This document shows, one piece after another, positions 1-64,000 of a stretch of 64,000 nt of DNA; the stretch's first letter is position 1; each line of letters starts with the position of its first letter. The notes below the pieces were generated by a model. That model saw nothing but the letters and a program-made list of their open reading frames with translations. It made no database searches and had not been told where the DNA came from. Source of the DNA: Amycolatopsis sp. 195334CR (GTDB lineage: Bacteria > Actinomycetota > Actinomycetes > Mycobacteriales > Pseudonocardiaceae); assembly GCF_017309385.1 (NCBI RefSeq), contig NZ_JAFJMJ010000002.1, positions 1,612,001 through 1,676,000 of the forward strand, in the 5' to 3' direction. Made by a program: the position numbers and the translations under genes.

Positions 1-2812
1 CGATGCGCTGGCCGAGCAGCCGCACCAGTGGTTCGGTGCTGGCCACCATCTCGGCGATCCGCTCGGCGCGGTCGGCGGCGTCCGGGTGCTGGTCCAGGTG
101 GCGCAGGTGCTTGCGGACCGAGGTGTAGACCGCGGCCCGGTTGCGGCGCAGCAGCGGCTGGGCGAACCAGGTGAACACCACCCCGCGCGCCAGGTCGGAC
201 AACGCCGGGAAGCGCAGCTGGGTGGCCGCGATCAGGTGCTCCAGCGCCGGGCCGGTGGTGTCGCGCAGCGCGCCACCGGGTGGGCCCTCGGTGAGCCACT
301 GCCGCAGCAGCGCGGCCACCACGTCGGCGCCGGCGTTCGCGCGCTGCTGGGCCAGGAAGATGCGGAAGACCGCGGTCTCCAGCTCCGGCGAGCGGTCGAG
401 GTCGGTGACCCCGTAGTGGCCGAGCACCTTGGCCAGGCGTTCCTGGAAGGTGGCCGACACCCCGGCCCGCTCGACGTCGAGGCTCTGCAGGTAGGTGTGG
501 AAGTACTCGCGCGGGCTGTGCACGTGGGAGTCCGGAGTGGACTCCTCACCGGCCGGGCGGTTCCGGCTGAGCTCGGACAGGTCGGCGAACACGGTGAGCA
601 GCTCGAGCTCACCGGCCAGCGGACGGCCGCCCGCCGCGACCAGTTCGGTGCGGGCCGCGAGGTAGTCCTTCAGCACGCGGCGGCCGTCGATCGGGTCCGC
701 GTCGAAGCCGAGCAGCAGGTACCGCAGGTCCTCGAGACCACGCGAAACCCGGTCCGGCGCGGGCACCCCGGCCGGTTCGGCGGGCAGGTCGATCGACACG
801 CCCTCGGTGCTGTCGTCCGCGGCGGCGTCCCCGTCCCCGAGCGGTTCGAGGCGCAGCAGCGGCGCCCCGGTCTCCACCTGGCTGCCGACCGAGACCGCGC
901 ACTCCTTGAGCCGCGCGCGGAACGGCGCCCGCAGCACGGTCTCCATCTTCATGCTTTCCAGCACCAGGACCGGAGCGCCGGCTTCGACCTCGGCACCGAC
1001 CTCCAGCGGGGTCGCCACCACCAGCGCAGGCGCGGGGGAGCGGACCACGCCGCCCTCGTCGCGGCTGATCCGGTGCGCCACCCCGTCCACCTCGACCAGG
1101 TGGATCGGGCCGTGGCTGGCCGACACCAGCCGGAACCGCTGCCCGCTGACGGTGATCTGCCCGGAGAACCGGTCGAACCGGTCGATCTCGACGTCGGCGG
1201 TGTGCGCCTGGCCGTCCCCGCCGGAGACGCCGACGCGGAAGCGCTGCGGGCCGGTGCGCGAGACCTGCACCTTGTACCCGGCGCCGCGCAGCTTCAGCTC
1301 CAGCGGCCTGCCGCTGTCCAACTGCACCTGCGGGCGGCCGCCGTGCGCGGTGGCGAGCAGGCGCTGGCTGGCCACCTGCTCCTCGTCCTCGTAGGCCTCG
1401 ATGGCGGCCGCGGCCAGCGCGATCGCGGAGTGCTGGTGGCTGACCAGCCTGCCCTCGCCGCGCACGCGGTCGATCCAGCCGGTGTCGGCCGAGGCGTCCA
1501 GCACCTCGGGCTGGTCGAGCAGGTCCAGCACGAAGCTCTTGTTCGTGGCCCCGCCCTCGATGATCACCGTGGTCTGCTTCATCGCGCGCCGCAGGCGGCC
1601 CAGCGCCTCGTCGCGGTCGCGGCCGTAGGCGATGATCTTGGCGATCATCGAGTCGAAGTCGGCCGGGATGGTGTCGCCCTCGCTGACCCCGGTGTCCACC
1701 CGGATGCCCGGCCCGGCGGGCAGGTCGAGGCGGACGATGCGGCCGGGCGACGGCGCGAAGTCGCGGTCCGGGTCCTCGGCGTTGAGCCGCGCCTCGATCG
1801 CGTGGCCCAGTTCGGCGGGCGGCTCGCCCTCCAGCTTCCCGCCCGCGGCCACGTGCAGCTGCGCCTTGACCAGGTCGATGCCGGTGGTGGCCTCGGTGAT
1901 CGGGTGCTCCACCTGGAGCCGGGTGTTCACCTCGAGGAAGGCGAACAGCTTCTCGCCGGGGTGGTACAGGAATTCGACGGTGCCCGCGCCGCGGTAGTCC
2001 ACCGCCAGCGCGAGCCGTTCGGCGGAGGCCTTCAGCTCGGCGGTCTGCTCGGGCGAGAGCACCGGGGAGGCGGACTCCTCGATGACCTTCTGGTTGCGCC
2101 GCTGCACCGAGCAGTCGCGCACGCCCAGCGCCCACGCGGTGCCCTGGCCGTCGGCGATCACCTGGACCTCGACGTGGCGGGCGCCGGTGACCAGGCGCTC
2201 CAGGAAGACCACCCCGCTGCCGAAGGCGCGCTCGGCCTCCATGCTGGTGCGCTCGTAGGCCTCGGTCAGCTCGTCGGCCGAGGTGATCACGCGGATGCCG
2301 CGGCCACCACCGCCGGCGGTCGCCTTGAGCATCAGCGGGTAGCCGATCCGGCCCGCCGCCTCGATCGCGGCGTCCAGGCTCTCCACCGCGCCGCGGCTCC
2401 ACGGCGCGACCGGCACGCCGACCTCCTCGGCGATCAGCTTCGCGCCGATCTTGTCACCGAGGCGGCGCATGGCCTCCGGGCTCGGGCCGACGAAGGTGAT
2501 GCCGAGCTTCTCGCACAGTTCGGCGAAGGCGGGGTCCTCGGCGACGAAGCCCCAGCCGACCCAGGCGGCGTCCGCGCCGGTCTCGGTCAGCGCGCGCCCG
2601 AGCACCTCGAGGTCGAGGTAGGGGCGTGCCGAAGCCGGGCCGAGGCAGTAGCCGATGTCCGCCTCCCGCACGAAGGTGGCCGTGCGATCCGCGTCCGTGT
2701 ACAGGGCGACGGTCTCGATCCGCCTCCCGGTTTCGCCGGCGAGTTCGCGGACGGCGTGGATGAGCCGCATCGCGGACTCCCCACGGTTGACGATGGCGAC
2801 ACGACTGAACAC
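1..2812 (-). CDS. Long multidomain biotin-dependent acyl-CoA carboxylase, 5' part
   Basis: Only the first 937 codons lie in the window; the gene runs off the left edge. The GTG start at 2812 opens with FSRVAIVNRGESAMRL, the usual start of a biotin carboxylase. A Gly-rich ATP-grasp loop (KATAGGGGRGIRVI) follows near residue 160, and biotin carboxylase signatures fill the first ~450 residues. The biotin attachment motif LESMKME places the biotinyl lysine at residue 622. About 300 further residues follow without a recognisable carboxyltransferase signature, so that domain is probably beyond the edge. The domain order resembles the long single-chain carboxylases (over 1,800 residues) annotated in actinomycetes as acetyl-CoA carboxylase family. 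It should carboxylate an acyl-CoA using ATP and bicarbonate in the cytosol. The substrate cannot be told from this part. Confidence 0.9.
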   Translation of the reverse strand, partial: MFSRVAIVNRGESAMRLIHAVRELAGETGRRIETVALYTDADRTATFVREADIGYCLGPASARPYLDLEVLGRALTETGADAAWVGWGFVAEDPAFAELCEKLGITFVGPSPEAMRRLGDKIGAKLIAEEVGVPVAPWSRGAVESLDAAIEAAGRIGYPLMLKATAGGGGRGIRVITSADELTEAYERTSMEAERAFGSGVVFLERLVTGARHVEVQVIADGQGTAWALGVRDCSVQRRNQKVIEESASPVLSPEQTAELKASAERLALAVDYRGAGTVEFLYHPGEKLFAFLEVNTRLQVEHPITEATTGIDLVKAQLHVAAGGKLEGEPPAELGHAIEARLNAEDPDRDFAPSPGRIVRLDLPAGPGIRVDTGVSEGDTIPADFDSMIAKIIAYGRDRDEALGRLRRAMKQTTVIIEGGATNKSFVLDLLDQPEVLDASADTGWIDRVRGEGRLVSHQHSAIALAAAAIEAYEDEEQVASQRLLATAHGGRPQVQLDSGRPLELKLRGAGYKVQVSRTGPQRFRVGVSGGDGQAHTADVEIDRFDRFSGQITVSGQRFRLVSASHGPIHLVEVDGVAHRISRDEGGVVRSPAPALVVATPLEVGAEVEAGAPVLVLESMKMETVLRAPFRARLKECAVSVGSQVETGAPLLRLEPLGDGDAAADDSTEGVSIDLPAEPAGVPAPDRVSRGLEDLRYLLLGFDADPIDGRRVLKDYLAARTELVAAGGRPLAGELELLTVFADLSELSRNRPAGEESTPDSHVHSPREYFHTYLQSLDVERAGVSATFQERLAKVLGHYGVTDLDRSPELETAVFRIFLAQQRANAGADVVAALLRQWLTEGPPGGALRDTTGPALEHLIAATQLRFPALSDLARGVVFTWFAQPLLRRNRAAVYTSVRKHLRHLDQHPDAADRAERIAEMVASTEPLVRLLGQRI

Positions 2813-2906
2813 CGAGCTGAGCCTCCCAAGTCCTGCTGAGTCCTGGTCAGCCTCCCGCATACCGCCGGGTAGGCATATGTCGTCACCGGCGCATGGCGGG
2901 CGCCTG

Positions 2907-2929
2907 GCTTTGTAGGGGTCCTACAAAGC
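2907..2929. promoter_or_regulatory. Perfect inverted repeat between response regulator and carboxylase
   Basis: Ten-base arms (GCTTTGTAGG / CCTACAAAGC) flank a 3-base centre. The repeat lies 27 bases downstream of the response-regulator stop and about 95 bases upstream of the carboxylase start, both on the minus strand. It could be an operator for the carboxylase promoter or the stem of a terminator without a U-tract. The sequence shows only the symmetry. Confidence 0.5.
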
Positions 2930-2955
2930 ACACTCGATCGCGAGGGCTGGCCAGC

Positions 2956-3663
2956 TCATTTCTTTGTGGCCGACCCACCACTGCCCGGTGTGAGGTTGGT
3001 CGCAGCGGGCCCGGCAGGCCCGGCAAGACCGTTGTCGTGGGCGAAGACCACCGCCTGCAGCCGGTCGCGCAGCTCCAGCTTCGCCAGTATCCGGGTCAGG
3101 TGCGTCTTCACCGTGGTGACGCTGATGAACAGGCGCCCGGCGATCTCGGCGTTGTTCAGCCCGCGCGCGACGAGCACCAGCACCTCGCGTTCGCGGCCGG
3201 TCAGCCGGGAGACCCGCGGATCGGGGTCGCGCCGCGGCGGCCCGGTCAGCTCGCGCGCCATCATCCGGTCGATCACCGAGGGCGCGAGCACGCGGTCACC
3301 CCGCAGCACCGCGCGCATGGCCACCAGCATCTCCTCGCCGCTGGCGTCCTTGAGCAGGAACCCGCCCGCCCCGGCGCGGGTCGCCGCCAGCACGTACTCG
3401 TCGAGGTCGAAGGTGGTCAGCATGAGCACCTTGACCTCCGCGTCGGCGGCGCAGATCAGCTCGGTGGCGCGGACGCCGTCGAGCACCGGCATGCGCACGT
3501 CCATCAGCACCAGGTCCGGCCGCAGCTCGGCGGCCAGGTCCACCGCCCGCTGCCCGTTCTCCGCCTCGCCGGCCACGGTCAGGTCGGGTGCGCTGGAGAC
3601 CACCATGCGCAGGCCGCCGCGCATGAGCGCCTGGTCGTCGCAGATGAGCACGCGGTGGTTCAA
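2956..3663 (-). CDS. NarL/LuxR-family response regulator
   Basis: A 235-residue two-component response regulator. The receiver domain (residues 1-120) has the acidic pocket CDD at 8-10 and the phospho-acceptor D55 in LVLMDVRMP. A LuxR-type HTH near residues 150-210 contains LTGREREVLVLVARGLNNAEI and TVKTHL. The ATG overlaps the stop of the upstream histidine kinase by 4 nt (3660-3663), so the two are translationally coupled. It is the last gene of an ABC ATPase-permease-kinase-regulator operon. That layout is typical of systems sensing cell-envelope stress or peptides and controlling their own transporter, which is an inference here. Confidence 0.93.
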   Translation of the reverse strand: MNHRVLICDDQALMRGGLRMVVSSAPDLTVAGEAENGQRAVDLAAELRPDLVLMDVRMPVLDGVRATELICAADAEVKVLMLTTFDLDEYVLAATRAGAGGFLLKDASGEEMLVAMRAVLRGDRVLAPSVIDRMMARELTGPPRRDPDPRVSRLTGREREVLVLVARGLNNAEIAGRLFISVTTVKTHLTRILAKLELRDRLQAVVFAHDNGLAGPAGPAATNLTPGSGGSATKK

Positions 3664-4841
3664 CGGTCCTCCAACGGCAGGCGCGCGGTGACCAGGAACC
3701 CGCCGTCCCCGGCCGGTTCCGCGGTGAGCTCGCCGCCGAACATCGCCACTCGTTCCCGCATCCCGAGCACACCGTAGCCGCCACCGCCCACCGGATGCGC
3801 CCTGGTGACCCCGTACCCGCCGTCGTTGGCCACCGAAACCCGGATCTCGCGGCCCTCACCGGGTTTCCCGAAGTCCACGGTCACCGCGCAGCGCGCGCCG
3901 GAGGGCGCGTACCGCAGCACGTTGGTCAGCGCCTCCTGCACGACGCGGTGCACGGTCATCGCCGCGCCCGGCGGCACGCCGTCCGCGTTGCCGAACACGT
4001 CGAGGCTCGTCGCCACCCCGGCCGTCCTGGTCTGCTCGGCGAGTCCGGCGAGTGCCCCGGCGTCCGGCTGCGGTTCGGTGCTCGCCCCGGTTTCGTTCTC
4101 CCGCAGCACGCCGAGCACGCGCCGGAGTTCGCCGATGGCCTCGCGGCCGGTACCGCTGATCGCCTTCAGCGCCTCGTCGACCGCGTCCGGGTCCTGCCTG
4201 CCGAGCAACCGGGCGCCCTCGGACTGCATCACCATGGTGCTCACCGCGTGCGCCACCACGTCGTGCATCTCGCGGGCGATCCTGGCCCGCTCCTCGGCCA
4301 CCGCCGCCCTGGCCAGCGCGTCCCGCTTCTCCTGCGCTTCCCGCGCGCGGTCGCGGGCCTCGGCGACCTGCTGCGTCCGCACGCTCACGCCGTCCGCGAC
4401 GGCGAGCGTGGCGATCAGGCACACCAGCAGCACGCCGAACAGGACCGGGGTGCCGGTGCTGAGGCCGCCGAGCTTGAGCGACCACAGCGCGGACAGCACC
4501 ACGGCCACCCCGGCCAGCGGCCACAGCGCGCGGCGCGGCCCGTACACCGCCAGCGCGTAGACCAGCGCCACCAGCGCCAGGTTCGCCGGGAGCAGCGCGT
4601 CGCGGGAACCGGTGAACGCGATCTGCGCGGCGAACACGGCCAGCCCGAACGCGGTGGCGGGCACCGGGTGCGTGCGGCGGAACGGCACCGGCAGCACGAA
4701 CAGCGCGCTGAGCACCCGCACCGGCCAGTCGGCGTACGGCGAGAGCACCACCGCGGGCAGGGACACCAGCACGAGCAGCCCGATGATGAGCCAGTCGGTC
4801 ACCACCGGGTGAGCCCGTACCCAGGACAGCAGCCTCCGCAC
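3660..4841 (-). CDS. Sensor histidine kinase, NarL/DesK type (HisKA_3)
   Basis: 393 residues. Four to six hydrophobic membrane segments occupy residues ~15-155 with no large extracellular loop. A coiled linker follows, then the HisKA_3 box with the phospho-accepting H193 in REMHDVVAHAVS, then a C-terminal HATPase with a GYGVLGMRERV G-box. The lack of an extracellular sensor fits an intramembrane-sensing kinase. Its partner is the response regulator that overlaps it by 4 nt. The permease gene ends 12 bases upstream, in the same operon. Confidence 0.93.
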   Translation of the reverse strand: MRRLLSWVRAHPVVTDWLIIGLLVLVSLPAVVLSPYADWPVRVLSALFVLPVPFRRTHPVPATAFGLAVFAAQIAFTGSRDALLPANLALVALVYALAVYGPRRALWPLAGVAVVLSALWSLKLGGLSTGTPVLFGVLLVCLIATLAVADGVSVRTQQVAEARDRAREAQEKRDALARAAVAEERARIAREMHDVVAHAVSTMVMQSEGARLLGRQDPDAVDEALKAISGTGREAIGELRRVLGVLRENETGASTEPQPDAGALAGLAEQTRTAGVATSLDVFGNADGVPPGAAMTVHRVVQEALTNVLRYAPSGARCAVTVDFGKPGEGREIRVSVANDGGYGVTRAHPVGGGGYGVLGMRERVAMFGGELTAEPAGDGGFLVTARLPLEDR

Positions 4842-4853
4842 CCGGCTACCTAA

Positions 4854-5573
4854 CTACGCGTCACGCCGTTTCGCGACCGAGATCGCGAGAGCGAACAGGA
4901 CCGCGGCGAAGGCGGCGAAGTAGGCCGCGGACCCCCAGTGCCCCAGCGGCCCGCCGTCGGAGCTGACCAGGTGCGCGCCGGCGCGGAACGGCAGCCAGTC
5001 GCGCACCGCCGGGCCGAACTCCGGGATCAGGCCGAGCAGCATCTCGCCCTGCAGCACCCAGACCAGCAGCAACGCCAGCGCGCCGGCGGTCTGGCGCAGC
5101 AGCACGCCGACGGCCACCGCGACCACCGCGGAGATCGCGTACAGCAGGCCGGAGCCGAGCACGACGCGCCAGTCGCCGGCACCGGCCAGCGCCGCGGTCC
5201 GGTCCGGGGCGAGCACCTCGGCGGCCAGCCAGGCGATCGGTCCGGCGAGCAGCCCGGCCAGTCCCGCGGCCGCGGCCACCACCACCGCCTTGGCCACCAG
5301 CGCCGGACCGCGGGCCGGCGCCGCCTGGAAGGTGGCGCGGATGGTGCCGAAGCGGTACTCGGTGGTCACCGCCAGCGCGGCGAGCACCACCACCACGCCC
5401 AGCGCGAGCTTGGTGCCGCCCTGGGTGTCGGCCACGGAAAGGTCGCCCTCGCCGGCACTGGCCATCAGCACGGCGGTGCCGACCACGATGGCGAAGGCGG
5501 TGACCAGGCACCACCACGGCGACCGGGTGGAGAGCAGCTTGATGCGTTCGGAGACGAGCAGGTTCACGGTCAC
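4854..5573 (-). CDS. ABC transporter permease (ABC-2 type)
   Basis: 239 residues with about six predicted membrane helices. The pattern is a first helix near 20-40, then alternating hydrophobic stretches, with a basic C-terminus (AKRRDA). A ...TEYRFGTIRATFQAAP segment between helices 2 and 3 is typical of ABC-2 permeases of antibiotic or lantibiotic self-resistance type. The start overlaps the stop of the ATPase gene by 4 nt. With that ATPase it should form an exporter. The substrate is unknown. Confidence 0.88.
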   Translation of the reverse strand: MTVNLLVSERIKLLSTRSPWWCLVTAFAIVVGTAVLMASAGEGDLSVADTQGGTKLALGVVVVLAALAVTTEYRFGTIRATFQAAPARGPALVAKAVVVAAAAGLAGLLAGPIAWLAAEVLAPDRTAALAGAGDWRVVLGSGLLYAISAVVAVAVGVLLRQTAGALALLLVWVLQGEMLLGLIPEFGPAVRDWLPFRAGAHLVSSDGGPLGHWGSAAYFAAFAAVLFALAISVAKRRDA

Positions 5574-6469
5574 ACCGCCTGGTATTCGACCGCGTCGCCG
5601 GTCAGCCGGAGGAACGCCTCTTCCAGCGAGCCGCGCTGCGGGCTCAGCTCGTGCAGGGCGATCCCGTTGTCGAAGGCCAGTTCGCCGAGTCTTGCACTGT
5701 CCATTCCGGACACCAGCAGGGCGTCACCGTCCCGGGAGTACAGCGCGCGCTCGGTACCGAGCACGGCGCCGAGCAGATCGGTGCGCGGGCTGCGCACGCG
5801 CACCACGTTGTCCGCGGCGCGGGCGATGAACTCGTCGGTGCCACATTCGGCGATCAGCCTGCCCCGGCCGATCACCACCAGGTCCTGCGCGGTCAGCGCC
5901 ATCTCGGCGAGCAGGTGGCTGGACACCAGCACGGTGCGGCCCTCGCCGGCCAGGCGGTGCAGGAACTTGCGCACCCACAGCACGCCCTCGGGGTCGAGCC
6001 CGTTCACCGGCTCGTCGAACAGGAGGACGCCGGGATCGCCGAGGATCGCGGTGGCGATGCCCAGCCGTTGCGACATGCCCAGCGAGAACCCGCCCGCGCG
6101 CTTGTGGGCAACCTCGGTCAGCCCGACCGTGTCCAGCACCTCCGCCGCGCGGGCGCGCGGGATCCCGTTGGCCGCGGCGAGCCACTCCAGGTGCTTGATC
6201 GCCGAGCGCTGCGGGTGCACCCAGCGCGCGTCGAGCAGGGCGCCGACCGTGCGCAGGGGGTGCCGGAGTTCCCGGTAGGGGCGCCCTTCGACCAGTGCCC
6301 GGCCCCGCTCGGGCCGGTCGAGCCCGAGGATGATGCGCATGGTGGTGGACTTGCCCGCGCCGTTGGGGCCGAGGAACCCGGTCACCCGGCCGGGCCGCAC
6401 GGTGAACGACAGGTCGTCCACCGCCTTCTTCGGGCCGTACCGCTTGGTCAGCCCGGTGGTCTCGATCAT
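5570..6469 (-). CDS. ABC transporter ATP-binding protein
   Basis: 299 residues. The ATG at 6469 is chosen because it begins MIETTGLTKRYG directly after an AAAGGAG ribosome-binding site; a longer in-frame extension upstream looks non-coding. The Walker A motif is GPNGAGKST, the signature is FSLGMSQRLGIA, and Walker B/D-loop is VLLFDEPVNGLDPEG. A C-terminal ~80-residue domain is typical of drug or lantibiotic exporter ATPases. First gene of the operon with the permease and two-component genes. Confidence 0.95.
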   Translation of the reverse strand: MIETTGLTKRYGPKKAVDDLSFTVRPGRVTGFLGPNGAGKSTTMRIILGLDRPERGRALVEGRPYRELRHPLRTVGALLDARWVHPQRSAIKHLEWLAAANGIPRARAAEVLDTVGLTEVAHKRAGGFSLGMSQRLGIATAILGDPGVLLFDEPVNGLDPEGVLWVRKFLHRLAGEGRTVLVSSHLLAEMALTAQDLVVIGRGRLIAECGTDEFIARAADNVVRVRSPRTDLLGAVLGTERALYSRDGDALLVSGMDSARLGELAFDNGIALHELSPQRGSLEEAFLRLTGDAVEYQAV

Positions 6470-6593
6470 CGAAGCTCCTTTCCGCCTCGATGCCCACCGT
6501 GCCGTCCTCGGCGCCCCGGCACGTCGGCGCTCGGGCCGCACCTGGTCGTCTCCGGAAACGACATCCGCGTACGACCCCGGTAGGACACGACCC

Positions 6594-7262
6594 TCAGGCC
6601 AGGCGGGCCAGCCATTCGCGGAGCACGGCGGTCTCGGCGGCCGACAGCGAGTCCGAAGTGGACTCCGGGAGCAGGGCGGCGAGCTGGGTGGCCGCGGCGG
6701 CGGGGCCGTTCGCGGTCACCGGGGCGTCGGCCAGGATGGCGGCGTGGATGGCGTCGCGGACCCTGGTCGAGGTCGCGGCGTCGTACGAATCCGGCTGGGT
6801 GAGCAGCATCAGCGCGAAGCCGACGTTGGCCGACATGACCATCTGCGCGGCGATGGGCGGCGGCACGCGCAGGCGACCGGCGGCCGCGCAGCGCTCGAGG
6901 ACCTCGGTGAGCAGGCGCAGCGCTTCGGCCGCCGCGTCCGGGGGAGTGGTCACCGCGGGCGAGTGCATCAGCCGGTAGAACGCCGGGTTCCGCACGGCGA
7001 AGGCGACGTGGCTGTCCCAGCCGTCGCGCAGGTCCTTGACCGGGTCGGCGGACGCCTTCGCGGCCCGCTTCCCGGCCAGGTACTGCTCGAAGCCGTAGTC
7101 CACAACGGCCGAAAGGAGGCCTTCCTTGTCGCCGAAATGGCGGTACAGCGTGGGTGCGCCGACCCCGGCCGCCTCGCAGACGGCGCGAGTGGACACATCG
7201 GACACCGGCGAGGCCGCCAGCAACTCGGCCGCCGCCACCAGTATCGACGTTCGCGTGTCCAC
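6594..7262 (-). CDS. TetR-family transcriptional regulator
   Basis: 222 residues from the GTG at 7262 (VDTRTSILVAAAELL). A GTG at 7298 would add 12 unlikely residues. The N-terminal HTH reads STRAVCEAAGVGAPTLYRHFGDKEGLL, a clear TetR recognition helix. The C-terminal half is a variable ligand-binding helical domain. It ends 124 bases upstream of the ABC ATPase on the same strand, so it may control that transporter operon or a more distant target. The ligand is unknown. Confidence 0.93.
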   Translation of the reverse strand: MDTRTSILVAAAELLAASPVSDVSTRAVCEAAGVGAPTLYRHFGDKEGLLSAVVDYGFEQYLAGKRAAKASADPVKDLRDGWDSHVAFAVRNPAFYRLMHSPAVTTPPDAAAEALRLLTEVLERCAAAGRLRVPPPIAAQMVMSANVGFALMLLTQPDSYDAATSTRVRDAIHAAILADAPVTANGPAAAATQLAALLPESTSDSLSAAETAVLREWLARLA

Positions 7263-7394
7263 GGTAGCGATGTTAGCGCATGACGAACGCACGGTCACGG
7301 TCCTGCGATACGCATGGTGATCAAAAGGTTCCGCCGAACCCCCTTACGGCGTAACGTTGGATTCCAAGTCTGCCGATGCGAGGGGTGGGAAACG

Positions 7395-8246
7395 ATGCGC
7401 GCGATGTGGAAGGGCTCGGTGTCCTTCGGGCTGGTCACCATCCCGATCCATCTGTACGCGGCCACGGAGAACAAGAACGTCTCGCTCCGGCAGGTGCACG
7501 AAGAGGACGGCGGCCGCATCCAGTACAAGCGGTTCTGCACGATCGACGGCAAAGAGGTGCCCTACAGCGAGATCGCCAAGGGCTACGAGCTCGACGACGG
7601 CGAGATGGTGGTGATCACCGACAGCGACCTCGCCGAGCTGCCACTGTCCACTTCGAAGTCGATCGACGTGCTGGAGTTCGTGCCGCTGGAGTCGATCGAC
7701 CCGATCTACTTCGACCGCACCTACTACCTCGAGCCGCAGAAGGCGATGGCCAAGCCGTACGTGCTGCTGCGCGACGCGCTGCACAAGTCGGGCCACGTGG
7801 CGATCGCCAAGGTGGCCGTGCGCCAGCGCGAATCGCTGGCGCTGCTGCGGGTGATCGGCGACGTGCTGGTGATGACCACCATGCTGTGGCCGGACGAGGT
7901 GCGCTCGGCGGACTTCGGCTTCCTGAACGAGGAGGCACCGCAGATCCGCGACCAGGAGCTGGCGATGGCCGGTTCGCTGATCGACTCGCTGTCCGAGCCG
8001 GTGTTCGAGCAGGAGAAGTACCGCGACCGCTACCGCGAGGCGCTCGAAGCGCTGATCGAGGCGAAGGCCGCGGGCAAGGAGACCACCGCGGTGGCCGTGC
8101 CCGCCGAGGACGGCGAGGTGGTCGACCTGATGGCCGCGCTGCAGGCCAGCGTCAGCGAGGCGAAGAAGAGCCGGAAGACCGAAACCGCGGCGGAGACCAC
8201 CGAGAAGCCCAAGCGCAAGCCGGCGGCGAAGAAGAAGAGCGCCTGA
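7395..8246 (+). CDS. ku: Ku protein, non-homologous end joining
   Basis: 283 residues from ATG 7395 (MRAMWKGSVSFGLVTIPI), behind a GAGGGGTGGG ribosome-binding site. The whole Ku core is present, including YKRFCTIDGKEV, ITDSDL, IDPIYFDRTYYLEP and DEVRSADF. A Lys/Glu-rich tail follows, ending KPKRKPAAKKKSA, the DNA-binding or LigD-recruiting extension of actinobacterial Ku. The homodimer binds double-strand DNA ends and recruits the LigD polymerase/ligase. No ligD lies in this window, so the partner must be elsewhere. Confidence 0.97.
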   Translation: MRAMWKGSVSFGLVTIPIHLYAATENKNVSLRQVHEEDGGRIQYKRFCTIDGKEVPYSEIAKGYELDDGEMVVITDSDLAELPLSTSKSIDVLEFVPLESIDPIYFDRTYYLEPQKAMAKPYVLLRDALHKSGHVAIAKVAVRQRESLALLRVIGDVLVMTTMLWPDEVRSADFGFLNEEAPQIRDQELAMAGSLIDSLSEPVFEQEKYRDRYREALEALIEAKAAGKETTAVAVPAEDGEVVDLMAALQASVSEAKKSRKTETAAETTEKPKRKPAAKKKSA

Positions 8247-8302
8247 CGACACGCCGCGGGGTGGTGGCGGACCCGCGCGGGTCCGGGTGGTACCAAGGAA
8301 GC

Positions 8303-8500
8303 ATGGACTGCGCGACCTGTTCCGCGGGTCTCGACCACTGCCACGGCACGCTGGTGCTGCACGCCGAGTTCCTGGCGGAGTGCACCGAGCCGGGGTGTAC
8401 CGACCTGGGCCGAGCCCGTCACCTGCTGATCATCGACTGCCACAGCCTCAACGGCGGCTGCTCCTGCGTGGAAACGGAAGTCCGCCTGCTCAGCGCCTGA
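8303..8500 (+). CDS. Small Cys/His-rich protein
   Basis: 65 residues, with an ATG at 8303 behind an AAGGAAG ribosome-binding site. It contains eight cysteines (3, 6, 13, 27, 32, 46, 53, 55) and four or more histidines, including CATC, HCH and GGCSC groups. The spacing suggests bound zinc or disulfides. There is no signal peptide, so zinc is the more likely. It lies 56 bases after ku and faces the stress-protein gene. I do not recognise the family; small proteins of this style occur in actinomycetes without an assigned function. Confidence 0.75.
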   Translation: MDCATCSAGLDHCHGTLVLHAEFLAECTEPGCTDLGRARHLLIIDCHSLNGGCSCVETEVRLLSA

Positions 8501-8503
8501 GCG

Positions 8504-8983
8504 TCATTCGCCGCGGACGACCACGACCGGGCAGCCCGCCCGTTCGACCACGGCCGACGAGGTGCTGCCGAGCAGCAGTTTGCTGAGCCCGCCGTGCCGG
8601 TGCGAGCCGACCACCACGGCGGCCGCACCGGTTTCCGCGGCCAGGCGCACCAGGGTGTCCGCGACGGTCACGTCGTCGGCGACCGCGTGCCCGGTGGCGT
8701 CGAACCCGTGCTCCACGGCCAGCCGCGCGCCCGCGCGGGCCAGCACCCGCGCGGATTCGTAGGCGGCCTGGTCGACCGCGAGCCCGGTGCGGATGTCGAC
8801 CGTGACCGGCGCGCCCTCGAGCCCGCTGATCGGCAGGTTCACCGGGGAGAACGCCTGCCCCGGCTCCCAGACGGTGACCACCAGCGCCCGCCGGGCGCCG
8901 AGGAGCGCGGCCGCCTCGCGGATCGCGTGCTCCGCGGTGGGCGTGCCGTCGAAACCGATCAGGATCCGGGCGTCGGCGTCCAT
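8504..8983 (-). CDS. Universal stress protein (UspA family)
   Basis: 159 residues, a single Usp domain. The start MDADARILIGFDGTPTAEHAI is the usual N-terminal strand. The C-terminal ATP-binding motif GSHRHGGLSKLLLGSTSSAVV matches the G-x2-G-x9-G-S/T pattern of ATP-binding Usp proteins. Start 8983 is preferred over longer upstream extensions because a leaderless promoter sits immediately before it. Role: general stress or dormancy-related nucleotide-binding protein; no specific partner is visible. Confidence 0.93.
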   Translation of the reverse strand: MDADARILIGFDGTPTAEHAIREAAALLGARRALVVTVWEPGQAFSPVNLPISGLEGAPVTVDIRTGLAVDQAAYESARVLARAGARLAVEHGFDATGHAVADDVTVADTLVRLAAETGAAAVVVGSHRHGGLSKLLLGSTSSAVVERAGCPVVVVRGE

Positions 8984-8992
8984 GGTGGTTTC

Positions 8993-9020
8993 ACCGTACG
9001 CCCGGGAGATCCGGGTGCAA
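8993..9020 (-). promoter_or_regulatory. Candidate near-leaderless promoter of the universal stress gene
   Basis: On the minus strand, TTGCAC (9020-9015) and TACGGT (8998-8993) are separated by 16 bases. The expected transcription start is near 8986, leaving a 3-base leader before ATG 8983. The spacer contains a short symmetric CCGGATCTCCCGG. This is a pattern match only. Confidence 0.5.
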
Positions 9021-9213
9021 CCCGGCCGCTTCAGACCTTGAAGACTCGCCCCGGCTCGGCCACCTGCACGGTGCCGCGGAAAGCGGTCCGGCCCGCGGCA
9101 GGTAGCCCGAGCACGGCTCACCCGCGACCGGGTACGGAGTCCGGCTGGCGCTGCCGTGACGAACCGGTGCCCGGGAGAAGGCGACTCCGGGCGGACACTA
9201 ACCGACCGCAGTC

Positions 9214-9242
9214 TTGCAGGTTTCGTACAGAACACGCATACT
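9214..9242 (+). promoter_or_regulatory. Candidate promoter for the GH16 gene in a 378-base divergent gap
   Basis: The gap 8984-9361 separates the divergent stress-protein and GH16 genes. Within it, TTGCAG (9214-9219) and CATACT (9237-9242) are spaced by 17 bases, a plausible but imperfect SigA-type promoter. It would leave a leader of about 110 bases. Apart from the stress-gene promoter, nothing else was recognised in this gap. Confidence 0.35.
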
Positions 9243-9361
9243 TTCGCCAATCACGGCAAAAGTGATTCGCGCAGGCATCGCCGCCTCACCGTGCGCTGGC
9301 CTGCACCTCTCCCTCCCCAGCAGTTCCCCCGGTAGTGCCACCGCAGCGAAAGGTGAGCGCG

Positions 9362-10630
9362 ATGTCCGTTCGAAACCTCCCCCGCAAACGCAGATCCGGC
9401 CGGCTGGCCGCGGGCCTGCTCGCCGTCGTGGCGGGCGCCAGCCTGGCGGTCGCCGCCCCGGCCGGCGGCAGCCCGGCCCCGCCCGAAGCCCCGCCGGCGG
9501 CCGCGGCGGTGACCTTCGCCGACGAGTTCAACCTCCCGGCGGGCACCCCGGTCGACGGCAGCAAGTGGCAGCTGGAAACCGGCGACAACGTCAACAACCA
9601 CGAACGGCAGTACTACACGAACAGCACCAGCAACGCCGTCCACGACGGCCAGGGCAACCTGGTGATCACCGCCCGCCGCGAGAACCCGGCGAACTACCAG
9701 TGCTGGTACGGCCGGTGCGAGTACACCTCGGCGCGGTTGAACACCGCGGGCCGGTTCACCCAGGCCTACGGCCGCTTCGAGGCCCGCATCAAGATGTCCC
9801 ACGGCCAGGGCATGTGGCCCGCGTTCTGGATGCTGGGCAACAACATGGGCAGCGTCGGCTGGCCCGAGGCCGGCGAGATCGACATCATGGAGAACGTCGG
9901 TTTCGAGCCCTCCACCGTGCACGGCACGCTGCACGGCCCTGGTTACTCGGGCGCGGGCGGCATCGGCGCCGGGTACTCCATCGGGGGCCGGTTCACCGAC
10001 GCCTTCCACACCTTCGCCATCGACTGGGCGCCGAACCGGATCACCTGGTCAGTCGACGGCAACGTGTACCAGACCCGCACGCCCGCCGACCTCAACGGCA
10101 ACCGCTGGGTGTTCGACCACCCGTTCTTCATGATCCTGAACCTGGCCGTCGGCGGGTACTGGCCCGGCGACCCGAACAGCAGCACGCCCTTCCCGAACCA
10201 GCTGCTGGTCGACTACGTCCGGGTGACCAACGACGGCGGCGGTGGCTCGGGCGGTCAGATCACCGGCCTCGGCGGCAAGTGCCTCGACGTGGCCGGCGCG
10301 AACACCGCCAACGGCACCCCGGTCCAGATCACCGACTGCAACGGCAACGCCGCCCAGAACTGGACGATCTCCGGTGACGGCAGCATCCGCGCGCTCGGCA
10401 AGTGCCTCGACGTCTCCGGCGGGTCGACCGCGGACGGCGCGGTGGTGCAGTTGTGGGACTGCAACGGCACCGGCGCGCAGCGGTGGGCCACCCCGGCGGC
10501 GAAGGACATCGTGAACATCGCCGCGAACAAGTGCCTCGACGTGGTCGGCGGCAACGCGGCCAACGGGTCCAGGACGCAGATCTGGACCTGCACCGGCGCG
10601 GCCAACCAGAAATGGAACATTCCCGCCTGA
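9362..10630 (+). CDS. Secreted GH16 endo-beta-1,3-glucanase with ricin-type lectin domain
   Basis: 422 residues from ATG 9362, preceded by AAAGGTGAG. A Sec signal peptide with a twin basic N-region covers residues 1-~48. The GH16 catalytic domain (about 50-290) carries the active-site motif GEIDIMEN, with E172 as nucleophile, D174, and E177 as acid/base. A Gly/Ser linker then leads to a C-terminal ricin-B/CBM13 trefoil with three QxW repeats, NAAQNW, GAQRW and NQKW, each preceded by GKCLDV or NKCLDV. It should hydrolyse laminarin-like or fungal beta-1,3-glucans outside the cell, with the lectin giving carbohydrate anchoring. It stands alone with its own promoter region. Confidence 0.95.
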   Translation: MSVRNLPRKRRSGRLAAGLLAVVAGASLAVAAPAGGSPAPPEAPPAAAAVTFADEFNLPAGTPVDGSKWQLETGDNVNNHERQYYTNSTSNAVHDGQGNLVITARRENPANYQCWYGRCEYTSARLNTAGRFTQAYGRFEARIKMSHGQGMWPAFWMLGNNMGSVGWPEAGEIDIMENVGFEPSTVHGTLHGPGYSGAGGIGAGYSIGGRFTDAFHTFAIDWAPNRITWSVDGNVYQTRTPADLNGNRWVFDHPFFMILNLAVGGYWPGDPNSSTPFPNQLLVDYVRVTNDGGGGSGGQITGLGGKCLDVAGANTANGTPVQITDCNGNAAQNWTISGDGSIRALGKCLDVSGGSTADGAVVQLWDCNGTGAQRWATPAAKDIVNIAANKCLDVVGGNAANGSRTQIWTCTGAANQKWNIPA

Positions 10631-10689
10631 CAACGGCGTCCGGCCGGGAAGCAGGGGAGCCGGGGCCGGGTGATCCCCGGCCCCGCTCC

Positions 10690-10695
10690 TAGCAT
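10690..10695 (+). promoter_or_regulatory. -10 element for a leaderless or near-leaderless transcript
   Basis: TAGCAT ends 7 bases before the GTG at 10703, so the expected transcript starts at or within 1-2 bases of the start codon. No -35 element is evident. The same TAGCAT box precedes the ABC-F gene at 31790. Confidence 0.5.
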
Positions 10696-10702
10696 CAGCG
10701 GT

Positions 10703-11524
10703 GTGCAGCGACTCCGCGACGACCTGCTCGGCGAGCACCGGGTGAGTGTTCTCCTCAAGCGCGAGGACCGCTTCCCCGGCAACAAGTGGCGCAAGCTCAA
10801 GGGGAACATCGAAGCCGCGCGCGAGCGTGGCGCGGTGCTCACCTTCGGCGGCGCGTACTCCAACCACATCCGCGCGGTCGCCACCGCGGGCCGCCGGTAC
10901 GGGCTGCGGACGATCGGGCTGATCCGCGGTGAGGAACACCTGCCGCTGAACGAAACCCTGGCCCACGCGACCGAGTGCGGGATGGAACTGCACTACCTCG
11001 ACCGGACCACCTACCGGGCCAGGAACGAGCCGGACTTCCTCGCCGGGCTGCCCGCTCGGTTCGGTTCGTTCCACCTGATCCCGGAGGGCGGCAGCAACGC
11101 GCTCGGCGTCCGCGGCTGCACCGAGATCGTCGAGGAGATCGACGAGCCGTACGACGTGGTCTGCTGCGCGTGCGGAACCGGCGGCATGCTGGCCGGGATG
11201 GCGTACGCGCTGCCCGCCGGTCGCCGGGCGGTCGGCTTCTCCGTGCTCAAGGGCGGCGAGTTCCTCAACGACGACGTCGCCCGGCTCCAGCGCGAGGCCT
11301 TCGGGCACCCCACGGACAACTGGAGCATCGAACTCGGCTACCACTTCGGCGGTTACGCCAAGCAGCCCGCGCCACTGACCGAGTTCGCCCGCGACTTCGA
11401 GGCGCGGCACGGACTCCGGCCGGACCCGGTGTACGAAGCCAAGATGCTGGCCGGTCTCTTCGACCTGGTCCGGCGGGGCCGGTTCGCCCCGGGAACCCGG
11501 ATCGTCGCGGTGATCGCGGGTTAG
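10703..11524 (+). CDS. PLP-dependent ACC deaminase / D-cysteine desulfhydrase family enzyme
   Basis: 273 residues from GTG 10703 ([22 protein letters not shown]), chosen because the leaderless promoter ends just before it; a GTG at 10670 would overlap that promoter. The fold-type II PLP lysine is in [12 protein letters not shown]. The YSNHIRAVA motif, the phosphate-binding loop CGTGGMLAG and EGGSNALG are typical of 1-aminocyclopropane-1-carboxylate deaminase/D-cysteine desulfhydrase relatives. At 273 residues it is shorter than the ~330 of characterised enzymes. The substrate cannot be assigned. Its stop overlaps the stop of the convergent SGNH gene. Confidence 0.85.
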
Positions 11525-12747
11525 CGGACCAGGCGGTCGACCGGCACGACCGCGGCCATCGCGTCCATGCCCGCGTCGTTGGGGTGCAGGTGGTCGCCGG
11601 AGTCGTAGGCCGGGTGCAGCCGGGTGGGCTGCGCCGGATCGCCGGTGGCCCGGTCGAAGTCGATCACCCCGTCGTACTCGCCCGAGGTGCGGATGAACTT
11701 GTTCAGCGCCTGCCGGTCCGCCTCGCCCTCCGTGGTGTAGTACCCGGCGCCCTCGAACGGCAGCAGCGTCGCGCCGTACACCTTCAGCCCCAGCGACTTC
11801 GCCCGCGCGATGAACTGGCGGTGCACCGAGATCAGGTCCTCGGCGAGCACCGCGCCCCGCGTGCCGCCGATGTCGTTGATGCCCAGCAGCAGCACCACCG
11901 CGCGCACCCCGCTCTGGCCGCTGACGTCGCGGTCGAACCGCGTCATCGCGCTCTGCCCGGCCGGGCCCTGGTCGGTGAGCAGCCGCGCGCCGCCGATGCC
12001 GGTGTTGAGCACGCCGTACTCGGCGCGCTCCGGTTTCGCCAGCACGCGCTCGGCGACCCGGTCGGGATAGCGGTAGTTGCGGTCGACCGTGGTGATCGCG
12101 CCGTCGGTGATCGAGTCACCGAAGAACACCGCCGAGCCCGCGCTCACCGTCCGCACGTCCACGCCGTCGAGCAGGTACCAGGAAGTACCCAATGGGGTGA
12201 ATCCGGTGCCCTCGGCGGCGGTCTCGTTGCCGGGCGTGGTCCAGTTCGTGGCGAACGCCGACCGGTGCTGGGTGAGCGGCCCGGTCGGCCCCGGCAGGTG
12301 CAGCGACACGGTCAGGTTCGCGCCGTCCGGCACGGTCAGGTCGATCGGATCGGACACCCATTCCGCGCCGATCGGGATGGTGGTCGAGCGTTCGCCGCCG
12401 AAGCGCACCTGCCGCAGCGTGTCCTCGTCCACCCGCGAACCGCCCTCGGCGTGCTGCACGGCGACCGTGGCGGCGCCGATCTGCAGCGTGGAGGTGCCGA
12501 ACACGTTCGACAACCGCAGCCGCAGCTCACTGCCGCCGACCGAGAGGTGCACCACCTGGCGCAGCGTGGTGTCGGTGAACCCGGTCAGCCCGGTGCCGGG
12601 CGAAGCGACGGTGACCCCGGTGGTCCAGGAGCCGGTCCAGGCCGGGCCCGCGCGGCCTTCCGGCGCGGTGGAGGCGCCGGGCGCGGCGGTCAGCAGGAGC
12701 AGGCCGGTGGCGGCGAGAACCGTGCCGCGGCGGATCCAGGACGTCAT
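11521..12747 (-). CDS. Secreted SGNH/GDSL hydrolase (esterase)
   Basis: 408 residues from ATG 12747, following GGGGGTC. A signal peptide covers residues 1-~30 ([21 protein letters not shown]). A beta-rich N-terminal domain follows, then the SGNH hydrolase with block [11 protein letters not shown] (catalytic Ser), block [12 protein letters not shown] and block [11 protein letters not shown] (catalytic Asp/His). The arrangement matches extracellular carbohydrate esterases and lipases of the GDSL type in actinomycetes. An acetyl-ester polysaccharide substrate would suit the neighbouring GH16 enzyme but is not shown. Confidence 0.92.
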
Positions 12748-12930
12748 GCCGACCCCCAAGGTGGCTGCAGTTGCCGGAGTTTGATTTTCCGGCGCCCCGC
12801 GGGTGATCGTCAACCGCCAACGCGGCCATGGACCGGACGACGTGCCGGTCGGATCTGGGCGTGTCCGCCGTCACCGCCGGGAGCGCGACCGCATATCGTA
12901 TTGGCGCGATCGCAGGAGGTGCGCCAGACC

Positions 12931-14004
12931 GTGCAAGGGGTCGACTACTACGAGCTGCTCGGGGTGTCCGAGAGCGCGTCGGCGACGGAGATCAAGTCGG
13001 CCTACCGCGCGCTGGCCAAGGCCATGCACCCGGACGCCGGTGGTACCTCGGACTCGTTCCGCCAGCTGCGCGAGGCCTACGAGACGCTGGCGGACCCGGA
13101 ACGCCGCGCGGAGTACGACTTCGGCGAGCCGTGGGAGCCCGAGGAGGCCCCCGAACCGGTGCCGCCGCCGCGGTACCGGCGCTGGGAGTACGAGGACGAG
13201 TACGAACCGGTCTGCCCGCACTTCGATCCCGAGGAGATCCCGTGGTGGCCACTGGTGGAGGCACCCGGTGACCGGCTGCCCCGCGAGGGCCGGGGGCACG
13301 CGCCGTGGGCACTGGTCGCGGCCGGGGGACTGGCGCTGTGCCTGCCGATCCTGCTGCCGCTGGACGTCACCACGCCGGTGGTGGTGACCTGGGTGGTGCT
13401 CGCCGCCATGGTCAGCGCCGCCTGCGCCTGGCTGGCCAGGGGGTACGCCGCCGACGTCAAGGCGGAGAAGGAGCTGACCGCCGAGTTCGGCGACGGCGCG
13501 GTGTTCGGCCGCACCGGCGAGGACCCCGACCAGATCGGCGAGCGGCTCACCGCCGAACTGCTGGACCGCTACCTGAGAAAGCTCCCCGGCCTGCGGGTGT
13601 TCCACAGCCTGGCGTGGCCGGGTTCGGTGTTCGCGGACACCGACCACGCGGTGCTCTCCGGCAGGCGGCTGGTGCTGATCGAGTCGAAGGTGTGGCCGCC
13701 GGGGCACTACGCGCTCGACGAGCTGGGCGAGCTGACCCGCAACGGCAACCGCTTCCGGGGTGGCGGCACCAAACTGCCCGAGGCGATCGCGGCCTTCCAG
13801 GACCTGCTGCCCGAGGTCGAGGTGCGCGGCGCGATGGTGCTCTACCCGAACCGCCCCGGCCGGATCACCACCGAGGACGATGACTGGATCGCGCCGCCGA
13901 TGACCCCGGAGCAGTTCGTCTGGGAGATCGGCGACTGGCTGGCGGAGAAGCCCGCCGCACTGGACCCGGCGACCTTCCGCGCGCTCCGGGCACAGGTGGT
14001 CTAG
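12931..14004 (+). CDS. Membrane J-domain protein with NERD-like nuclease-related domain
   Basis: 357 residues from GTG 12931, with AGGAGG 12 bases upstream. Residues 3-65 form a J-domain ([20 protein letters not shown], then HPD in MHPDAGG), the Hsp70-stimulating fold. An acidic Pro-rich linker follows, then two membrane helices (about 125-170), then a cytosolic domain with [19 protein letters not shown], a [21 protein letters not shown] core and GGTKLPEAI, typical of NERD nuclease-related domains. A J-domain fused to NERD through membrane helices is unusual. Its CTAG stop is shared with the convergent gene at 14001. Confidence 0.8.
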
Positions 14005-15506
14005 CTGTAGGTCCAGTGGCCGAGCCAGGCTTCGCGCCAGGCCACCGTGAGCTCGGCGATACCGTCCACTTCGGACAGGTCGGCCTGGTGCTTCCAGGCG
14101 TCCTCCAGCAGTGCGCACATCCGCGACTCACCGCGTTCCACGGCGCTGCCGCCGAACCGCTCGACCACCGCGCGCGGCACGCCGAGCTTTCCCTTGCCCC
14201 GCACCACGGACTGCTCGGTCGCCCGGCAGATCAGGTACTCCACCGAGACCGCGTCGGCGTCCTCGCCGAGCACCTCCCGCAACGCGCCGTGCAGGCAGTC
14301 CAGCGGCGCGGACAGCCCGTCCCCGGAGAAGGCGATCCGCCAGGACACCCACACCGCCATGATCTCGCCCGCCGCGGGCGGGTGGCAGGTGAAGGCGGGC
14401 CCGAGAAAGGTCTGGTAGTCGCTGGCCGGGTGCGTCCGGTCGCGGTCGGCTGGCTCGTCGGGAATGGCGTGCAGGCCGAGCCGGAAGAACAGCTTCCGCA
14501 GCAGTTCGTGCGGCCGCGAGGGCACCGGGGCGGCGGCGAGCAGTTTCGCCAGGATCTTGTTCAGCCGGTCCGCGCTCACCCCCTCGACCGACAGCTGGAG
14601 GTGGATGAAGGCCAGGTCGTCGAGCGAGGTCCCGGTGCAGCCGGCCACGCCGACCTGCGGATACCGTTGCAGGAAGGCGATGATCGCGTGCGTGGAGCCG
14701 ACCCTGGCCGGACCGGCGCAGGTCAGCGGCAGACAGGTGCGCATGGGTTTCGGCTCGGCCGGTCCGGCCCGCCGGACGTCGCGGCACACCTCGAACCAGT
14801 TGCCCGGCCGGTGCCCCGGCCGGGTGTCGGCGAGCCAGAACCCGAAGCCGTAGTCCTCGCACAGCGCCCGCAGGCGGTCGGCCAGCGCGAACCGGCGTTC
14901 GGCGGAGGCGTCCGAGAGCGCGATGGAGAACCGCACCGCCAGCGAGGAACACGGCGACGGGGATTCCTTGCGGGTGCGCAGATCGTGCCCGCGTGTCTTG
15001 ACCACGGTCGGCAGCTGGGCCGGGCACTGCAGGGTGAGCAGCGGCGCGCCGGCCACCCCGGCCGCGGTCTCGGAGATCTCCTTGGTCAGGTCGCGCACCG
15101 CGATCCCGTGCCAGTCCTCGGGTTCGGCCGCCCGCCGGTCGATCACCACCAGGCCCTCGAAGGTGCGGGCCGACTCGTAGATGAAGGTCGGGTTCGGCAG
15201 CGCGGTGTGCCGGAAGAGCCAGCCGTCGGCCAGCGGTTCCGGGCGCGAGCCACCGTCCGGCGGGTCCTGGCCCGGCCCGTCCGTGGCGGCCCTGGTGCGC
15301 GTGCCGATCACCACGCCACCGCCGTTCGCCGCCGAGCACAGCGTTTCCACGAACACCGAGTCCGGGGCCAGCGCCAGCTCGTGCAGGTACCCCGCGCGCG
15401 CCGCCACGTGGTGCACCTCGTAGTCCACTTTGGTCAGCGACTGCCGCGCGATCTCGAACCCGGCCCTGGCCAGGTCGGCGATGGTGCGGAGGGAGGTTTC
15501 GGTCAC
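14001..15506 (-). CDS. Uncharacterised cytosolic protein, second gene of a coupled pair
   Basis: 501 residues. The GTG at 15506 is chosen because it overlaps the stop of the upstream membrane-protein gene by 4 nt (GTGA). No signal peptide or membrane segment is seen. The protein is mixed alpha/beta with several Cys and Trp residues ([35 protein letters not shown]). An internal segment at about residues 165-340 reads like a repeated sensor or enzyme fold, but I recognise no catalytic motif. Translational coupling to the 653-residue membrane protein implies a joint function. Opposite it lies the J-domain/NERD gene, sharing the CTAG stop. Confidence 0.75.
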
Positions 15507-17464
15507 CGGAGCCCGCCCCCGGGCCCGAACCGGACGTTCGGCGGCAGCGGTTTCCCGGCGATCGGCCCGTTTCCGGCCCACTTCGGCACTGCGATCCGGG
15601 TCAGCGGCACCCGTTCGACCCGCCACGACCGCAGGCTGAACAGGATCAGCGCGGTCAGCACCGGGAGCACGACGGCGATGGTGAGGAACACCTGGACCAC
15701 CTCACCGCGGCTCTGCGCGGCGATCGCGGCGGCCAGTCCCGCCGGGGAGACGATGCAGAGCTGCCCGAGCGTGCGCGGCAGCGTCCGCAGGTAGGCCGCC
15801 ACCGACCGGCGTGGTGGCAGCGCGAGGCGGGTGTAGAGGAAGCCCGGCACCAGCAGCAACATGGTGATCACCGACTGCCCGTCACCCACGTTGCCCAGCG
15901 CCTCGGTGGCCTGGCGGCCGTAGGGCAGCGGGCTGCCGACCAGCAGCCAGCCCAGTCCCCACGCCGTCGCGGCCACCGCCAGCGCGTAGAACATGACGCT
16001 GCGCGGGCCCGCCTCGCCGGAATCCTTGAGCACCAGCCCGGCGCGGATGCGCACCTGCTCGCCGTAACCGCCTTCACCGGCCGAACGCCGCCAGTACGCC
16101 TGCGCCTGGTTGTCGGTGAAGTTGCCGACCACCACCAGGTCCTGGCCGAGTTCGCGGCCGGTCACCTCCTCCGCCGCGGTGCGCAGGTTCTCCGCGTCGA
16201 CCGCCGGATGCCGCAGCAGCGCGTTGTCCACGTCGTTCCCGGCCAGCCGCACCGCCTCGCCGGTGGTCGCGGCGGCGGCCAGCCGGTGGGTCACCGGCAG
16301 CGCGGTCTCGGGCAGTTCCACCCCGGACCGGCTCGCCTCCCACTTCCGCCGCCGCAGCAGGTCGGCCAGTTGCCGCAGCACGGTCTGGGTCTGCAGTTCG
16401 AGGATCTTGCCCGCGGCGGTCTTGCCCGCGGTGAGCTCGCGCCCGGCCAGCGACTTCAGGTCGGCGGCGAGGTTGTGCGCGAGCGGGCCGTCGGCGTCGG
16501 TGGTCAGGTACAGCCGGGTCAGGTCGACCTCGGGCGCGGTCTGCACCACGAGGTGGTAGGAGCGCAGCGTGGCCGGGATCGTGGTGTCGTACCGGGCGAA
16601 GTAACCGCTGTGGCTGGCGCGCACACGCCGCCAGTACTCGGCGAACCGGCGTGGCCGGTCGTCGCTGACGTACAGCGGGGTCTCGTAGTTCAGCCGGTGC
16701 TCGTCGACGTTGTCGTCGAGCGCGATCACCAGCAGGTAGTCCCGCACGGCCACGTCCAGCAGCTGCGCGTACTCGGCCAGCAGGTGCCCGTAGCCGTCGA
16801 GGATGCGCAGCGCCATGTCCCGGCACTGCCTGCCGTGCCCGGCCACCAGCCCGTCGGCGGGCGGGTGGGTGAACTCCTCGGCGGGGTGGTCGCGTTCGGT
16901 GAGCAGGGTGAGCAGCGCGCGCTGGATCAGCCAGCGCGGTTCGTGCAGCCGGAAGAGGAACGCGCTGAGGTCCTGCTTGGGTGAGTGCGCGTGCTCGTCA
17001 CTGGCCAGGATCCCGCGCAGGAGCCGGTAAAGGCCGGAGGCGAGCAGCCGGGAGGTCTCGTGCTGGGTCAGCCGCGGCAGTTTCTCGCCGGTGCCGTCGT
17101 AGACGTCGACGGGGGAGACGCTGCTGCGCGGCAGCCGCGCGATCGGCACCCAGAGCGTGGTGACGCCGGGGCGGGACACCGTGCGCTCACCATGTTCGCG
17201 GCCGATCAGGTCCTGGAGGTTCGAGGTCGCCTGCCGCTGGCCCTCGTCGAGCAGCTTGAGGCTGATGTCCACATCGGTGCTGCGGCGGGCGGTGCCGTGC
17301 TCGACCACGGTCAGCCGCTCGGTCAGCCGCCGGACGTGGTTGAGCCGGAGCGCGGTGTCCAGCAACGCCAGCCCGACCGCGGCGCCGTTGTGCGACAGGC
17401 GGGGCGGGGCACCGGGGATCGGTACCGTCTCGATCGCGTGCCGCAGGCTCGCCATCCCGTCCAC
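15503..17464 (-). CDS. Uncharacterised protein with large soluble N-terminus and C-terminal membrane domain
   Basis: 653 residues from GTG 17464; an ATG at 17455 is an alternative start. Residues 1-~490 are soluble and helix-rich, including Arg-rich RRLTERLTVVEHGTARRS and the acidic ALDDNVDEH. Residues ~500-625 hold about four membrane helices (YALAVAATAWGLGWLLVG, VITMLLLVPGFLYTRLAL, a weaker one, and VFLTIAVVLPVLTALILFSL), followed by a basic cytosolic tail. No known domain is recognised. It is the first gene of a two-gene operon with the 501-residue protein. Confidence 0.75.
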   Translation of the reverse strand: MDGMASLRHAIETVPIPGAPPRLSHNGAAVGLALLDTALRLNHVRRLTERLTVVEHGTARRSTDVDISLKLLDEGQRQATSNLQDLIGREHGERTVSRPGVTTLWVPIARLPRSSVSPVDVYDGTGEKLPRLTQHETSRLLASGLYRLLRGILASDEHAHSPKQDLSAFLFRLHEPRWLIQRALLTLLTERDHPAEEFTHPPADGLVAGHGRQCRDMALRILDGYGHLLAEYAQLLDVAVRDYLLVIALDDNVDEHRLNYETPLYVSDDRPRRFAEYWRRVRASHSGYFARYDTTIPATLRSYHLVVQTAPEVDLTRLYLTTDADGPLAHNLAADLKSLAGRELTAGKTAAGKILELQTQTVLRQLADLLRRRKWEASRSGVELPETALPVTHRLAAAATTGEAVRLAGNDVDNALLRHPAVDAENLRTAAEEVTGRELGQDLVVVGNFTDNQAQAYWRRSAGEGGYGEQVRIRAGLVLKDSGEAGPRSVMFYALAVAATAWGLGWLLVGSPLPYGRQATEALGNVGDGQSVITMLLLVPGFLYTRLALPPRRSVAAYLRTLPRTLGQLCIVSPAGLAAAIAAQSRGEVVQVFLTIAVVLPVLTALILFSLRSWRVERVPLTRIAVPKWAGNGPIAGKPLPPNVRFGPGGGLR

Positions 17465-17495
17465 GCCGCCCCCTCACGTCGCCGCCGAGCACCGT

Positions 17496-18251
17496 TCATC
17501 CCACATAGATCGGCGCGGTGGCAAGTGCGGTGCGGAACCGGTCGAGCCGGGCGGTGTCCACCGGCGCGAGCGCCGGCCCCTCGGCGCCGGTCCAGCCGGT
17601 GACCGGGCTGATCCCGTGCAGGGCGTTGACCGCCCAGACCTCGGTGCCCTCGAGGTCGGCGGGCAGCGCGTACTCCTCACTCAGCGGAATCCCGAGTTCG
17701 GCCACGGTCACCGAAGGCAGCACGGGCAGATCGCGCGCGGGCGCGCAGAGGTGCTCCCCGCGCCACCACAGCAGCGCGGCGTGCCCGGCCTCCAGCACGC
17801 AGCCAGACCCGTCGAGCAGGAGCACGTCGTCCGCGCCCGTTTCCCCGGCCTGGTCGCGGAGTCCGGTGAGCAGTGGCAGGTCGGGGCCCTTGATGCGGGG
17901 GTGCTGCCGGACCACCGGGTCGGGCGGGATCCACAGCCGGGTCTCGGGACGGGCCGGGGGAGCGGGGCGCAGCCAGAACACCAGCGAACCGTCGGCGTGC
18001 GCCTCCACCCGCGGGAACCACAGTCCCCGCACCGGGAGTTCGGCCACCATCGCCGCCCAGAATCTGTCCACAGAGGACTCGTTGACCCTGGCCAGTGTGG
18101 TGGCCCCGCGGGTGAACCGGGCGCGGTGGCGGCGCAGGCCGCGCACCGCGCCGCGGTCGAGCAGGAAGGAGTCGACCACCAGAGCGTCCGTCGACGGAAC
18201 TTCGGTGGGCACCAGGCCGCCGGCCCAAGTCCACCGGCGGCGATCGCTCAT
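17496..18251 (-). CDS. Class IV aminotransferase (aminodeoxychorismate lyase-like)
   Basis: 251 residues from ATG 18251. The fold-type IV PLP lysine is in PRIKGPDLPLL. The family motif usually read as E-x-x-x-x-N-L-F-W appears as VLEAGHAALLWW, so the usual Asn is replaced. A late motif SVTVAELGI precedes the LPADLEGTEVWAVNAL segment. It should be a branched-chain aminotransferase, D-amino acid aminotransferase or 4-amino-4-deoxychorismate lyase relative. It lies directly after the polyprenyl synthase of the encapsulin locus, but has its own leaderless promoter, so membership in that pathway is uncertain. Confidence 0.85.
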   Translation of the reverse strand: MSDRRRWTWAGGLVPTEVPSTDALVVDSFLLDRGAVRGLRRHRARFTRGATTLARVNESSVDRFWAAMVAELPVRGLWFPRVEAHADGSLVFWLRPAPPARPETRLWIPPDPVVRQHPRIKGPDLPLLTGLRDQAGETGADDVLLLDGSGCVLEAGHAALLWWRGEHLCAPARDLPVLPSVTVAELGIPLSEEYALPADLEGTEVWAVNALHGISPVTGWTGAEGPALAPVDTARLDRFRTALATAPIYVG

Positions 18252-18257
18252 CCATCC

Positions 18258-18263
18258 AAGCTA
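18258..18263 (-). promoter_or_regulatory. -10 element of a leaderless promoter for the aminotransferase
   Basis: TAGCTT on the minus strand ends 7 bases before the A of ATG 18251, so the predicted transcript begins at the start codon. It lies just beyond the stop codon of the polyprenyl synthase gene, allowing the aminotransferase to be expressed independently. Confidence 0.45.
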
Positions 18264-18264
18264 C

Positions 18265-19287
18265 CTAGTGGTCCCGGTGCGTGGCCAGCTTCGCCAGGGT
18301 TTCCAGGCCGATCGCCGCGCGGGGCTCCGGATCGGCGGCGTGCAGCCGTTCCCGCGCCTCACCGAGCAGGTCGTCGGCCTGCGTCCGGCTCCACGCGCGG
18401 CCACCGGCCAGTTCCACCAGTTCGGCGGCTCTGGCCAGTCCGGCCTCGGTCAGCGATTCCGCCTGGTACAACCCGATCAGCTCGGCGCCGGCCGGCGTGC
18501 CCGAGGTCAGCGCGGACACCACCGGCAGCGACTTCTTGCGGCTGCGCAGGTCGTTGTGCACCGGCTTCCCGGTCACCGAGGGATCGCCCCAGATGCCGAG
18601 CAGGTCGTCGATGAACTGGAAGGCCAGCCCGAGTTGTTCGCCGAACTGGCGCAGTTCGTTCGCCCGTTCGGCGTCCGCGCCACCGGCGAGCGCACCGAGC
18701 GCGCACGACGCGCCCAGCAGCGCGCCGGTCTTGCGTTCGGCCATCCGGACGCATTCCGGCACGGTGACATCGATCCGCTTTTCGAAGGCCAGGTCGGCGA
18801 TCTGGCCCTCGACGAGGTCCTGCACCGCGTTGCCGAGCACGCGCAGCGAAGGCTGCCCGCTCGGCGACAGCACGTCCATCGCCAGGGTGAGCAGCGCGTC
18901 CCCGGCGAGGATGGCCGCGCCGGTGCCGAAGACGTGCCAGGCGGTCGCCCGGTGCCGCCTGGTCGCGTCCCCGTCCATCACGTCGTCGTGCAGCAACGAG
19001 AAGTTGTGCACGAGTTCGACCGCGACGGCCGCCGGCACCGCACGCGGCCCGCCCCCCACCGCCTCCGCGCAGAGCAGGACCAGCGCGGGCCGCAGCGCCT
19101 TGCCGCCGTCACCGTCGGCGGGCGCGCCGCGCTCGTCGAGCCAGCCGAAGTGGTAACCGGCGATCCGCCGCAGCGAACCCGGCAGGGTGTCCACCGCCGC
19201 CCGCAGCGCGGGCTGGACCGAGGACCGGCTCCAGGCCAGGATCTCGGCAGCCGTGCGCACGTCACCGATGGTCTCCACAGTGGACAT
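18265..19287 (-). CDS. Polyprenyl diphosphate synthase, probable encapsulin cargo
   Basis: 340 residues from ATG 19287, with GAAGGGG upstream. An isoprenyl synthase: GKALRPALVLL, first Asp-rich motif LLHDDVMDGDATRR, second motif FIDDLLGIWGDPSVTGKP, and the substrate-binding KTGALLGA. It should condense isopentenyl diphosphate onto allylic diphosphates to give C15-C20 or longer products. A ~40-residue extension precedes the catalytic core and could serve as a shell-targeting segment. The gene is 15 bases downstream of a Family 2B encapsulin shell gene; polyprenyl synthases are known neighbours and cargo candidates of that family. Product chain length is not predictable from here. Confidence 0.93.
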   Translation of the reverse strand: MSTVETIGDVRTAAEILAWSRSSVQPALRAAVDTLPGSLRRIAGYHFGWLDERGAPADGDGGKALRPALVLLCAEAVGGGPRAVPAAVAVELVHNFSLLHDDVMDGDATRRHRATAWHVFGTGAAILAGDALLTLAMDVLSPSGQPSLRVLGNAVQDLVEGQIADLAFEKRIDVTVPECVRMAERKTGALLGASCALGALAGGADAERANELRQFGEQLGLAFQFIDDLLGIWGDPSVTGKPVHNDLRSRKKSLPVVSALTSGTPAGAELIGLYQAESLTEAGLARAAELVELAGGRAWSRTQADDLLGEARERLHAADPEPRAAIGLETLAKLATHRDH

Positions 19288-19301
19288 CCGAGGCCCCTTC
19301 G

Positions 19302-20717
19302 TCAGCGGGTGATTTCGACGTTCTCCAGCACACCCAGTGCGTCGGGCACCAGGATCGCCACCGAGAAGTAGGCGCTGACCAGGTAGGAGATGATGGCCTG
19401 GTCGCTCACGCCGGTGAACCGCACGCTCAGCCCCGGCTCGTACTCCTCGGGCAGCCCGGTCTGGTGCAGCCCGACCACGCCGTGGCTCTCCTCGCCGGTG
19501 CGCATGGCCAGGATCGAGGAGGTGCCGCCGTCGCTGATCGGGATCTTGTTCGACGGCAGGAACGGCACCCCGCGCCAGGCGTGCACCGGTTTCCCGTCCA
19601 GCTGCTTGCCCTCGGGATAGATGCCGCGGCTGTTGCACTCGCGGCCGAACGCGGCGATGGTGCGCGGGTGCGCCAGGAAGAACTCGGTCTTGCGGCGGCG
19701 GCTGAGCAGCTCGTCGAGGTCGTCCGGGGTGGGCGGGCCGGTGCGGGTGTGGATGCGCTGCTTGAGGTCGGCGTTGTGCAGCAGGCCGAAGTCGTGGTTG
19801 TTGAGCATTTCGTGTTCCTGCCGCTCGCGCAGCGCTTCCACGGTCAGCCGCAGCTGTTGCTCGGTCTGGTTCATCGGCTGGTTGTAGAGGTCGGCGACGC
19901 GGCTGTGCACGCGCAGCACGGTCTGCGCGACGCTGAGCTGGTACTCGCGCGGGGACTGCTCGTAGTCGACGAAGGTGGACGGCAGCTCGGCTTCGCCCTC
20001 GTGCCCGGAGGCGAGGTCGATCTGTGCCTCCCCGTGCTTGTTCTGCGCCTTCTTCGGGTTGGCGCGCACGCGGTCCAGGTGCGCGCGCAGGTTGTCGGAC
20101 CGGTCGAGCAGCGCGTCGATCTCGGACCGGGACAGCGACAGCACCGTGCACGGGGTGACCGCCTTGACGGTGAACTCCCAGATGCCGTCGCCTTCGAGCA
20201 GCACCTGGTTGCCGAGGTGGTCGCCGTCGGCCAGCACGCCGAGCACGGTCTGGTCGCCGTACTGGCCGGTGCCGAGCTTGTTCACCTTGCCGTGCGCGAT
20301 GAGCAGCACCTGGTCGGCCTGGTGCCCGAACTCGGCGATCACGTCACCGGGGGAGAACTCCTGCTGGCGGAACCGGTCGGCGATGCCGGTGAGGATCTCG
20401 TTGTCCTCGGCGTCCTCGAAGTCGCGCAACGCGGGCAGCTCGCGCAGTTCCTGCGGGATCACCCGGACGTCGGTCCCGGTGTTGGTGAAGGTGACCCGGC
20501 CGTCGCCGACGGCGTAGCTCAGCCTGCGGTTCACCCGGTAGGAACCACCCGGCACATCCACCCACGGCAGCATCTTCAGCAGCCAGCGCGGCGAGATGCC
20601 CTGCATCTGCGGCACGGACTTGGTGGTGGTGGCCAGGTTCCGCGCCGCCGCGGTCCCCAGGCTCTGTTGCTTCGGCTGGCCGGTGTCCACCCCGAGATCG
20701 GGTTCGGTGACTGTCAT
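19302..20717 (-). CDS. Family 2B encapsulin shell protein 1 (with cNBD insertion)
   Basis: 471 residues from ATG 20717 behind AGGAAGG. Residues ~1-100 form an N-terminal arm and early shell strands ([28 protein letters not shown]). Residues ~105-225 form a cyclic-nucleotide-binding-like domain ([20 protein letters not shown] ... [16 protein letters not shown]). The remainder is an HK97-type shell domain ([76 protein letters not shown]). The cNBD lacks the usual phosphate-binding-cassette arginine. It should assemble a protein nanocompartment, probably together with its paralogue encoded upstream. Confidence 0.93.
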
Positions 20718-20750
20718 TTCGCCTTCCTGGGTCGTCCGGGCATTCCTGGT

Positions 20751-20792
20751 TCACGCGTGCGCGGGCCGTGCTCGCCGCCCGCGCACGCGTGA
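20751..20792. promoter_or_regulatory. Strong hairpin between the two encapsulin shell genes
   Basis: Two perfectly complementary 15-base arms, TCACGCGTGCGCGGG at 20751-20765 and its complement at 20778-20792, enclose a 12-base loop. The hairpin occupies half of the 83-base gap between the shell genes and lies just before the ribosome-binding site of the downstream shell gene. No U-tract is present. It may be an attenuator or an mRNA-processing/stability element setting the ratio of the two shell proteins. Confidence 0.6.
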
Positions 20793-20800
20793 GGGTGGGG

Positions 20801-22219
20801 TCAGCCGTCGCGGCCGATTTCCACGTTCTCCAGCACCCCGAGCGCGTCGGGTACCAGGATCGCGGCGGAGTAGTAGGCGCTGACCAGGTAGGAGATGATC
20901 GCCTGGTCGTTGATTCCCATGAAGCGCACCGAAAGCCCGGGCTGGTACTCGTCCGGGATGCCGGTCTGGTGCAGGCCGATCACGCCCTGCGAGGACTCCC
21001 CGGTCCGCAGCAGCAGGATCGAGCTGGTGCGGGTGTCGGTGACCGGGATCTTGTTGCACGGCAGGATCGGCACCCCGCGCCAGGCGGGCACCCGGTGCCC
21101 GTCGATCTCGGCGCCGGTCGGGTAGAGCCCGCGCCGGTTGAACTCGTGGCCGATCGAGGCGATCGTGCGCGGGTGGGCGAGGAAGACCGCCGGGTCCTTC
21201 CACACCAGCGCGAGCAGCTCGTCGAGGTCGTCCGGGGTGGGCGGGCCGGTGCGGGTGTGGATGCGCTGCTTGAGGTCGGCGTTGTGCAGCAGGCCGAATG
21301 AGCGGTTGTTGATCATCTCGTGTTCCTGGCGCTCGCGGAGCGCCTCGATGGTCAGCCGCAACTGCTGCTCGGTCTGGTTCATCGGCTGGTTGTAGAGGTC
21401 CGCGACGCGGCTGTGCACCCGCAGGACCGTCTGCGCCACGCTCAGCTCGTATTCGCGCGGTTCGAGTTCGTAGTCGACGAAGGTGGACGGGAGGTCGGCT
21501 TCGCCCTCGTGGCCCGAGGACAGGTTGATCTCGGCTTCACCGTGGTCGTTCTGCGGGCGGGTGCGGCTGCTCAGCGACTGCCGCACGTGCTCGCGCAGCA
21601 GTTCGGAACCGCCGTTGAGCTCACCGAGCGACTGCTCCCGCAGGGTGAGCACGATGCAGGGGGTGACGGCCTTGACCGTGTACTCCCATTCGCCCGCGTC
21701 CCCGGCGAGCACCTGGTCGCCGAGGTACTCGCCGTCGGCGAGCACGCCGAGCACGGTCTGGTCGCCGTAGCGGCCCCGGCCGATCTGGTTCACCTTGCCG
21801 TGCGCGATCAGCAGCACCCGGTCGACCGGGGTGCCCGCCTCGGCGATCACGTCCCCGGCCTCGAACTCCTGCTGGGTGAACCGGCCGGCCAGCGCGGCGA
21901 GCAGCTCGTCGTCCTCGAATCCGTGCAGGGTGGGCAGTTCGCGCAGTTCCTGCGGGATGACCCGGACCTCCGAGCCGACGTTGGTGAAGCTGACCCGGCC
22001 GTCGCCGAGGGTGTAGCTCAGCCGCCGGTTGACCCGGTAGGCCCCGCCCTGCGCCTGCACCCAGGGCAGCACCCGCAGCAGCCAGCGCGAGGAGATGCCC
22101 TGCATCTGCGGTACGGACTTGGTGGTGGTGGCCAGATTTCGGGCGGCCGCCGTGCCCAGGCTCGATGGGGGCCGTTCCGCCCCGACACCCGGCTCGGCGG
22201 CCGACTCGGTCACAGTCAC
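20801..22219 (-). CDS. Family 2B encapsulin shell protein 2 (with cNBD insertion)
   Basis: 472 residues from GTG 22219 ([11 protein letters not shown]), chosen because it aligns with the MTVTEPDLG start of the other shell protein and because the in-frame ATG at 22234 overlaps a possible -10 box (TAAGGA). Domain order is the same as shell protein 1: N-terminal arm, cNBD-like domain, HK97-type shell with [16 protein letters not shown] and [20 protein letters not shown]. It is very similar to shell 1 over most of its length, with divergence at the N-terminus, around the cNBD and in the ~210-240 linker. First gene of the shell-shell-synthase operon, so a mixed shell is plausible. Confidence 0.92.
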
Positions 22220-22234
22220 TGCGAATCCACCCAT

Positions 22235-23034
22235 CCTTAGTTCGTGCGGTCGGAAATGGTTGCCCGGTAAACCCGCGAATTGGGCGGATCGGCCGGTAAT
22301 GGAGGTTGTGCGAATTGCTGAGTTGGCTCGTGTCGATCCCGGTGGCCGACTTCAGCGACGGTAGCACCGGCCCCAGTGACACGGGAGTCACCCGAAAGGG
22401 CTTTCGGGCAAATGCATTAGTTCACTCCGGAAATCCCCCGGAATGACGCTGACCACAGGTGCGGGTGGACTTACGGTAGTCACCGGAGCGCACTCGCGCA
22501 CCGGACGGCCCAGTGCGGCGGTGGGCACTCGTCTGTTCGGGGGGTGCGCGGGCCCGCCCGGCGGCACCCGGCTGCGCCGAACGGGCTGGGTGCGGCGGCC
22601 GGGTGGCGGGCTTGGTGCGAGTGTCCCAAGTGGAGGAACAGCCCTGCTGGAAGGGGGTTTCGGTGACGGGTGGTGAGCGGGGCGCCCTCGGTTGGCCTAA
22701 CCGCGAATCGGTCGGGGCGGGGGCCGCGGGCCGGACTGCTCGTGCCGGTTCTCCGCGCCCCGGTGAAATGGTCCGAAACGGTGGTCCGCCGGACGCCCGG
22801 TAATCAACTGGATGAACCGTCTCATGCTGCCTTGTGGGTCCGCCGACCGGTGGATAACTTGGTGCGCGGCCTGCCCCGCAAAGGGGATGCCGTTAATTTT
22901 CACCCGACCGCGCAGTGGTTCGGTAAATCATTCGGGAGGTGCCTGGCGAAACTGTCGTGCTGTCTTTTTCCTGTGGTCCCCGCCGGTATTTCCGGCGGTC
23001 CGAACAATGCTGTCCGGCTGGTTATGGGAGTTTG
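22235..23034. other. 800-base gene-free divergent region upstream of the encapsulin operon
   Basis: No convincing gene was found; one 77-codon frame at 22443 lacks any support. The encapsulin-proximal third is less GC-rich. It contains a perfect hairpin (22391-22408) preceded by a GTGAC/GTCAC inverted repeat ending at 22390. The remaining part, up to the DUF4239 gene, holds no recognisable element except a GGGAG ribosome-binding site just before 23035. Confidence 0.5.
22391..22408. promoter_or_regulatory. Perfect 8-bp hairpin in the encapsulin upstream region
   Basis: CCCGAAAG and CTTTCGGG are separated by GG. It lies about 170 bases upstream of the encapsulin start. It could be an operator or a bidirectional terminator; only the symmetry is visible. 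Confidence 0.45.
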
Positions 23035-23799
23035 ATGAACATCTATCTGAGCGGCGTGTTGTGGGTCGTCGGCGCCGCGGTCGTCGCGGGGGCGACCGCG
23101 TATCTGGTGCGGCGGTTCGGGCTCGACGAGGGCCGCCCCGGCAACAACGACGCGGCGGGACAGGTGTTCACCATCGTCGCCGGGCTCCACGTGGTGCTGG
23201 TGGCGTTCGTGCTCATCTCGCTCTACGACGGGGTGAGCGCGGCCGGCGAGAAGTCCTACGAGGAGGCCGACAGCCTGGTGGCGGTCGCCTGGGCGGCGGA
23301 CTCGCTGCCGGAACCGGTGGCCGCGGACGTGCGCCGCTTCGCCGCGGAGTACGCCTCGACGGTGAGCAATGAGGAGTGGCCGAAGCTGCGGGCGGGCGAA
23401 GCGGTGCCCAGGACGGCCGAACGCCAGCTGGAGGACCTCCGCACGGCGATCACCGACGCGGAGATCCCGGACGACGACTTCGCCGTCGGGCGCAAGACCG
23501 AGGCGGTGGACAAGCTCTGGGAGGTCTACCAGGCGCGCCAGGCGCGGTTGAACGGCTCGGACAGCGTCGGGGTGGGTGCGGTGGTCTGGTTCGTGCTGGT
23601 GCTCGGCAGTGTGATCACCGTGTTGCTGCCGAACCTGTTCGGTGGCACGAAGCTGCTCACGCACGTGATCATCGTGTCCACCCTGGCCGGCACCATCACG
23701 TTGTTGTTGTTCGCCATCTACCAGCTGCAGAACCCGTTCGGCGGTGGCGCGCGGGTGGAACCGGACGCCTTCCGGTGGGCCGTGGACAGGCTCGCCTGA
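23035..23799 (+). CDS. DUF4239 (bestrophin-like) membrane protein
   Basis: 254 residues from ATG 23035 after TATGGGAG. An N-terminal helix (SGVLWVVGAAVVAGATAYLV) and a second (VFTIVAGLHVVLVAFVLISLY) are followed by a soluble helical part (YEEADSLVAVAWAADSLPE ... EAVDKLWEVYQARQARL). Two C-terminal helices follow (VGAVVWFVLVLGSVITVLL and IIVSTLAGTITLLLFAIY). This 2+2 helix pattern with the mid segment is typical of DUF4239 proteins. Function unknown. The stop overlaps the start of the polyproline protein by one base. Confidence 0.85.
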   Translation: MNIYLSGVLWVVGAAVVAGATAYLVRRFGLDEGRPGNNDAAGQVFTIVAGLHVVLVAFVLISLYDGVSAAGEKSYEEADSLVAVAWAADSLPEPVAADVRRFAAEYASTVSNEEWPKLRAGEAVPRTAERQLEDLRTAITDAEIPDDDFAVGRKTEAVDKLWEVYQARQARLNGSDSVGVGAVVWFVLVLGSVITVLLPNLFGGTKLLTHVIIVSTLAGTITLLLFAIYQLQNPFGGGARVEPDAFRWAVDRLA

Positions 23800-24434
23800 T
23801 GCGCCCCGCGCGGTACGGCGCCGCTCTGGCCGCGGGCGTGGCGCTGGGACTGGCCCATCCCGCCCTCGCCGGTGCAGCCGATGCTGAACAGTCGATGGCC
23901 GCGTCCGGGCAGTCGCTGGCCGCGGCCGAGGTCGAACTGCGGCTGTGCCTGATCGGCGGGCTGCTCTGCCCGCCGAAACCCCCGAAACCCCCGTGCCCGC
24001 CGGAGGAACCACCGCCGCCACCACCCCCGCCGCCGGTGCCGCCACCCCCACCGCCGCCACCACCGGTGCCACCGCCGCCGCCTCCGGCACCCCCGCCGGA
24101 GCCGCCCCCGCCACCGCCGCCGCCCGAGGCACCGCCCGAGCCGCCGGTGACCACGACCACCCCGCCACCGGAGCCCACGACCACCACCCCCAAGCCGACC
24201 CCGACGACCACCCGGCAGGCCGTGGTACCCCCGCCCCAGGAGACCACGCCGCCGGAACCGGAATCGGCGCCGCCCCCTTCCACGCGGAAGCGGGCGGCGC
24301 CGATCAAACCGGTCGCGTCACCGGAGCCGGAGCGGGGCATGGACACCGAGGAGAAGCGCCGCTGGGGGCTCGCCGTGGTGGTGCTGACCCTCGGTGCGGG
24401 CGCCGCCGTGCGGTCGATCGCCCGACGGCACTGA
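23799..24434 (+). CDS. Secreted polyproline-rich protein with C-terminal membrane anchor
   Basis: 211 residues, ATG at 23799 overlapping the preceding TGA by one base. A signal peptide (ARYGAALAAGVALGLAHPALAGA) leads to a short Cys-containing segment (CLIGGLLCPPKPPKPPCPP). About 60 residues of nearly continuous proline with Val/Ala/Glu interruptions follow, then a Thr/Pro stretch, a basic region and a hydrophobic helix (WGLAVVVLTLGAGAAV) before a basic tail. It looks like a rod spanning the cell wall, tethered to the membrane. Coupling to the DUF4239 gene suggests a shared membrane function. Confidence 0.8.
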   Translation: MRPARYGAALAAGVALGLAHPALAGAADAEQSMAASGQSLAAAEVELRLCLIGGLLCPPKPPKPPCPPEEPPPPPPPPPVPPPPPPPPPVPPPPPPAPPPEPPPPPPPPEAPPEPPVTTTTPPPEPTTTTPKPTPTTTRQAVVPPPQETTPPEPESAPPPSTRKRAAPIKPVASPEPERGMDTEEKRRWGLAVVVLTLGAGAAVRSIARRH

Positions 24435-24465
24435 GCCCGGTGCCGAGCCCGGCACCGAGGTTGGC

Positions 24466-24867
24466 TCAGACGTTGGTCAGTTCCGCGATGAGCGCGTCCA
24501 CGTCGAAGTACGCCTCTTCGGTACCGATCGGCACGATCCCGGCCGCGGCCTCGATGAAGGTCTCCACGTCGGTGCGCAGCAGTTCGACCACCGCGTAACC
24601 GCCGGGCGACTCGAACTCCACCGCGAGGAACTCGTCGTCGCGGGCGAGGTCCGGCCGGATGCGGACGTCCCCGTCGCCGACCGGGCCGACCAGGCCGGCC
24701 ACGAGGAGGTCGCGGGCGAAGGTCCACTCGACCCAGGTGCCGTCCCCGGACTGGAAGGAGAGGACCACCGAGAACGGCTCGGCCGCGGAGTACGAGAAGC
24801 GGGAGAGCACGGGCGCGTCCGCGTCGCTGAGGGACACGAACTGGTGCTGGTGTACGGCGTCGTTCAT
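24466..24867 (-). CDS. SsgA-family sporulation/cell-division regulator
   Basis: 133 residues from ATG 24867, with AAGGTGG upstream. It contains the family's characteristic LSRFSYSAAEPFSVVLSF, WVEWTFARDLLVAGL, PVGDGDVRI and VELLRTDVETFIEA segments. SsgA-like proteins are restricted to morphologically complex actinomycetes, where they guide septum placement and peptidoglycan processing. The gene is monocistronic and convergent with the polyproline gene. Confidence 0.93.
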   Translation of the reverse strand: MNDAVHQHQFVSLSDADAPVLSRFSYSAAEPFSVVLSFQSGDGTWVEWTFARDLLVAGLVGPVGDGDVRIRPDLARDDEFLAVEFESPGGYAVVELLRTDVETFIEAAAGIVPIGTEEAYFDVDALIAELTNV

Positions 24868-25070
24868 CTCTGGCCACCTTCTTCCTTCACTTCGGTCGAC
24901 ACTGAGATGCACCGGACGGCCCCGGCTTACGCGGTCCGCGGCACCGTTCACGCGATCCGGTGTACGAGGCGCTGGTGGACGGGCACATCGGCCACCCGAA
25001 CCGGTGTACCGTGCTGATCACGGGCAGTCAGAATGCCGCCACGACCAGCGACAAAGGAGAACCACCGCCG

Positions 25071-25724
25071 ATGACCGCAACGGAGCTGCTGGCCTCGGTC
25101 CAAGCCGAACTGGCGCCGCGCGACCGCGAGAACAGGCTGGTGCCGCTGATCACCGCGGGCGAGGCGCCGCGCTCGGTCTTCGCCACCATCGCCGCCGAGG
25201 AACTGCGCATCGTCCGCAGCGACTGGCGCAGCTGCCTCACCCTCGCCTCGCGCAGCGAGGAGCCCGCGGTGCGGGAGTTCTTCGCCGATCTGGCCGCCGG
25301 GGAACGGCTCGCGCTCGGCAAGCTGCCCGCGCTCGCGGCCGCCGCCGGACTGGACGAGGCCGCGATCGACGCCTACGAACCGCAGGCGGGCTGCCAGGCC
25401 TACCCGGCCTACTTCGCCTGGCTCGCGCTGAACGGCGAACCGTCCGATGTGGTCACCGCGCTCTACTCGAACTTCGCCGCCTGGGGCAGTTACTGCGCCG
25501 CGATCACCGGCGCGATGCGGGAGCAGTACGGCTTCGACGACGAGGCCTGCGCCTTCTTCGACTTCTTCGCCAGCCCGGCGCCCGGTCAGCACGAGCAGGC
25601 CGCCGCGGCCGTCCAAACCGGACTCGACGCGGGCCGCGGCGATCGCGAGGCCCGCCGGTACGCCCGGTTGTTCCAGAGCTACGAGCTGATGTTCTGGAAC
25701 ACGCTGGCCGATCAGCCCGGCTGA
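25071..25724 (+). CDS. TenA/PqqC-like (heme-oxygenase-fold) protein
   Basis: 217 residues from ATG 25071, with AAAGGAG upstream. All-helical, with RIVRSDWRSCLTLASRSEE, CQAYPAYFAWLALNG and NFAAWGSYCAAITGAM, resembling the TenA/thiaminase-II superfamily. Whether it is a thiaminase is unclear: the catalytic Cys of TenA could correspond to one of the two Cys residues in these segments. No thiamine genes are adjacent. The 3' end overlaps the convergent GGDEF gene by 13 bases. Confidence 0.7.
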   Translation: MTATELLASVQAELAPRDRENRLVPLITAGEAPRSVFATIAAEELRIVRSDWRSCLTLASRSEEPAVREFFADLAAGERLALGKLPALAAAAGLDEAAIDAYEPQAGCQAYPAYFAWLALNGEPSDVVTALYSNFAAWGSYCAAITGAMREQYGFDDEACAFFDFFASPAPGQHEQAAAAVQTGLDAGRGDREARRYARLFQSYELMFWNTLADQPG

Positions 25725-27793
25725 GTGGCGCCCGCCTGGGGAAGCGCGCCGAGCGCTCCCCGGGCGTGGAGGTCGAGGAAGGCCGTGACCACCTGCGGAT
25801 CGAGCTGGCTGCCGCGGGCGTCGAGCAGTTCGCGCTCGGCCTCGGCCTCGGTGCGGGCGCGCTGGTACGGCCGGTCGGCGAGCATCGCCGCCCAGGTGTC
25901 GCAGACGGCCAGGATCCTTGCCTCGAACCGGATCGCGGTGCCGGCGATCCGGTCGGGATAGCCCTCGCCGTCGAAGCGCTCGTGGTGCTGGCGGATCACG
26001 TCGGCGACCTCGCCCAGCCCCGGCACGGCGAGCACGAGCCGGTACCCGTAGACCGGGTGCTGGCGCACCTGCTCCCATTCGGCGTCGGTCAGCGGGCCGC
26101 GCTTCTCCCAGATCTCCTTGGGTACCAATATCTTCCCGACGTCGTGCAGCCGTCCGGCGAGTTCGGCGCGCCGGACGCTGGCGGGGGAGCGGCCCATCTC
26201 CTCGGCCACCAGCGCCGCCCACCGGCCGACCGCGCGCCCGTGCTCCTGAGTGGACAGCCAGCCGTCCACCTCGTCGGCGATCCGTTGCAGGTAGGTGATT
26301 CCCGCGTCCTCGTCGGGTTCGGTCTCGGCCGGCCAGTCGACCACGCGGTCGCGGCCGCGGTTCTTGGCCGCGTAGAGCGCCCGGTCGGCGGCCCCGACCA
26401 GATCGGCGGGAGTCTTGCCGTGCAGGGGAAAACTCGCGGTGCCCACAGAGATCGTCACCTCGATCGGGCGGTGCCCGCCGTCGATCTCGATCGGGCTGTC
26501 GGCCACCGCGCGGCGGATCCGCTCGCCGATCACCGCGGGTTCCTCCCCGCCGGTGCCCCGGATCAGCAGGGCGAACTCCTCGCCGCCGTAGCGGGCCAGG
26601 ATGTCGCTGTCCCTGGTGGCGCGGCGCAGGCGGCGGCTGATCTCCACCAGCACCCGGTCGCCTGCCGGGTGGCCGTACCGGTCGTTGATCGACTTGAAGT
26701 GGTCGACGTCGGCGATCAGCACCGCCAGCGGTGAGCCCGCGCGCCGGGCCCTGGTGATCTCGGCGGGCAGTTCGGCCTCGAAGAAGCGGCGGGTGCGCAG
26801 GGCGGTCAGCCCGTCGGTGATGGCCAGCCTGCGTTGCTCGGAGACCAGCCCGGCCAGCCGCGCGATGGTCAGCACGAACAGGATCGCGCAGGCGCAGCCG
26901 ACCACCGGGATCGAGGCGTAGGCGCCGTTCGCGTACTGCACCAGCAGGGTGGCCGGGGCGATCAGCGCGGCCGCGCACAACGCGGTGATGCGCAACGGCC
27001 CCGGCCCGCGGTCGGGTGCCGAGGCGGGGTCGGTGATCGTGGCCATGGTCGGGTGCAGCGCCGCGGCGCCGAGCGCGAGGTTGCCGGAAAGCCAGAAGGC
27101 GTCGAGGAAGTTGCCCGCCGCGTAGGTCTGGTTGAGCTGCTGGAACACGTACACGCTGTCGGCGGCGAAGAAGGCCAGCAGGTTCGTCGAGAGCAGCACG
27201 AAGGCGGTGTTGCGGCGGCCCCGGCCGAGGATCAGCCGCACCGCCACGGCGAACATCGCCAGGTCCATCATCGGGTAGGCCACCGACGCGACCTTCACCA
27301 GCACGGGTGAATGGGCCTCGGCCTGCGGCCCGATCAGGTACAGCCAGGAGAGCATGCCCGCGACCACCGCCAGCAACGCGGCGTCGAGCAGGCTCGGCAC
27401 GTCGCGGCCGGAGTTGCGGCGGCGGATCAGCAGCACCAGCCCGGCCACCACCAGCGGGTAGTGCGACAGGTAGAGCACGTCGGCCACCGCCGGGAAGGTG
27501 GTGATCCGCAGGATGAAGTGGGTGACGTAGAAGTTCGCGTCGGCGGCGGCGTAGATCACCTGGCTCAGCCCGAGCAGCACCCACGGCAGCCAGGACCGCG
27601 GCCGGTTGCGCAGGCAGCCGAACAGCACCGCCGCCGCGGCCGACGCGCTGACCAGGCAGTACAGCGTGACTCGCAGGGCAGGCGGGCCGCCGGTGTGCAC
27701 GGCGGTGTAGTAGGCGGCCACGGTGAGGCCGCCGGCCAGCAGATAGCCCACCCAGAGCGGATCTCCCCGAGATCCCGACTTCCGCTTCTCCAC
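25712..27793 (-). CDS. Membrane GGDEF and HD-GYP dual-domain protein (c-di-GMP synthesis/turnover)
   Basis: 693 residues from GTG 27793 behind GGAAGAGG; a TACGGT box at 27838-27833 supports this start. About nine membrane helices span residues 14-315. The GGDEF domain (about 320-480) has GGEEF at 403-407 and a canonical RxxD inhibitory site (RDSD, 394-397) five residues before it, so diguanylate cyclase activity with product feedback is expected. The C-terminal HD-GYP domain has RLHDVGKILVPKEIW, the HP and HH metal ligands, and FDGEGYPDRI, predicting c-di-GMP hydrolysis. Actinomycetes more often pair GGDEF with EAL, so this combination is notable. Confidence 0.93.
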   Translation of the reverse strand: MEKRKSGSRGDPLWVGYLLAGGLTVAAYYTAVHTGGPPALRVTLYCLVSASAAAAVLFGCLRNRPRSWLPWVLLGLSQVIYAAADANFYVTHFILRITTFPAVADVLYLSHYPLVVAGLVLLIRRRNSGRDVPSLLDAALLAVVAGMLSWLYLIGPQAEAHSPVLVKVASVAYPMMDLAMFAVAVRLILGRGRRNTAFVLLSTNLLAFFAADSVYVFQQLNQTYAAGNFLDAFWLSGNLALGAAALHPTMATITDPASAPDRGPGPLRITALCAAALIAPATLLVQYANGAYASIPVVGCACAILFVLTIARLAGLVSEQRRLAITDGLTALRTRRFFEAELPAEITRARRAGSPLAVLIADVDHFKSINDRYGHPAGDRVLVEISRRLRRATRDSDILARYGGEEFALLIRGTGGEEPAVIGERIRRAVADSPIEIDGGHRPIEVTISVGTASFPLHGKTPADLVGAADRALYAAKNRGRDRVVDWPAETEPDEDAGITYLQRIADEVDGWLSTQEHGRAVGRWAALVAEEMGRSPASVRRAELAGRLHDVGKILVPKEIWEKRGPLTDAEWEQVRQHPVYGYRLVLAVPGLGEVADVIRQHHERFDGEGYPDRIAGTAIRFEARILAVCDTWAAMLADRPYQRARTEAEAERELLDARGSQLDPQVVTAFLDLHARGALGALPQAGATQPG

Positions 27794-27996
27794 GCCCTCT
27801 TCCGTCTTCGTGCGATGGGTCGCCGAATCGTCACCGTACGCTATCGCGTCAGCCGAACAGGGCAAGACCTTCGGGTGAGCGGACCAGCCGCGGAGAAAAC
27901 TTCGAACCGGTTCGGCCGATCGCCCGTGTCCGTGCTGCCGGTGCGTGGCACGGTTACGCGGTCACTTACGCGCCCACGGGCGGGGAGGAGAGCTGG

Positions 27997-28548
27997 ATGG
28001 CGGCGTTGTGGTCCCGGAAACGGGAACCCGCGGCCGACGAGGCACTGATCCGATCGGTCTACGAGGAGCACGGCCGCGCACTGCTGGCCTACGCGACCCG
28101 GCTGACCGGGGACCGGGCGGCCGCGGAGGACGTGGTCCAGGAGACACTCGTGCGGGCGTGGCGCAATCCGGACGTGCTGGTCAACGGCAAGGGCTCGGTG
28201 CGCGGCTGGCTGCTCACCGTGGCCCGCAACATCATCACCGACCGGTTCCGGGCGAAGTCGGCCCGGCCGGCGGAGGTGCCCGAGGTACCGGAGAAGCCGC
28301 CGGTGCAGCGGGACCACGCGGATTCGGTGGTGGACTCGGTGGTGGTGCTGGAGGCACTGGACCAGCTCTCCGCCGACCACCGCGACGTGCTGGTCAAGAT
28401 CTACTTCGAGGGCCGCAGCGTGAGCGAGGCGGCCGCGGCGCTCGGGGTGGCACCTGGCACGGTGAAGTCGAGATCGCACTACGCCTTGCGAACATTGCGG
28501 AACACGTCGCTGGGACGGCAGCTGGCGCTGAAGGGGGTGGCCGGATGA
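27997..28548 (+). CDS. ECF sigma factor (SigK/SigL-like)
   Basis: 183 residues from ATG 27997, with GGAGGAG upstream. Region 2 (SVYEEHGRALLAYATRLTGD, AAEDVVQETLVRAWRNP, GWLLTVARNIITDRFRAK) and region 4 (VVLEALDQLSADHRDVLVKI, SVSEAAAALGVAPGTVKSRS) are complete. The linker lacks any extra domain. Its stop overlaps the anti-sigma start by 4 nt. It should direct a stress or envelope regulon released when the anti-sigma factor is inactivated. Confidence 0.95.
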   Translation: MAALWSRKREPAADEALIRSVYEEHGRALLAYATRLTGDRAAAEDVVQETLVRAWRNPDVLVNGKGSVRGWLLTVARNIITDRFRAKSARPAEVPEVPEKPPVQRDHADSVVDSVVVLEALDQLSADHRDVLVKIYFEGRSVSEAAAALGVAPGTVKSRSHYALRTLRNTSLGRQLALKGVAG

Positions 28549-29228
28549 ACACGGGACACGACGCGCAGCTGCTCGGCGCCTACGCGCTGGGTGCGCTGGA
28601 CGAGCGGGAGGTGCGCGCGGTGGAAGAACACGTCGCGGCCTGCACGCGGTGCGCCGGCGAGCTGGCCGAACTGCGCCAGCTGCACGACGCGCTCGGTGAG
28701 GTACCGCCCGAGGCGATGCTCGACGGCCCGCCCGAGGGCGGGGATCTGCTGCTGCAGCGGACGCTGCGGCAGGTGCGCGCCGAACGCGGCGGGCAGGAGC
28801 GCAAGCGGCGCTTCGCCGTTGGCGTGGCGGCGGCCGCGGTGGCCGCGGCGTTCCTGGGCGGCGGCGTGATCGTCGGCCAGCAGTCGGCGCCCGACGCGCC
28901 GGAAGTGGTGGCGCTGCCGCCGGGCACGAAGACCAGTTCGGGGACCGACGCGGCCACCGGCGCGAGCATGACCGCGACGGTGAAACCGGCGGCGGGCTGG
29001 GTCCGGATCAGCACCGACATCAAGGGCATCCCGGCCGGGCAGAAGTGCCGGATCATGGTGGTCGGCAAGGACGGCACGCGGGCCGAAGCGGGCAGCTGGC
29101 TCGTCTCGCCTGCCGGCGAACGCGACGGCACCAAGCTGGACGGCGCCGCGCTGGTGCCGCCGGACCAGGTGGCCGCGGTCGAAGTGGAGAACTTCGACGG
29201 CAAGACGTTCGTCTCCGTACCGGTGTGA
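28545..29228 (+). CDS. Membrane anti-sigma factor with ZAS motif
   Basis: 227 residues, with ATG 28545 in an ATGA overlap with the sigma gene. The cytosolic N-terminus has the zinc-binding anti-sigma motif EEHVAACTRCAGEL (H-x3-C-x2-C) preceded by GAYALGALDEREVRA. One membrane helix (about 87-108) follows, then an extracellular RskA-like domain with GLPAGQ replaced by GIPAGQ. It should sequester the partner sigma factor at the membrane until it is proteolysed or otherwise triggered. Confidence 0.93.
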   Translation: MNTGHDAQLLGAYALGALDEREVRAVEEHVAACTRCAGELAELRQLHDALGEVPPEAMLDGPPEGGDLLLQRTLRQVRAERGGQERKRRFAVGVAAAAVAAAFLGGGVIVGQQSAPDAPEVVALPPGTKTSSGTDAATGASMTATVKPAAGWVRISTDIKGIPAGQKCRIMVVGKDGTRAEAGSWLVSPAGERDGTKLDGAALVPPDQVAAVEVENFDGKTFVSVPV

Positions 29229-29232
29229 CGGC

Positions 29233-29283
29233 CCCGGATGTGACTTTCGGACCGGATCTCCTGCTCCGAAAGTCACATCCGGG
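29233..29283. repeat. Long perfect inverted repeat downstream of the sigma/anti-sigma operon
   Basis: Two perfectly complementary 19-base arms (29233-29251, CCCGGATGTGACTTTCGGA, and 29265-29283) enclose 13 bases. It begins 4 bases after the anti-sigma stop. It could act as a terminator, but there is no U-tract and the arms are longer than usual. A dispersed palindromic element of the REP or MITE-like kind is the alternative. Confidence 0.65.
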
Positions 29284-29364
29284 TCAGACCCCAGACGGAT
29301 GTGGGCGCACAACCCCCTTCCTAGGCTGAAAGGCATCGGTGCAGTCGATCATCCTGGGGGCGTG

Positions 29365-30867
29365 ATGCGAAGATCCTTGGCCGCGGCGCTGGCGGTGGCT
29401 TCGGTGGTGGTGCTGGCCCCACAGGCGCAGGCAGCACCGCGGGCGGTGGAGTGGGCGCCGTGTGCGGATACGCCGACGTTGCTGTGCACCACACTGACAG
29501 TGCCGCTGGACTACCGGAATCCCGGTGGTGAGCGGATCGAGCTGGCGATCTCGAAACTGCCCAGCACCAAACCCGCGCAACGGCGGGGCGTGTTGCTGCT
29601 CAACCCGGGCGGTCCCGGTGGTTCGGGGCTGGGCATGCCCGCCGGTCTCGCCGCGGCCGGGTTGCCGGTGAGCGTGCTCGACACCTACGACCTGATCGGG
29701 TTCGACCCGCGTGGTGTGGGGCAGAGTTCGCCGGTCACCTGCGATCTGCGGCCGGATCAGATCGCCAGCAACGTGCCGCCGTACGCGAAGGACGCGGCCG
29801 ATGTGGCGGCCAGGGCCGAGTTCGCGCGGACGGTGGCGAAGCAGTGCGCGGAGTCCTCGTCCGGTGCCCGGCTGTCGTTCATCAGCACGGCGAACACCGC
29901 GCGGGACATGGACCTCATCCGGGAAGCGTTGGGGGAGCCGAAGATCTCCTACTTCGGCGGGTCGTACGGCAGTTACCTCGGTGCGGTCTACGCGACGTTG
30001 TTCCCCGAGCGGACCGATCGGATCGTGCTGGACAGCGTGACCGGTCCGGGCGGGCTCGACCCCGCCGGTGCGCGGTTGATGGGCCAGGGCATGGAGGACC
30101 GCTTCCCGGACTTCGCGCGCTGGGCCGCGGACCGTGACGGCACCTACGAACTCGGGCGGAATCCGCGCCAGGTCAAGGCGAAGTACTTCGAGTTGGCCGC
30201 GAAGCTCGACGCGAACCCGGTCGCCGGGATCACCGGCGCGTTGTTCCGCCACTACACCTTCGGTTCGTTGTACGGGGACGCGAACTTCCCGGTGCTGGCG
30301 CAGCAGTGGCAGGCGCTGGACCGTGCCGAGGCGCCGGTCGCCGTCCAGGCCGCGCAGGACGTCACGAACCTGCTCTCGTCGCAGCTGTACGTGGTGTGCG
30401 GGGACGCGGACTGGCCCGAGGACGTCGGGACCTATCAGCGTAACGTCGAGCAGGACCGGAAGCGGTACCCGATGTTCGGTGCCGCGTCGGCGAACATCTG
30501 GCCGTGTGCGTTCTGGGGGACCGAGCCCGCCGAGCCGCCCGTGGCGATCACCGACGACGGTCCGTCCACCGTGCTGCTCGTGCAGAACCGGCGTGACCCG
30601 GCGACGCCGCTGGCCGGTGCGCGGGAGATGCGCCGGGCACTGGGCGACCGGGCGCGGATGGTGACCGTCGACCAGGGTGGGCACGGTACGTACCTGTCGG
30701 AGAACGCCTGCGCGAACAACGCCGTGACGCGTTTCCTGGTGGACGGGACGCGGCCGGCGCGGGATGTCTCGTGCGGTGCCGACCGTTCGGCGTTCGGCAC
30801 GCTGAGCGACGAGCAGCGGCGCGCCCGCGAGCGGGCCTTCGCGGAGGTGCACCCGGGGCTAGGATGA
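29365..30867 (+). CDS. Secreted alpha/beta hydrolase (S33 tripeptidyl aminopeptidase-like)
   Basis: 500 residues from ATG 29365 behind TGGGGGC; a TAGGCT box at 29322 fits a promoter. The signal peptide is RRSLAAALAVASVVVLAPQAQA. The catalytic Ser is in YFGGSYGSYLGAVYA, the oxyanion region is LLNPGGPGGSG, the Asp is in VQNRRDPATPL and the His in DQGGHGTYL. These are features of secreted S33 peptidases such as tripeptidyl aminopeptidases. Several cysteines suggest disulfides. Probably nutritional proteolysis. Its stop overlaps the promoter of the next gene. Confidence 0.93.
   Translation: MRRSLAAALAVASVVVLAPQAQAAPRAVEWAPCADTPTLLCTTLTVPLDYRNPGGERIELAISKLPSTKPAQRRGVLLLNPGGPGGSGLGMPAGLAAAGLPVSVLDTYDLIGFDPRGVGQSSPVTCDLRPDQIASNVPPYAKDAADVAARAEFARTVAKQCAESSSGARLSFISTANTARDMDLIREALGEPKISYFGGSYGSYLGAVYATLFPERTDRIVLDSVTGPGGLDPAGARLMGQGMEDRFPDFARWAADRDGTYELGRNPRQVKAKYFELAAKLDANPVAGITGALFRHYTFGSLYGDANFPVLAQQWQALDRAEAPVAVQAAQDVTNLLSSQLYVVCGDADWPEDVGTYQRNVEQDRKRYPMFGAASANIWPCAFWGTEPAEPPVAITDDGPSTVLLVQNRRDPATPLAGAREMRRALGDRARMVTVDQGGHGTYLSENACANNAVTRFLVDGTRPARDVSCGADRSAFGTLSDEQRRARERAFAEVHPGLG
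30860..30865 (+). promoter_or_regulatory. -10 element of a leaderless promoter for the ArsR gene
   Basis: TAGGAT ends exactly 7 bases before the A of ATG 30872 and overlaps the last codon and stop of the hydrolase gene. The predicted transcript starts at the start codon. Confidence 0.5.
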
Positions 30868-30871
30868 CGGA

Positions 30872-31237
30872 ATGGGACACGGGGTGGAGGGCCGCGCGGT
30901 GCCTCCGGCGTCACTGGACGCCGAAAGCGCCGCCACCGTGGCGGCGACGCTGCAGGCGCTGGCCACCCCTTCGCGCCTGCTGATCCTGACCAGGCTGCGG
31001 CACGGTGCCTGCTCGGTGGCCGAGCTGGCGGAGGCGGTGGAGATGGAGCAGTCGGCGGTCTCGCATCAGCTTCGCCTGCTGCGCACCCTGAACCTGGTCA
31101 CCGGCCGACGCCAGGGGCGGAGCGTGGTCTACAGCCTCTACGACACCCACGTCGCCATGCTGCTCGACGAGGCCGTCTTCCACGTGGAGCACATCCGGCT
31201 GGGCCTACGAGACTTCCCCACCTCCGGCGTCGGCTGA
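30872..31237 (+). CDS. ArsR/SmtB-family metal sensor, NmtR/CzrA-like
   Basis: 121 residues. The winged HTH carries SVAELAEAVEMEQSAVSHQL followed by the wing GRRQGRSVVYSLYD. The last helix DTHVAMLLDEAVFHVEHIR has Asp, His (+2), His (+13) and His (+16). That spacing is exactly the alpha-5 metal site of CzrA and NmtR, so zinc or nickel/cobalt sensing is expected. The alpha-3 Cys site of arsenic or lead sensors is absent. No metal transporter is adjacent, so its target is elsewhere or is the downstream region. Confidence 0.92.
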   Translation: MGHGVEGRAVPPASLDAESAATVAATLQALATPSRLLILTRLRHGACSVAELAEAVEMEQSAVSHQLRLLRTLNLVTGRRQGRSVVYSLYDTHVAMLLDEAVFHVEHIRLGLRDFPTSGVG

Positions 31238-31318
31238 CGCTTCCCCCGTTCGCTCGTCCTCTGGTCCCCGCCCACTCTGTCCATTTCGGAGCTTGAGCCA
31301 CTTCCGCGCGGCCGCCTA

Positions 31319-31740
31319 CCTCCACGCCCGCCTCGAAGGCTGCGCAACAGCAGACTTCCTCCCGCTCTGCCTCCGCTCGCCGCCCGCCTCCACCCGCGGC
31401 CTGCTTCCCCTCGCCACCCATCTTCCGCCCGCGGCCTGGTTCCTCGCCGCCCTTGCCACCAGCCTTCGCCCGCAGCCTGCCTCCTCCGCCGCCGCTCACT
31501 GCCAGCTTCGCCCGCCGCCCGCTGCCCGCCTTCGCCTGCTGCTCGCCGGTCGGCTCCGCTCGCAGCCCGGGCCCGCTCACAGCACGGGCCTGCTCGCGGC
31601 TCGCTTTCCCTCGCCACCCGCTTCCGCCCGCGGCCTGGTTCCTCGCCGCCTGCCTTCGCTTGCCGCTCGCTGCCCACCCCGGTTTCCGCCTGCGGCCTGC
31701 CTCCGCCGCTGCCTGGCCACCCGCCCCCCCAGACCGCCGC
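31319..31740. repeat. Pyrimidine-rich imperfect repeat region in a 567-base gene-free gap
   Basis: The gap 31238-31804 has no convincing gene. The plus strand is strongly pyrimidine-biased, dominated by CGCC, CTCGCC and CCTGCC words. The core TTCCGCCCGCGGCCTG recurs in variant form at least five times. Near-identical copies of 46-47 bases lie at 31405-31451 and 31605-31650. The open frames on both strands translate to low-complexity Arg/Gly/Pro/Ser and are not genes. Confidence 0.7.
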
Positions 31741-31789
31741 CCCGAAACCGAACCGGGATCCGCCGCAGCCCACCATCGGCACCGGGCAC

Positions 31790-31795
31790 TAGCAT
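31790..31795 (+). promoter_or_regulatory. -10 element for the ABC-F gene
   Basis: TAGCAT is identical to the box before the ACC deaminase-like gene. The predicted start near 31802 leaves a 3-base leader before ATG 31805. No -35 element or ribosome-binding site is seen, consistent with leaderless translation. Confidence 0.5.
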
Positions 31796-31804
31796 CAGGC
31801 CTCT

Positions 31805-33442
31805 ATGAGCGCAATCCTCGTCGCCAAGGGGTTGGCTGCTGGGCATGGTGATCGGGTGCTGTTCTCCGGGTTGGACCTCGTGGTCGCGCCCGGGGACGTG
31901 GTGGGCTTGGTCGGGGTGAACGGCGCCGGCAAGTCCACCCTCCTGCGAACCCTCGCCGGGCTGGTCCCGCCCGAGCAGGGCACCATCCGCCTGAACCCGC
32001 CGTCCGGCACCGTCGGGCACCTGCCCCAGGAACCCGAGCGCCGCGAAGGCGAGACCATCCGGGAGTTCCTCGCCCGCCGCACCGGGGTGGCGCGGGCGCA
32101 GCAAGCGCTCGACCAGGCGACCGAAGCGCTCACCGAGGGCAAGCCGGGCGCTGACGACGAGTACGCCACCGCGCTCGACCGCTGGCTCGCGCTCGGCGGC
32201 GCCGACCTCGAGGACCGGGCCGCCGACGTGGTTGCCGAGCTGGGCCTGGAAGTGGGGCTCGACCAGGCGATGACCGCGCTCTCGGGCGGGCAGGCCGCCC
32301 GCGCCGGGATGGCGTCACTCCTGCTCAGCCGCTACGACATCTTCCTGCTCGACGAGCCGACCAACGACCTCGACCTCGACGGCCTCGACCGGCTGGAGAA
32401 GTTCGTCGCCGGGCTGCGGGCGGGCACCGTCCTGGTCAGCCACGACCGCGAGTTCCTCACCCGGACCGTCACCCGCGTCGTCGAGCTGGACTTCGCCCAG
32501 CAGCAGGTGAACTCCTACGGCGGCGGCTACCAGGCCTACCTGGAGGAACGCGCGATCGCGCGACGGCACGCCCGCGAGGAGTACGAGGAGTACGCCGACA
32601 CGCGCGCGTCCCTCGAAGCCCGGGCGCGCACCCAGCGCAACTGGATGGACAAGGGCGTCCGCAACGCGCGCCGGAAGTCCTCCGACGGCGACAAGATGGC
32701 CAAGAAGTTCCGCGCGGACGCCACCGAGAAGCAGGCATCGAAGGTCAAGCAGACCGAGCGCCTGATCGAGCGCATGGAGGTCGTCGAGGAACCCCGCAAG
32801 GAGTGGGAGCTGCGGATGGAGATCGCCGCGGCGCCGCGCTCCGGGGCGGTGGTGGCCACCGCGCGGGCGGCCGTGGTGCGCCGCGGCGGGTTCACGCTCG
32901 GGCCGGTCGACCTGCAGATCGACTGGGCGGACCGGGTGGCGATCACCGGCGCGAACGGCGCGGGCAAGTCGACCCTGCTGGCCGCGCTGCTCGGCCGCGT
33001 CGAACCCGACGAGGGACACTGCGCGCTCGGTTCCGGCGTGGTCGTCGGCGAGGTCGACCAGGCGCGGCAGCTGTTCTTCGGCGAGGAGACCCTGCTCGAC
33101 GCGTTCGCCGCGGTGGTGCCGGAACTGGCGTCCGCCGACATCCGGACCCTGCTGGCGAAGTTCGGCCTGAAGGCGGCCCACGTGCTGCGCCCGGCGGTGA
33201 CGCTCTCCCCGGGCGAACGGACCCGCGCCGCGCTCGCGTTGCTCCAGGCGCGCGGGGTGAACCTGCTGGTGCTCGACGAGCCGACCAACCACCTGGACCT
33301 GCCCGCGATCGAACAGCTCGAATCCGCGCTGGCCACCTACCCTGGCACGCTGCTGCTGGTCACCCACGACCGCCGCATGCTCGACGCCGTCGAGGTGACC
33401 CGGCGCCTCGAAGTCGCCGAGGGCCGGGTCACCGAGCGCTGA
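31805..33442 (+). CDS. ABC-F family ATPase (ribosome-associated)
   Basis: 545 residues with two ABC cassettes and no membrane helices. Cassette 1: GVNGAGKST, LSGGQAARAG, FLLDEPTNDLD. Cassette 2: GANGAGKST, LSPGERTRAALA, VLDEPTNHLD. Between them lies the charged, helical interdomain linker rich in Arg/Lys/Glu (about 240-330). ABC-F proteins act on the ribosome, either relieving stalls or displacing antibiotics. Antibiotic-resistance versus housekeeping role cannot be decided from sequence alone. Confidence 0.93.
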   Translation: MSAILVAKGLAAGHGDRVLFSGLDLVVAPGDVVGLVGVNGAGKSTLLRTLAGLVPPEQGTIRLNPPSGTVGHLPQEPERREGETIREFLARRTGVARAQQALDQATEALTEGKPGADDEYATALDRWLALGGADLEDRAADVVAELGLEVGLDQAMTALSGGQAARAGMASLLLSRYDIFLLDEPTNDLDLDGLDRLEKFVAGLRAGTVLVSHDREFLTRTVTRVVELDFAQQQVNSYGGGYQAYLEERAIARRHAREEYEEYADTRASLEARARTQRNWMDKGVRNARRKSSDGDKMAKKFRADATEKQASKVKQTERLIERMEVVEEPRKEWELRMEIAAAPRSGAVVATARAAVVRRGGFTLGPVDLQIDWADRVAITGANGAGKSTLLAALLGRVEPDEGHCALGSGVVVGEVDQARQLFFGEETLLDAFAAVVPELASADIRTLLAKFGLKAAHVLRPAVTLSPGERTRAALALLQARGVNLLVLDEPTNHLDLPAIEQLESALATYPGTLLLVTHDRRMLDAVEVTRRLEVAEGRVTER

Positions 33443-33443
33443 C

Positions 33444-34286
33444 TCAGCGGCGGAAGCGCCACGTCTTGCTGTCGAAGGCGATGCAGATGCTGGGGGAGAG
33501 CACGACCACGCGCAGCGTGCCGTCACGCTCGTCGAAGTCGATGCCCTCGGTCTCGAACTCACCCGAGCAGGCGCTCTCCAACGGCAGCTGGCCGAGCGCG
33601 GTGACCTTGCCGGTCACATCCGCACCGCTCAGCGCGCCGGCGAGGTCCACCTGCAGCAGCGGCTTCTTGATGCCGAACAGCGAGCCCTCCGGATCGTTGG
33701 ACGAGCAGAGCAGCTGGGTCGCGGTGACGAAGTCGCAGCCCTGGATGTCGCGCACCTTGCGGTCGAGGCGGATGGAGAAGGCGTACGGCAGGTTCTTCGC
33801 CGGGTCCTTGGCCACGATGCCGGGCGTGGGGTGCACCAGGAAGCGGTCCATCGTGCCCCACTCGCCCGCCACCATCCAGCCGCCGTCGGGGGAGACCGCG
33901 GCGAACGAGTTGTTGTTGGCCTCCCACGATTCCAGCGCGTGCTGGTACTCCGACCACGAACCGTCCGGCGCCTGCACGCGGAACAGCTTCGCGCCGCGGT
34001 CGTCGCGCTGGTACGGCTCGATGTAGTACCCCTTCGCGGTACCGGGGTCGCCGACGTGGTTCCACCCCCGGGTGGCCAGGCTCGGCGGGATGGTGCCGAT
34101 GCCGGTGTAGCGGATGGTGGTGCCACTCGGCCGTTCGATGGTGGCCAGGCCCTGGCTCTCGTCGAGCGGGCGGGCCACGTCGGAGCCGATCTTCTGCCAC
34201 GGCCCGGTGGCCTGGGCGGCGGTGACGGTGGAGAGCAGGATGGCGGGGACCAGAGCCAACGCGGCGACAATCTTGTTGAGGCGCAT
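33444..34286 (-). CDS. Secreted protein of unknown function
   Basis: 280 residues from ATG 34286. A typical Sec signal peptide (LNKIVAALALVPAILLSTVTAAQA) is followed by a beta-rich mature domain with many Trp/Gly/Asp residues, for example SPDGGWMVAGEWGTMDRFLV, and two Cys residues near residue 190 and two near the C-terminus that could pair. The pattern suggests an extracellular beta-propeller-like fold, but I recognise no family. It is convergent with the ABC-F gene (stops one base apart) and divergent from the ROK regulator. Confidence 0.8.
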   Translation of the reverse strand: MRLNKIVAALALVPAILLSTVTAAQATGPWQKIGSDVARPLDESQGLATIERPSGTTIRYTGIGTIPPSLATRGWNHVGDPGTAKGYYIEPYQRDDRGAKLFRVQAPDGSWSEYQHALESWEANNNSFAAVSPDGGWMVAGEWGTMDRFLVHPTPGIVAKDPAKNLPYAFSIRLDRKVRDIQGCDFVTATQLLCSSNDPEGSLFGIKKPLLQVDLAGALSGADVTGKVTALGQLPLESACSGEFETEGIDFDERDGTLRVVVLSPSICIAFDSKTWRFRR

Positions 34287-34440
34287 GGAAATCTCGTACC
34301 AGCCGCAGGCCCCCGGCAGTACCCGCCGGAAGGTGGTTTAAACCAACTTCGGGCGAACTGTTGACGAGGTGTGGCCCGGATCACTACGCTGACGGAAACC
34401 GTCTGGAAAGTTAACAGATTAATTTCAGGGGAGCCGCCCA

Positions 34441-35730
34441 GTGCGAGCAGGAAGCCCACGGCTGCTGCGCGAGATCAACGATCGCGCCGCGATCGACACG
34501 TTGCTGCGCGAAGGGCCGCTGACCAGGTCGGACCTGGAGTACGTGATCGGCCTGTCCAAACCGGCCACCGCCCAGTTGCTCACCCGCCTGGAACAGGACG
34601 GGATCGTGGTCAAGGACGGGGTGCGCGGCGGCGGGCGCGGCCCGCGTGCCCAGCTGTGGTCGGTCAACGGCGCGGTGGCGCACGTGGCCGCGGTGGACCT
34701 GACCCCGCACGCCGCCGAGTTCGCCATCGCCGACATCACCGGCAAGGTGCTCACCGAGTACAGCGCGCCGCTGCCGGTCGAGGCGGGCGCCGATGTGGCC
34801 GGCGCTTTCCGCGAGGCGACGATCGCCGCGGCCGCGAGCGCGAACCTGGCGCTGGAAGACCTCAAGCACGTGGTGATCGGCGCGCAGGGCGCGCTCAACC
34901 CGGCGACCGGGCACCTGGAGTCCGCCCCGCACCTGCCCGGCTGGTCCGGGTTCGACCTGCCGGGCAAGCTGTCCGAGGCGCTCGGGGTCGGGGTCACCAT
35001 CGAGAACGACGTGAACCTGGTGGCGCTGGAGGAGATGATCTCCGGCGAAGCCGCCGAACTGCGTGACTTCGTGCTGGTGTGGCTCAGCGAAGGCGTCGGT
35101 GGCGCGGTGGTCGTCGGCAGGCGGCTGCTGCGCGGTGCCACCGGCGGCGGCGGGGAGATCGACTGGCTGCGCATCCCGGGCAGCGACGGGAGCGAAGGCG
35201 CCGACGGCAGCACCGACGGCACCGGCAGCGGCGGCAGCACCGGCGGCACCGGCAGCGGCACCGGCGGCGGCAGCGGCGGCAGCAGCGGCACCGGCAGCGG
35301 CACCGGCAGCGGCGGCGGCCGGTTCGGCGACCTGGTCGACTCGCCCGCCATCGTCGCGCTCGCCGCCGAACACGGCCTCGCCGGAACCACCGGCTGGACG
35401 GTCGTCGGCCAGGCTGTCCGAAGTGGACCGGACGGACTGCCGTTCCTGCGGGTGCTCGCCCGCCGGGTGGCCCTCGGCGTGGCCAATGTGGTCAGTGTCG
35501 TCGACCCGGAAACCGTGCTGCTGTGCGGAGAAGTCAGCCGCGCCGGTGGTGAGGTGCTGACCGGCCTGGTGGCCGAGGAACTGCACCGGCTGGTCATCCC
35601 GCGCACCCGGGTCGGCCTGGCTTCGGTGCCGGGCAACGCCGTGCGCGCGGGCGCGCTGCACTCTGCACTGGCCAAGGTGCGCGAGCAGCTGTTCGGCCTC
35701 GCTCCGGCCGCGGCCGTCCCGATCTCCTGA
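34441..35730 (+). CDS. ROK-family transcriptional regulator with low-complexity insertion
   Basis: 429 residues from GTG 34441. The N-terminal winged HTH (RAAIDTLLREGPLTRSDLEYVIGLSKPATAQLL) is followed by the ROK sugar-kinase-like fold (VAAVDLTPHAAEFAIADI, ENDVNLVALEE, GVGGAVVVG, GGGGEIDWL). Where ROK proteins usually carry the CxCGxxGC zinc site, this one has a 47-residue Gly/Ser/Thr/Asp repeat (residues 247-293) and no zinc ligands. It directly precedes the sugar ABC operon and should repress or activate it in response to an amino sugar or disaccharide. Confidence 0.9.
   Translation: MRAGSPRLLREINDRAAIDTLLREGPLTRSDLEYVIGLSKPATAQLLTRLEQDGIVVKDGVRGGGRGPRAQLWSVNGAVAHVAAVDLTPHAAEFAIADITGKVLTEYSAPLPVEAGADVAGAFREATIAAAASANLALEDLKHVVIGAQGALNPATGHLESAPHLPGWSGFDLPGKLSEALGVGVTIENDVNLVALEEMISGEAAELRDFVLVWLSEGVGGAVVVGRRLLRGATGGGGEIDWLRIPGSDGSEGADGSTDGTGSGGSTGGTGSGTGGGSGGSSGTGSGTGSGGGRFGDLVDSPAIVALAAEHGLAGTTGWTVVGQAVRSGPDGLPFLRVLARRVALGVANVVSVVDPETVLLCGEVSRAGGEVLTGLVAEELHRLVIPRTRVGLASVPGNAVRAGALHSALAKVREQLFGLAPAAAVPIS
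35179..35320 (+). repeat. Hexanucleotide-type repeat within the ROK gene
   Basis: About 140 bases made of GGCAGC, GGCACC, GGCGGC and GGCGAC-like triplet pairs, encoding Gly-Ser/Gly-Thr/Gly-Asp runs in frame. It is likely unstable by slippage and may vary in length between strains. Any change in multiples of three bases keeps the ROK frame. Confidence 0.85.
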
Positions 35731-35762
35731 AAAAGTCCCGATCCCCCAACCTAGGAGTGCCT

Positions 35763-37103
35763 ATGCGGGCGTTGAAACTGCTTCTCGGCATCGCGTCGGT
35801 TTCCCTGCTCACGGCCTGTTCCGGCGCGGCGAGCGGCCCGGCGGGCGGCGGTGAGATCGGGGCGGCGCCCGGCAAGGACGAGGCGCTCACGCTGACCGTC
35901 TACAGCAAGTTCACCTCGCGTGAGTACGACGTGGTGACCAAGGGCCTGGAGAAGCTCAAGACCAAGTTCCCGAACATCCAGATCAAGCACGAGGGCAACC
36001 AGGACGACGACAAGCTCACCCAGTCCATCCGCGGGGGCAACCCGCCGGACGTGGCGATCTCGTTCTTCACCGACAACCTCGGCGCCTGGTGCTCCACCGG
36101 CAGCTTCCTCGACCTCAAGCCCTACATCGACCGGGACCAGGTGGATCTGAACCAGATCCCGGAGGCGGTGCGCAGCTACACCGAGTTCCAGGGCAAGCGG
36201 TGCGCCATGCCGATGCTCGCCGACGTCTACGGCTTCTACTACAACAAGGACCTCTTCGCCGCGGCCGGGCTGAGCGCGCCGCCGAAGACCACCACCGAAC
36301 TGCTGGAGATGTCCAAGCGGCTGACCCAGTTCAACCCGGACGGCTCGATCAAGGTGGCCGGTTTCCTGCCATCCATGCCGTTCTACGCCAACCAGGCGCA
36401 GATCTGGGCGCCGAACTTCGACGCGCACTGGCTGGGCGCCGACGGCAAGTCGGGCCTCGCCGCCAGCCCGGAGTGGAAGGCGATGTTCGAGTTCCAGAAG
36501 CAGCTGATCGACTCCTACGGCGGGCCGCAGAAGGTCGAGCAGTTCAAGTCCGGTCTCGGCGACGAGTACTCCGCCGACCACGCCTTCCACCGCGGCAAGA
36601 TCGCGATGATGTTCGACGGCGAGTACCGCACCGCCTTCCTGGCCGACCAGGCGCCCGAGGTGAACTACGGCACCGCGCCGCCGCCGGTGCTCGACAGCAA
36701 GCCGGACCGCTACGGCGGCGCCTTCACCACCGGCACCATCATCGCCATTCCCAAGGGCGCCAAGAACCCCGGCGCGTCGTGGGAGCTGGTCAAGCACATG
36801 TCGACCGACACCGACACGCTGGTGGAACTGGGCAACGGGCTGAAGAACGTGCCCAGCACCGAAACCGCGCTGAAGGACCCGCGGCTGCAGGTGAGCGACC
36901 AGTTCCGCGAGTTCCTGACCATGTTCTCCAGCGGCAAGCTGCTGCCGAACCCGACCACGCCGATCGGCGACGCGCACCTCAAGGCGGTCAACGACTTCGC
37001 CGCGCGCTGGCAGGCGGGCAACGAACCCGATCTGGCGGCCGGCCTGCAGAAGGTCGACGCGCAGATCAACGACGAACTGGCCCAGAAGTCCGGCGGCAAG
37101 TAG
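35763..37103 (+). CDS. Sugar ABC transporter substrate-binding lipoprotein
   Basis: 446 residues from ATG 35763. The lipobox LLTACSG gives the lipidated Cys19. The mature protein is a family 1 extracellular solute-binding protein (LTLTVYSKFTSREYDVVTKG, IQIKHEGNQDDDKLTQSIRGGNPPDVAI, YGFYYNKDLFAAAG, FHRGKIAMMFDGEYRT). It resembles ABC binding proteins for oligosaccharides such as chitobiose or cellobiose, but the sugar cannot be read off. Two permeases follow with no gap. Confidence 0.93.
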   Translation: MRALKLLLGIASVSLLTACSGAASGPAGGGEIGAAPGKDEALTLTVYSKFTSREYDVVTKGLEKLKTKFPNIQIKHEGNQDDDKLTQSIRGGNPPDVAISFFTDNLGAWCSTGSFLDLKPYIDRDQVDLNQIPEAVRSYTEFQGKRCAMPMLADVYGFYYNKDLFAAAGLSAPPKTTTELLEMSKRLTQFNPDGSIKVAGFLPSMPFYANQAQIWAPNFDAHWLGADGKSGLAASPEWKAMFEFQKQLIDSYGGPQKVEQFKSGLGDEYSADHAFHRGKIAMMFDGEYRTAFLADQAPEVNYGTAPPPVLDSKPDRYGGAFTTGTIIAIPKGAKNPGASWELVKHMSTDTDTLVELGNGLKNVPSTETALKDPRLQVSDQFREFLTMFSSGKLLPNPTTPIGDAHLKAVNDFAARWQAGNEPDLAAGLQKVDAQINDELAQKSGGK

Positions 37104-38093
37104 GTGACCGCCACCCTGGGCCGCGCGGTCGCGCCGTCCCCGGTCCCGCCGAAGCGGCGGGGCCGGGGCGGCCGCGGCCGCCGCCGCTGGACCGTGCTGG
37201 CCTTCCTGGCCCCGGCGCTGATCGGCTTCACGATCTTCTTCGCCTACCCGCTGATCGCCACGGTGTACTACTCGTTCACCCGCTACGACCTGGTGAACGC
37301 GCCGGAGTGGATCGGCTTCGACAACTACGTGCGGATGTTCACCACCGAACCGCTGGTGGGCACGGCGGCGTGGAACACGCTGTGGCTGGTGGTCGTGCTG
37401 ACCGTGACCCGGGTGCTGTTCTCGCTCGGCGTGGCGTCGGTGATCGCGCGGCTCAAGAGCGGCGTCGGGCTGATCCGGACGCTGTGCTACCTGCCCGCGC
37501 TCGCCCCGCCCGCCGCCGCGACGCTGGCCTTCGTGTTCCTGTTCAACCCGGAATTCGGGCCGGTGAACCGGTTCCTGCGCCTGCTCGGGATCGACGGCGG
37601 GCTGTGGTTCAACGATCCGGCGATGTCGAAACCGGCGCTGACCCTGCTGGTGCTGTGGGGTTCCGGCGAGCTGATGATCATCATCCTGGCCGCGCTGCTG
37701 GACGTGCCGCAGGAGCAGTACGAGGCCGCGGAACTGGACGGCGCCGGGCCGCTGCGCCGGTTCTGGCACGTCACGCTGCCGACGATCTCGCCGGTGCTGC
37801 TGTTCGGCGTGGTCAACTCGATCATCTTCGCGCTGCAGTTCTTCACCCAGGCGGTGGTGGCCAGCGGGGTGGCCTCGGGCAGTTCCGACGTCGCGGGCAA
37901 CACCAAGTACATCGGCGCCCCGCAGAACTCCACGCTGACCTACCCGGTCTGGCTGTACGTGCAGGGCTTCCGCTACTTCAACATGGGGTACGCGGCGGCG
38001 ATGGCGGTGCTGTTGTTCGTCGTCTCCTTCGGCTTCACCTGGATCCTGGTGCGCCAGTTGCGCAAGGCCTCGGCCGCGGAAGGGGGTGCTTGA
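37104..38093 (+). CDS. Sugar ABC transporter permease 1 (MalF-like)
   Basis: 329 residues from GTG 37104, immediately after the TAG of the binding-protein gene. A basic N-terminus is followed by about six membrane helices. The EAA loop, which contacts the ATPase, reads YEAAELDGAGPLRRFWHVTLP. It pairs with the second permease. The stop overlaps that gene's start by one base. Confidence 0.94.
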   Translation: MTATLGRAVAPSPVPPKRRGRGGRGRRRWTVLAFLAPALIGFTIFFAYPLIATVYYSFTRYDLVNAPEWIGFDNYVRMFTTEPLVGTAAWNTLWLVVVLTVTRVLFSLGVASVIARLKSGVGLIRTLCYLPALAPPAAATLAFVFLFNPEFGPVNRFLRLLGIDGGLWFNDPAMSKPALTLLVLWGSGELMIIILAALLDVPQEQYEAAELDGAGPLRRFWHVTLPTISPVLLFGVVNSIIFALQFFTQAVVASGVASGSSDVAGNTKYIGAPQNSTLTYPVWLYVQGFRYFNMGYAAAMAVLLFVVSFGFTWILVRQLRKASAAEGGA

Positions 38094-38968
38094 TGGTCGC
38101 GGTGACCGAACGGCCGCTCAAGCCGGTCGAGCGGCGCAAGCAGTCGTGGGACCGCAGGCTGCAGTGGGTGGCGGTGCACGCGCTCGGGCTGACACTGGGC
38201 ATCGGCTTCACCCTGCCGGTGGTCTTCGTGGTGCTGACCGCGGTGATGGCCGACGACCAGGCGATGACCTCGAGCCTGTGGCCGCAGGACTGGCACTTCG
38301 AGAACTTCATCGAGGTGTTCGAGAAGGTGCCGCTGCTGGACTACCTGGTCAACAGTCTGACCTACTCGCTGCTGGCGACGCTGGGCATCCTGCTCTCGGC
38401 GATCCCGGCGGCCTACGCGCTGGCGAAACTGCGGTGGCGCGGGCAGAACCTGTTCTTCATGCTGACCGTGGCCGCGATGATGCTGCCCCCGCAGGTGGTC
38501 GTGGTGCCGTTGTACGACCTGTGGGTGCGGCTGGGCTTCACCGGCAGCCTCGTGCCGCTGATCGTGCCGTACTTCCTGTTCGACGCGTTCAGCGTGTTCC
38601 TGCTACGCCAGTTCTTCCTCACCATCCCGCGTGACTACCTGGAGGCGGCCAAGATCGACGGCTGCTCCGAGTTCGGCGCGATGGTCAAGGTGCTGGTGCC
38701 GATGGCCAAGCCGGGTATCGCGGCCACCGCGATGTTCGGCTTCCTCTACACCTGGAACGACTACTTCGGCCCGCTGCTCTACACCGGGGAGAACCGGGAC
38801 GGCTGGCCGCTGTCGCTGGCGCTGGCTTCGTTCCGCGGCATGCACCACGTGGAGTGGAACCTGACCATGGCGGCCACCGCGCTGATCATGGCGCCGGTCA
38901 TCGTGTTGTTCGCGTTCGCCCAGAAGTCGTTCGTCCGGGGAATCACGTTCACGGGAGTCAAGGGTTGA
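38093..38968 (+). CDS. Sugar ABC transporter permease 2 (MalG-like)
   Basis: 291 residues from ATG 38093 (TGATG overlap). About six membrane helices, with the EAA loop YLEAAKIDGCSEFGAMVKVL and the C-terminal RGITFTGVKG typical of MalG-like permeases. It forms the channel together with permease 1. Confidence 0.94.
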   Translation: MVAVTERPLKPVERRKQSWDRRLQWVAVHALGLTLGIGFTLPVVFVVLTAVMADDQAMTSSLWPQDWHFENFIEVFEKVPLLDYLVNSLTYSLLATLGILLSAIPAAYALAKLRWRGQNLFFMLTVAAMMLPPQVVVVPLYDLWVRLGFTGSLVPLIVPYFLFDAFSVFLLRQFFLTIPRDYLEAAKIDGCSEFGAMVKVLVPMAKPGIAATAMFGFLYTWNDYFGPLLYTGENRDGWPLSLALASFRGMHHVEWNLTMAATALIMAPVIVLFAFAQKSFVRGITFTGVKG

Positions 38969-40245
38969 AACTGACAGTGGTCGGTGGGGGATCCACCTAC
39001 ACGCCGGAGCTGATCGACGGCATCGCCGGCAGACGCTCCACTTTGGACGTCGACGAGATCGTGCTGGTGGATCCGGACGCGCACCGGCTGGAGATCGTGG
39101 GGGAGTTCAGTTCGCGGTTGCTGGCGCACGCCGGGCACCCGGCGAAGATCAGCACCACGAGTGAGCTCGACCGGGGGGTGGACGGCGCGGCGGCGGTGCT
39201 GCTGCAACTGCGCGTGGGCGGGCAGACCGCGCGCCGCTCCGACGAGACCTTCCCGCACCGGTGCGGCTGCGTCGGGCAGGAGACCACCGGCGCGGGCGGG
39301 CTGGCCAAGGCCCTGCGCACGGTGCCGCTGGTGCTGGACATCGCCGACCGGGTGCGGGAGGTGGCCGGGGACGACACCTGGATCGTCGACTTCACCAATC
39401 CGGTCGGCATCGTCACGCGGGCGCTGCTGAACCGGGGGCACCGCGCGGTCGGGCTGTGCAACGTGGCGATCCACCTGCAGCGCACCTTCGCCGGCCTGCT
39501 CGGCGTGGACCACGAGCACCTGCGGCTCGACCACGTGGGGCTGAACCACCTGAGCTGGGAGCGCGGGGTGCGGGTCACCGGCACCGACGGCACGGTGGCC
39601 GACCGGCTGCCCGAGCTGATCGAGCACCACGCGGACGCCGTCGCCGACCACCTGGACATGCCGGTGGACTGGCTGCGCCGGTTCGGCGTGGTGCCCTCCT
39701 ACTACCTGAAGTACTACTACTCGCACGACGAGGTCGTCGAGAAGCAGCAGACCGAGATGCCGCGCGCCGACGTGGTCACCGAGGTGGAGAACGAACTGCT
39801 CAAGGTCTACCAGGACGAGGAAGTGGTGACCAAGCCCGAGCAGCTTTCCCGGCGTGGCGGGGCGTTCTACTCCGAGGCGGCGGTGCAGCTGGTGCACGCG
39901 CTGACCGGCGGGGGACCGGCCGAGGAGCACGTGGTGAACGTGCGCAACAACGGCACCCTGCCGTTCCTGCCCGACGACGCGGTGATCGAGGTGCCGTCCA
40001 CTGTGGATGGTGCGGGCGCGCGGCCGTTGCCGGTCGCGCCGGTGGAACCGATGCTCGCCGGGCTGATCGCGCACGTGACGGCGTACGAGAACCTGGCGCT
40101 GGAAGCCGCCCTGCACGGCGGTCGCGAGCGCGTGGCCGACGCGCTGCTCGCGCACCCGCTGATCGGCCAGTACCGCCAGGCGGACCTGCTCGCGGACGCG
40201 CTGATCCACGAGAACCGCGACCTGCTGCCGTGGGCCAAGGCATGA
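38965..40245 (+). CDS. GH4 6-phospho-beta-glucosidase family enzyme
   Basis: 426 residues. A TTG start at 38965 is chosen: TTGA overlaps the permease stop by 4 nt, and the protein begins at the NAD-binding strand LKLTVVGGGSTYTPELIDGI. Family 4 features are the catalytic metal Cys in GLCNVAIHLQR, the His in HVGLNHLSW, DFTNPVGIVTRALL, and NNGTLPFLPDD near the C-terminus. GH4 enzymes use NAD+ and a divalent metal to cleave 6-phospho-glycosides by elimination. The neighbouring kinase could supply a phosphorylated substrate, since no PTS is encoded here. Confidence 0.93.
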   Translation: MKLTVVGGGSTYTPELIDGIAGRRSTLDVDEIVLVDPDAHRLEIVGEFSSRLLAHAGHPAKISTTSELDRGVDGAAAVLLQLRVGGQTARRSDETFPHRCGCVGQETTGAGGLAKALRTVPLVLDIADRVREVAGDDTWIVDFTNPVGIVTRALLNRGHRAVGLCNVAIHLQRTFAGLLGVDHEHLRLDHVGLNHLSWERGVRVTGTDGTVADRLPELIEHHADAVADHLDMPVDWLRRFGVVPSYYLKYYYSHDEVVEKQQTEMPRADVVTEVENELLKVYQDEEVVTKPEQLSRRGGAFYSEAAVQLVHALTGGGPAEEHVVNVRNNGTLPFLPDDAVIEVPSTVDGAGARPLPVAPVEPMLAGLIAHVTAYENLALEAALHGGRERVADALLAHPLIGQYRQADLLADALIHENRDLLPWAKA

Positions 40246-41250
40246 CGTCTCCGGAGCTGGTGGTGGCGATCGACGGCGGCAACAGCAAAACGGACGTGCT
40301 GCTGGTCGACGCCACGGGGAACGTGCTGGGCAAAGCACGCGGGCCCGGTGCCTCCCCGCAGAACGTGGGTGTGGACGCCTGCGTGGCCACGCTGGAGCGG
40401 CTGGTCCTGGCCGCGCACGACGACGCGGGCCTGCCCGCCGAGCGGCCGTTCGCCGTGCACACCTCGGCCTACCTCGCGGGCCTGGACCTCCCGCAGGAGG
40501 AGGAGGTACTGCACGCCGCGCTCACCGCGCGCGGCTGGTCGCCTTCGCTGACCGTCGGCAACGACACGTTCGCGCTGCTGCGGGCCGGGACCTCCAGCGG
40601 GACCGGCGTGGCCGTGGTCTGCGGGGCCGGGATCAACTGCGTCGGCGTCGGACCGGACGGCCGCGTGCACCGCTTTCCCGCGCTGGGCCGGATTTCCGGG
40701 GACTGGGGTGGGGGCTCGCACCTCGGCGAGGAAGCGCTGTGGTGGGCCGTGCGCGCGGAGGACGGCCGTGGTCCGACGACCGCGCTGCTGCCCGCGGTGA
40801 AGGCGCACTTCGGTGTGGACGCGGTGGTGGAGGTGGTGCACCGCCTGCACTTCGGGCGGTTGTCCACGCACGTGCTGAACGAGCTGTGCCCGGTGTTGTT
40901 CGACGTGGCCGCCACCGGGGACGAGATCGCCCAGGGTGTGGTGGACCGGCTGGTCGAGGAGGTCAGCGTGCTGGCCGGAGTGAGCCTGCGCCACCTCGGG
41001 CTGACCGGCGGCACACCGGAGGTGATCCTCGGCGGCGGGGTGCTGACTGGGGTGGCCGAGCCGGTGATCGCCGAGATCGAGCGCCGCACCAGGAAGGGGG
41101 CACCGCACGCGGTGTTCCGCGTGGTGGACGTGGCGCCGGTGGTCGGCGCGGCGTTGCTGGGCTTGGACGCGATCGGCGCGGACGTGCCCGCCAAGGAGCG
41201 GCTGCGGCTGCTCTCCGGGGGAGTGGTGACCGAGACTCGGGAGGAAACGC

Positions 41251-41258
<8 letters not shown>
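40242..41258 (+). CDS. BadF/BcrA-type sugar kinase (N-acetylglucosamine kinase-like)
   Basis: 338 residues from ATG 40242 (ATGA overlap with GH4). An ASKHA-fold kinase: AIDGGNSKTDVLLVDATG (phosphate 1), VGNDTFALLRAGT, VVCGAGINCVGVG (phosphate 2), GDWGGGSHLGEEAL, and EVILGGGVLTGV near the adenosine pocket. It most resembles N-acetylglucosamine kinases of the BadF/BadG/BcrA/BcrD family. It probably phosphorylates the imported sugar or its cleavage product. Confidence 0.9.
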
Positions 41259-42307
<1,049 letters not shown>

Positions 42308-42321
<14 letters not shown>

Positions 42322-43336
42322 CCGCCAGGTAGGGGTGCACGGTCTCGGCCAGGTGCGGCCGCGGGGTGAACCAGTCGGCGAAGTCCAGGCCCTTGACCCC
42401 GTCCTCGATCTCGCCCTCGAACAGCAGCTCGTGGTCGAGGTCCTCGAAGGCGTGCTCGTTGAACGCGGCGAAGATCTGCTCCAGCGGCAGCTCCTCGCTG
42501 ATCCCGGACAGGTCCAGCTGCACGGCCGCGGCCGACTTGATCAGGTGCAGTCCCAGCGCCTCGGCGGTGCTCAGCGGCGCGGTCCAGCCGGGCTGGCACA
42601 GCCGGTAGCCCAGGATCGCGGTGCTGACCAGGAACTGCTTGGCGAACAACGCGGTGTACTGGTCGGCGAAGCGCTCGGGCAGCTGGTCGAGCACCCACAG
42701 GGTGTCCTGCTCACCCGCGGTCACCTCGGCCTCTTCGAGCGCCTGGATGTCCTGGAACAGCTCGTCGGTGAGCACCTCGATGCCCTGCACGAAGGCGCCG
42801 GCCACCAGGGTGGCGTGCTCGGCGGAGACCGAGTCCTCGTCGTCGGGCGCGTGGCCGAAGGCTTCGAGGCCGAACGCCCGCAGCTGGTCGGCGCTGGCGA
42901 GCAGCTGCTCGCGGGCGGCGGCCAGCTCCTCCTCGGTGGGCTCCTCGGCCGCCTCGTCGTCGTCGATCTCGACCGGCTCCTCGTCACCGGAGAACGCGGC
43001 CTCCAGGTCCTCGTCGGAGGCGGAGACCTCGCAGCGGCGCACGGTCCAGTCGGCGAGCAACTCGGTGCGGTCGAGCAGTTCGTCGAGCACGTGGCGGGCG
43101 CCGTCCTCGGCGAGCACCAGCGCGGGCGCGTCGAGCGCCCAGGTGATCACCGCGCCGGTGGCGGACACCTCGACGCTGTGGTCCACGGGTTCGATCTCCA
43201 CCCCGTCGGGACCTTCGACGGCGGCGAGCTGGTCGAGCTGCTCGTCGAGCAGGGCGGCGACCCCGAGCCGCTGGAGCGCGTCCAGTCCGGCGGCGTCGGC
43301 TGGCGGGACGATTTCGGCGATGAGCTGGTACTCCAC
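42308..43336 (-). CDS. Uncharacterised acidic protein
   Basis: 342 residues from GTG 43336 (VEYQLIAEIVPPADAAG). A longer upstream start is unlikely because it would run into the promoter of the divergent MBL gene. An alpha/beta N-terminal domain (residues 1-~125), a highly acidic linker (EEPVEIDDDEAAEEPTEEE), and a helical C-terminal half rich in Leu/Glu follow. No signal peptide, membrane helix or catalytic motif was recognised. Convergent with the ATPase gene, overlapping it by 14 bases. Confidence 0.8.
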
Positions 43337-43385
43337 GCGCGGAAGTGTGGCACCCCGCCCGGACACGCGCGCGGGGGGTCCCCAG

Positions 43386-43391
43386 TACGGT
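43386..43391 (+). promoter_or_regulatory. -10 element of a leaderless promoter for the MBL gene
   Basis: TACGGT ends exactly 7 bases before the A of ATG 43398, predicting a transcript that starts with the start codon. It lies in the 61-base gap shared with the divergent acidic-protein gene. Confidence 0.5.
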
Positions 43392-43397
43392 GAGTGC

Positions 43398-44111
43398 ATG
43401 CCGGATCGCCTGTACTTCCGCCAGCTGCTCTCGGGCCGGGATTTCGCCGTGGGCGACCCGGTGGCCACCCAGATGGTCAACTTCGCCTACCTGATCGGGG
43501 ACCGCGAGACCGGGGAAGCGATGGTCGTCGACCCGGCCTACCGGGTGGCCGACCTGCTCGACGTGCTGGCCGCCGACGGCATGCGGCTGACCGGCGCGCT
43601 GGTCACCCACCACCACCCCGACCACGTCGGCGGCGACATGATGGGCTTCTCCCTGCCCGGCCTGTCCGACCTGCTCGCGCTGTCCCCGGTGCCGGTGCAC
43701 GTCAACCAGGACGAGACCGAGTGGGTCAAGCGGGTCACCGGGGTGTCCGACTCGGACCTGGTCGGCCACGACCACGACGACCTGCTGGAGATCGGCTCGG
43801 TGCCGGTCCGGCTGCTGCACACGCCCGGGCACACCCCGGGCAGCCAGTGCTTCCTGGTCGGCGACGACCGCCTGGTCTCCGGGGACACGCTGTTCCTGGA
43901 GGGCTGCGGCCGCACCGACTTCCCCGGCGGGGACGCGGACGCGATGTACCGGAGCCTGCAGTGGCTGGCCGGGCTGTCCGGCAACCCGGTGGTCTACCCG
44001 GGCCACCAGTACTCGGCGGAACCCTCGTCGCCGCTGGCCGACGTCCGCCGGGACAACTTCGTCTACCGGCCGCGCTCCCTGGAGGAGTGGCGCCGGATGT
44101 TCGGCGGCTGA
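43398..44111 (+). CDS. MBL-fold metallo-hydrolase (glyoxalase II / sulfur dioxygenase-like)
   Basis: 237 residues. The metal-binding motif THHHPDHVGG (HxHxDH) is followed by LLHTPGHTPGSQC, VSGDTLFLEGCGRTDFPGG and VVYPGHQYS, the full ligand set of the glyoxalase II/persulfide dioxygenase subgroup. The VGGRTDFPGG-like segment is common in sulfur dioxygenase relatives, but substrate choice is not resolved. It stands alone with a leaderless promoter. Confidence 0.9.
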   Translation: MPDRLYFRQLLSGRDFAVGDPVATQMVNFAYLIGDRETGEAMVVDPAYRVADLLDVLAADGMRLTGALVTHHHPDHVGGDMMGFSLPGLSDLLALSPVPVHVNQDETEWVKRVTGVSDSDLVGHDHDDLLEIGSVPVRLLHTPGHTPGSQCFLVGDDRLVSGDTLFLEGCGRTDFPGGDADAMYRSLQWLAGLSGNPVVYPGHQYSAEPSSPLADVRRDNFVYRPRSLEEWRRMFGG

Positions 44112-44115
44112 GGCG

Positions 44116-44499
44116 TCAGCGCATGCCCAGGCGGCCGGTCAGCCGGATCTCGATGACCACCCGATCGGGTTTCGGCCGCGGCTGCCGCTGGTACCGCACG
44201 GCGTACCGGTCCTCCGCGTCCCGGACCGAGTCCGGGTCGTCGAGCAGCCGCGCGCGGCCCTCCAGGGTGGACCACCGGCGCCCGTCGGCCTGGCTGACCG
44301 CGGCCGGGACGTCGCCCCGCCGGACGTTGCGCGCCTTCACGCTCGCCGCGAAGGTGATCACCCTGGCCACCGCGAACTCCTCGTCCACGGTCACGCCCAC
44401 CGGCACCACGTGCGGCAGCCCGTCCGCGCGCAGCGTGGTCAGCGTGGGGAAGTGCCGCTCCGCCCAGAACGCGCGCAGCTCGTCGGACGGGTCGATCAA
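44116..44499 (-). CDS. PPOX-class F420- or FMN-dependent flavoprotein
   Basis: 127 residues from ATG 44499, overlapping the histidine kinase stop by 4 nt. Split-barrel fold: FPTLTTLRADGLPHVVPVGV, then VITFAASVKARNVRR, VSQADGRRWSTLEGRARLLDD and the C-terminal VVIEIRLTGRLGMR. Such small PPOX proteins in actinomycetes use F420 or FMN. Its substrate is unknown. The last gene of the regulator-kinase-PPOX operon. Confidence 0.85.
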   Translation of the reverse strand: MIDPSDELRAFWAERHFPTLTTLRADGLPHVVPVGVTVDEEFAVARVITFAASVKARNVRRGDVPAAVSQADGRRWSTLEGRARLLDDPDSVRDAEDRYAVRYQRQPRPKPDRVVIEIRLTGRLGMR

Positions 44500-45935
44500 C
44501 GGGGTCCCTCGTTCCTGGTGCGGGGCAGCCGGACGGTGAACCGCGTGCCGCCCGGCGCGCTGGCCAGCGTCACCGTACCGCCGTGCGCGGTGACCAGTGA
44601 ATGCACCACGGACAAGCCCAGCCCGCTGCCGCCGCGCTCCCTGGCCCGCGAGCGGTCGACCCGGTAGAAGCGGTCGAAGATGCGGGCCTGGTCCTCGGCC
44701 GGGATGCCGGGCCCGGTGTCGGCCACCTCCAGCACCGCCTCGGCCGCGGTCGCCCTGGCCACCAGCGTCACCGCGGTGCCCGGCGGGGTGTGCACGGCGG
44801 CGTTGGTCAGCAGGTTGTCCAGCACCTGCCGCAACCGCAGCGGGTCGGCGAACAGCCGGATCGGGCCCGGATCGGTGTCCACGGTCAGCTCGTGGCCGGT
44901 GTGCGCCACGCGGAAGGCGTCGCCGGCGGCGGTGACCAGCTCGGCCAGGTCCAGCTCCTCACCCCGCAGCGGCGCCTCGACCTCGGCGTCGTCGAGCCGC
45001 GCGAGCAGCAGGAGGTCGTCGAGCAGCAGGCTCATCCGGCCCGCTTCCTGGCGCAGCTTCGCCAGGTGCGCCTCGCGCTCGGCGGGTTCGTTGGCCGCCG
45101 CGTACTGGAACAGGTCGGCGTACCCGCGGATCGAGGTCAGCGGGGTGCGCAGTTCGTGCGACGCGTCCGCGATGAACCGGCGCAGCCGCTGCTCGGCCGC
45201 GGTCCGCGCGCCCAGTGACGAGTCGATGTGCGCGAGCATGGTGTTCAGCGCGGTCCGCAGCTCGTCCACCTCGACGCCGCCGCCGGTCCCGGTCGCGCGG
45301 ACCGGCAGGTCGGGGGAGTCGGTGAGGTCGCGCGTGGTGATGTCGTGCGCGGTGCCGGCCATGTCGCTGAGCGGGCGCAGGCCCCGGCGCAGCACGATCC
45401 GGCCGGTGATCACCAGGATCGCCAGCGCCAGGCTGAAGGTGGCCACCTCGACCGCGATCAGCTGCTGCACCGTGCTGTCCAGTTCGGCCTCGGGCGCGGC
45501 GCTGACCAGCACGGTGCCGGTGGCCGGGTCGATCGGGCAGGCCCGCACCCGGAAGTCGCCCTCGCCGCGCAGGTGCACGGTCTGGATGACCTCGGTCTCG
45601 GTGGCCGCCCGCGCCACCCCGGCCAGGTCCTCGACGTCCTGCGGCAGCCGGTCCTCCGGTTTCGGCGTGGCGACGCCGTCCTGGACCACGAAGGCCACCG
45701 AGTACCACGAGTAGAACGGCGTCGGGTCCTTCGCCGGGTACTTGCGCAGCTTCTCGCTCTCGTCGAGCTGGCTGGAGGTGAGCTGGTCGTCGAGCCGGTC
45801 GCGCAGGTAGTCGCGCATGATGCCGACGGTGAGCGCGCCGACCACGGCGAACACGACCAGGGAGAGCGCGGCGAGCGCGAAGGCGAGCCGGGTGCCGAGG
45901 CGGAGCCGGTTCCACGCGCCCAGCCAGCGGCTCAC
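44496..45935 (-). CDS. Sensor histidine kinase (HisKA/HAMP, TcrY/PrrB-like)
   Basis: 479 residues. TM1 is at about 16-40, an extracellular sensor at 41-155, TM2 at ~157-180 and HAMP at ~182-240. The phospho-accepting H260 is in DASHELRTPLTSIRGY. The HATPase has DNLLTNAAVHTP (N-box), VADTGPGIP (G1) and GGSGLGLSVV (G2). The response regulator gene precedes it with a 4-nt overlap. Its sensor domain has no recognised ligand. Confidence 0.95.
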   Translation of the reverse strand: MSRWLGAWNRLRLGTRLAFALAALSLVVFAVVGALTVGIMRDYLRDRLDDQLTSSQLDESEKLRKYPAKDPTPFYSWYSVAFVVQDGVATPKPEDRLPQDVEDLAGVARAATETEVIQTVHLRGEGDFRVRACPIDPATGTVLVSAAPEAELDSTVQQLIAVEVATFSLALAILVITGRIVLRRGLRPLSDMAGTAHDITTRDLTDSPDLPVRATGTGGGVEVDELRTALNTMLAHIDSSLGARTAAEQRLRRFIADASHELRTPLTSIRGYADLFQYAAANEPAEREAHLAKLRQEAGRMSLLLDDLLLLARLDDAEVEAPLRGEELDLAELVTAAGDAFRVAHTGHELTVDTDPGPIRLFADPLRLRQVLDNLLTNAAVHTPPGTAVTLVARATAAEAVLEVADTGPGIPAEDQARIFDRFYRVDRSRARERGGSGLGLSVVHSLVTAHGGTVTLASAPGGTRFTVRLPRTRNEGPR

Positions 45936-46639
45936 CTCGCCGCCTGGCGGACCACGTACCCCACCCCGCGCACGGTGTGGATCAGCGGTTCGGCCTCGGT
46001 GTCGAGCTTGCGCCGCAGGTGCGAGATGACCAGTTCGACCACATTGGACTTGCCGCCGAAGTCGTACTCCCAGACGTGGTCCAGGATCTGCGCCTTGGTC
46101 AGCACGCCGGGGGAGCGGCGCATCAGGTAGCGCAGCAACTCGTACTCGGTGGGGGTGAGCGTGACCAGCCGGTCGCCGCGGCGGACCTCGCGGGTGTCCT
46201 CGTCCAGGCTCAGGTCGGCCACCCGCAGCACCGAGTGCTGCCAGGCCGGGCCGGTGCTGCGCCGCAGGACCGCGCGCAGCCGGGCCATCAGCTCCTCCAC
46301 CGAGAACGGTTTGACCAGGTAGTCGTCCCCGCCCCTGGTCAGCCCGGCGATGCGGTCGGCGGTGCCGTCCTTGGCGGTCAGGAAGACCACCGGCACCATC
46401 GTGCCGGATTCGCGCAGCCGGTCCAGCACGGTGAAGCCGTTGAGATCGGGCAGCATGATGTCCAGCACCACGATGTCGGGGTGGAAGGCCGAGGCCTCGC
46501 GCAGCGCGGCCTCACCGCTGCCCGCGGTGACCGCCTGCCAGCCCTCGTACTTCGCCACCGTCGCCACCAGGTCGGCGATGTGCGGCTCGTCGTCGACGAC
46601 CAGCAGCTTCACCGGGTTGTTCGTGCTCACAGGTGCCAT
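45932..46639 (-). CDS. OmpR-family response regulator
   Basis: 235 residues from ATG 46639; a GTG nine bases later (46630) is an alternative. The receiver has VVDDEPH and the phospho-acceptor D60 (PDIVVLDIMLPDLNG). The winged-helix effector contains LTPTEYELLRYLMRRSPGVLT and LRRKLDTEAEPLIHTVRGVGYV. Cognate to the following kinase. Divergent from the ferric-reductase-like gene 114 bases away, which it may regulate. Confidence 0.95.
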   Translation of the reverse strand: MAPVSTNNPVKLLVVDDEPHIADLVATVAKYEGWQAVTAGSGEAALREASAFHPDIVVLDIMLPDLNGFTVLDRLRESGTMVPVVFLTAKDGTADRIAGLTRGGDDYLVKPFSVEELMARLRAVLRRSTGPAWQHSVLRVADLSLDEDTREVRRGDRLVTLTPTEYELLRYLMRRSPGVLTKAQILDHVWEYDFGGKSNVVELVISHLRRKLDTEAEPLIHTVRGVGYVVRQAAR

Positions 46640-46753
46640 GGTGCGCCACGCCGCCGCCGGAGGCGAGGCGCGGGGGTGGTGCGGCGGGCGACCGACAGGA
46701 TCTCGACAGGTGGCGGATAGGAACGCCTCAGCTTCGCCGCACAGGCTGGGCTC

Positions 46754-48115
46754 ATGGCCGAAGTCACCACAGCCGGACCACCCGCCCTCCGCGGCGTCGC
46801 CGTCCGCCCGCGCACCGCCGCCAGGATCGTGCTGGCCGCCTTCTTCGCCGCGAACGTCGTGGTGGTGACCGCGTTGTTCGCCGCGTCGGGGCCGTCGAGC
46901 AACGCGCTCGTCTCGCTCGGCAGGCTCACCGGGCTCTACGGCGCCCTGCTGATGGCGTTCCAGTTGCTGCTGATCGCCCGGTTGCCCTGGGTGGACCGCA
47001 GGCTCGGCATGGACCGGCTGACCTCGTGGCACCGGCTGCTCGGCTTCGGCCTGGTGTGGACGCTGACCGGGCACGCGGTGTTCATCGTCTTCGGGTACGC
47101 GGCGGTGGAGCACACCGGGCCGATCGACCAGCTCGGCACGCTGATCACCACGATGGAGGACGTGCTGCGCGCGGTGGTCGCGCTGGTGCTGATCCTGGTG
47201 GTCGGCGGCCTGTCCGCCCGGTACGCGCGGCGGCGGCTGGCCTACGAGACCTGGCACTTCGCCCACCTGTACACCTATCTCGCGGTGGTGCTCGCGTTCA
47301 GCCACCAGGTCGCGGTCGGGGAGACCTTTGTGGACTCCCCGGCGGCGCGGGCGTACTGGTGGACGCTGTGGGGTGTGGCGCTCGGCGCGGTGCTCGCCGG
47401 TCGCGTGGTGCTGCCGTTGCGGCGCAACCTCAAGCACCGGTTCCGGGTGTCGGCGGTGGTCCCGGAATCACCGGAGGTGGTGTCGGTGTACATCACCGGC
47501 GAGAAGCTGGACGAGCTGCCGGTGCGGGCGGGGCAGTTCTTCCTGTGGCGCTTCCTCAGCCGGGACCGGTGGTGGCAGGCGAACCCGTTCTCGCTGTCCG
47601 CCGCGCCCGACGGCCGGTCGCTGCGGCTGACCGTGAAGGCGGTCGGGCAGGGCAGCGCCGGGCTGCGCGGACTGCGGCCGGGGACGCGCGTGTTCGCCGA
47701 AGGGCCCTACGGCGCGTTCACCACCGCGCACCAGACCCGCGGCAACGCCCTGCTGATCGCGGGCGGCGTCGGCATCACGCCGATCCGCGCGCTGCTCGAG
47801 GAGATCAGCGGGCACGTGGTGCTGCTCTACCGCGTCCGGTCCGAAGCCGACGCGGTGCTGATGGCGGAGCTGACCGCGATCGCCCGCACCCGGGGCGCGG
47901 TGCTGCGGCTGCTCACCGGTCCGTCCGATCAGGACGGTCCGGACGGGCCGGTGCTCGGGCCGCGGAACCTGGCCGCGCTGGTGCCCGACGTCGCCGACCG
48001 GGACGTGTTCGTCTGCGGTCCGCCCGGGATGACCCAGGCCGCCGTGCGCGGCCTGAAGGAGCTGGGCCTGCCCGCGGCCCAGGTGCACGCCGAGCGGTTC
48101 AGCCTGGCCGGTTGA
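46754..48115 (+). CDS. Ferric-reductase-like transmembrane flavocytochrome oxidoreductase
   Basis: 453 residues. About six membrane helices over residues ~20-225 carry paired histidines suitable for heme (SWHRLLGFGLVWTLTGHAV, WHFAHLYTYLAVVLAFSHQ). A cytosolic FAD-binding domain (RAGQFFLWRFLSRD, WQANPFSLSAAPDG) and an NAD(P)-binding domain (LIAGGVGITPIRALLEE, FVCGPPGMTQAAVRGL) follow. It should pass electrons from NAD(P)H across the membrane. The adjacent FMN-binding protein and ApbE suggest that the acceptor is a flavinylated extracytosolic protein. Confidence 0.92.
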   Translation: MAEVTTAGPPALRGVAVRPRTAARIVLAAFFAANVVVVTALFAASGPSSNALVSLGRLTGLYGALLMAFQLLLIARLPWVDRRLGMDRLTSWHRLLGFGLVWTLTGHAVFIVFGYAAVEHTGPIDQLGTLITTMEDVLRAVVALVLILVVGGLSARYARRRLAYETWHFAHLYTYLAVVLAFSHQVAVGETFVDSPAARAYWWTLWGVALGAVLAGRVVLPLRRNLKHRFRVSAVVPESPEVVSVYITGEKLDELPVRAGQFFLWRFLSRDRWWQANPFSLSAAPDGRSLRLTVKAVGQGSAGLRGLRPGTRVFAEGPYGAFTTAHQTRGNALLIAGGVGITPIRALLEEISGHVVLLYRVRSEADAVLMAELTAIARTRGAVLRLLTGPSDQDGPDGPVLGPRNLAALVPDVADRDVFVCGPPGMTQAAVRGLKELGLPAAQVHAERFSLAG

Positions 48116-48123
48116 GGAGAGAG

Positions 48124-48531
48124 ATGAAGAAGACCATCCCGATTTTGCTGCTCACCGCCGGTGGTTTCGTCTGGTTGTGGCAGTACGAGCCGACCCCGCA
48201 CGCCGAGACGGCCGTGGTGGCGCAGCCGCCCGCCGCGTCCGCGCCCGCGCCGGCGGCCGGTGCCGACACCCGGACGCTGACCGGGACCGAGGTCGCGGCC
48301 GGGCGCCACGGCATCGTCCAGGTGCAGGTGCTGCTGACCAACGGGTCGATAACAGACGTGCGGGTGCTGCGCGCGCCGGACACCAATCCCACCGAGAACG
48401 CGTTGCCCACGTTGAGGGAGGAAGCGCTGACCGCGCAGAGCGCGGACATCGACACGGTCTCCGGGGCGACGATGACCAGTGAGGCCTACGCCGAGTCGCT
48501 GCAGGCGGCTCTCGACGGGAAGGGTGCCTGA
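48124..48531 (+). CDS. FMN-binding domain protein, flavinylation substrate
   Basis: 135 residues from ATG 48124 behind GAGGAGAG. An N-terminal signal or anchor helix (TIPILLLTAGGFVWLW), a Pro/Ala-rich linker, and an FMN_bind domain (VQVQVLLTNGSITDVRVLRA). The covalent FMN site is DTVSGATMTSEAY, with T116 as the expected flavinylated residue. ApbE, encoded next with a one-base overlap, would attach the FMN. It likely carries electrons outside the membrane. Confidence 0.92.
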   Translation: MKKTIPILLLTAGGFVWLWQYEPTPHAETAVVAQPPAASAPAPAAGADTRTLTGTEVAAGRHGIVQVQVLLTNGSITDVRVLRAPDTNPTENALPTLREEALTAQSADIDTVSGATMTSEAYAESLQAALDGKGA

Positions 48532-49271
48532 TGCTGGGCAATCCACGGCGGGTCGAGCACATCATGGGCTTCCCGATCTCGATCGACGTCCGCGCCACCA
48601 CCAGCCCGCTCGGGCCGGCCGTCGACCACGCCTTCGACTGGCTGCGGGAGGTCGACGCGCGGTTCAGCCCGTTCCGCGAGGACAGCGAGGTGAGCAGGCT
48701 CAACCGCGCCGAGCTGACCCCGGCCGAGCTGAGCGAGGACTTCATCGAGGTGCTGGCGGTGTGCCGCCGGTACGAGGAACGCAGCGGCGGCGCGTTCAGC
48801 GTCCGCCTGCCGGGGCGCGGGGTGGACCCGTGCGCGGTGGTCAAGGGCTGGGCGGTGCAGCGGGCCGCCGAGGCGCTGATGGACGCCGGGGCCCGGCGCT
48901 TCTGCGTCAACGCCGGTGGTGACGTGGTGGCCGCGGGCGGTCCGTGGCGGGTCGGGGTCCGGCACCCGGAGCGGATCGACCAGCTGTGCGCGGTGCTGGA
49001 CGTCGAGGACGCCGCGGTGGCCACCTCGGGCCGGTACGAACGCGGGAACCACATCTACGACGGCCGCACCGGCGAACCGGCGACCGGGCTGAAGAGCATC
49101 ACCGTGGTCGCCGACACGCTGACCATCGCCGACACCACCGCCACCGCCGCCTTCGCGCTGGGCGCCGACGGCCCCGAATGGGCTGCCGCGCAACCGGGCT
49201 GCGAGGTGTTCGCGGTCACCGCGGACAACCGCGTCTTCCGGTCGGAGAACCTGCCGCTCGTCCGGAGCTGA
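48531..49271 (+). CDS. apbE: FAD:protein FMN transferase (ApbE)
   Basis: 246 residues from ATG 48531 (TGATG overlap). Core motifs: [75 protein letters not shown] and the C-terminal Mg/FAD ligand region [17 protein letters not shown]. It attaches FMN to Ser/Thr of the SGAT motif in the neighbouring FMN-binding protein. No Sec signal is obvious, which leaves the cell compartment open. Confidence 0.94.
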
Positions 49272-49330
49272 CCCGTCTGCTGTCAGCGAATCCCCTGGCC
49301 GGGCGGTGCTCCGGGTGCTTGTGTGTCGGG

Positions 49331-50317
49331 GTGGAGATCTTGGTGCTCGGCGGAACGGCGTGGGTGGCCCGAGAGCTGTCTCGGCAGGCGATCGACCGGG
49401 GCCACCGGGTGACCTGCCTCGCGCGTGGCGAGAGCGGGGAAGTCGCGGAAGGAGCGACACTGGTCGCCGCCGATCGGCGTGACCCGTCGGCCTACGAGCC
49501 CCTGCTCGACCGGGCGTGGGACGCCGTCGTCGAGGTGTCGTGGCAGCCGGCCTTCGTCCGTGGCGCGCTCGACGCACTGGGCGGCAAGGCCGGGCACTGG
49601 GTGTACGTCTCGTCCGCCAACGCCTACGCCTCGCACGGCACACCGGGGGCGGACGAGTCCGCGCCCCTGCTCGCCCCGACCGACCGGAGCGAGGTCGACC
49701 GCGAGCTGTACGGCGAGGCGAAGGTCGCCTGCGAACAGGCGTCGGCGGACGCGGTGGGCGACCGGCTCCTCGTCGCGCGAGCCGGGCTCATCGGCGGCCC
49801 TGGTGATCACACCGGGCGCTCCGGTTACTGGGCCGCCCGTGCCGCCCGCGATCAGCACGGGCCGATGCTGGTCCCGGACACCCCGGCCGTGCCCACCCAG
49901 GCGGTCGACGTGCGGGACCTCACCTCCTGGCTGCTCGACGCCGCGGAGATGGGCACCACCGGCACGTTCAACGCGGTCGGCCCGGGCGTGCCGTTCGGGG
50001 AGTGGATCGAGCTGTCCCGTGCCGCCGGCGGGCACACCGGCCCGGTGGTCACCGCGGACCCGGCGTGGCTGCTCGCCCAGGGCGTGGCCCAGTACATGGG
50101 GCCTGAATCGCTGGCGATGTGGCTGGTGGAGCCGGGCTGGGAAGGGTGGTCGGCCCGGGACGGATCCGCGGCGGTCGCCGCGGGACTGCGTCACCGGCCT
50201 CGGGCGGACATGCTGGCCGACACGCTGCGCTGGGAACGCGAGCAGGGCCTGGACCGGGAAAGGCACACGGGCCTCAGCGCGCGCCGGGAGCGGGAATTGC
50301 TCGACGCTCTCGGCTGA
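49331..50317 (+). CDS. NAD-dependent epimerase/dehydratase-like protein
   Basis: 328 residues from GTG 49331 ([20 protein letters not shown]). A Rossmann fold with the nucleotide-binding GGTAWVA and a [14 protein letters not shown] segment, in which the SDR catalytic Ser/Tyr positions may be preserved. [20 protein letters not shown] spacing supplies a Tyr-x3-Lys motif (YGEAK). Probably an atypical extended SDR acting as a reductase or epimerase. Substrate unknown; no pathway genes are adjacent. Confidence 0.85.
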
Positions 50318-50422
50318 GCGCGCCGGTTGGAAATAGCTTCTTCGGGCCGCTTTCCGGTGTCGTAACACCGGTTCTACTGTGCCGACTTCCTCCGTGTGCC
50401 GCAGTAAACGGAGGTGTTCGCG

Positions 50423-51094
50423 GTGGAGAACTGGCGTCCGGAACAGCAGAATTGGCAATTCCCGCGGCCCGCGCCGCCACCGCCTGAATCGGGCTGGACG
50501 GCCGGGATGAAATCGCTCACCGCGGTGGTCATCACGCTGGTGGTCGGCCTGCTGGTGGCGCTGACCGTGGTGCTCGCCCGGCAGGCGCGCCCGGACGTGG
50601 TGGTGGGTGCGGCCGAGGAATACCCGGTCTACGTGGCACCGCCGACGGTGACCGTGCCGGAATACGTCGTGCCACCGGCGAGCACGGTGACCCAATCGCC
50701 GCCCGCCACCACGGAATCGGCGTTGTCCTTGCTGCAACGGCAGATCGTGGCGGACCGGACCGCGGTTTCCGCGCTGGTCGGTTCGTGGGTTCCGCAGCTT
50801 TCGGCGAAACAGGTCGGGCTGGTGGTGCGCGGGGAAACCTTCGACCACCGCCGGATCTGGCACGACTACCTGGCGAGCAAACAACGGTATCCGAGCGCGC
50901 TGCTGCTGTGGTCCGGCGATTTCAGCAGTTTCAAGCACCCCGATTTCTGGATCACCGTGGTGCCGGAGCGGTTCAGCACCGGTGAGGCGGCGAACGGCTG
51001 GTGCGTGGACCAGGGGATCGGCAAGGACGACTGCTACGCCAAACGGCTGACGCACAGCGGCGGGTACGAGGGAAATACACTGGTCCGCAAATGA
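50423..51094 (+). CDS. Membrane-anchored protein of unknown function
   Basis: 223 residues from GTG 50423, placed 7 bases after GGAGGT; a GTG at 50414 overlaps that ribosome-binding site. A Pro/Trp/Gln-rich cytosolic N-terminus is followed by one membrane helix (LTAVVITLVVGLLVALTVVL), then a Pro/Val/Thr linker and an extracellular domain of ~120 residues with two Cys and SAKQVGLVVRGETFDHRRIW. The extracellular domain resembles the SPOR-like or ligand-binding domains attached to actinomycete cell-wall proteins. ATGA overlap couples it to the GH3 gene. Confidence 0.75.
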   Translation: MENWRPEQQNWQFPRPAPPPPESGWTAGMKSLTAVVITLVVGLLVALTVVLARQARPDVVVGAAEEYPVYVAPPTVTVPEYVVPPASTVTQSPPATTESALSLLQRQIVADRTAVSALVGSWVPQLSAKQVGLVVRGETFDHRRIWHDYLASKQRYPSALLLWSGDFSSFKHPDFWITVVPERFSTGEAANGWCVDQGIGKDDCYAKRLTHSGGYEGNTLVRK

Positions 51095-52269
51095 CACGTG
51101 CTGGTACCCGGGCCTGGCTGCTCTCGCTGACGGCGGGAGCGGCTGTGTGCGCGGTCATCGTGGCCGCGGTGAACACCCCTGCCCCCGCCCGCCAACCTGC
51201 GGAAACCCCGCCGGCCGACGCCCCGCGCGCGGCGGCCGCGCCGGAGAGCCCGGCCACCACGCCGGCTCCCGCCGGACCCGCCTGCGCGGACCTCGCCGCC
51301 GGGCTCAGCGAACGCGACCAGCTGGCCCAGCTGCTGATGGTCGGCGTGGACCCCGCCGACGAGACCAACGCGATCGAGGTGGTCCGCGACGACCACGTGG
51401 GCGGCATCTTCGTCGGCGGCAGCGTCACGCGCCTGCTCACCGGGAGCCGCCTGGACCCGGTGCACGCGGCCTCGAAGCACCCGCTGCTGGTCGCGGTGGA
51501 CGACGAAGGCGGCCGGGTCCAGCGGATCGACGAACTCGACGGCGACCTGCCGAGCGCCCGCGACCTCGCGGCCACCGCCAGCCCGGAGCAGGTCCGCGCC
51601 CTCGGTGCCGACCGCGGCCGGAAGCTGAAGGACCGCGGGGTGACGATCAACCTGGCGCCCGTCGCCGACCTCAGCGACGCGGCGGCGAACTCGGTGATCG
51701 GGGACCGTTCCTACAGCCCCGACCCGGCCGTGGCGACGCGGTACGCGGGTGCCTTCGCCGACGGGCTGGCCGAAGCCGGTGTGCTCCCGGTGCTCAAGCA
51801 CTTCCCCGGCCACGGCCGCGCTGAGGGCGACTCGCACAAGGGCCTGGTGCGCACGCCGCCCCTGGGTGAGCTGAAGAAGAGCGATCTCCTGCCGTACGCG
51901 AACCTGCTGCAGCGCGGCGCGCCCGCGGTGATGCTCGGCCACCTCGACGTGCCCGGGCTGACCAGGGGCGAGGCGGCGTCGGTCAGCCCGGCGGCGTATC
52001 GGCTGCTCCGGCAGGACTACGGTTTCGACGGCGTCGCGATGACCGACGACCTGGGCGCGATGCGGGCGATCACCGACCGCTACGGCCTGCCCGACGCGGT
52101 GCTCGCCGCGCTGACCGCGGGCGCGGACATCGCCCTCTGGTCCGGCCACGACGCGCCGGGCCCGGTGCTGACCAGACTGCAGAAGGCGAAGGCTTCCGGT
52201 GAACTGCCCGCGGACCGCGTCGCCGAGGCGCTCGACCGGGTGCTCCGCCTGCGCACGGGGTGCCGCTAG
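51091..52269 (+). CDS. Secreted GH3 beta-N-acetylhexosaminidase (NagZ/LpqI-like)
   Basis: 392 residues from ATG 51091 (ATGA overlap). N-terminal membrane helix or signal (AWLLSLTAGAAVCAVIVAAV), then a Pro/Ala linker and a single GH3 barrel: VAVDDEGGRVQRI, LAPVADLSDAAANSVIGDRSY, KHFPGHGRAEGDSHKGL (the Asp-His acid/base loop of the NagZ subgroup) and GVAMTDDLGAMRAI with the nucleophile Asp. It should remove GlcNAc from peptidoglycan or chitin fragments outside the membrane. Coupled to the preceding membrane protein. Confidence 0.92.
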   Translation: MTRAGTRAWLLSLTAGAAVCAVIVAAVNTPAPARQPAETPPADAPRAAAAPESPATTPAPAGPACADLAAGLSERDQLAQLLMVGVDPADETNAIEVVRDDHVGGIFVGGSVTRLLTGSRLDPVHAASKHPLLVAVDDEGGRVQRIDELDGDLPSARDLAATASPEQVRALGADRGRKLKDRGVTINLAPVADLSDAAANSVIGDRSYSPDPAVATRYAGAFADGLAEAGVLPVLKHFPGHGRAEGDSHKGLVRTPPLGELKKSDLLPYANLLQRGAPAVMLGHLDVPGLTRGEAASVSPAAYRLLRQDYGFDGVAMTDDLGAMRAITDRYGLPDAVLAALTAGADIALWSGHDAPGPVLTRLQKAKASGELPADRVAEALDRVLRLRTGCR

Positions 52270-52294
52270 GGAACGGCACCCCGCGCCGGGCGGT

Positions 52295-52354
52295 TCAGGC
52301 GCTGAACGCGGTCAGCCAGGTGACGATCAGTTCGAGCACGAAGTGGGTCTGCAC
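52295..52354 (-). CDS. Candidate 19-residue peptide with strong ribosome-binding site
   Basis: GTG 52354 to TGA 52295 encodes VQTHFVLELIVTWLTAFSA, a hydrophobic, probably helical peptide. A near-perfect AAAGGAGGTGG lies 8 bases before the GTG (GGAGG to start), stronger than at most genes in this window. It is too short for normal gene finders. It could be a leader peptide, small membrane peptide or toxin-like sORF; coding needs proof. The upstream part of the 350-base gap 52270-52618 is less GC-rich and should hold its promoter, but no clear box was found. Confidence 0.45.
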   Translation of the reverse strand: MQTHFVLELIVTWLTAFSA

Positions 52355-52618
52355 GGCGGCCACCTCCTTTCCGTGTGGGATTCGCGTCGGCGGGCAGAAT
52401 GGAACCGCCGACCCTTCGTCGATTGATTCGGATTTATTTCTCGAATTTCTCCGAACCGGAATCAAGAATGCCGGTGCATGTCGCGCGCTGATAGTGGTTG
52501 CCTGTTTCCTCCCTGCACGGGAAACGGGAAACGCGGCCGACGGGGTGGTTTGGCCTTGCGCGCGCAGGGCGGCCCGGCCAGGCTTGCATGGGTGGTGGAG
52601 GTTCGCGGAGGTGAGTTG

Positions 52619-53557
52619 GTGAGTGCGCTCGTCGAGGAGTTGAAATCGCTGCGCAAGGGGCGCGGGGTTCTCGCGAACCCGATCAGCGACCGGATCGGGC
52701 CGGAACTCTCGGCGCGGTCCGGGATCGACCCCGGTGACAGGTCGGCGCAGCGCAGGGAAAAGATCGTCGCCCTGCTCGGGGTCTCCATCGCATCGCTGCC
52801 GGACGATCTCGGTGCCCTGCTGCGCCTGGCGTTCGCGCTGGACCCCAGTGCGCGGCTGCCCTTCTACCAGCAGCGGATGGACGTGGCCGCCGCACGGCTG
52901 GGATGCGAGCGAAGAACGGTCCGCCGTCGCGTGGACGAGGGCATCGCCCACCTCGCCGAGGTGCTGGACGACGTGCCCGCGGCGGAACCGCGGGTGGCGT
53001 CGACGGTGCCCCGGCTGGACTGGTACACCCAGGAGTTGCGCACTTTCGTGAACCTGGACCTGCCGGTGCCGGAGGCGTTCGAGATCCGGCGGGTGATTGC
53101 GGAACGGGACGACCTTCGCACTCTGGACCTGGCGTTCACCGTGACAGCCTCAGCGGACCGCCCTGAGATCGACGTTTTCGGCGGAGGACGGCTGCTCGAC
53201 ACCCGGCAGCAGGCGGCCGACCGGATCGGGTTCGCCCTCGAACTGCCGGAGGCGCTGGGCCAAGGACAGGCACACGTGTTCGTGCTCCGGTTCCGGGTGA
53301 GCGCCGAGGCGATGGTCAAGCCGCACTACGTGTGCGTGCCGAAGCAGCGTTGCGATCGCTTCGACCTGCGGGTGCGGTTCGGCACGGGCCGCGTTCCGCC
53401 GGAGATCTGGCGGCTCTCCGGCCGATTCCAGCGCGACCTCGACGACCCGGTGGCGACCGGTGAGCCCGCGGAACCCGATTCCGTGGGCGAGATACACGCG
53501 GAGTTCCGAGGGCTCATGCCGGGACTCGCCTACGGATTTCGCTGGCGTGAGACCTGA
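52619..53557 (+). CDS. HTH-type transcriptional regulator, actinomycete-specific type
   Basis: 312 residues from GTG 52619, with GGAGG 7 bases upstream. The N-terminus LVEELKSLRKGRGVLANPIS plus ISDRIGPELSARSGID matches a widespread uncharacterised actinomycete family. An HTH-like segment ARLGCERRTVRRRVDEGIAHLAEVL follows at about residue 95. The C-terminal half (residues ~130-312) is beta-rich with no recognised fold. It is convergent with the end of the TIR/TerY-P-like operon and could be part of that locus. Confidence 0.7.
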   Translation: MSALVEELKSLRKGRGVLANPISDRIGPELSARSGIDPGDRSAQRREKIVALLGVSIASLPDDLGALLRLAFALDPSARLPFYQQRMDVAAARLGCERRTVRRRVDEGIAHLAEVLDDVPAAEPRVASTVPRLDWYTQELRTFVNLDLPVPEAFEIRRVIAERDDLRTLDLAFTVTASADRPEIDVFGGGRLLDTRQQAADRIGFALELPEALGQGQAHVFVLRFRVSAEAMVKPHYVCVPKQRCDRFDLRVRFGTGRVPPEIWRLSGRFQRDLDDPVATGEPAEPDSVGEIHAEFRGLMPGLAYGFRWRET

Positions 53558-53561
53558 CCGA

Positions 53562-54272
53562 TCAGGGACCCGTTCGGTGCAGCGTCTCCCTCGACTTCTC
53601 CTCGTTCTTGTGCGTGACCGTGAGTTCTGTCCCCCTGATTTCGTATCGGTAGCCCTTGTTGTGAGCTATGAATCCGTCAGGGGTCCTGCTGGCTTCCAGC
53701 GAAATGTGCGTTTCCGGGGTGGCGGGCTGACCTTTCTTCCGGCCGTCGTAGTAGTGCTGCCCGCTGACGGTGCGGCACACCACGATCTCGTGCTTTTCCG
53801 TGGTGTACGCGGCGACGAGCACCGCTCCGCTGCCGTTCGCCGGCAACCAGGTGGCCGCGGTGTCGGGGCATGCGTTTTCGGCCTTCGCGGGAGCTGACGG
53901 CGCCGGCTCAGGGGATTGTTCGCCGAGCGTGGCCCAGCCGATGAACCCGGCGATACCGACCGTCACCGCGACCGCGACAGGTGTGCGGATCGATCGCCGG
54001 GGCGGCACCGTCTCGGCGGGCGGCGGTGGCGTTGTGGGCTTGACCGGTGGTGGAGACGGCGGAGTCAGAGCGATCCGCGCCCTGCTCGTCGTCTCCGATG
54101 GCGGGGTGCCGGGCGCCAGCCGGGTCTGCCGGCGCCGTGGGGTCACCGCTTCCGGGACCGTACGCACTTCGCCGGTGGCGCTCCCCGGTGACTGACGGCA
54201 GGTGCGACACCGGTCGGCACCGGGAAGATTGTTGGTATCACAGGAATCGCAGACCCAGGCTGCGGCCGTCAT
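53562..54272 (-). CDS. RanBP2-type zinc-ribbon membrane protein, last gene of the TIR operon
   Basis: 236 residues from ATG 54272 (ATGA overlap with the preceding gene). The N-terminal zinc ribbon WVCDSCDTNNLPGADRCRTC has C-x2-C-x10-C-x2-C spacing and resembles RanBP2-type ribbons. A Pro/Thr/Arg-rich linker follows, then one membrane helix (TPVAVAVTVGIAGFIGWATL) and a C-terminal domain of ~130 residues with two Cys. Topology is cytosolic ribbon, external C-domain. It could dock the complex encoded upstream to the membrane. Confidence 0.8.
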   Translation of the reverse strand: MTAAAWVCDSCDTNNLPGADRCRTCRQSPGSATGEVRTVPEAVTPRRRQTRLAPGTPPSETTSRARIALTPPSPPPVKPTTPPPPAETVPPRRSIRTPVAVAVTVGIAGFIGWATLGEQSPEPAPSAPAKAENACPDTAATWLPANGSGAVLVAAYTTEKHEIVVCRTVSGQHYYDGRKKGQPATPETHISLEASRTPDGFIAHNKGYRYEIRGTELTVTHKNEEKSRETLHRTGP

Positions 54273-54856
54273 CGGGATTCTCCTGTTGCTTCGGTGTGCG
54301 GGCGCGGCGACAGCACGCCGTCGTCGGGTCCGGGCCGGAACACCAGCCAGTCCGGGGTGTCCGGGGCGGCGGAAACCTCGAGCGGAACAAGCTTCCGGGG
54401 CGCTTCGGCGGACGGAGCCGGATGGGCAGGCGGTCGCCGGGCAGACAATCGGCGGGCGAGGTCCTCGAGCAGCGGCCGGTGCACTGCGGGAAACCAGAGT
54501 GCCAGCGTGAACGCCGTGGTCCCACCGAGGCTGGCGGACAGGCTGAGCCGCACCGGCTCCGTGCCCGGCAGCCCCGGTCCGTTGGTCAAGCGCAGGTCCG
54601 TGCAACACCGGTAGGGCAACCGCAGGCGAGCGCCGTCCTGGCCGCCCGGCCGGTGTTCACCGATCTCCAGCCGGGTGGCCCGGCAGATCAACCAGACCTC
54701 CGGACCGAGCGCCACCGCGTCCGGCCGCTCGGGCCAGGCGATCACCGCGACCTGCCCGGTCGGCACACCTCGGTGGTACTCACGCAACTGGTACCCCGGG
54801 CCGGGCTCGGCCCGCCATTCAGCCCGCTGCCGACGTCGCCGGCCTGGCAACAACAC
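54269..54856 (-). CDS. Uncharacterised protein of the TIR operon
   Basis: 195 residues from GTG 54856, which starts two bases after the vWA stop. It overlaps the zinc-ribbon start by 4 nt. An Arg-rich N-terminus (LLPGRRRRQRAEW) is followed by a beta-rich domain with many Leu/Pro/Arg residues (AVALGPEVWLICRATRLEIG, RLPYRCCTDLRL, LSLSASLGGTTAFTLALWFP) and a Pro/Ala-rich tail. No family was recognised. Position alone ties it to the phosphorylation module. Confidence 0.7.
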   Translation of the reverse strand: MLLPGRRRRQRAEWRAEPGPGYQLREYHRGVPTGQVAVIAWPERPDAVALGPEVWLICRATRLEIGEHRPGGQDGARLRLPYRCCTDLRLTNGPGLPGTEPVRLSLSASLGGTTAFTLALWFPAVHRPLLEDLARRLSARRPPAHPAPSAEAPRKLVPLEVSAAPDTPDWLVFRPGPDDGVLSPRPHTEATGESR

Positions 54857-54858
54857 GG

Positions 54859-55569
54859 TCAGAGGCTGTTGGCGATGGTGGCGATGATCTCGTCCATTTC
54901 CCATTCTTCGAGCCCTTCTCCCGCGGTCGACGGGAAGTAGAGCGTGTGGTTCCAGTCGTCGGCGATGTCGGTCCACGGATATTCCTCCGGGGCGAACAGC
55001 AACAACCGCTTCGCCGAGTTCTCCATCGCGGAGTTCCGGCTCTGCGCATGGCCCCAGCGCTGGAACAACTCGTCCAGCGACCGCGGCGTGTTCGGCGGGT
55101 AGTTGTGCGCTTTTGTCTGCCTCGGATCCCCCAGCGGATGCGCGGCCGCGTCGGTGAACACGACGATCACGTGCCTCCGGCGGTCCAGTCCGGTCTCCCA
55201 GTCGGAAGCCATCGCGAGGGCGAGTGCTTCGAGTCCTGACTCCGGCAGGTCGCCGCCTCCGGTGGGGGTCAGTTCACGCACGGCGCTTTCGAACTCGTCC
55301 AGTTGCTCGGGAACGGTGAGGAAGGATGTCTGGGTCAAGGCGTCGTCCGGGTAGTCCCCGAAGTCGCGGAACGTGATCACCTTGAGCCGGAGACTGCTGA
55401 TGCCGCGCCCTTTGCTCGCCATCTCCTGCGTCAGGCGCGTCGGGAAGGACAGCGCGCTGTGCTTGACGTTGTCCAGGGTGGGGCCCATGCTGTCGGTCGC
55501 GTCGATGCAGAGCACGATGTCCACGGCGTACTTCAGGCTGGCGGCTGCGTTCTGGGTCCGTGTGTTCAT
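54859..55569 (-). CDS. vWA-domain protein, TerY-like
   Basis: 236 residues, ATG 55569 within a 4-nt overlap with the kinase. A single vWA domain: the MIDAS motif DATDS at 23-27 (LCIDATDSMGPTLDN), the Thr site in TPTGGGDLPES, and the Asp site in IVVFTDAAAHPLGDP. The metal-ligand set looks complete. vWA proteins encoded with a PP2C phosphatase and a Ser/Thr kinase make the TerY-P triad. It likely organises metal-dependent protein contacts whose state is set by phosphorylation. Confidence 0.92.
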   Translation of the reverse strand: MNTRTQNAAASLKYAVDIVLCIDATDSMGPTLDNVKHSALSFPTRLTQEMASKGRGISSLRLKVITFRDFGDYPDDALTQTSFLTVPEQLDEFESAVRELTPTGGGDLPESGLEALALAMASDWETGLDRRRHVIVVFTDAAAHPLGDPRQTKAHNYPPNTPRSLDELFQRWGHAQSRNSAMENSAKRLLLFAPEEYPWTDIADDWNHTLYFPSTAGEGLEEWEMDEIIATIANSL

Positions 55570-56579
55570 CGAGGTTCGGTCATCCTTTCTCCGGTTGACG
55601 GCCCGGACAGGTTGATCCGCAGCCCGCCGGCGAGCGGTGTTCGTCCGGTGAGATTGATCCGCACGCGACTTCCCCGAGGGGCTGGCTCGTCGGGGGCGTG
55701 GTCCCCGAAGCCGTCGAGAACCCGAGTGGCCTCGGCGACGGACGGGCGGGCCGCCGGGTCCGGGTCGATCAGCGCACGCAGCAGGCGGGTGGTCTGCGTG
55801 TCCAAATGCGGTGAGAAGGTCAACTCCGCCCCTGCTGCGACAGCGGCGGCGGGGGAGTCGAACGCGGCATCGTGGTCCGGTGGTGCGCCCACGAGGTAGG
55901 TGTGCACCAGCAGCCCGAAGGAGAACATGTCGGTGGCCTGGGTCAGGTCACCTTCCCGCACCGAACTGTCTCCCCACATGTAACGCAACCATTCGGGGGC
56001 GCCGTACGACGGGCTGCCACCGATGATGTCCCGCGCCGGCGGTTCACCCGCCGGGTAGGCGTCATCGAAATCGATCAGCTTCGTCACATGGAAACGACTT
56101 CGTTCCGGCCGGTGCAGTAACACGTTGTCCGGCTTCAGATCGCCGTGCACGATGTCGCGGTCGTGCAGCAGGCGGACGCTGTCGGCGAGGGTGTGCAGCA
56201 GCACCGCCTGCTCCCGGCGGCCCAGGGTGTGCGGGTCGGCGTCCACCGCGTCGATTCGCCTGGTGATCTTGTAGTAGCGGGTGCCCTCGGCGAAGAAGTC
56301 GGTCGCGAGGACGAGGTTGCCTGCGAAGAGGTCGTCGGCGCGCAACAACGTCATCATGCGCTCGTGCCGTTGCTCGAACCGGGCGCATTCGCCGAGCCGG
56401 CGCCGTTTGTCGGCCGGCGTGCCTATCCCGTCCTCCCTTGGCCGCTTGGGGTCGAGGAATTCCTTGATGAAGTACGACTCGCCGTCCTTCTCCGCGAACG
56501 CCCACACGCATTTGCCCGCGTTGGCGTTCCCCGGCCTGCTCACCACGAGGTAGCCGTTGATGGTCTGGCCTTTTTTCAC
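55566..56579 (-). CDS. Cytosolic Ser/Thr protein kinase of the TerY-P-like triad
   Basis: 337 residues from GTG 56579, overlapping the phosphatase stop by 4 nt. Kinase motifs: Gly-loop SRPGNANAGKCVWAFA, catalytic Lys39 in YFIKEFLDP, the catalytic loop HGDLKPDNVLL (HGD, D147, in place of HRD), metal-binding D170 in LIDFDDAYP (DFD in place of DFG), and APEWLRYMW as APE. No PASTA or membrane region, unlike housekeeping PknB. The tail ends in a short repeat-like stretch RINLTGRTPLAGGLRINLSG. It should phosphorylate operon partners. Confidence 0.92.
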   Translation of the reverse strand: MKKGQTINGYLVVSRPGNANAGKCVWAFAEKDGESYFIKEFLDPKRPREDGIGTPADKRRRLGECARFEQRHERMMTLLRADDLFAGNLVLATDFFAEGTRYYKITRRIDAVDADPHTLGRREQAVLLHTLADSVRLLHDRDIVHGDLKPDNVLLHRPERSRFHVTKLIDFDDAYPAGEPPARDIIGGSPSYGAPEWLRYMWGDSSVREGDLTQATDMFSFGLLVHTYLVGAPPDHDAAFDSPAAAVAAGAELTFSPHLDTQTTRLLRALIDPDPAARPSVAEATRVLDGFGDHAPDEPAPRGSRVRINLTGRTPLAGGLRINLSGPSTGERMTEPR

Positions 56580-57601
56580 CCAGGTCTCCCTTCGGCGAGC
56601 AGTCTGGCTTCGTAAGCGGCGCGGTACCGGTGCCAGGACTCCGCACGGGCCGCGACGAGCGCGGTGCGGTCTCCCGGTTGGATCTGCTTCATCGGCTCGG
56701 CATGTGTGGTGCGCACCGTGTCCGCCCTCGGCCGGAACCGGGCGCGGAACTCGTCGAAATCGCGGTAGCCCAGCGCGGTGACCACGATCGACGCGTCGTC
56801 GCCGGTGTATGCGGCCACCCGATCGGCGAGTAGCACCGACCAGTGGACGCAGCTGTTCGCGGTGACCAGCGTGCTCCACAGGATGTGCTCGAACTCGGCG
56901 GGCGTGTCGACGTAACCGAAGAACCCGTCGGTGGCGCACAACAGCACGCAGGGCAGCCGGGCGCTCCCGCGCCAGCGGTTCAACGAGAACACCTGGCTGG
57001 AGCTGACCATGTTCGTCATCGGCGGGTCCTGGATGAGCAGTTCGAGCGCGTCGGCGGATTCGGTGTCGTCACGGCTGAGTTGCTGCAGGCCGGTGTGCTC
57101 TTCGGCGACGTAGCACCGGGAGTCACCTGCCCAGAGCACGTCCCAGCGCACCTCGGTGGTGGTCAGCTGGAAGGACAAGGCGGCCAGGGTGGTGGGGAAG
57201 TCGCGCCGCATACTGCCGCGCACCCGTCCGCCCGGTGACGTTCCCGCACCGAGCCGATCGGCGATGTGCTCGCCGAGCCCGGTCGGAGTCTGCAGGGCGA
57301 ACCACTCTTCGGCCAGGCCGCGGGCGCGGCGGGCCGCCACCCACGCGTGCGTGTGGTCAGCACCGGAGATGCCTTGCCCGGCGTTGGCCCGGCCCGCGCC
57401 GCCGACACCGTCGAAGACGGCGAGAAGGCCACGCCTGGCTGGCCGGTGGAACACCAGCAGCGGCGCGGCGTCCTCACCGCGGCCCTGTCTTTGTTCGGAC
57501 CAGACCGCCACGGCGGCCAGGCCGGCCTCTTCGTGGTGCCACAGTTGAGCGGTTGTCCCTTTCGCAACGGGATTCACGTGCATGTTGGGTGGCTGGCTCA
57601 C
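56576..57601 (-). CDS. PP2C-family protein phosphatase
   Basis: 341 residues from GTG 57601 (GTGA overlap with the SPFH-like gene). PP2C metal-site motifs: AVFDGVGGAGRANAG (D64-G65), WAGDSRCYVAEE, LCATDGFFGYVDTP and TGDDASIVVTALG. It should reverse the action of the kinase encoded next. The last ~70 residues form a helical extension. The regulatory domains of stress phosphatases are absent. Confidence 0.92.
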   Translation of the reverse strand: MSQPPNMHVNPVAKGTTAQLWHHEEAGLAAVAVWSEQRQGRGEDAAPLLVFHRPARRGLLAVFDGVGGAGRANAGQGISGADHTHAWVAARRARGLAEEWFALQTPTGLGEHIADRLGAGTSPGGRVRGSMRRDFPTTLAALSFQLTTTEVRWDVLWAGDSRCYVAEEHTGLQQLSRDDTESADALELLIQDPPMTNMVSSSQVFSLNRWRGSARLPCVLLCATDGFFGYVDTPAEFEHILWSTLVTANSCVHWSVLLADRVAAYTGDDASIVVTALGYRDFDEFRARFRPRADTVRTTHAEPMKQIQPGDRTALVAARAESWHRYRAAYEARLLAEGRPG

Positions 57602-58599
57602 TCGTTGCCGGGCGAGTCGGTGGCGATGCCGCGCACCCGGCTCGGCCGGCGGCCGTTGCCGTCGGCCGGTGCCGAGTTCGCGGGCTGCGCCGGCGGCTCC
57701 GCGTGCGGGGGCGTGTTGCCTTCGACCACCGAGCCGTTACCCAGTTCGCCCTTCGTCTTTCGCTCCAGGCGCTCCCGGATCGCGCCGGTGCCTGCCGTGC
57801 CCAGCGGTTTGGCGTCGGGGAAGAAGGTGTCGATGGCACCCTGGCGGATGCCGGAGAGGTTGAAGTCCTCCACCTTCTCCGCGGAGTTCATCAGCACCCG
57901 CAGGGCGTCGAGTCGCGCCTTGGTGACGGCTTCCCGGTCCGCCCGCTCCCGGTCGAGCAGGGGTGTCGGGTCGCCGCCGGTCTTGGCCATGATGTGGGCG
58001 AGCATTTCTTCCCGGCCGCCGGTCGCGATGGGTCGCATCGCGGTGCGGCGGATGTCCTCGACCCTGAGATCCCGGGTGGTCGTCACAATCTCCGCGGCGT
58101 CGATCGCTTCGGCCGAAGCGCTGAAGGAGGACAGCCGGACCGCCGACAGCGGGTAGGCACCGTTGAGGCGTTCGGCGATGGCCGCCGCGGCCGCGTTGCC
58201 CTGCAGAACGTCGTATTTCGCGGTGACCTCCTGCACGATCCCGAGCAGGGAAGGGCGCAGAGCGGACGCCATGTCGTGCACGCCGTCCCTGGCGATCGCC
58301 ACCGGGTCGACGACCTGGCAACCGAAGCGGACGGTGATCCTGAACGGGAAGGCCGGGTCCGCGCTCGGTGCTTCCAGCACGATGGACACGGCGCGGTTGG
58401 TGGTGACGACCTGGTGCATCCGGCGGTAGTTACCGATCCGTGGGTCCGGCACCCGCTCGCCGTGGTGCACCACCAGGGGGTCACCCACCGCCTGCTCCAG
58501 CACCAGCACGGTGCCCATGGCAGGCGCGCGCAGGGGTGCTCCCAGACGCAGCCGGCGCAACTCGGCTGTCTCCGGTACCGGGTCGTAGGTCTGGCTCAT
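57598..58599 (-). CDS. SPFH/band-7-like protein of the TIR operon
   Basis: 333 residues from ATG 58599 (ATGA overlap). An N-terminal beta-rich part (MGTVLVLEQAVGDPLVVHHG, NRAVSIVLEAPSADPAFPFR, ITVRFGCQVVDPVAIARDGV) leads to a long helical segment (MASALRPSLLGIVQEVTAKY) and then Leu/Arg-rich helices and a Pro-rich disordered tail. The DP followed by a helical stretch is reminiscent of band-7 (SPFH) scaffolds, but no membrane hairpin is seen. Family assignment is tentative. It may assemble into oligomers that bring the operon products together. Confidence 0.6.
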   Translation of the reverse strand: MSQTYDPVPETAELRRLRLGAPLRAPAMGTVLVLEQAVGDPLVVHHGERVPDPRIGNYRRMHQVVTTNRAVSIVLEAPSADPAFPFRITVRFGCQVVDPVAIARDGVHDMASALRPSLLGIVQEVTAKYDVLQGNAAAAAIAERLNGAYPLSAVRLSSFSASAEAIDAAEIVTTTRDLRVEDIRRTAMRPIATGGREEMLAHIMAKTGGDPTPLLDRERADREAVTKARLDALRVLMNSAEKVEDFNLSGIRQGAIDTFFPDAKPLGTAGTGAIRERLERKTKGELGNGSVVEGNTPPHAEPPAQPANSAPADGNGRRPSRVRGIATDSPGNE

Positions 58600-60785
58600 G
58601 CCGTCAGTTCTCCTGCCTCGATGAGTTCGTTGTAGAAGTAGGCGGCCGCGTCGAGTGGTTCGTCGCGGTCGACCGCCCAGCCGTGCAGGGCGTGGCAGAT
58701 CCGCTCGAAGTCGTCGGGCCCCCGGTCGGCGATGCCGCCGAGGAGCAACAGGACGTCCTCCTGGACCGACGGATCGCGGTCGGCCACCCGGATCCAGTCG
58801 TGCAGCGAATCGAGGGCGAGGGGGCGTACCGCCTCGGTGGACAGCGCTCGGCCCCAGAGCCGGGTGAGCGCGTCGCGGTGCTTCGCCGCGGAAAGCAGAA
58901 GAACCGGGCGGTCGGCGGCATCCGTGTCCGCCGAACCTTCTTCCCACGCCGCGAAGGCGAACATGTTCAGCGCCTTCTCGAGTGGCTCGTCCGCGGTACC
59001 CGGTTCGGTCCACTCGATCAGCGCGGTCAGCACTTCGTTCACCAGCCCGGCTTCGAGCAGGGCGTGCGTCGTGATCGCGGCGGGTGTGAGCAGCTCCCAG
59101 CCACCATCGCAGACAACCGTCCGCAGCACGCGCAGCGCCCGGCGTGGCTCGGCCACACCCAGTGGCCCGCCCGCTGCCAGCGCCGCGGTGGCGGGCAGGT
59201 ACCTGTGGTCCCCGAAGGTCAACTGGTCGGCCCAGGCCGTGATGTAATCCCAGACGGCGTGCGCGGGCACGCCGACGCGACCCGCCACGTTGAGGCCGAG
59301 CGCGGCACTTTGGCGCAACGTGGGCGACTTGTGCGCGGCCCAGGGCCGGAGATAGCGGTGCACGCCGTGCTCGAAGTCGCTGGCCGCCAGGATCCCGGCC
59401 GCCACCGCCGCTCGGGCGCGCACTTCGACGTCAGCGTGCTCCGCGAGATTGGTCAGCCAGGGCAGGATCTTGTCGCGGGCACCGTCCAGTTCGAACCAGA
59501 TCAACGCCAGCACCGAGGGCCGGAGTTCGGCGTGCCGGAAGCGCAGGATCGACGGACGGTAGGACTCGCCGGGCTGCTCCAGGTACTCGATCCACGAGCG
59601 TTCGGCCATCAGCTTGCGCAGGTAGCGCGGGGTCAGCTTGGCGGTGCCGTTGCCGATCTGGCGGGACAACGCGACGGCGGCGTCGGCGACGTTGAGGTAG
59701 CTCGATTCCTCCAGCGCCGCGGTCGCCAGGACGAAGGCGATCTCGGCCGCGTCGGGCTCAGTGCTGAGCCATTCGCGCACTCGGCCTTCGGGGTCGCCGA
59801 GCTGGGCTACCGCGGTCCCGAGGTCGCTGTCGTCCCGGATGGCGTCGGCCACGACCTTCCCGGCTCGGGCGGCGAACTGCGGATCATCGCGCTCGTCGAG
59901 CAGTTCCGCCAGCCTGGTGTCGGCCAGCAGCGCGGCCAGCTCCTCCTCGCCCATCGACGGGATCACCTGCCGGACTCGACGGCGCACGATCTCCATCGGG
60001 TCCGGCAGTTCCATGTCCTCGATGACGAAGTCGTGCCGGTTCGGTGCGGTGGCGAGCTCCCCGCCGGTCACCGGTCCGGTGATCACCACCAGGAAGCTGT
60101 TGCTGTCCTCCAGCTGCGCCGAGGCGTAGTTCAGCCAAGCCTCGGTGACCGAGGTTTCGGCGACGAACTTGCCCTGCGAGTTGGGGCGGTCCACCACGAT
60201 GAATCCGCAGGCGCGTTGCGGGACGCGCCAGGTCATGTTGCCGAGCACCGAGCCGCCGAGTTCGAACACGTTCAGCTCGAGCCCGGCCGCACGCAGGACC
60301 TGCACCAGGGTGGTCCTGGCTCGGCCACTCCGGCCCGTGCCCGCGGGGCCGGAGAAAACGGCGAGGAAGTTCTCGCGCAGGGTGTTCGTCCCGGCGTGGA
60401 AGTCGGCGGAAGGCACGTAGGAATCTGCCTCCTCGGCCAGGAAGTCGGCCGGAACGCGGACCTTGCTCGCTCGCCTCGGTGATGTGCGGCGGCCGCCACC
60501 GCCGGTCGAGAAGTCGCCGCCGATCGAAAAGTCGCCCTGGAAGATGTTGACCGTCCCAGCGCCGTCGAGCCGCGAGATGCCCGCCGAAATGATTTTCTCC
60601 GAGCGGACGTTGGCGAGGCCCGACGCGCCCCGAAGCAGGCTCACCGCCTCCTCGCGGGTCGACGGAGCTTCGGGTGGGGTGGTCGGGGGCCGGGAGGCTT
60701 CCTCTTCCTCGGCGCGGGGGGCGTCGGCGGACGGTTTGCCCTCCGACTCGGGCGGCGTTCCTGTCGCGGCTTCTTCAGTCGACAC
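58596..60785 (-). CDS. Large P-loop-like / HEAT-repeat protein (STAND-like candidate)
   Basis: 729 residues from GTG 60785; it overlaps the TIR gene by 11 bases. Residues 1-60 are acidic and disordered. A short motif NIFQGDFSIGGDFSTGG (80-96) is shared with the TIR protein. A P-loop-like segment SGPAGTGRSGRARTTL (145-160) lacks the usual GKS/T, and FIVVD near 195 could be Walker B. The C-terminal ~400 residues are helical with HEAT-like repeats (AEHADVEVRARAAVAAGILA). It could sense a ligand and control the TIR protein. The degenerate P-loop leaves ATPase activity in doubt. Confidence 0.7.
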   Translation of the reverse strand: MSTEEAATGTPPESEGKPSADAPRAEEEEASRPPTTPPEAPSTREEAVSLLRGASGLANVRSEKIISAGISRLDGAGTVNIFQGDFSIGGDFSTGGGGRRTSPRRASKVRVPADFLAEEADSYVPSADFHAGTNTLRENFLAVFSGPAGTGRSGRARTTLVQVLRAAGLELNVFELGGSVLGNMTWRVPQRACGFIVVDRPNSQGKFVAETSVTEAWLNYASAQLEDSNSFLVVITGPVTGGELATAPNRHDFVIEDMELPDPMEIVRRRVRQVIPSMGEEELAALLADTRLAELLDERDDPQFAARAGKVVADAIRDDSDLGTAVAQLGDPEGRVREWLSTEPDAAEIAFVLATAALEESSYLNVADAAVALSRQIGNGTAKLTPRYLRKLMAERSWIEYLEQPGESYRPSILRFRHAELRPSVLALIWFELDGARDKILPWLTNLAEHADVEVRARAAVAAGILAASDFEHGVHRYLRPWAAHKSPTLRQSAALGLNVAGRVGVPAHAVWDYITAWADQLTFGDHRYLPATAALAAGGPLGVAEPRRALRVLRTVVCDGGWELLTPAAITTHALLEAGLVNEVLTALIEWTEPGTADEPLEKALNMFAFAAWEEGSADTDAADRPVLLLSAAKHRDALTRLWGRALSTEAVRPLALDSLHDWIRVADRDPSVQEDVLLLLGGIADRGPDDFERICHALHGWAVDRDEPLDAAAYFYNELIEAGELTA

Positions 60786-61371
60786 GCCCAGCTCCCAGGT
60801 TGACGTCGCCCCCGACGGACCAGTCGCCCATGAAGTTGTTGTCGATCTTGTCGGCCCGTACCACCCGCTTGCCGGACCGGTTCTTCTCCGGTGGCGGCTT
60901 GGCCTCCCGCAGTTCGGGAATCTGGTTTCGGAGCTTGGTGGCCAGGCGGTCGATGTCGATTTTGGAGCTGCGGAAGCCGACCTTGATGTCCTGGCACGCA
61001 GCCAGCCACCGGAGTTCGCCCGGGAGCTTCTCGGCGGGCACGCGCGTCGTTTCCAGAAGAACTGGGATCACCTGCTTTCCGGTTTCGCGGGCACGCAGGA
61101 TCTCGCGGCGAACGAAATCGTCCGGTCGCTCGAGGAGCCGGGTGCCGTGCTCGTCGACCGCATCCGCCCACCGGCGCCCCATGATCACCAGGACGGCGGT
61201 CGACGCCCCGACGGCGCGGAACATCTCCTGCTCCCATGAAGTGCCCAGGGGAATGGACTTCGACGCGAAGAAGACGGCGGAGGGTCCGAAGCGCTCGGAC
61301 AGCGCCTCGTCGAGCATCGCGACGCCGAACGGCTCGTCGGTGGTGCGGTAGTTCAGGAAGATCTGGGTCAC
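60775..61371 (-). CDS. TIR-domain protein, first gene of the operon
   Basis: 198 residues from GTG 61371. A TIR domain (1-~145): IFLNYRTTDEPFGVAMLDEAL (BB-loop side), FFASKSIPLGTSWEQEMFRAV, VLVIMGRRW, and DDFVRREILRA with E90 as a candidate catalytic glutamate, followed by VIPVLLE. Bacterial TIR proteins of this type often cleave NAD+ or make cyclic-ADP-ribose signals. The C-terminal tail ends NNFMGDWSVGGDVNLG (178-193), shared in pattern with the next gene's product. Stand-alone TIR plus an overlapping partner gene fits a two-component effector-sensor design. Confidence 0.88.
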   Translation of the reverse strand: MTQIFLNYRTTDEPFGVAMLDEALSERFGPSAVFFASKSIPLGTSWEQEMFRAVGASTAVLVIMGRRWADAVDEHGTRLLERPDDFVRREILRARETGKQVIPVLLETTRVPAEKLPGELRWLAACQDIKVGFRSSKIDIDRLATKLRNQIPELREAKPPPEKNRSGKRVVRADKIDNNFMGDWSVGGDVNLGAGRVD

Positions 61372-61744
61372 GGTCTATGCGCCTCTCACGCCAGGGGGAG
61401 GGTGGCAAAAGGGTGGCGCGCTACGCCACTTGCCGGTGTTCGAGGTGATGGTGCGCAATCTTTCACAACCGGATGGTCTCTTGACAAGGGCTACCGCGAG
61501 GTAAATCCATTGTTTCCCGTTTCCTGTCACCCGAGGCTTCGCTTTGTCCAGTCGGCCGGTCCGGTGGGAAAGAGTGGACAATTCATTTCTCTGGCGCTCG
61601 CGCCGCTGGTCGGCGGCGTTTCTTGTTTCCCGATCCGCTGGTGACCCGGAAACCGGGCGCGACCGCCGCGGGAAGGCGGCAGAATGGACTAAGCCACGGG
61701 GTACCGGCCGGTTCCGTGGCTCCAGGTGACGAGAGGCGGTACCG
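61372..61744. other. 373-base divergent region between the TIR operon and the XRE-type regulator
   Basis: No gene is recognised here. The part near 61480-61510 is less GC-rich and contains TTGACA (61481-61486) on the plus strand, with TAAATC 15 bases further on as a weak -10. A promoter for the TIR operon should lie here on the minus strand, but no clear boxes stand out. GAGAGG at 61731-61736 is the ribosome-binding site of the regulator. Confidence 0.45.
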
Positions 61745-63028
61745 GTGATTTCCAGTACGGAGAGGCCTGAAGTGTTCGGGCCGCGGTTACGGGAACTTCG
61801 GACCGGGGCCGGTCTCTCCCTGACCGAGTTCGCCCGGCGCCTCTACTACAGCAAGGGCTATGTCAGCCGGGTCGAAACCGGAGTCCAGCCGCCCTCGGTC
61901 GAGTTCGCCCGGCGGTGTGATGCGGAGTTGGACGCCGGTGGAACCCTCGCCGCGCTCGTGCCGATCGATGAAGCGCAGACGCCGGCACCACCCGAGGACG
62001 ATGACGATGGGATCTGGACGATGACGATGACGCCTGACGGCCGGACCACCTTCGCCCTGGTACGACGGCGGGATGTGCTGCTCGGCGGTGCGGCCGCGCT
62101 GGCCACTCTCGGCAGCCGGCCGCCGCGATCGGGGTTGGGGGACGATCAACTCGCCCACCACCGCAGCTTCCTGCAATCAGTACGTGCCCTCGGTCAGGTG
62201 ACTCCGGCGAGCCAGGTGCTGCCGATAGTGGTCGGCCAGGCCCAATCCCTGAGGGGCATGGCTCGAGCGGGGGTGGCGAGGCCGCAGGTCGGCGTGCTAT
62301 CGGCCAGGGTCGCGGAGTTCGCCGGCTGGATGGCGCAGGAGTCCGGGGACAACGAGGCCGCTTCCTGGTGGATCGCCCGGGCGATCAGAATCGCCAGGGA
62401 GACCGGTGACCGGCACACCGTGGCCTACGCTTTTGTGCGCCGTGCGCTGCTGAGCATGTACCAGGGCGACGCTCGTACCACGGTGGAACTCGCGCAGCAG
62501 GCGCAGTCGCAACCAGGGACGCCCCCGCGGATCCTCGGTCTCGCGGCTCAGCGAGAGGCGCAAGGACACGCGCTCGCCGGGGATTACGACCGGTGCATGC
62601 GGGCTTTGGACCTCGCGGCACGTCAGCTGGACGTCGCGCGAGGCGAGGTGGACGACGGGCCGACGATCGGGACGTCACACGTTCCGGACCCGGTTGCCGT
62701 CGTCACCGGATGCTGCTTGTACGACCTCGGCCGTCCTGGCGAGGCCGCTGAAGTGCTGGACCGCGAGCTGCCGAGAATCCCGGCCACGGCCGTCCGTGCT
62801 CGTCTGCGTTTCGGTGTCCGGCAAGCGCTCGCTCACGCCGCGGCCGGAGACCTCGACCGAGCGTGCGCTCTCACCACCTCGATGCTCGACCAGGTGGCGA
62901 CGATCGATTCGGCGACAGTCCTCACTGATGTCACCAAGCTCGCCGCCACGTTCCGGCGGTGGCACACGCATCCGGGGGTACGCGCGCTGGATCCCGTGTT
63001 CGGCAGGGTCCTCTACCGCGGGGCCTAG
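61745..63028 (+). CDS. XRE-family HTH regulator with helical repeat domain
   Basis: 427 residues from GTG 61745. The N-terminal HTH is GPRLRELRTGAGLSLTEFAR followed by YYSKGYVSRVETG. Then an acidic linker (EDDDDG), a segment RRRDVLLGGAAALATLG that resembles a twin-arginine signal but follows a cytosolic HTH, and a long TPR-like helical domain (about 140-427). Such XRE-TPR proteins are common actinomycete regulators next to variable loci. Being divergent from the TIR operon makes it the best candidate regulator. Its CTAG stop is shared with the convergent TetR gene. Confidence 0.9.
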   Translation: MISSTERPEVFGPRLRELRTGAGLSLTEFARRLYYSKGYVSRVETGVQPPSVEFARRCDAELDAGGTLAALVPIDEAQTPAPPEDDDDGIWTMTMTPDGRTTFALVRRRDVLLGGAAALATLGSRPPRSGLGDDQLAHHRSFLQSVRALGQVTPASQVLPIVVGQAQSLRGMARAGVARPQVGVLSARVAEFAGWMAQESGDNEAASWWIARAIRIARETGDRHTVAYAFVRRALLSMYQGDARTTVELAQQAQSQPGTPPRILGLAAQREAQGHALAGDYDRCMRALDLAARQLDVARGEVDDGPTIGTSHVPDPVAVVTGCCLYDLGRPGEAAEVLDRELPRIPATAVRARLRFGVRQALAHAAAGDLDRACALTTSMLDQVATIDSATVLTDVTKLAATFRRWHTHPGVRALDPVFGRVLYRGA

Positions 63029-63582
63029 ACCGCGAGCGTCTTGCGCAGCGAGCGCAGGCAGAGGCCGATCGAGGTGTGCTTGGAGCTGCCGTACTGCTCG
63101 GTCTGCTGCCACGACGCGTAGAGCAGCGCCCACACGATGTTGTTGATCCACGTGGCCGGCATTTCCGGATCGATGGTGCCTTCGGCCTGCCCGCGTTCGA
63201 TCAGCCGGTTGAGCGCCCGGTCGGCGTCGCTCTCCTCTTCCCAGTCCTCGTCGCTGATCAGGCTGGGGTTGTTGAACAGGAGCATCATCACGTCACCGAG
63301 GTCGAAGTACTCCTGGCACAGGCGGTCCAGCGCTTCAAGCGCGTCGCCCTGGTCGAGGCGGGCGCGGGCGGCGGCGAGTTCGATGCGCTCCAGCACGTCG
63401 GCGCCGATCGCGGTGAGCAGGTCCGAGCGCTCCGGGAAGTAGCGGTGCACGGTGGTCCGGCCGACCCCGGCCGCGTTCGCCACGTCCCCCAGCGACGCGC
63501 TGGTGTCCTTGTTCAGCACCGCGATCGCCGCGTCCAGGATGGCCCGGCGCGTGCGGGCCCGGGTCCCGGTCTCCTCGCTCAT
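63025..63582 (-). CDS. TetR-family regulator of the adjacent exporter
   Basis: 185 residues from ATG 63582. The TetR HTH is SLGDVANAAGVGRTTVHRYFPERSDLL. The C-terminal domain is helical and acidic (NNPSLISDEDWEEESDAD). Divergent from an ABC exporter with a 22-bp palindrome between them. It should repress the exporter and probably itself. The inducer is unknown. Confidence 0.93.
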   Translation of the reverse strand: MSEETGTRARTRRAILDAAIAVLNKDTSASLGDVANAAGVGRTTVHRYFPERSDLLTAIGADVLERIELAAARARLDQGDALEALDRLCQEYFDLGDVMMLLFNNPSLISDEDWEEESDADRALNRLIERGQAEGTIDPEMPATWINNIVWALLYASWQQTEQYGSSKHTSIGLCLRSLRKTLAV

Positions 63583-63631
63583 CGGCTCACCGTACTTCTC
63601 CGTGTTCCGAATCGGAATTCAGGTTGACGAT

Positions 63632-63653
63632 AGTGGAACATCGATGTTCCACT
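63632..63653. promoter_or_regulatory. 22-bp perfect palindrome, likely TetR operator
   Basis: The half-site AGTGGAACATC is followed by its exact complement, centred between 63642 and 63643. It ends 8 bases before the exporter GTG at 63661 and lies 50 bases from the TetR start. A second, smaller inverted repeat (TTCCGA-A-TCGGAA) is at 63605-63617. The position fits an operator of the adjacent TetR protein. Confidence 0.7.
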
Positions 63654-63660
63654 GGGGAAC

Positions 63661-64000
63661 GTGAATGTTCAAGAAGCGAGCACTGCTGTTCAGTCGAAGA
63701 GACGCCTGCCGCGCCTGCGGGTGCTGTGGTCCTTCGCCCGGCCCCACAAGGGCACGCTGGTGCTGGGCCTGTTCCTCGCCCTGCTCGGCTCGGCCGCCGG
63801 GCTGGCCACGCCGATGGTCACCAAGTGGGTCCTCGACCAGCTCGGCACCGGCGGCTCGCTGGCCGGGCCGGTGCTGGCGCTGGTCGCGCTGCTGGTGGTC
63901 GGCGTGCTGATCTGGACCTGCCAGTGGATCCTGCTCGGCTCCCTCGGTGAACGCGTGGTGCTGCGCGCCCGCGAGTCGATGGTCCGCCGGTTCTTCCGCG
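63661..64000 (+). CDS. ABC exporter (fused membrane/ATPase type), 5' part
   Basis: Only the first ~113 codons lie in the window. GTG 63661 begins VNVQEASTAVQSKRRLPRLR, then RVLWSFARPHKGTLVLGLFL, the first membrane helix (GLFLALLGSAAGLATPMVT) and the second (GPVLALVALLVVGVLIWTC), followed by LGERVVLRARESMVRRFF, a coupling-helix-type segment of ABC type-1 exporters. The nucleotide-binding domain would lie beyond the edge. Probably a multidrug or lipid exporter controlled by the divergent TetR. Confidence 0.85.
   Translation, partial: MNVQEASTAVQSKRRLPRLRVLWSFARPHKGTLVLGLFLALLGSAAGLATPMVTKWVLDQLGTGGSLAGPVLALVALLVVGVLIWTCQWILLGSLGERVVLRARESMVRRFFR

Follow-up and report, generated by a model that had tools for sequence, protein, structure and literature searches.

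A TIR, AAA+/HEAT and SPFH operon in Amycolatopsis: a candidate NLR-like signalling system with exchangeable outputs and locus-specific matching motifs

The window analysed here, a 64,000-nucleotide stretch of the 9.9 Mb genome of Amycolatopsis sp. 195334CR (contig NZ_JAFJMJ010000002.1, positions 1,612,001 to 1,676,000), contains an eight-gene operon on the minus strand that runs from 61371 down to 53562. The open reading frame coordinates reproduce exactly the eight genes of the original prediction, with five overlaps of 4 nt, an overlap of 11 nt between the TIR and HEAT genes and a gap of 2 bases between the vWA gene and that of an unknown protein (UNK). The genes and their two neighbours are as follows, with Pfam scores given in bits and cut-offs in brackets.

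61745..63028, plus strand: NsdA-family HTH/TPR regulator, divergent (NF053720, 182 bits)
60775..61371, minus strand: TIR output protein; GTG start, 198 aa; TIR_2 PF13676, 41 bits (cut-off 28)
61102-61104, minus strand: conserved Glu90 of the TIR, inside DDFVRREI
58596..60785, minus strand: AAA+/HEAT receptor-like protein; GTG start, 729 aa; HEAT_2 below threshold, 17.9 against 27.7
57598..58599, minus strand: SPFH protein with a long C-terminal tail; ATG start, 333 aa; fold from a predicted model
56576..57601, minus strand: PP2C-family phosphatase; GTG start, 341 aa; PP2C_2 PF13672, 26.5 bits (24)
55566..56579, minus strand: Ser/Thr protein kinase; GTG start, 337 aa; Pkinase PF00069, 70 bits (31.7)
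54859..55569, minus strand: stand-alone vWA protein; ATG start, 236 aa; VWA_4 PF25106, 39 bits (27)
54269..54856, minus strand: UNK protein; GTG start, 195 aa
53562..54272, minus strand: zinc-ribbon protein, CxxC...CxxC; ATG start, 236 aa; read from the sequence
52478..53557, plus strand: HTH-like protein gene, convergent; recurs beside several such loci and also elsewhere

Pfam gave nothing at E ≤ 1 for the SPFH, UNK and zinc-ribbon proteins, and neither NCBIfam nor PADLOC supplied a system name for the products of the operon. The zinc-ribbon protein has a single hydrophobic segment that is probably membrane-spanning. The TIR domain occupies residues 4-126 of the output protein, with a motif following at the C-terminus. 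Glu90, singled out in the original prediction and presumably the catalytic residue, is unchanged in 9/9 aligned TIRs; no solved structure related by sequence was found for the TIR at E ≤ 0.01.

The predicted fold of the AAA+/HEAT protein, which supports its earlier description as P-loop-like/HEAT, comprises a low-confidence N-terminus with a motif, an AAA+-type domain at approximately residues 101-336 and HEAT repeats at approximately 331-729. The stretch containing the motif, residues 77-105, has a pLDDT below 50 in the model. The protein has no sequence-related solved structure, Pfam assigns it neither NACHT nor NB-ARC at E ≤ 1, and it may be a divergent STAND NTPase, with which the predicted combination of AAA+-type domain and HEAT repeats is compatible. 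At the position of the P-loop where lysine is the norm it has an arginine, and it is therefore uncertain whether it hydrolyses NTP. The SPFH model (pLDDT 72.3) matched prohibitin best amongst PDB structures (E 3.8e-7), followed by QmcA, HflK/C, MVP, flotillin and stomatin, with low query TM-scores of 0.29-0.40 for the rows with E ≤ 0.001. The predicted fold thus bears out the label "SPFH-like"; by sequence the protein had no Pfam Band_7 match and only two rows, with E near 0.9, against solved structures.

Relatives of the divergent NsdA-family regulator scoring above 460 bits are present in exactly 3 of the 11 same-genus genomes, namely those carrying the operon in its close form, and the regulator is probably co-inherited with it. 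Regulators of the NsdA family, like the HTH-like gene, are met repeatedly next to loci of this kind. For the convergent HTH-like gene, relatives are present in 10/11 of these genomes, with up to six matches each, which makes it less specific to the operon. An HTH-like or NsdA gene also lies near TIR or other large genes at three further loci (L036, L158 and L159), neighbourhoods that we take to recall FxSxx-COOH loci.

Relatives of the HEAT protein were found by single-protein search in at least 23/298 genomes of the order, and by profile in at least 24/394 genomes of the class, 36/150 of the family and 2/198 of the phylum, the last two being the window's own genome and one of its class; the own genome is counted throughout, and all counts are lower bounds, with at most 2 to 7 first-look candidates scored per genome. 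The 13 named loci from the GTDB scan fall in Amycolatopsis (3), Actinokineospora (3), Actinomadura (2) and, once each, Actinocrispum, Goodfellowiella, Saccharothrix, Lentzea and Actinophytocola. The original prediction correctly placed TIR, P-loop/HEAT, SPFH, PP2C, kinase and vWA together in an operon, and this is conserved; the order recurs in other genera and the arrangement is therefore not due to chance. Counts exclude four duplicates (L057, L058, L060 and L067), and L185, L187 and L188 are the same loci as L059, L061 and L065. Six-frame search or frame translation supplied the TIRs of L059 and L065, the SPFH protein of L065, vWA and UNK of L039 and L058 and the PP2C of L040.

Leaving the window aside, SPFH adjoins HEAT in 55 of 60 distinct HEAT loci, a count made with an SPFH HMM whose seeds were chosen partly by gene position; of the 30 unseeded loci (L100-L129), 26 have SPFH adjoining HEAT and 24 have a typed output gene ahead of it. 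Upstream of HEAT in the 60 loci lies a cyclase-like gene in 30, a TIR gene in 15, a BTAD gene in 6 and an untyped, opposite-strand or missed gene in 9, amongst which L059 and L065 do have a TIR by six-frame search. From the position of SPFH and the typed upstream genes, the near-constant core is therefore output, AAA+/HEAT and SPFH. Behind this core the loci carry PP2C, kinase and vWA with UNK and zinc ribbon, the zinc ribbon alone, or an OmpA-domain protein with a membrane-type protein, and the zinc-ribbon gene is kept both with and without the PP2C-kinase-vWA triad.

The output is interchangeable, the same chassis being combined with a cyclase-like protein in L066 and with BTAD proteins in L068, L069, L100 and L101. 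In the 30 cyclase-like sequences the first Asp is present in 27, the second in 28 and the Arg in 28; the Asn, judged by eye, is found in few. We take the class III cyclase motif to consist of two metal-binding Asp, Asn and Arg, so that an Asn would be expected where most of these outputs have none. With BTAD as the output, regulation seems a likelier purpose than cell death, and the BTAD and cyclase-like outputs together speak for a general signalling role of the chassis, beyond the killing of cells. Several individual loci deserve mention. In L045 (8286-13624) the genes for a cyclase-like output, HEAT and SPFH precede those for a hydrophobic protein of 181 aa and a cNMP-binding regulator of the CRP-like kind, which hints that this regulator receives a signal made by the cyclase-like protein. 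L041 (12958-14450) has two consecutive TIR genes ahead of HEAT, of which the outer is short and encodes 155 aa. The genome carrying the window has a third HEAT locus, of the cyclase-like type with SPFH (L035, C4:186000-200000, 4945-9472). In the BTAD-type triad locus L100 (G540:C1:3281154-3283352) the HEAT match is interrupted by one TGA; the gene may be broken, or the sequence may contain an error.

These outputs bear on a reading in which the operon regulates development or the response to envelope stress in filamentous actinomycetes instead of protecting against phages, which we regard as a genuine contender, though on balance a doubtful one. The BTAD and cyclase-like proteins, the CRP-type gene downstream in L045 and the NsdA-family regulator beside the operon would all suit such a role, as would the searches of mobile elements: plasmids gave no match at E ≤ 1e-10, and of 22 stretches of viral contigs that matched a pattern none was confirmed. 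On the other hand, the distribution within the genus is patchy, with the close form in at least 3/11 genomes, and this is conflict-like, as is the strong diversification of the motifs; TIR proteins, moreover, are known defence effectors. The NLR-like machine set out below may have a role in defence.

When the loci are read side by side, many output proteins are seen to have a C-terminus similar to the N-terminus of the HEAT protein from the same locus, and the motif varies from locus to locus. The two motifs of the window pair were located by sequence comparison.

60787..60840, minus strand: TIR-side motif, residues 178-195, NNFMGDWSVGGDVNLGAG, which aligns with HEAT residues 80-91
60495..60551, minus strand: HEAT-side motif, residues 79-97, VNIFQGDFSIGGDFSTGGG, from comparison with the TIR C-terminus

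The matching segments are NNFMGDWSVGGD and NIFQGDFSIGGD in the window, NFIGGNAVVGTQVGRDNI and NFIGGDATIGTQVGRDNI in L046 and GPTSFGGPAAGRDVN and GPTSLGGPSAGRDVN in L044. In a masked test of 56 pairs, in which kinship was handled by permuting within output type alone, 0/20,000 permutations reached the observed mean and the cognate pair ranked first in its own row in 22 cases. The window alignment was the best of the 56 in its row, with a shuffle p of 0.002. Permutation within each type gave p 5e-5 for the cyclase-like (CYC) pairs (n=30) and 0.0008 for the TIR pairs (n=20); amongst the BTAD pairs alone matching was not significant (p 0.088, n=6). By shuffling, p fell below 0.01 for 36/59 cognate pairs against 3/59 non-cognate ones, a control with 300 shuffles in which the output was set against one random HEAT partner of another output type. 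In 13/59 cognate pairs p exceeded 0.4 (L038, L041, L042, L047, L051, L052, L061, L063, L068, L119, L125, L123 and L124), the upstream gene of the last two being untyped. TIR cognate pairs came first in just 3/20 rows (1/17 in the 56-pair test) because the motif is fairly uniform within the TIR clade. A first, unmasked test on 21 pairs also gave 0/20,000, with a control segment upstream of the motif slightly above chance (403/20,000); masking was introduced after this test let proline-rich linkers align. It also removed the motif aligned in L051, which had ranked first unmasked. Four loci were left out of the pair test, three with the neighbour on the other strand (L056, L102 and L116) and one with an untyped 83-aa ORF (L103); L065, at first dropped, L157 and L160 were added to the shuffle and by-type tests.

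An HMM built from 13 TIR C-termini and run against 1,066 locus proteins returned the TIRs and then 13 HEAT rows with E from 0.0035 to 0.93, which represent 10 distinct loci and all match where the N-terminal motif lies; no protein of a different kind scores ahead of these rows, the earliest sharing E 0.93 with the final HEAT row. Of the 13 loci that supplied its seeds, the HMM recovered the HEAT protein in 9, missing those of the window, L038, L063 and L064. Three TIRs (L064, L065 and L186) have an FN form of the motif, and their HEAT partners have the FN form too. A second NsdA-TIR-HEAT locus in the window's own genome (L157, C1:3404000-3422000, TIR at 8163-8996) has a different operon tail. 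Its TIR closes with an 11-residue repeat, similar to GSVVGSPKFGE and present in some six tandem copies, which might serve as an inbuilt unit for stacking.

On these comparisons the receptor-like AAA+/HEAT protein appears to recruit the TIR through the matching short motifs. The proposal that the HEAT protein restrains the TIR was not supported, the motifs pointing instead to recruitment or nucleation. The matches might also reflect ordinary docking of short beta-strands in a 1:1 complex, with no templated amyloid and with the HEAT protein merely carrying or inhibiting the output. The shortness of the HEAT-side motif and its position within a low-confidence stretch fit such docking, several output/HEAT pairs match weakly or not at all, and outputs of the BTAD transcription-factor type would lend themselves to sequestration. 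We nevertheless think it unlikely, since the motifs of output and receptor are homotypic rather than complementary and many are Gly-rich, features that stacking explains better, as it does the tandem repeats of the L157 TIR.

The PP2C-kinase-vWA triad is present in 13 loci, eight with a TIR (the window, L037, L038, L039, L040, L063, L064 and L186), four with BTAD (L068, L069, L100 and L101) and one with a cyclase-like output (L066); L064 meets a contig edge before its zinc-ribbon gene. UNK was annotated solely beside the triad amongst the surveyed loci and was not found in the triad loci L066 and L100. Seven of the 15 close TIR loci (L041, L042, L043, L059, L061, L062 and L065) are without PP2C and kinase, L059 retaining vWA. 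The possibility that TIR/HEAT and the triad would rarely be found together can be set aside for the close loci (8/15 have both), the fraction being 8/21 when the distant L047, L048, L053, L126, L157 and L160 are counted. The order TIR-HEAT-SPFH-PP2C-STK-vWA recurs, with the qualification that the triad is accessory to a core of output, HEAT and SPFH and that BTAD and cyclase-like proteins also serve as outputs. The vWA protein gave 9 matches in 8/150 family genomes, 7 of them beside a HEAT gene; the other two are L184, a lone vWA gene, and L183 (G742:C1:2488000-2507000, 6526-12148). L183 has PP2C-kinase-vWA-UNK beside a 583-aa SPFH-looking protein with SRVRG and neither a TIR nor a HEAT gene, and the triad is therefore separable.

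The triad is linked to the SPFH protein through a short tail motif, and a pattern search located it twice in the operon.

57628..57642, minus strand: SRVRG, residues 320-324 of the SPFH protein, in its C-terminal tail
55650..55670, minus strand: SRVRINL, residues 304-310 of the kinase, in its tail

The kinase tail reads SRVRINLTG / LRINLSG, and the PP2C protein has GRVRG at residue 125. Counting any match past residue 200 and including L183, which has no HEAT, SR[VL]R is present in the SPFH protein of 13/14 loci with a kinase nearby against 3/45 without (Fisher 1.8e-9); the match in L065 lies outside the tail, and the single miss with a kinase nearby, L040, has GRVRG. A looser pattern applied to 12 triad loci was found in 12/12 SPFH proteins, 10/12 kinases and 3/11 PP2C proteins, and in none of 111 unassigned neighbours, 11 vWA, 12 HEAT and 7 TIR proteins. 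The form in the kinase tail is mostly SR[VL]RINL, with L038 and L063 deviating. It would seem likely that these tails are a phosphorylation or docking site for the kinase and phosphatase.

TerY-P systems consist of kinase, PP2C and vWA genes, and these do occur here in a single run, as the original prediction stated in assigning them to TerY-P; no PADLOC model, however, matches the PP2C or vWA protein, and the kinase matches other families in PADLOC. That the triad makes the operon a TerY-P system with an added TIR is very improbable, as kinase and PP2C are absent from 7/15 close TIR/HEAT loci and the L183 triad runs with another, larger SPFH-looking protein without HEAT or TIR, and TerY-P was dropped as the core frame, the triad being neither constant nor core. 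TerY-P has been tried as a defence system (PMC10889362); in contrast to it, the triad is optional here.

The best explanation, and in our judgement a reasonably probable one, is that the operon encodes a signalling machine of the NLR-like kind whose outputs can be exchanged. In it the AAA+/HEAT protein would be the receptor or switch, with a flexible N-terminus carrying a short, probably beta-forming motif whose match lies at the C-terminus of the adjacent output. On activation the receptor would oligomerise and its motifs would template those of the outputs by homotypic, probably amyloid-like stacking, bringing the output domains together in an active cluster; in the window, the TIR assembly would then cleave NAD+ or turn it into a signal. 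The SPFH protein may form a ring- or cage-like scaffold, probably near the membrane, and in the triad version kinase and PP2C could set the threshold through SR[VL]R in the SPFH and kinase tails.

Pycsar and Thoeris use cyclase or TIR signalling enzymes, as these loci do, and differ in that the partner here is an AAA+/HEAT protein; Pfam recognised no cyclic-nucleotide receptor or ThsA-like gene among the eight products. The NLR/effector amyloid pairs follow the same logic as the combination seen here, in which an NTPase-type switch with a repeat domain and a flexible N-terminal motif is joined by a separate effector bearing a similar motif. BASS (PMC7889193, PMC8086366 and PMC12261475) are bacterial NLR/effector pairs of filamentous bacteria that share an amyloid motif. 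As in those accounts, the genes here are adjacent, the motif is common to the effector C-terminus and the receptor N-terminus, TIR effectors occur and the hosts are filamentous actinobacteria. A motif shared in this arrangement is found both across the locus family and in the window pair, where the TIR-side HMM missed the HEAT protein. The same accounts differ from the present loci in that the receptor here is an AAA+/HEAT protein with no NACHT/NB-ARC Pfam match, outputs are also cyclase-like or BTAD proteins, the SPFH gene is nearly constant and a kinase and phosphatase are accessory.

A like kinase-PP2C-vWA trio is found in the GAP1-N2 systems of Kaur et al. 2020 (PMC7159879). They share with our loci the coupling by homotypic linker pairs, of the EAD kind, with core and exchangeable effector genes, and, in GAP1-N2 theme 3, an accessory actinobacterial kinase with a zinc ribbon or TM, PP2C and stand-alone vWA; cyclase and Band-7 (SPFH) domains occur there too. 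The linkers here, unlike those EADs, are short motifs rather than folded domains. None of the eight products had a Pfam match to MoxR, VMAP, GAP1 or a GTPase, and the two flanking genes likewise gave none to the MoxR AAA+ and VMAP of the VMAP/MoxR-vWA ternary system. Parts of the logic, namely BASS, EADs and kinase-PP2C-vWA trios, are thus already known. In the open-access literature no description was found of the output-AAA+/HEAT-SPFH core or, as had been suspected, of the TIR/HEAT/SPFH/PP2C/kinase/vWA set.

Tentatively, and with the odds somewhat against the proposal in its entirety, the loci could constitute an undescribed class of bacterial signalosome that unites an AAA+/HEAT receptor, locus-specific prion-like templating, interchangeable outputs and an SPFH cage, with a kinase/phosphatase module that, by way of the SR[VL]R tails, tunes both the cage and itself. 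If this is true, motif-templated (NLR-amyloid) signalling would gain a new type of receptor, as well as outputs producing second messengers or controlling transcription, and SPFH scaffolds would be linked to it. More than 30 natural motif pairs (the 36 with shuffle p<0.01) would be open to direct tests of specificity, and the SR[VL]R tails would offer a concrete phosphorylation hypothesis for the kinase-PP2C-vWA trio.
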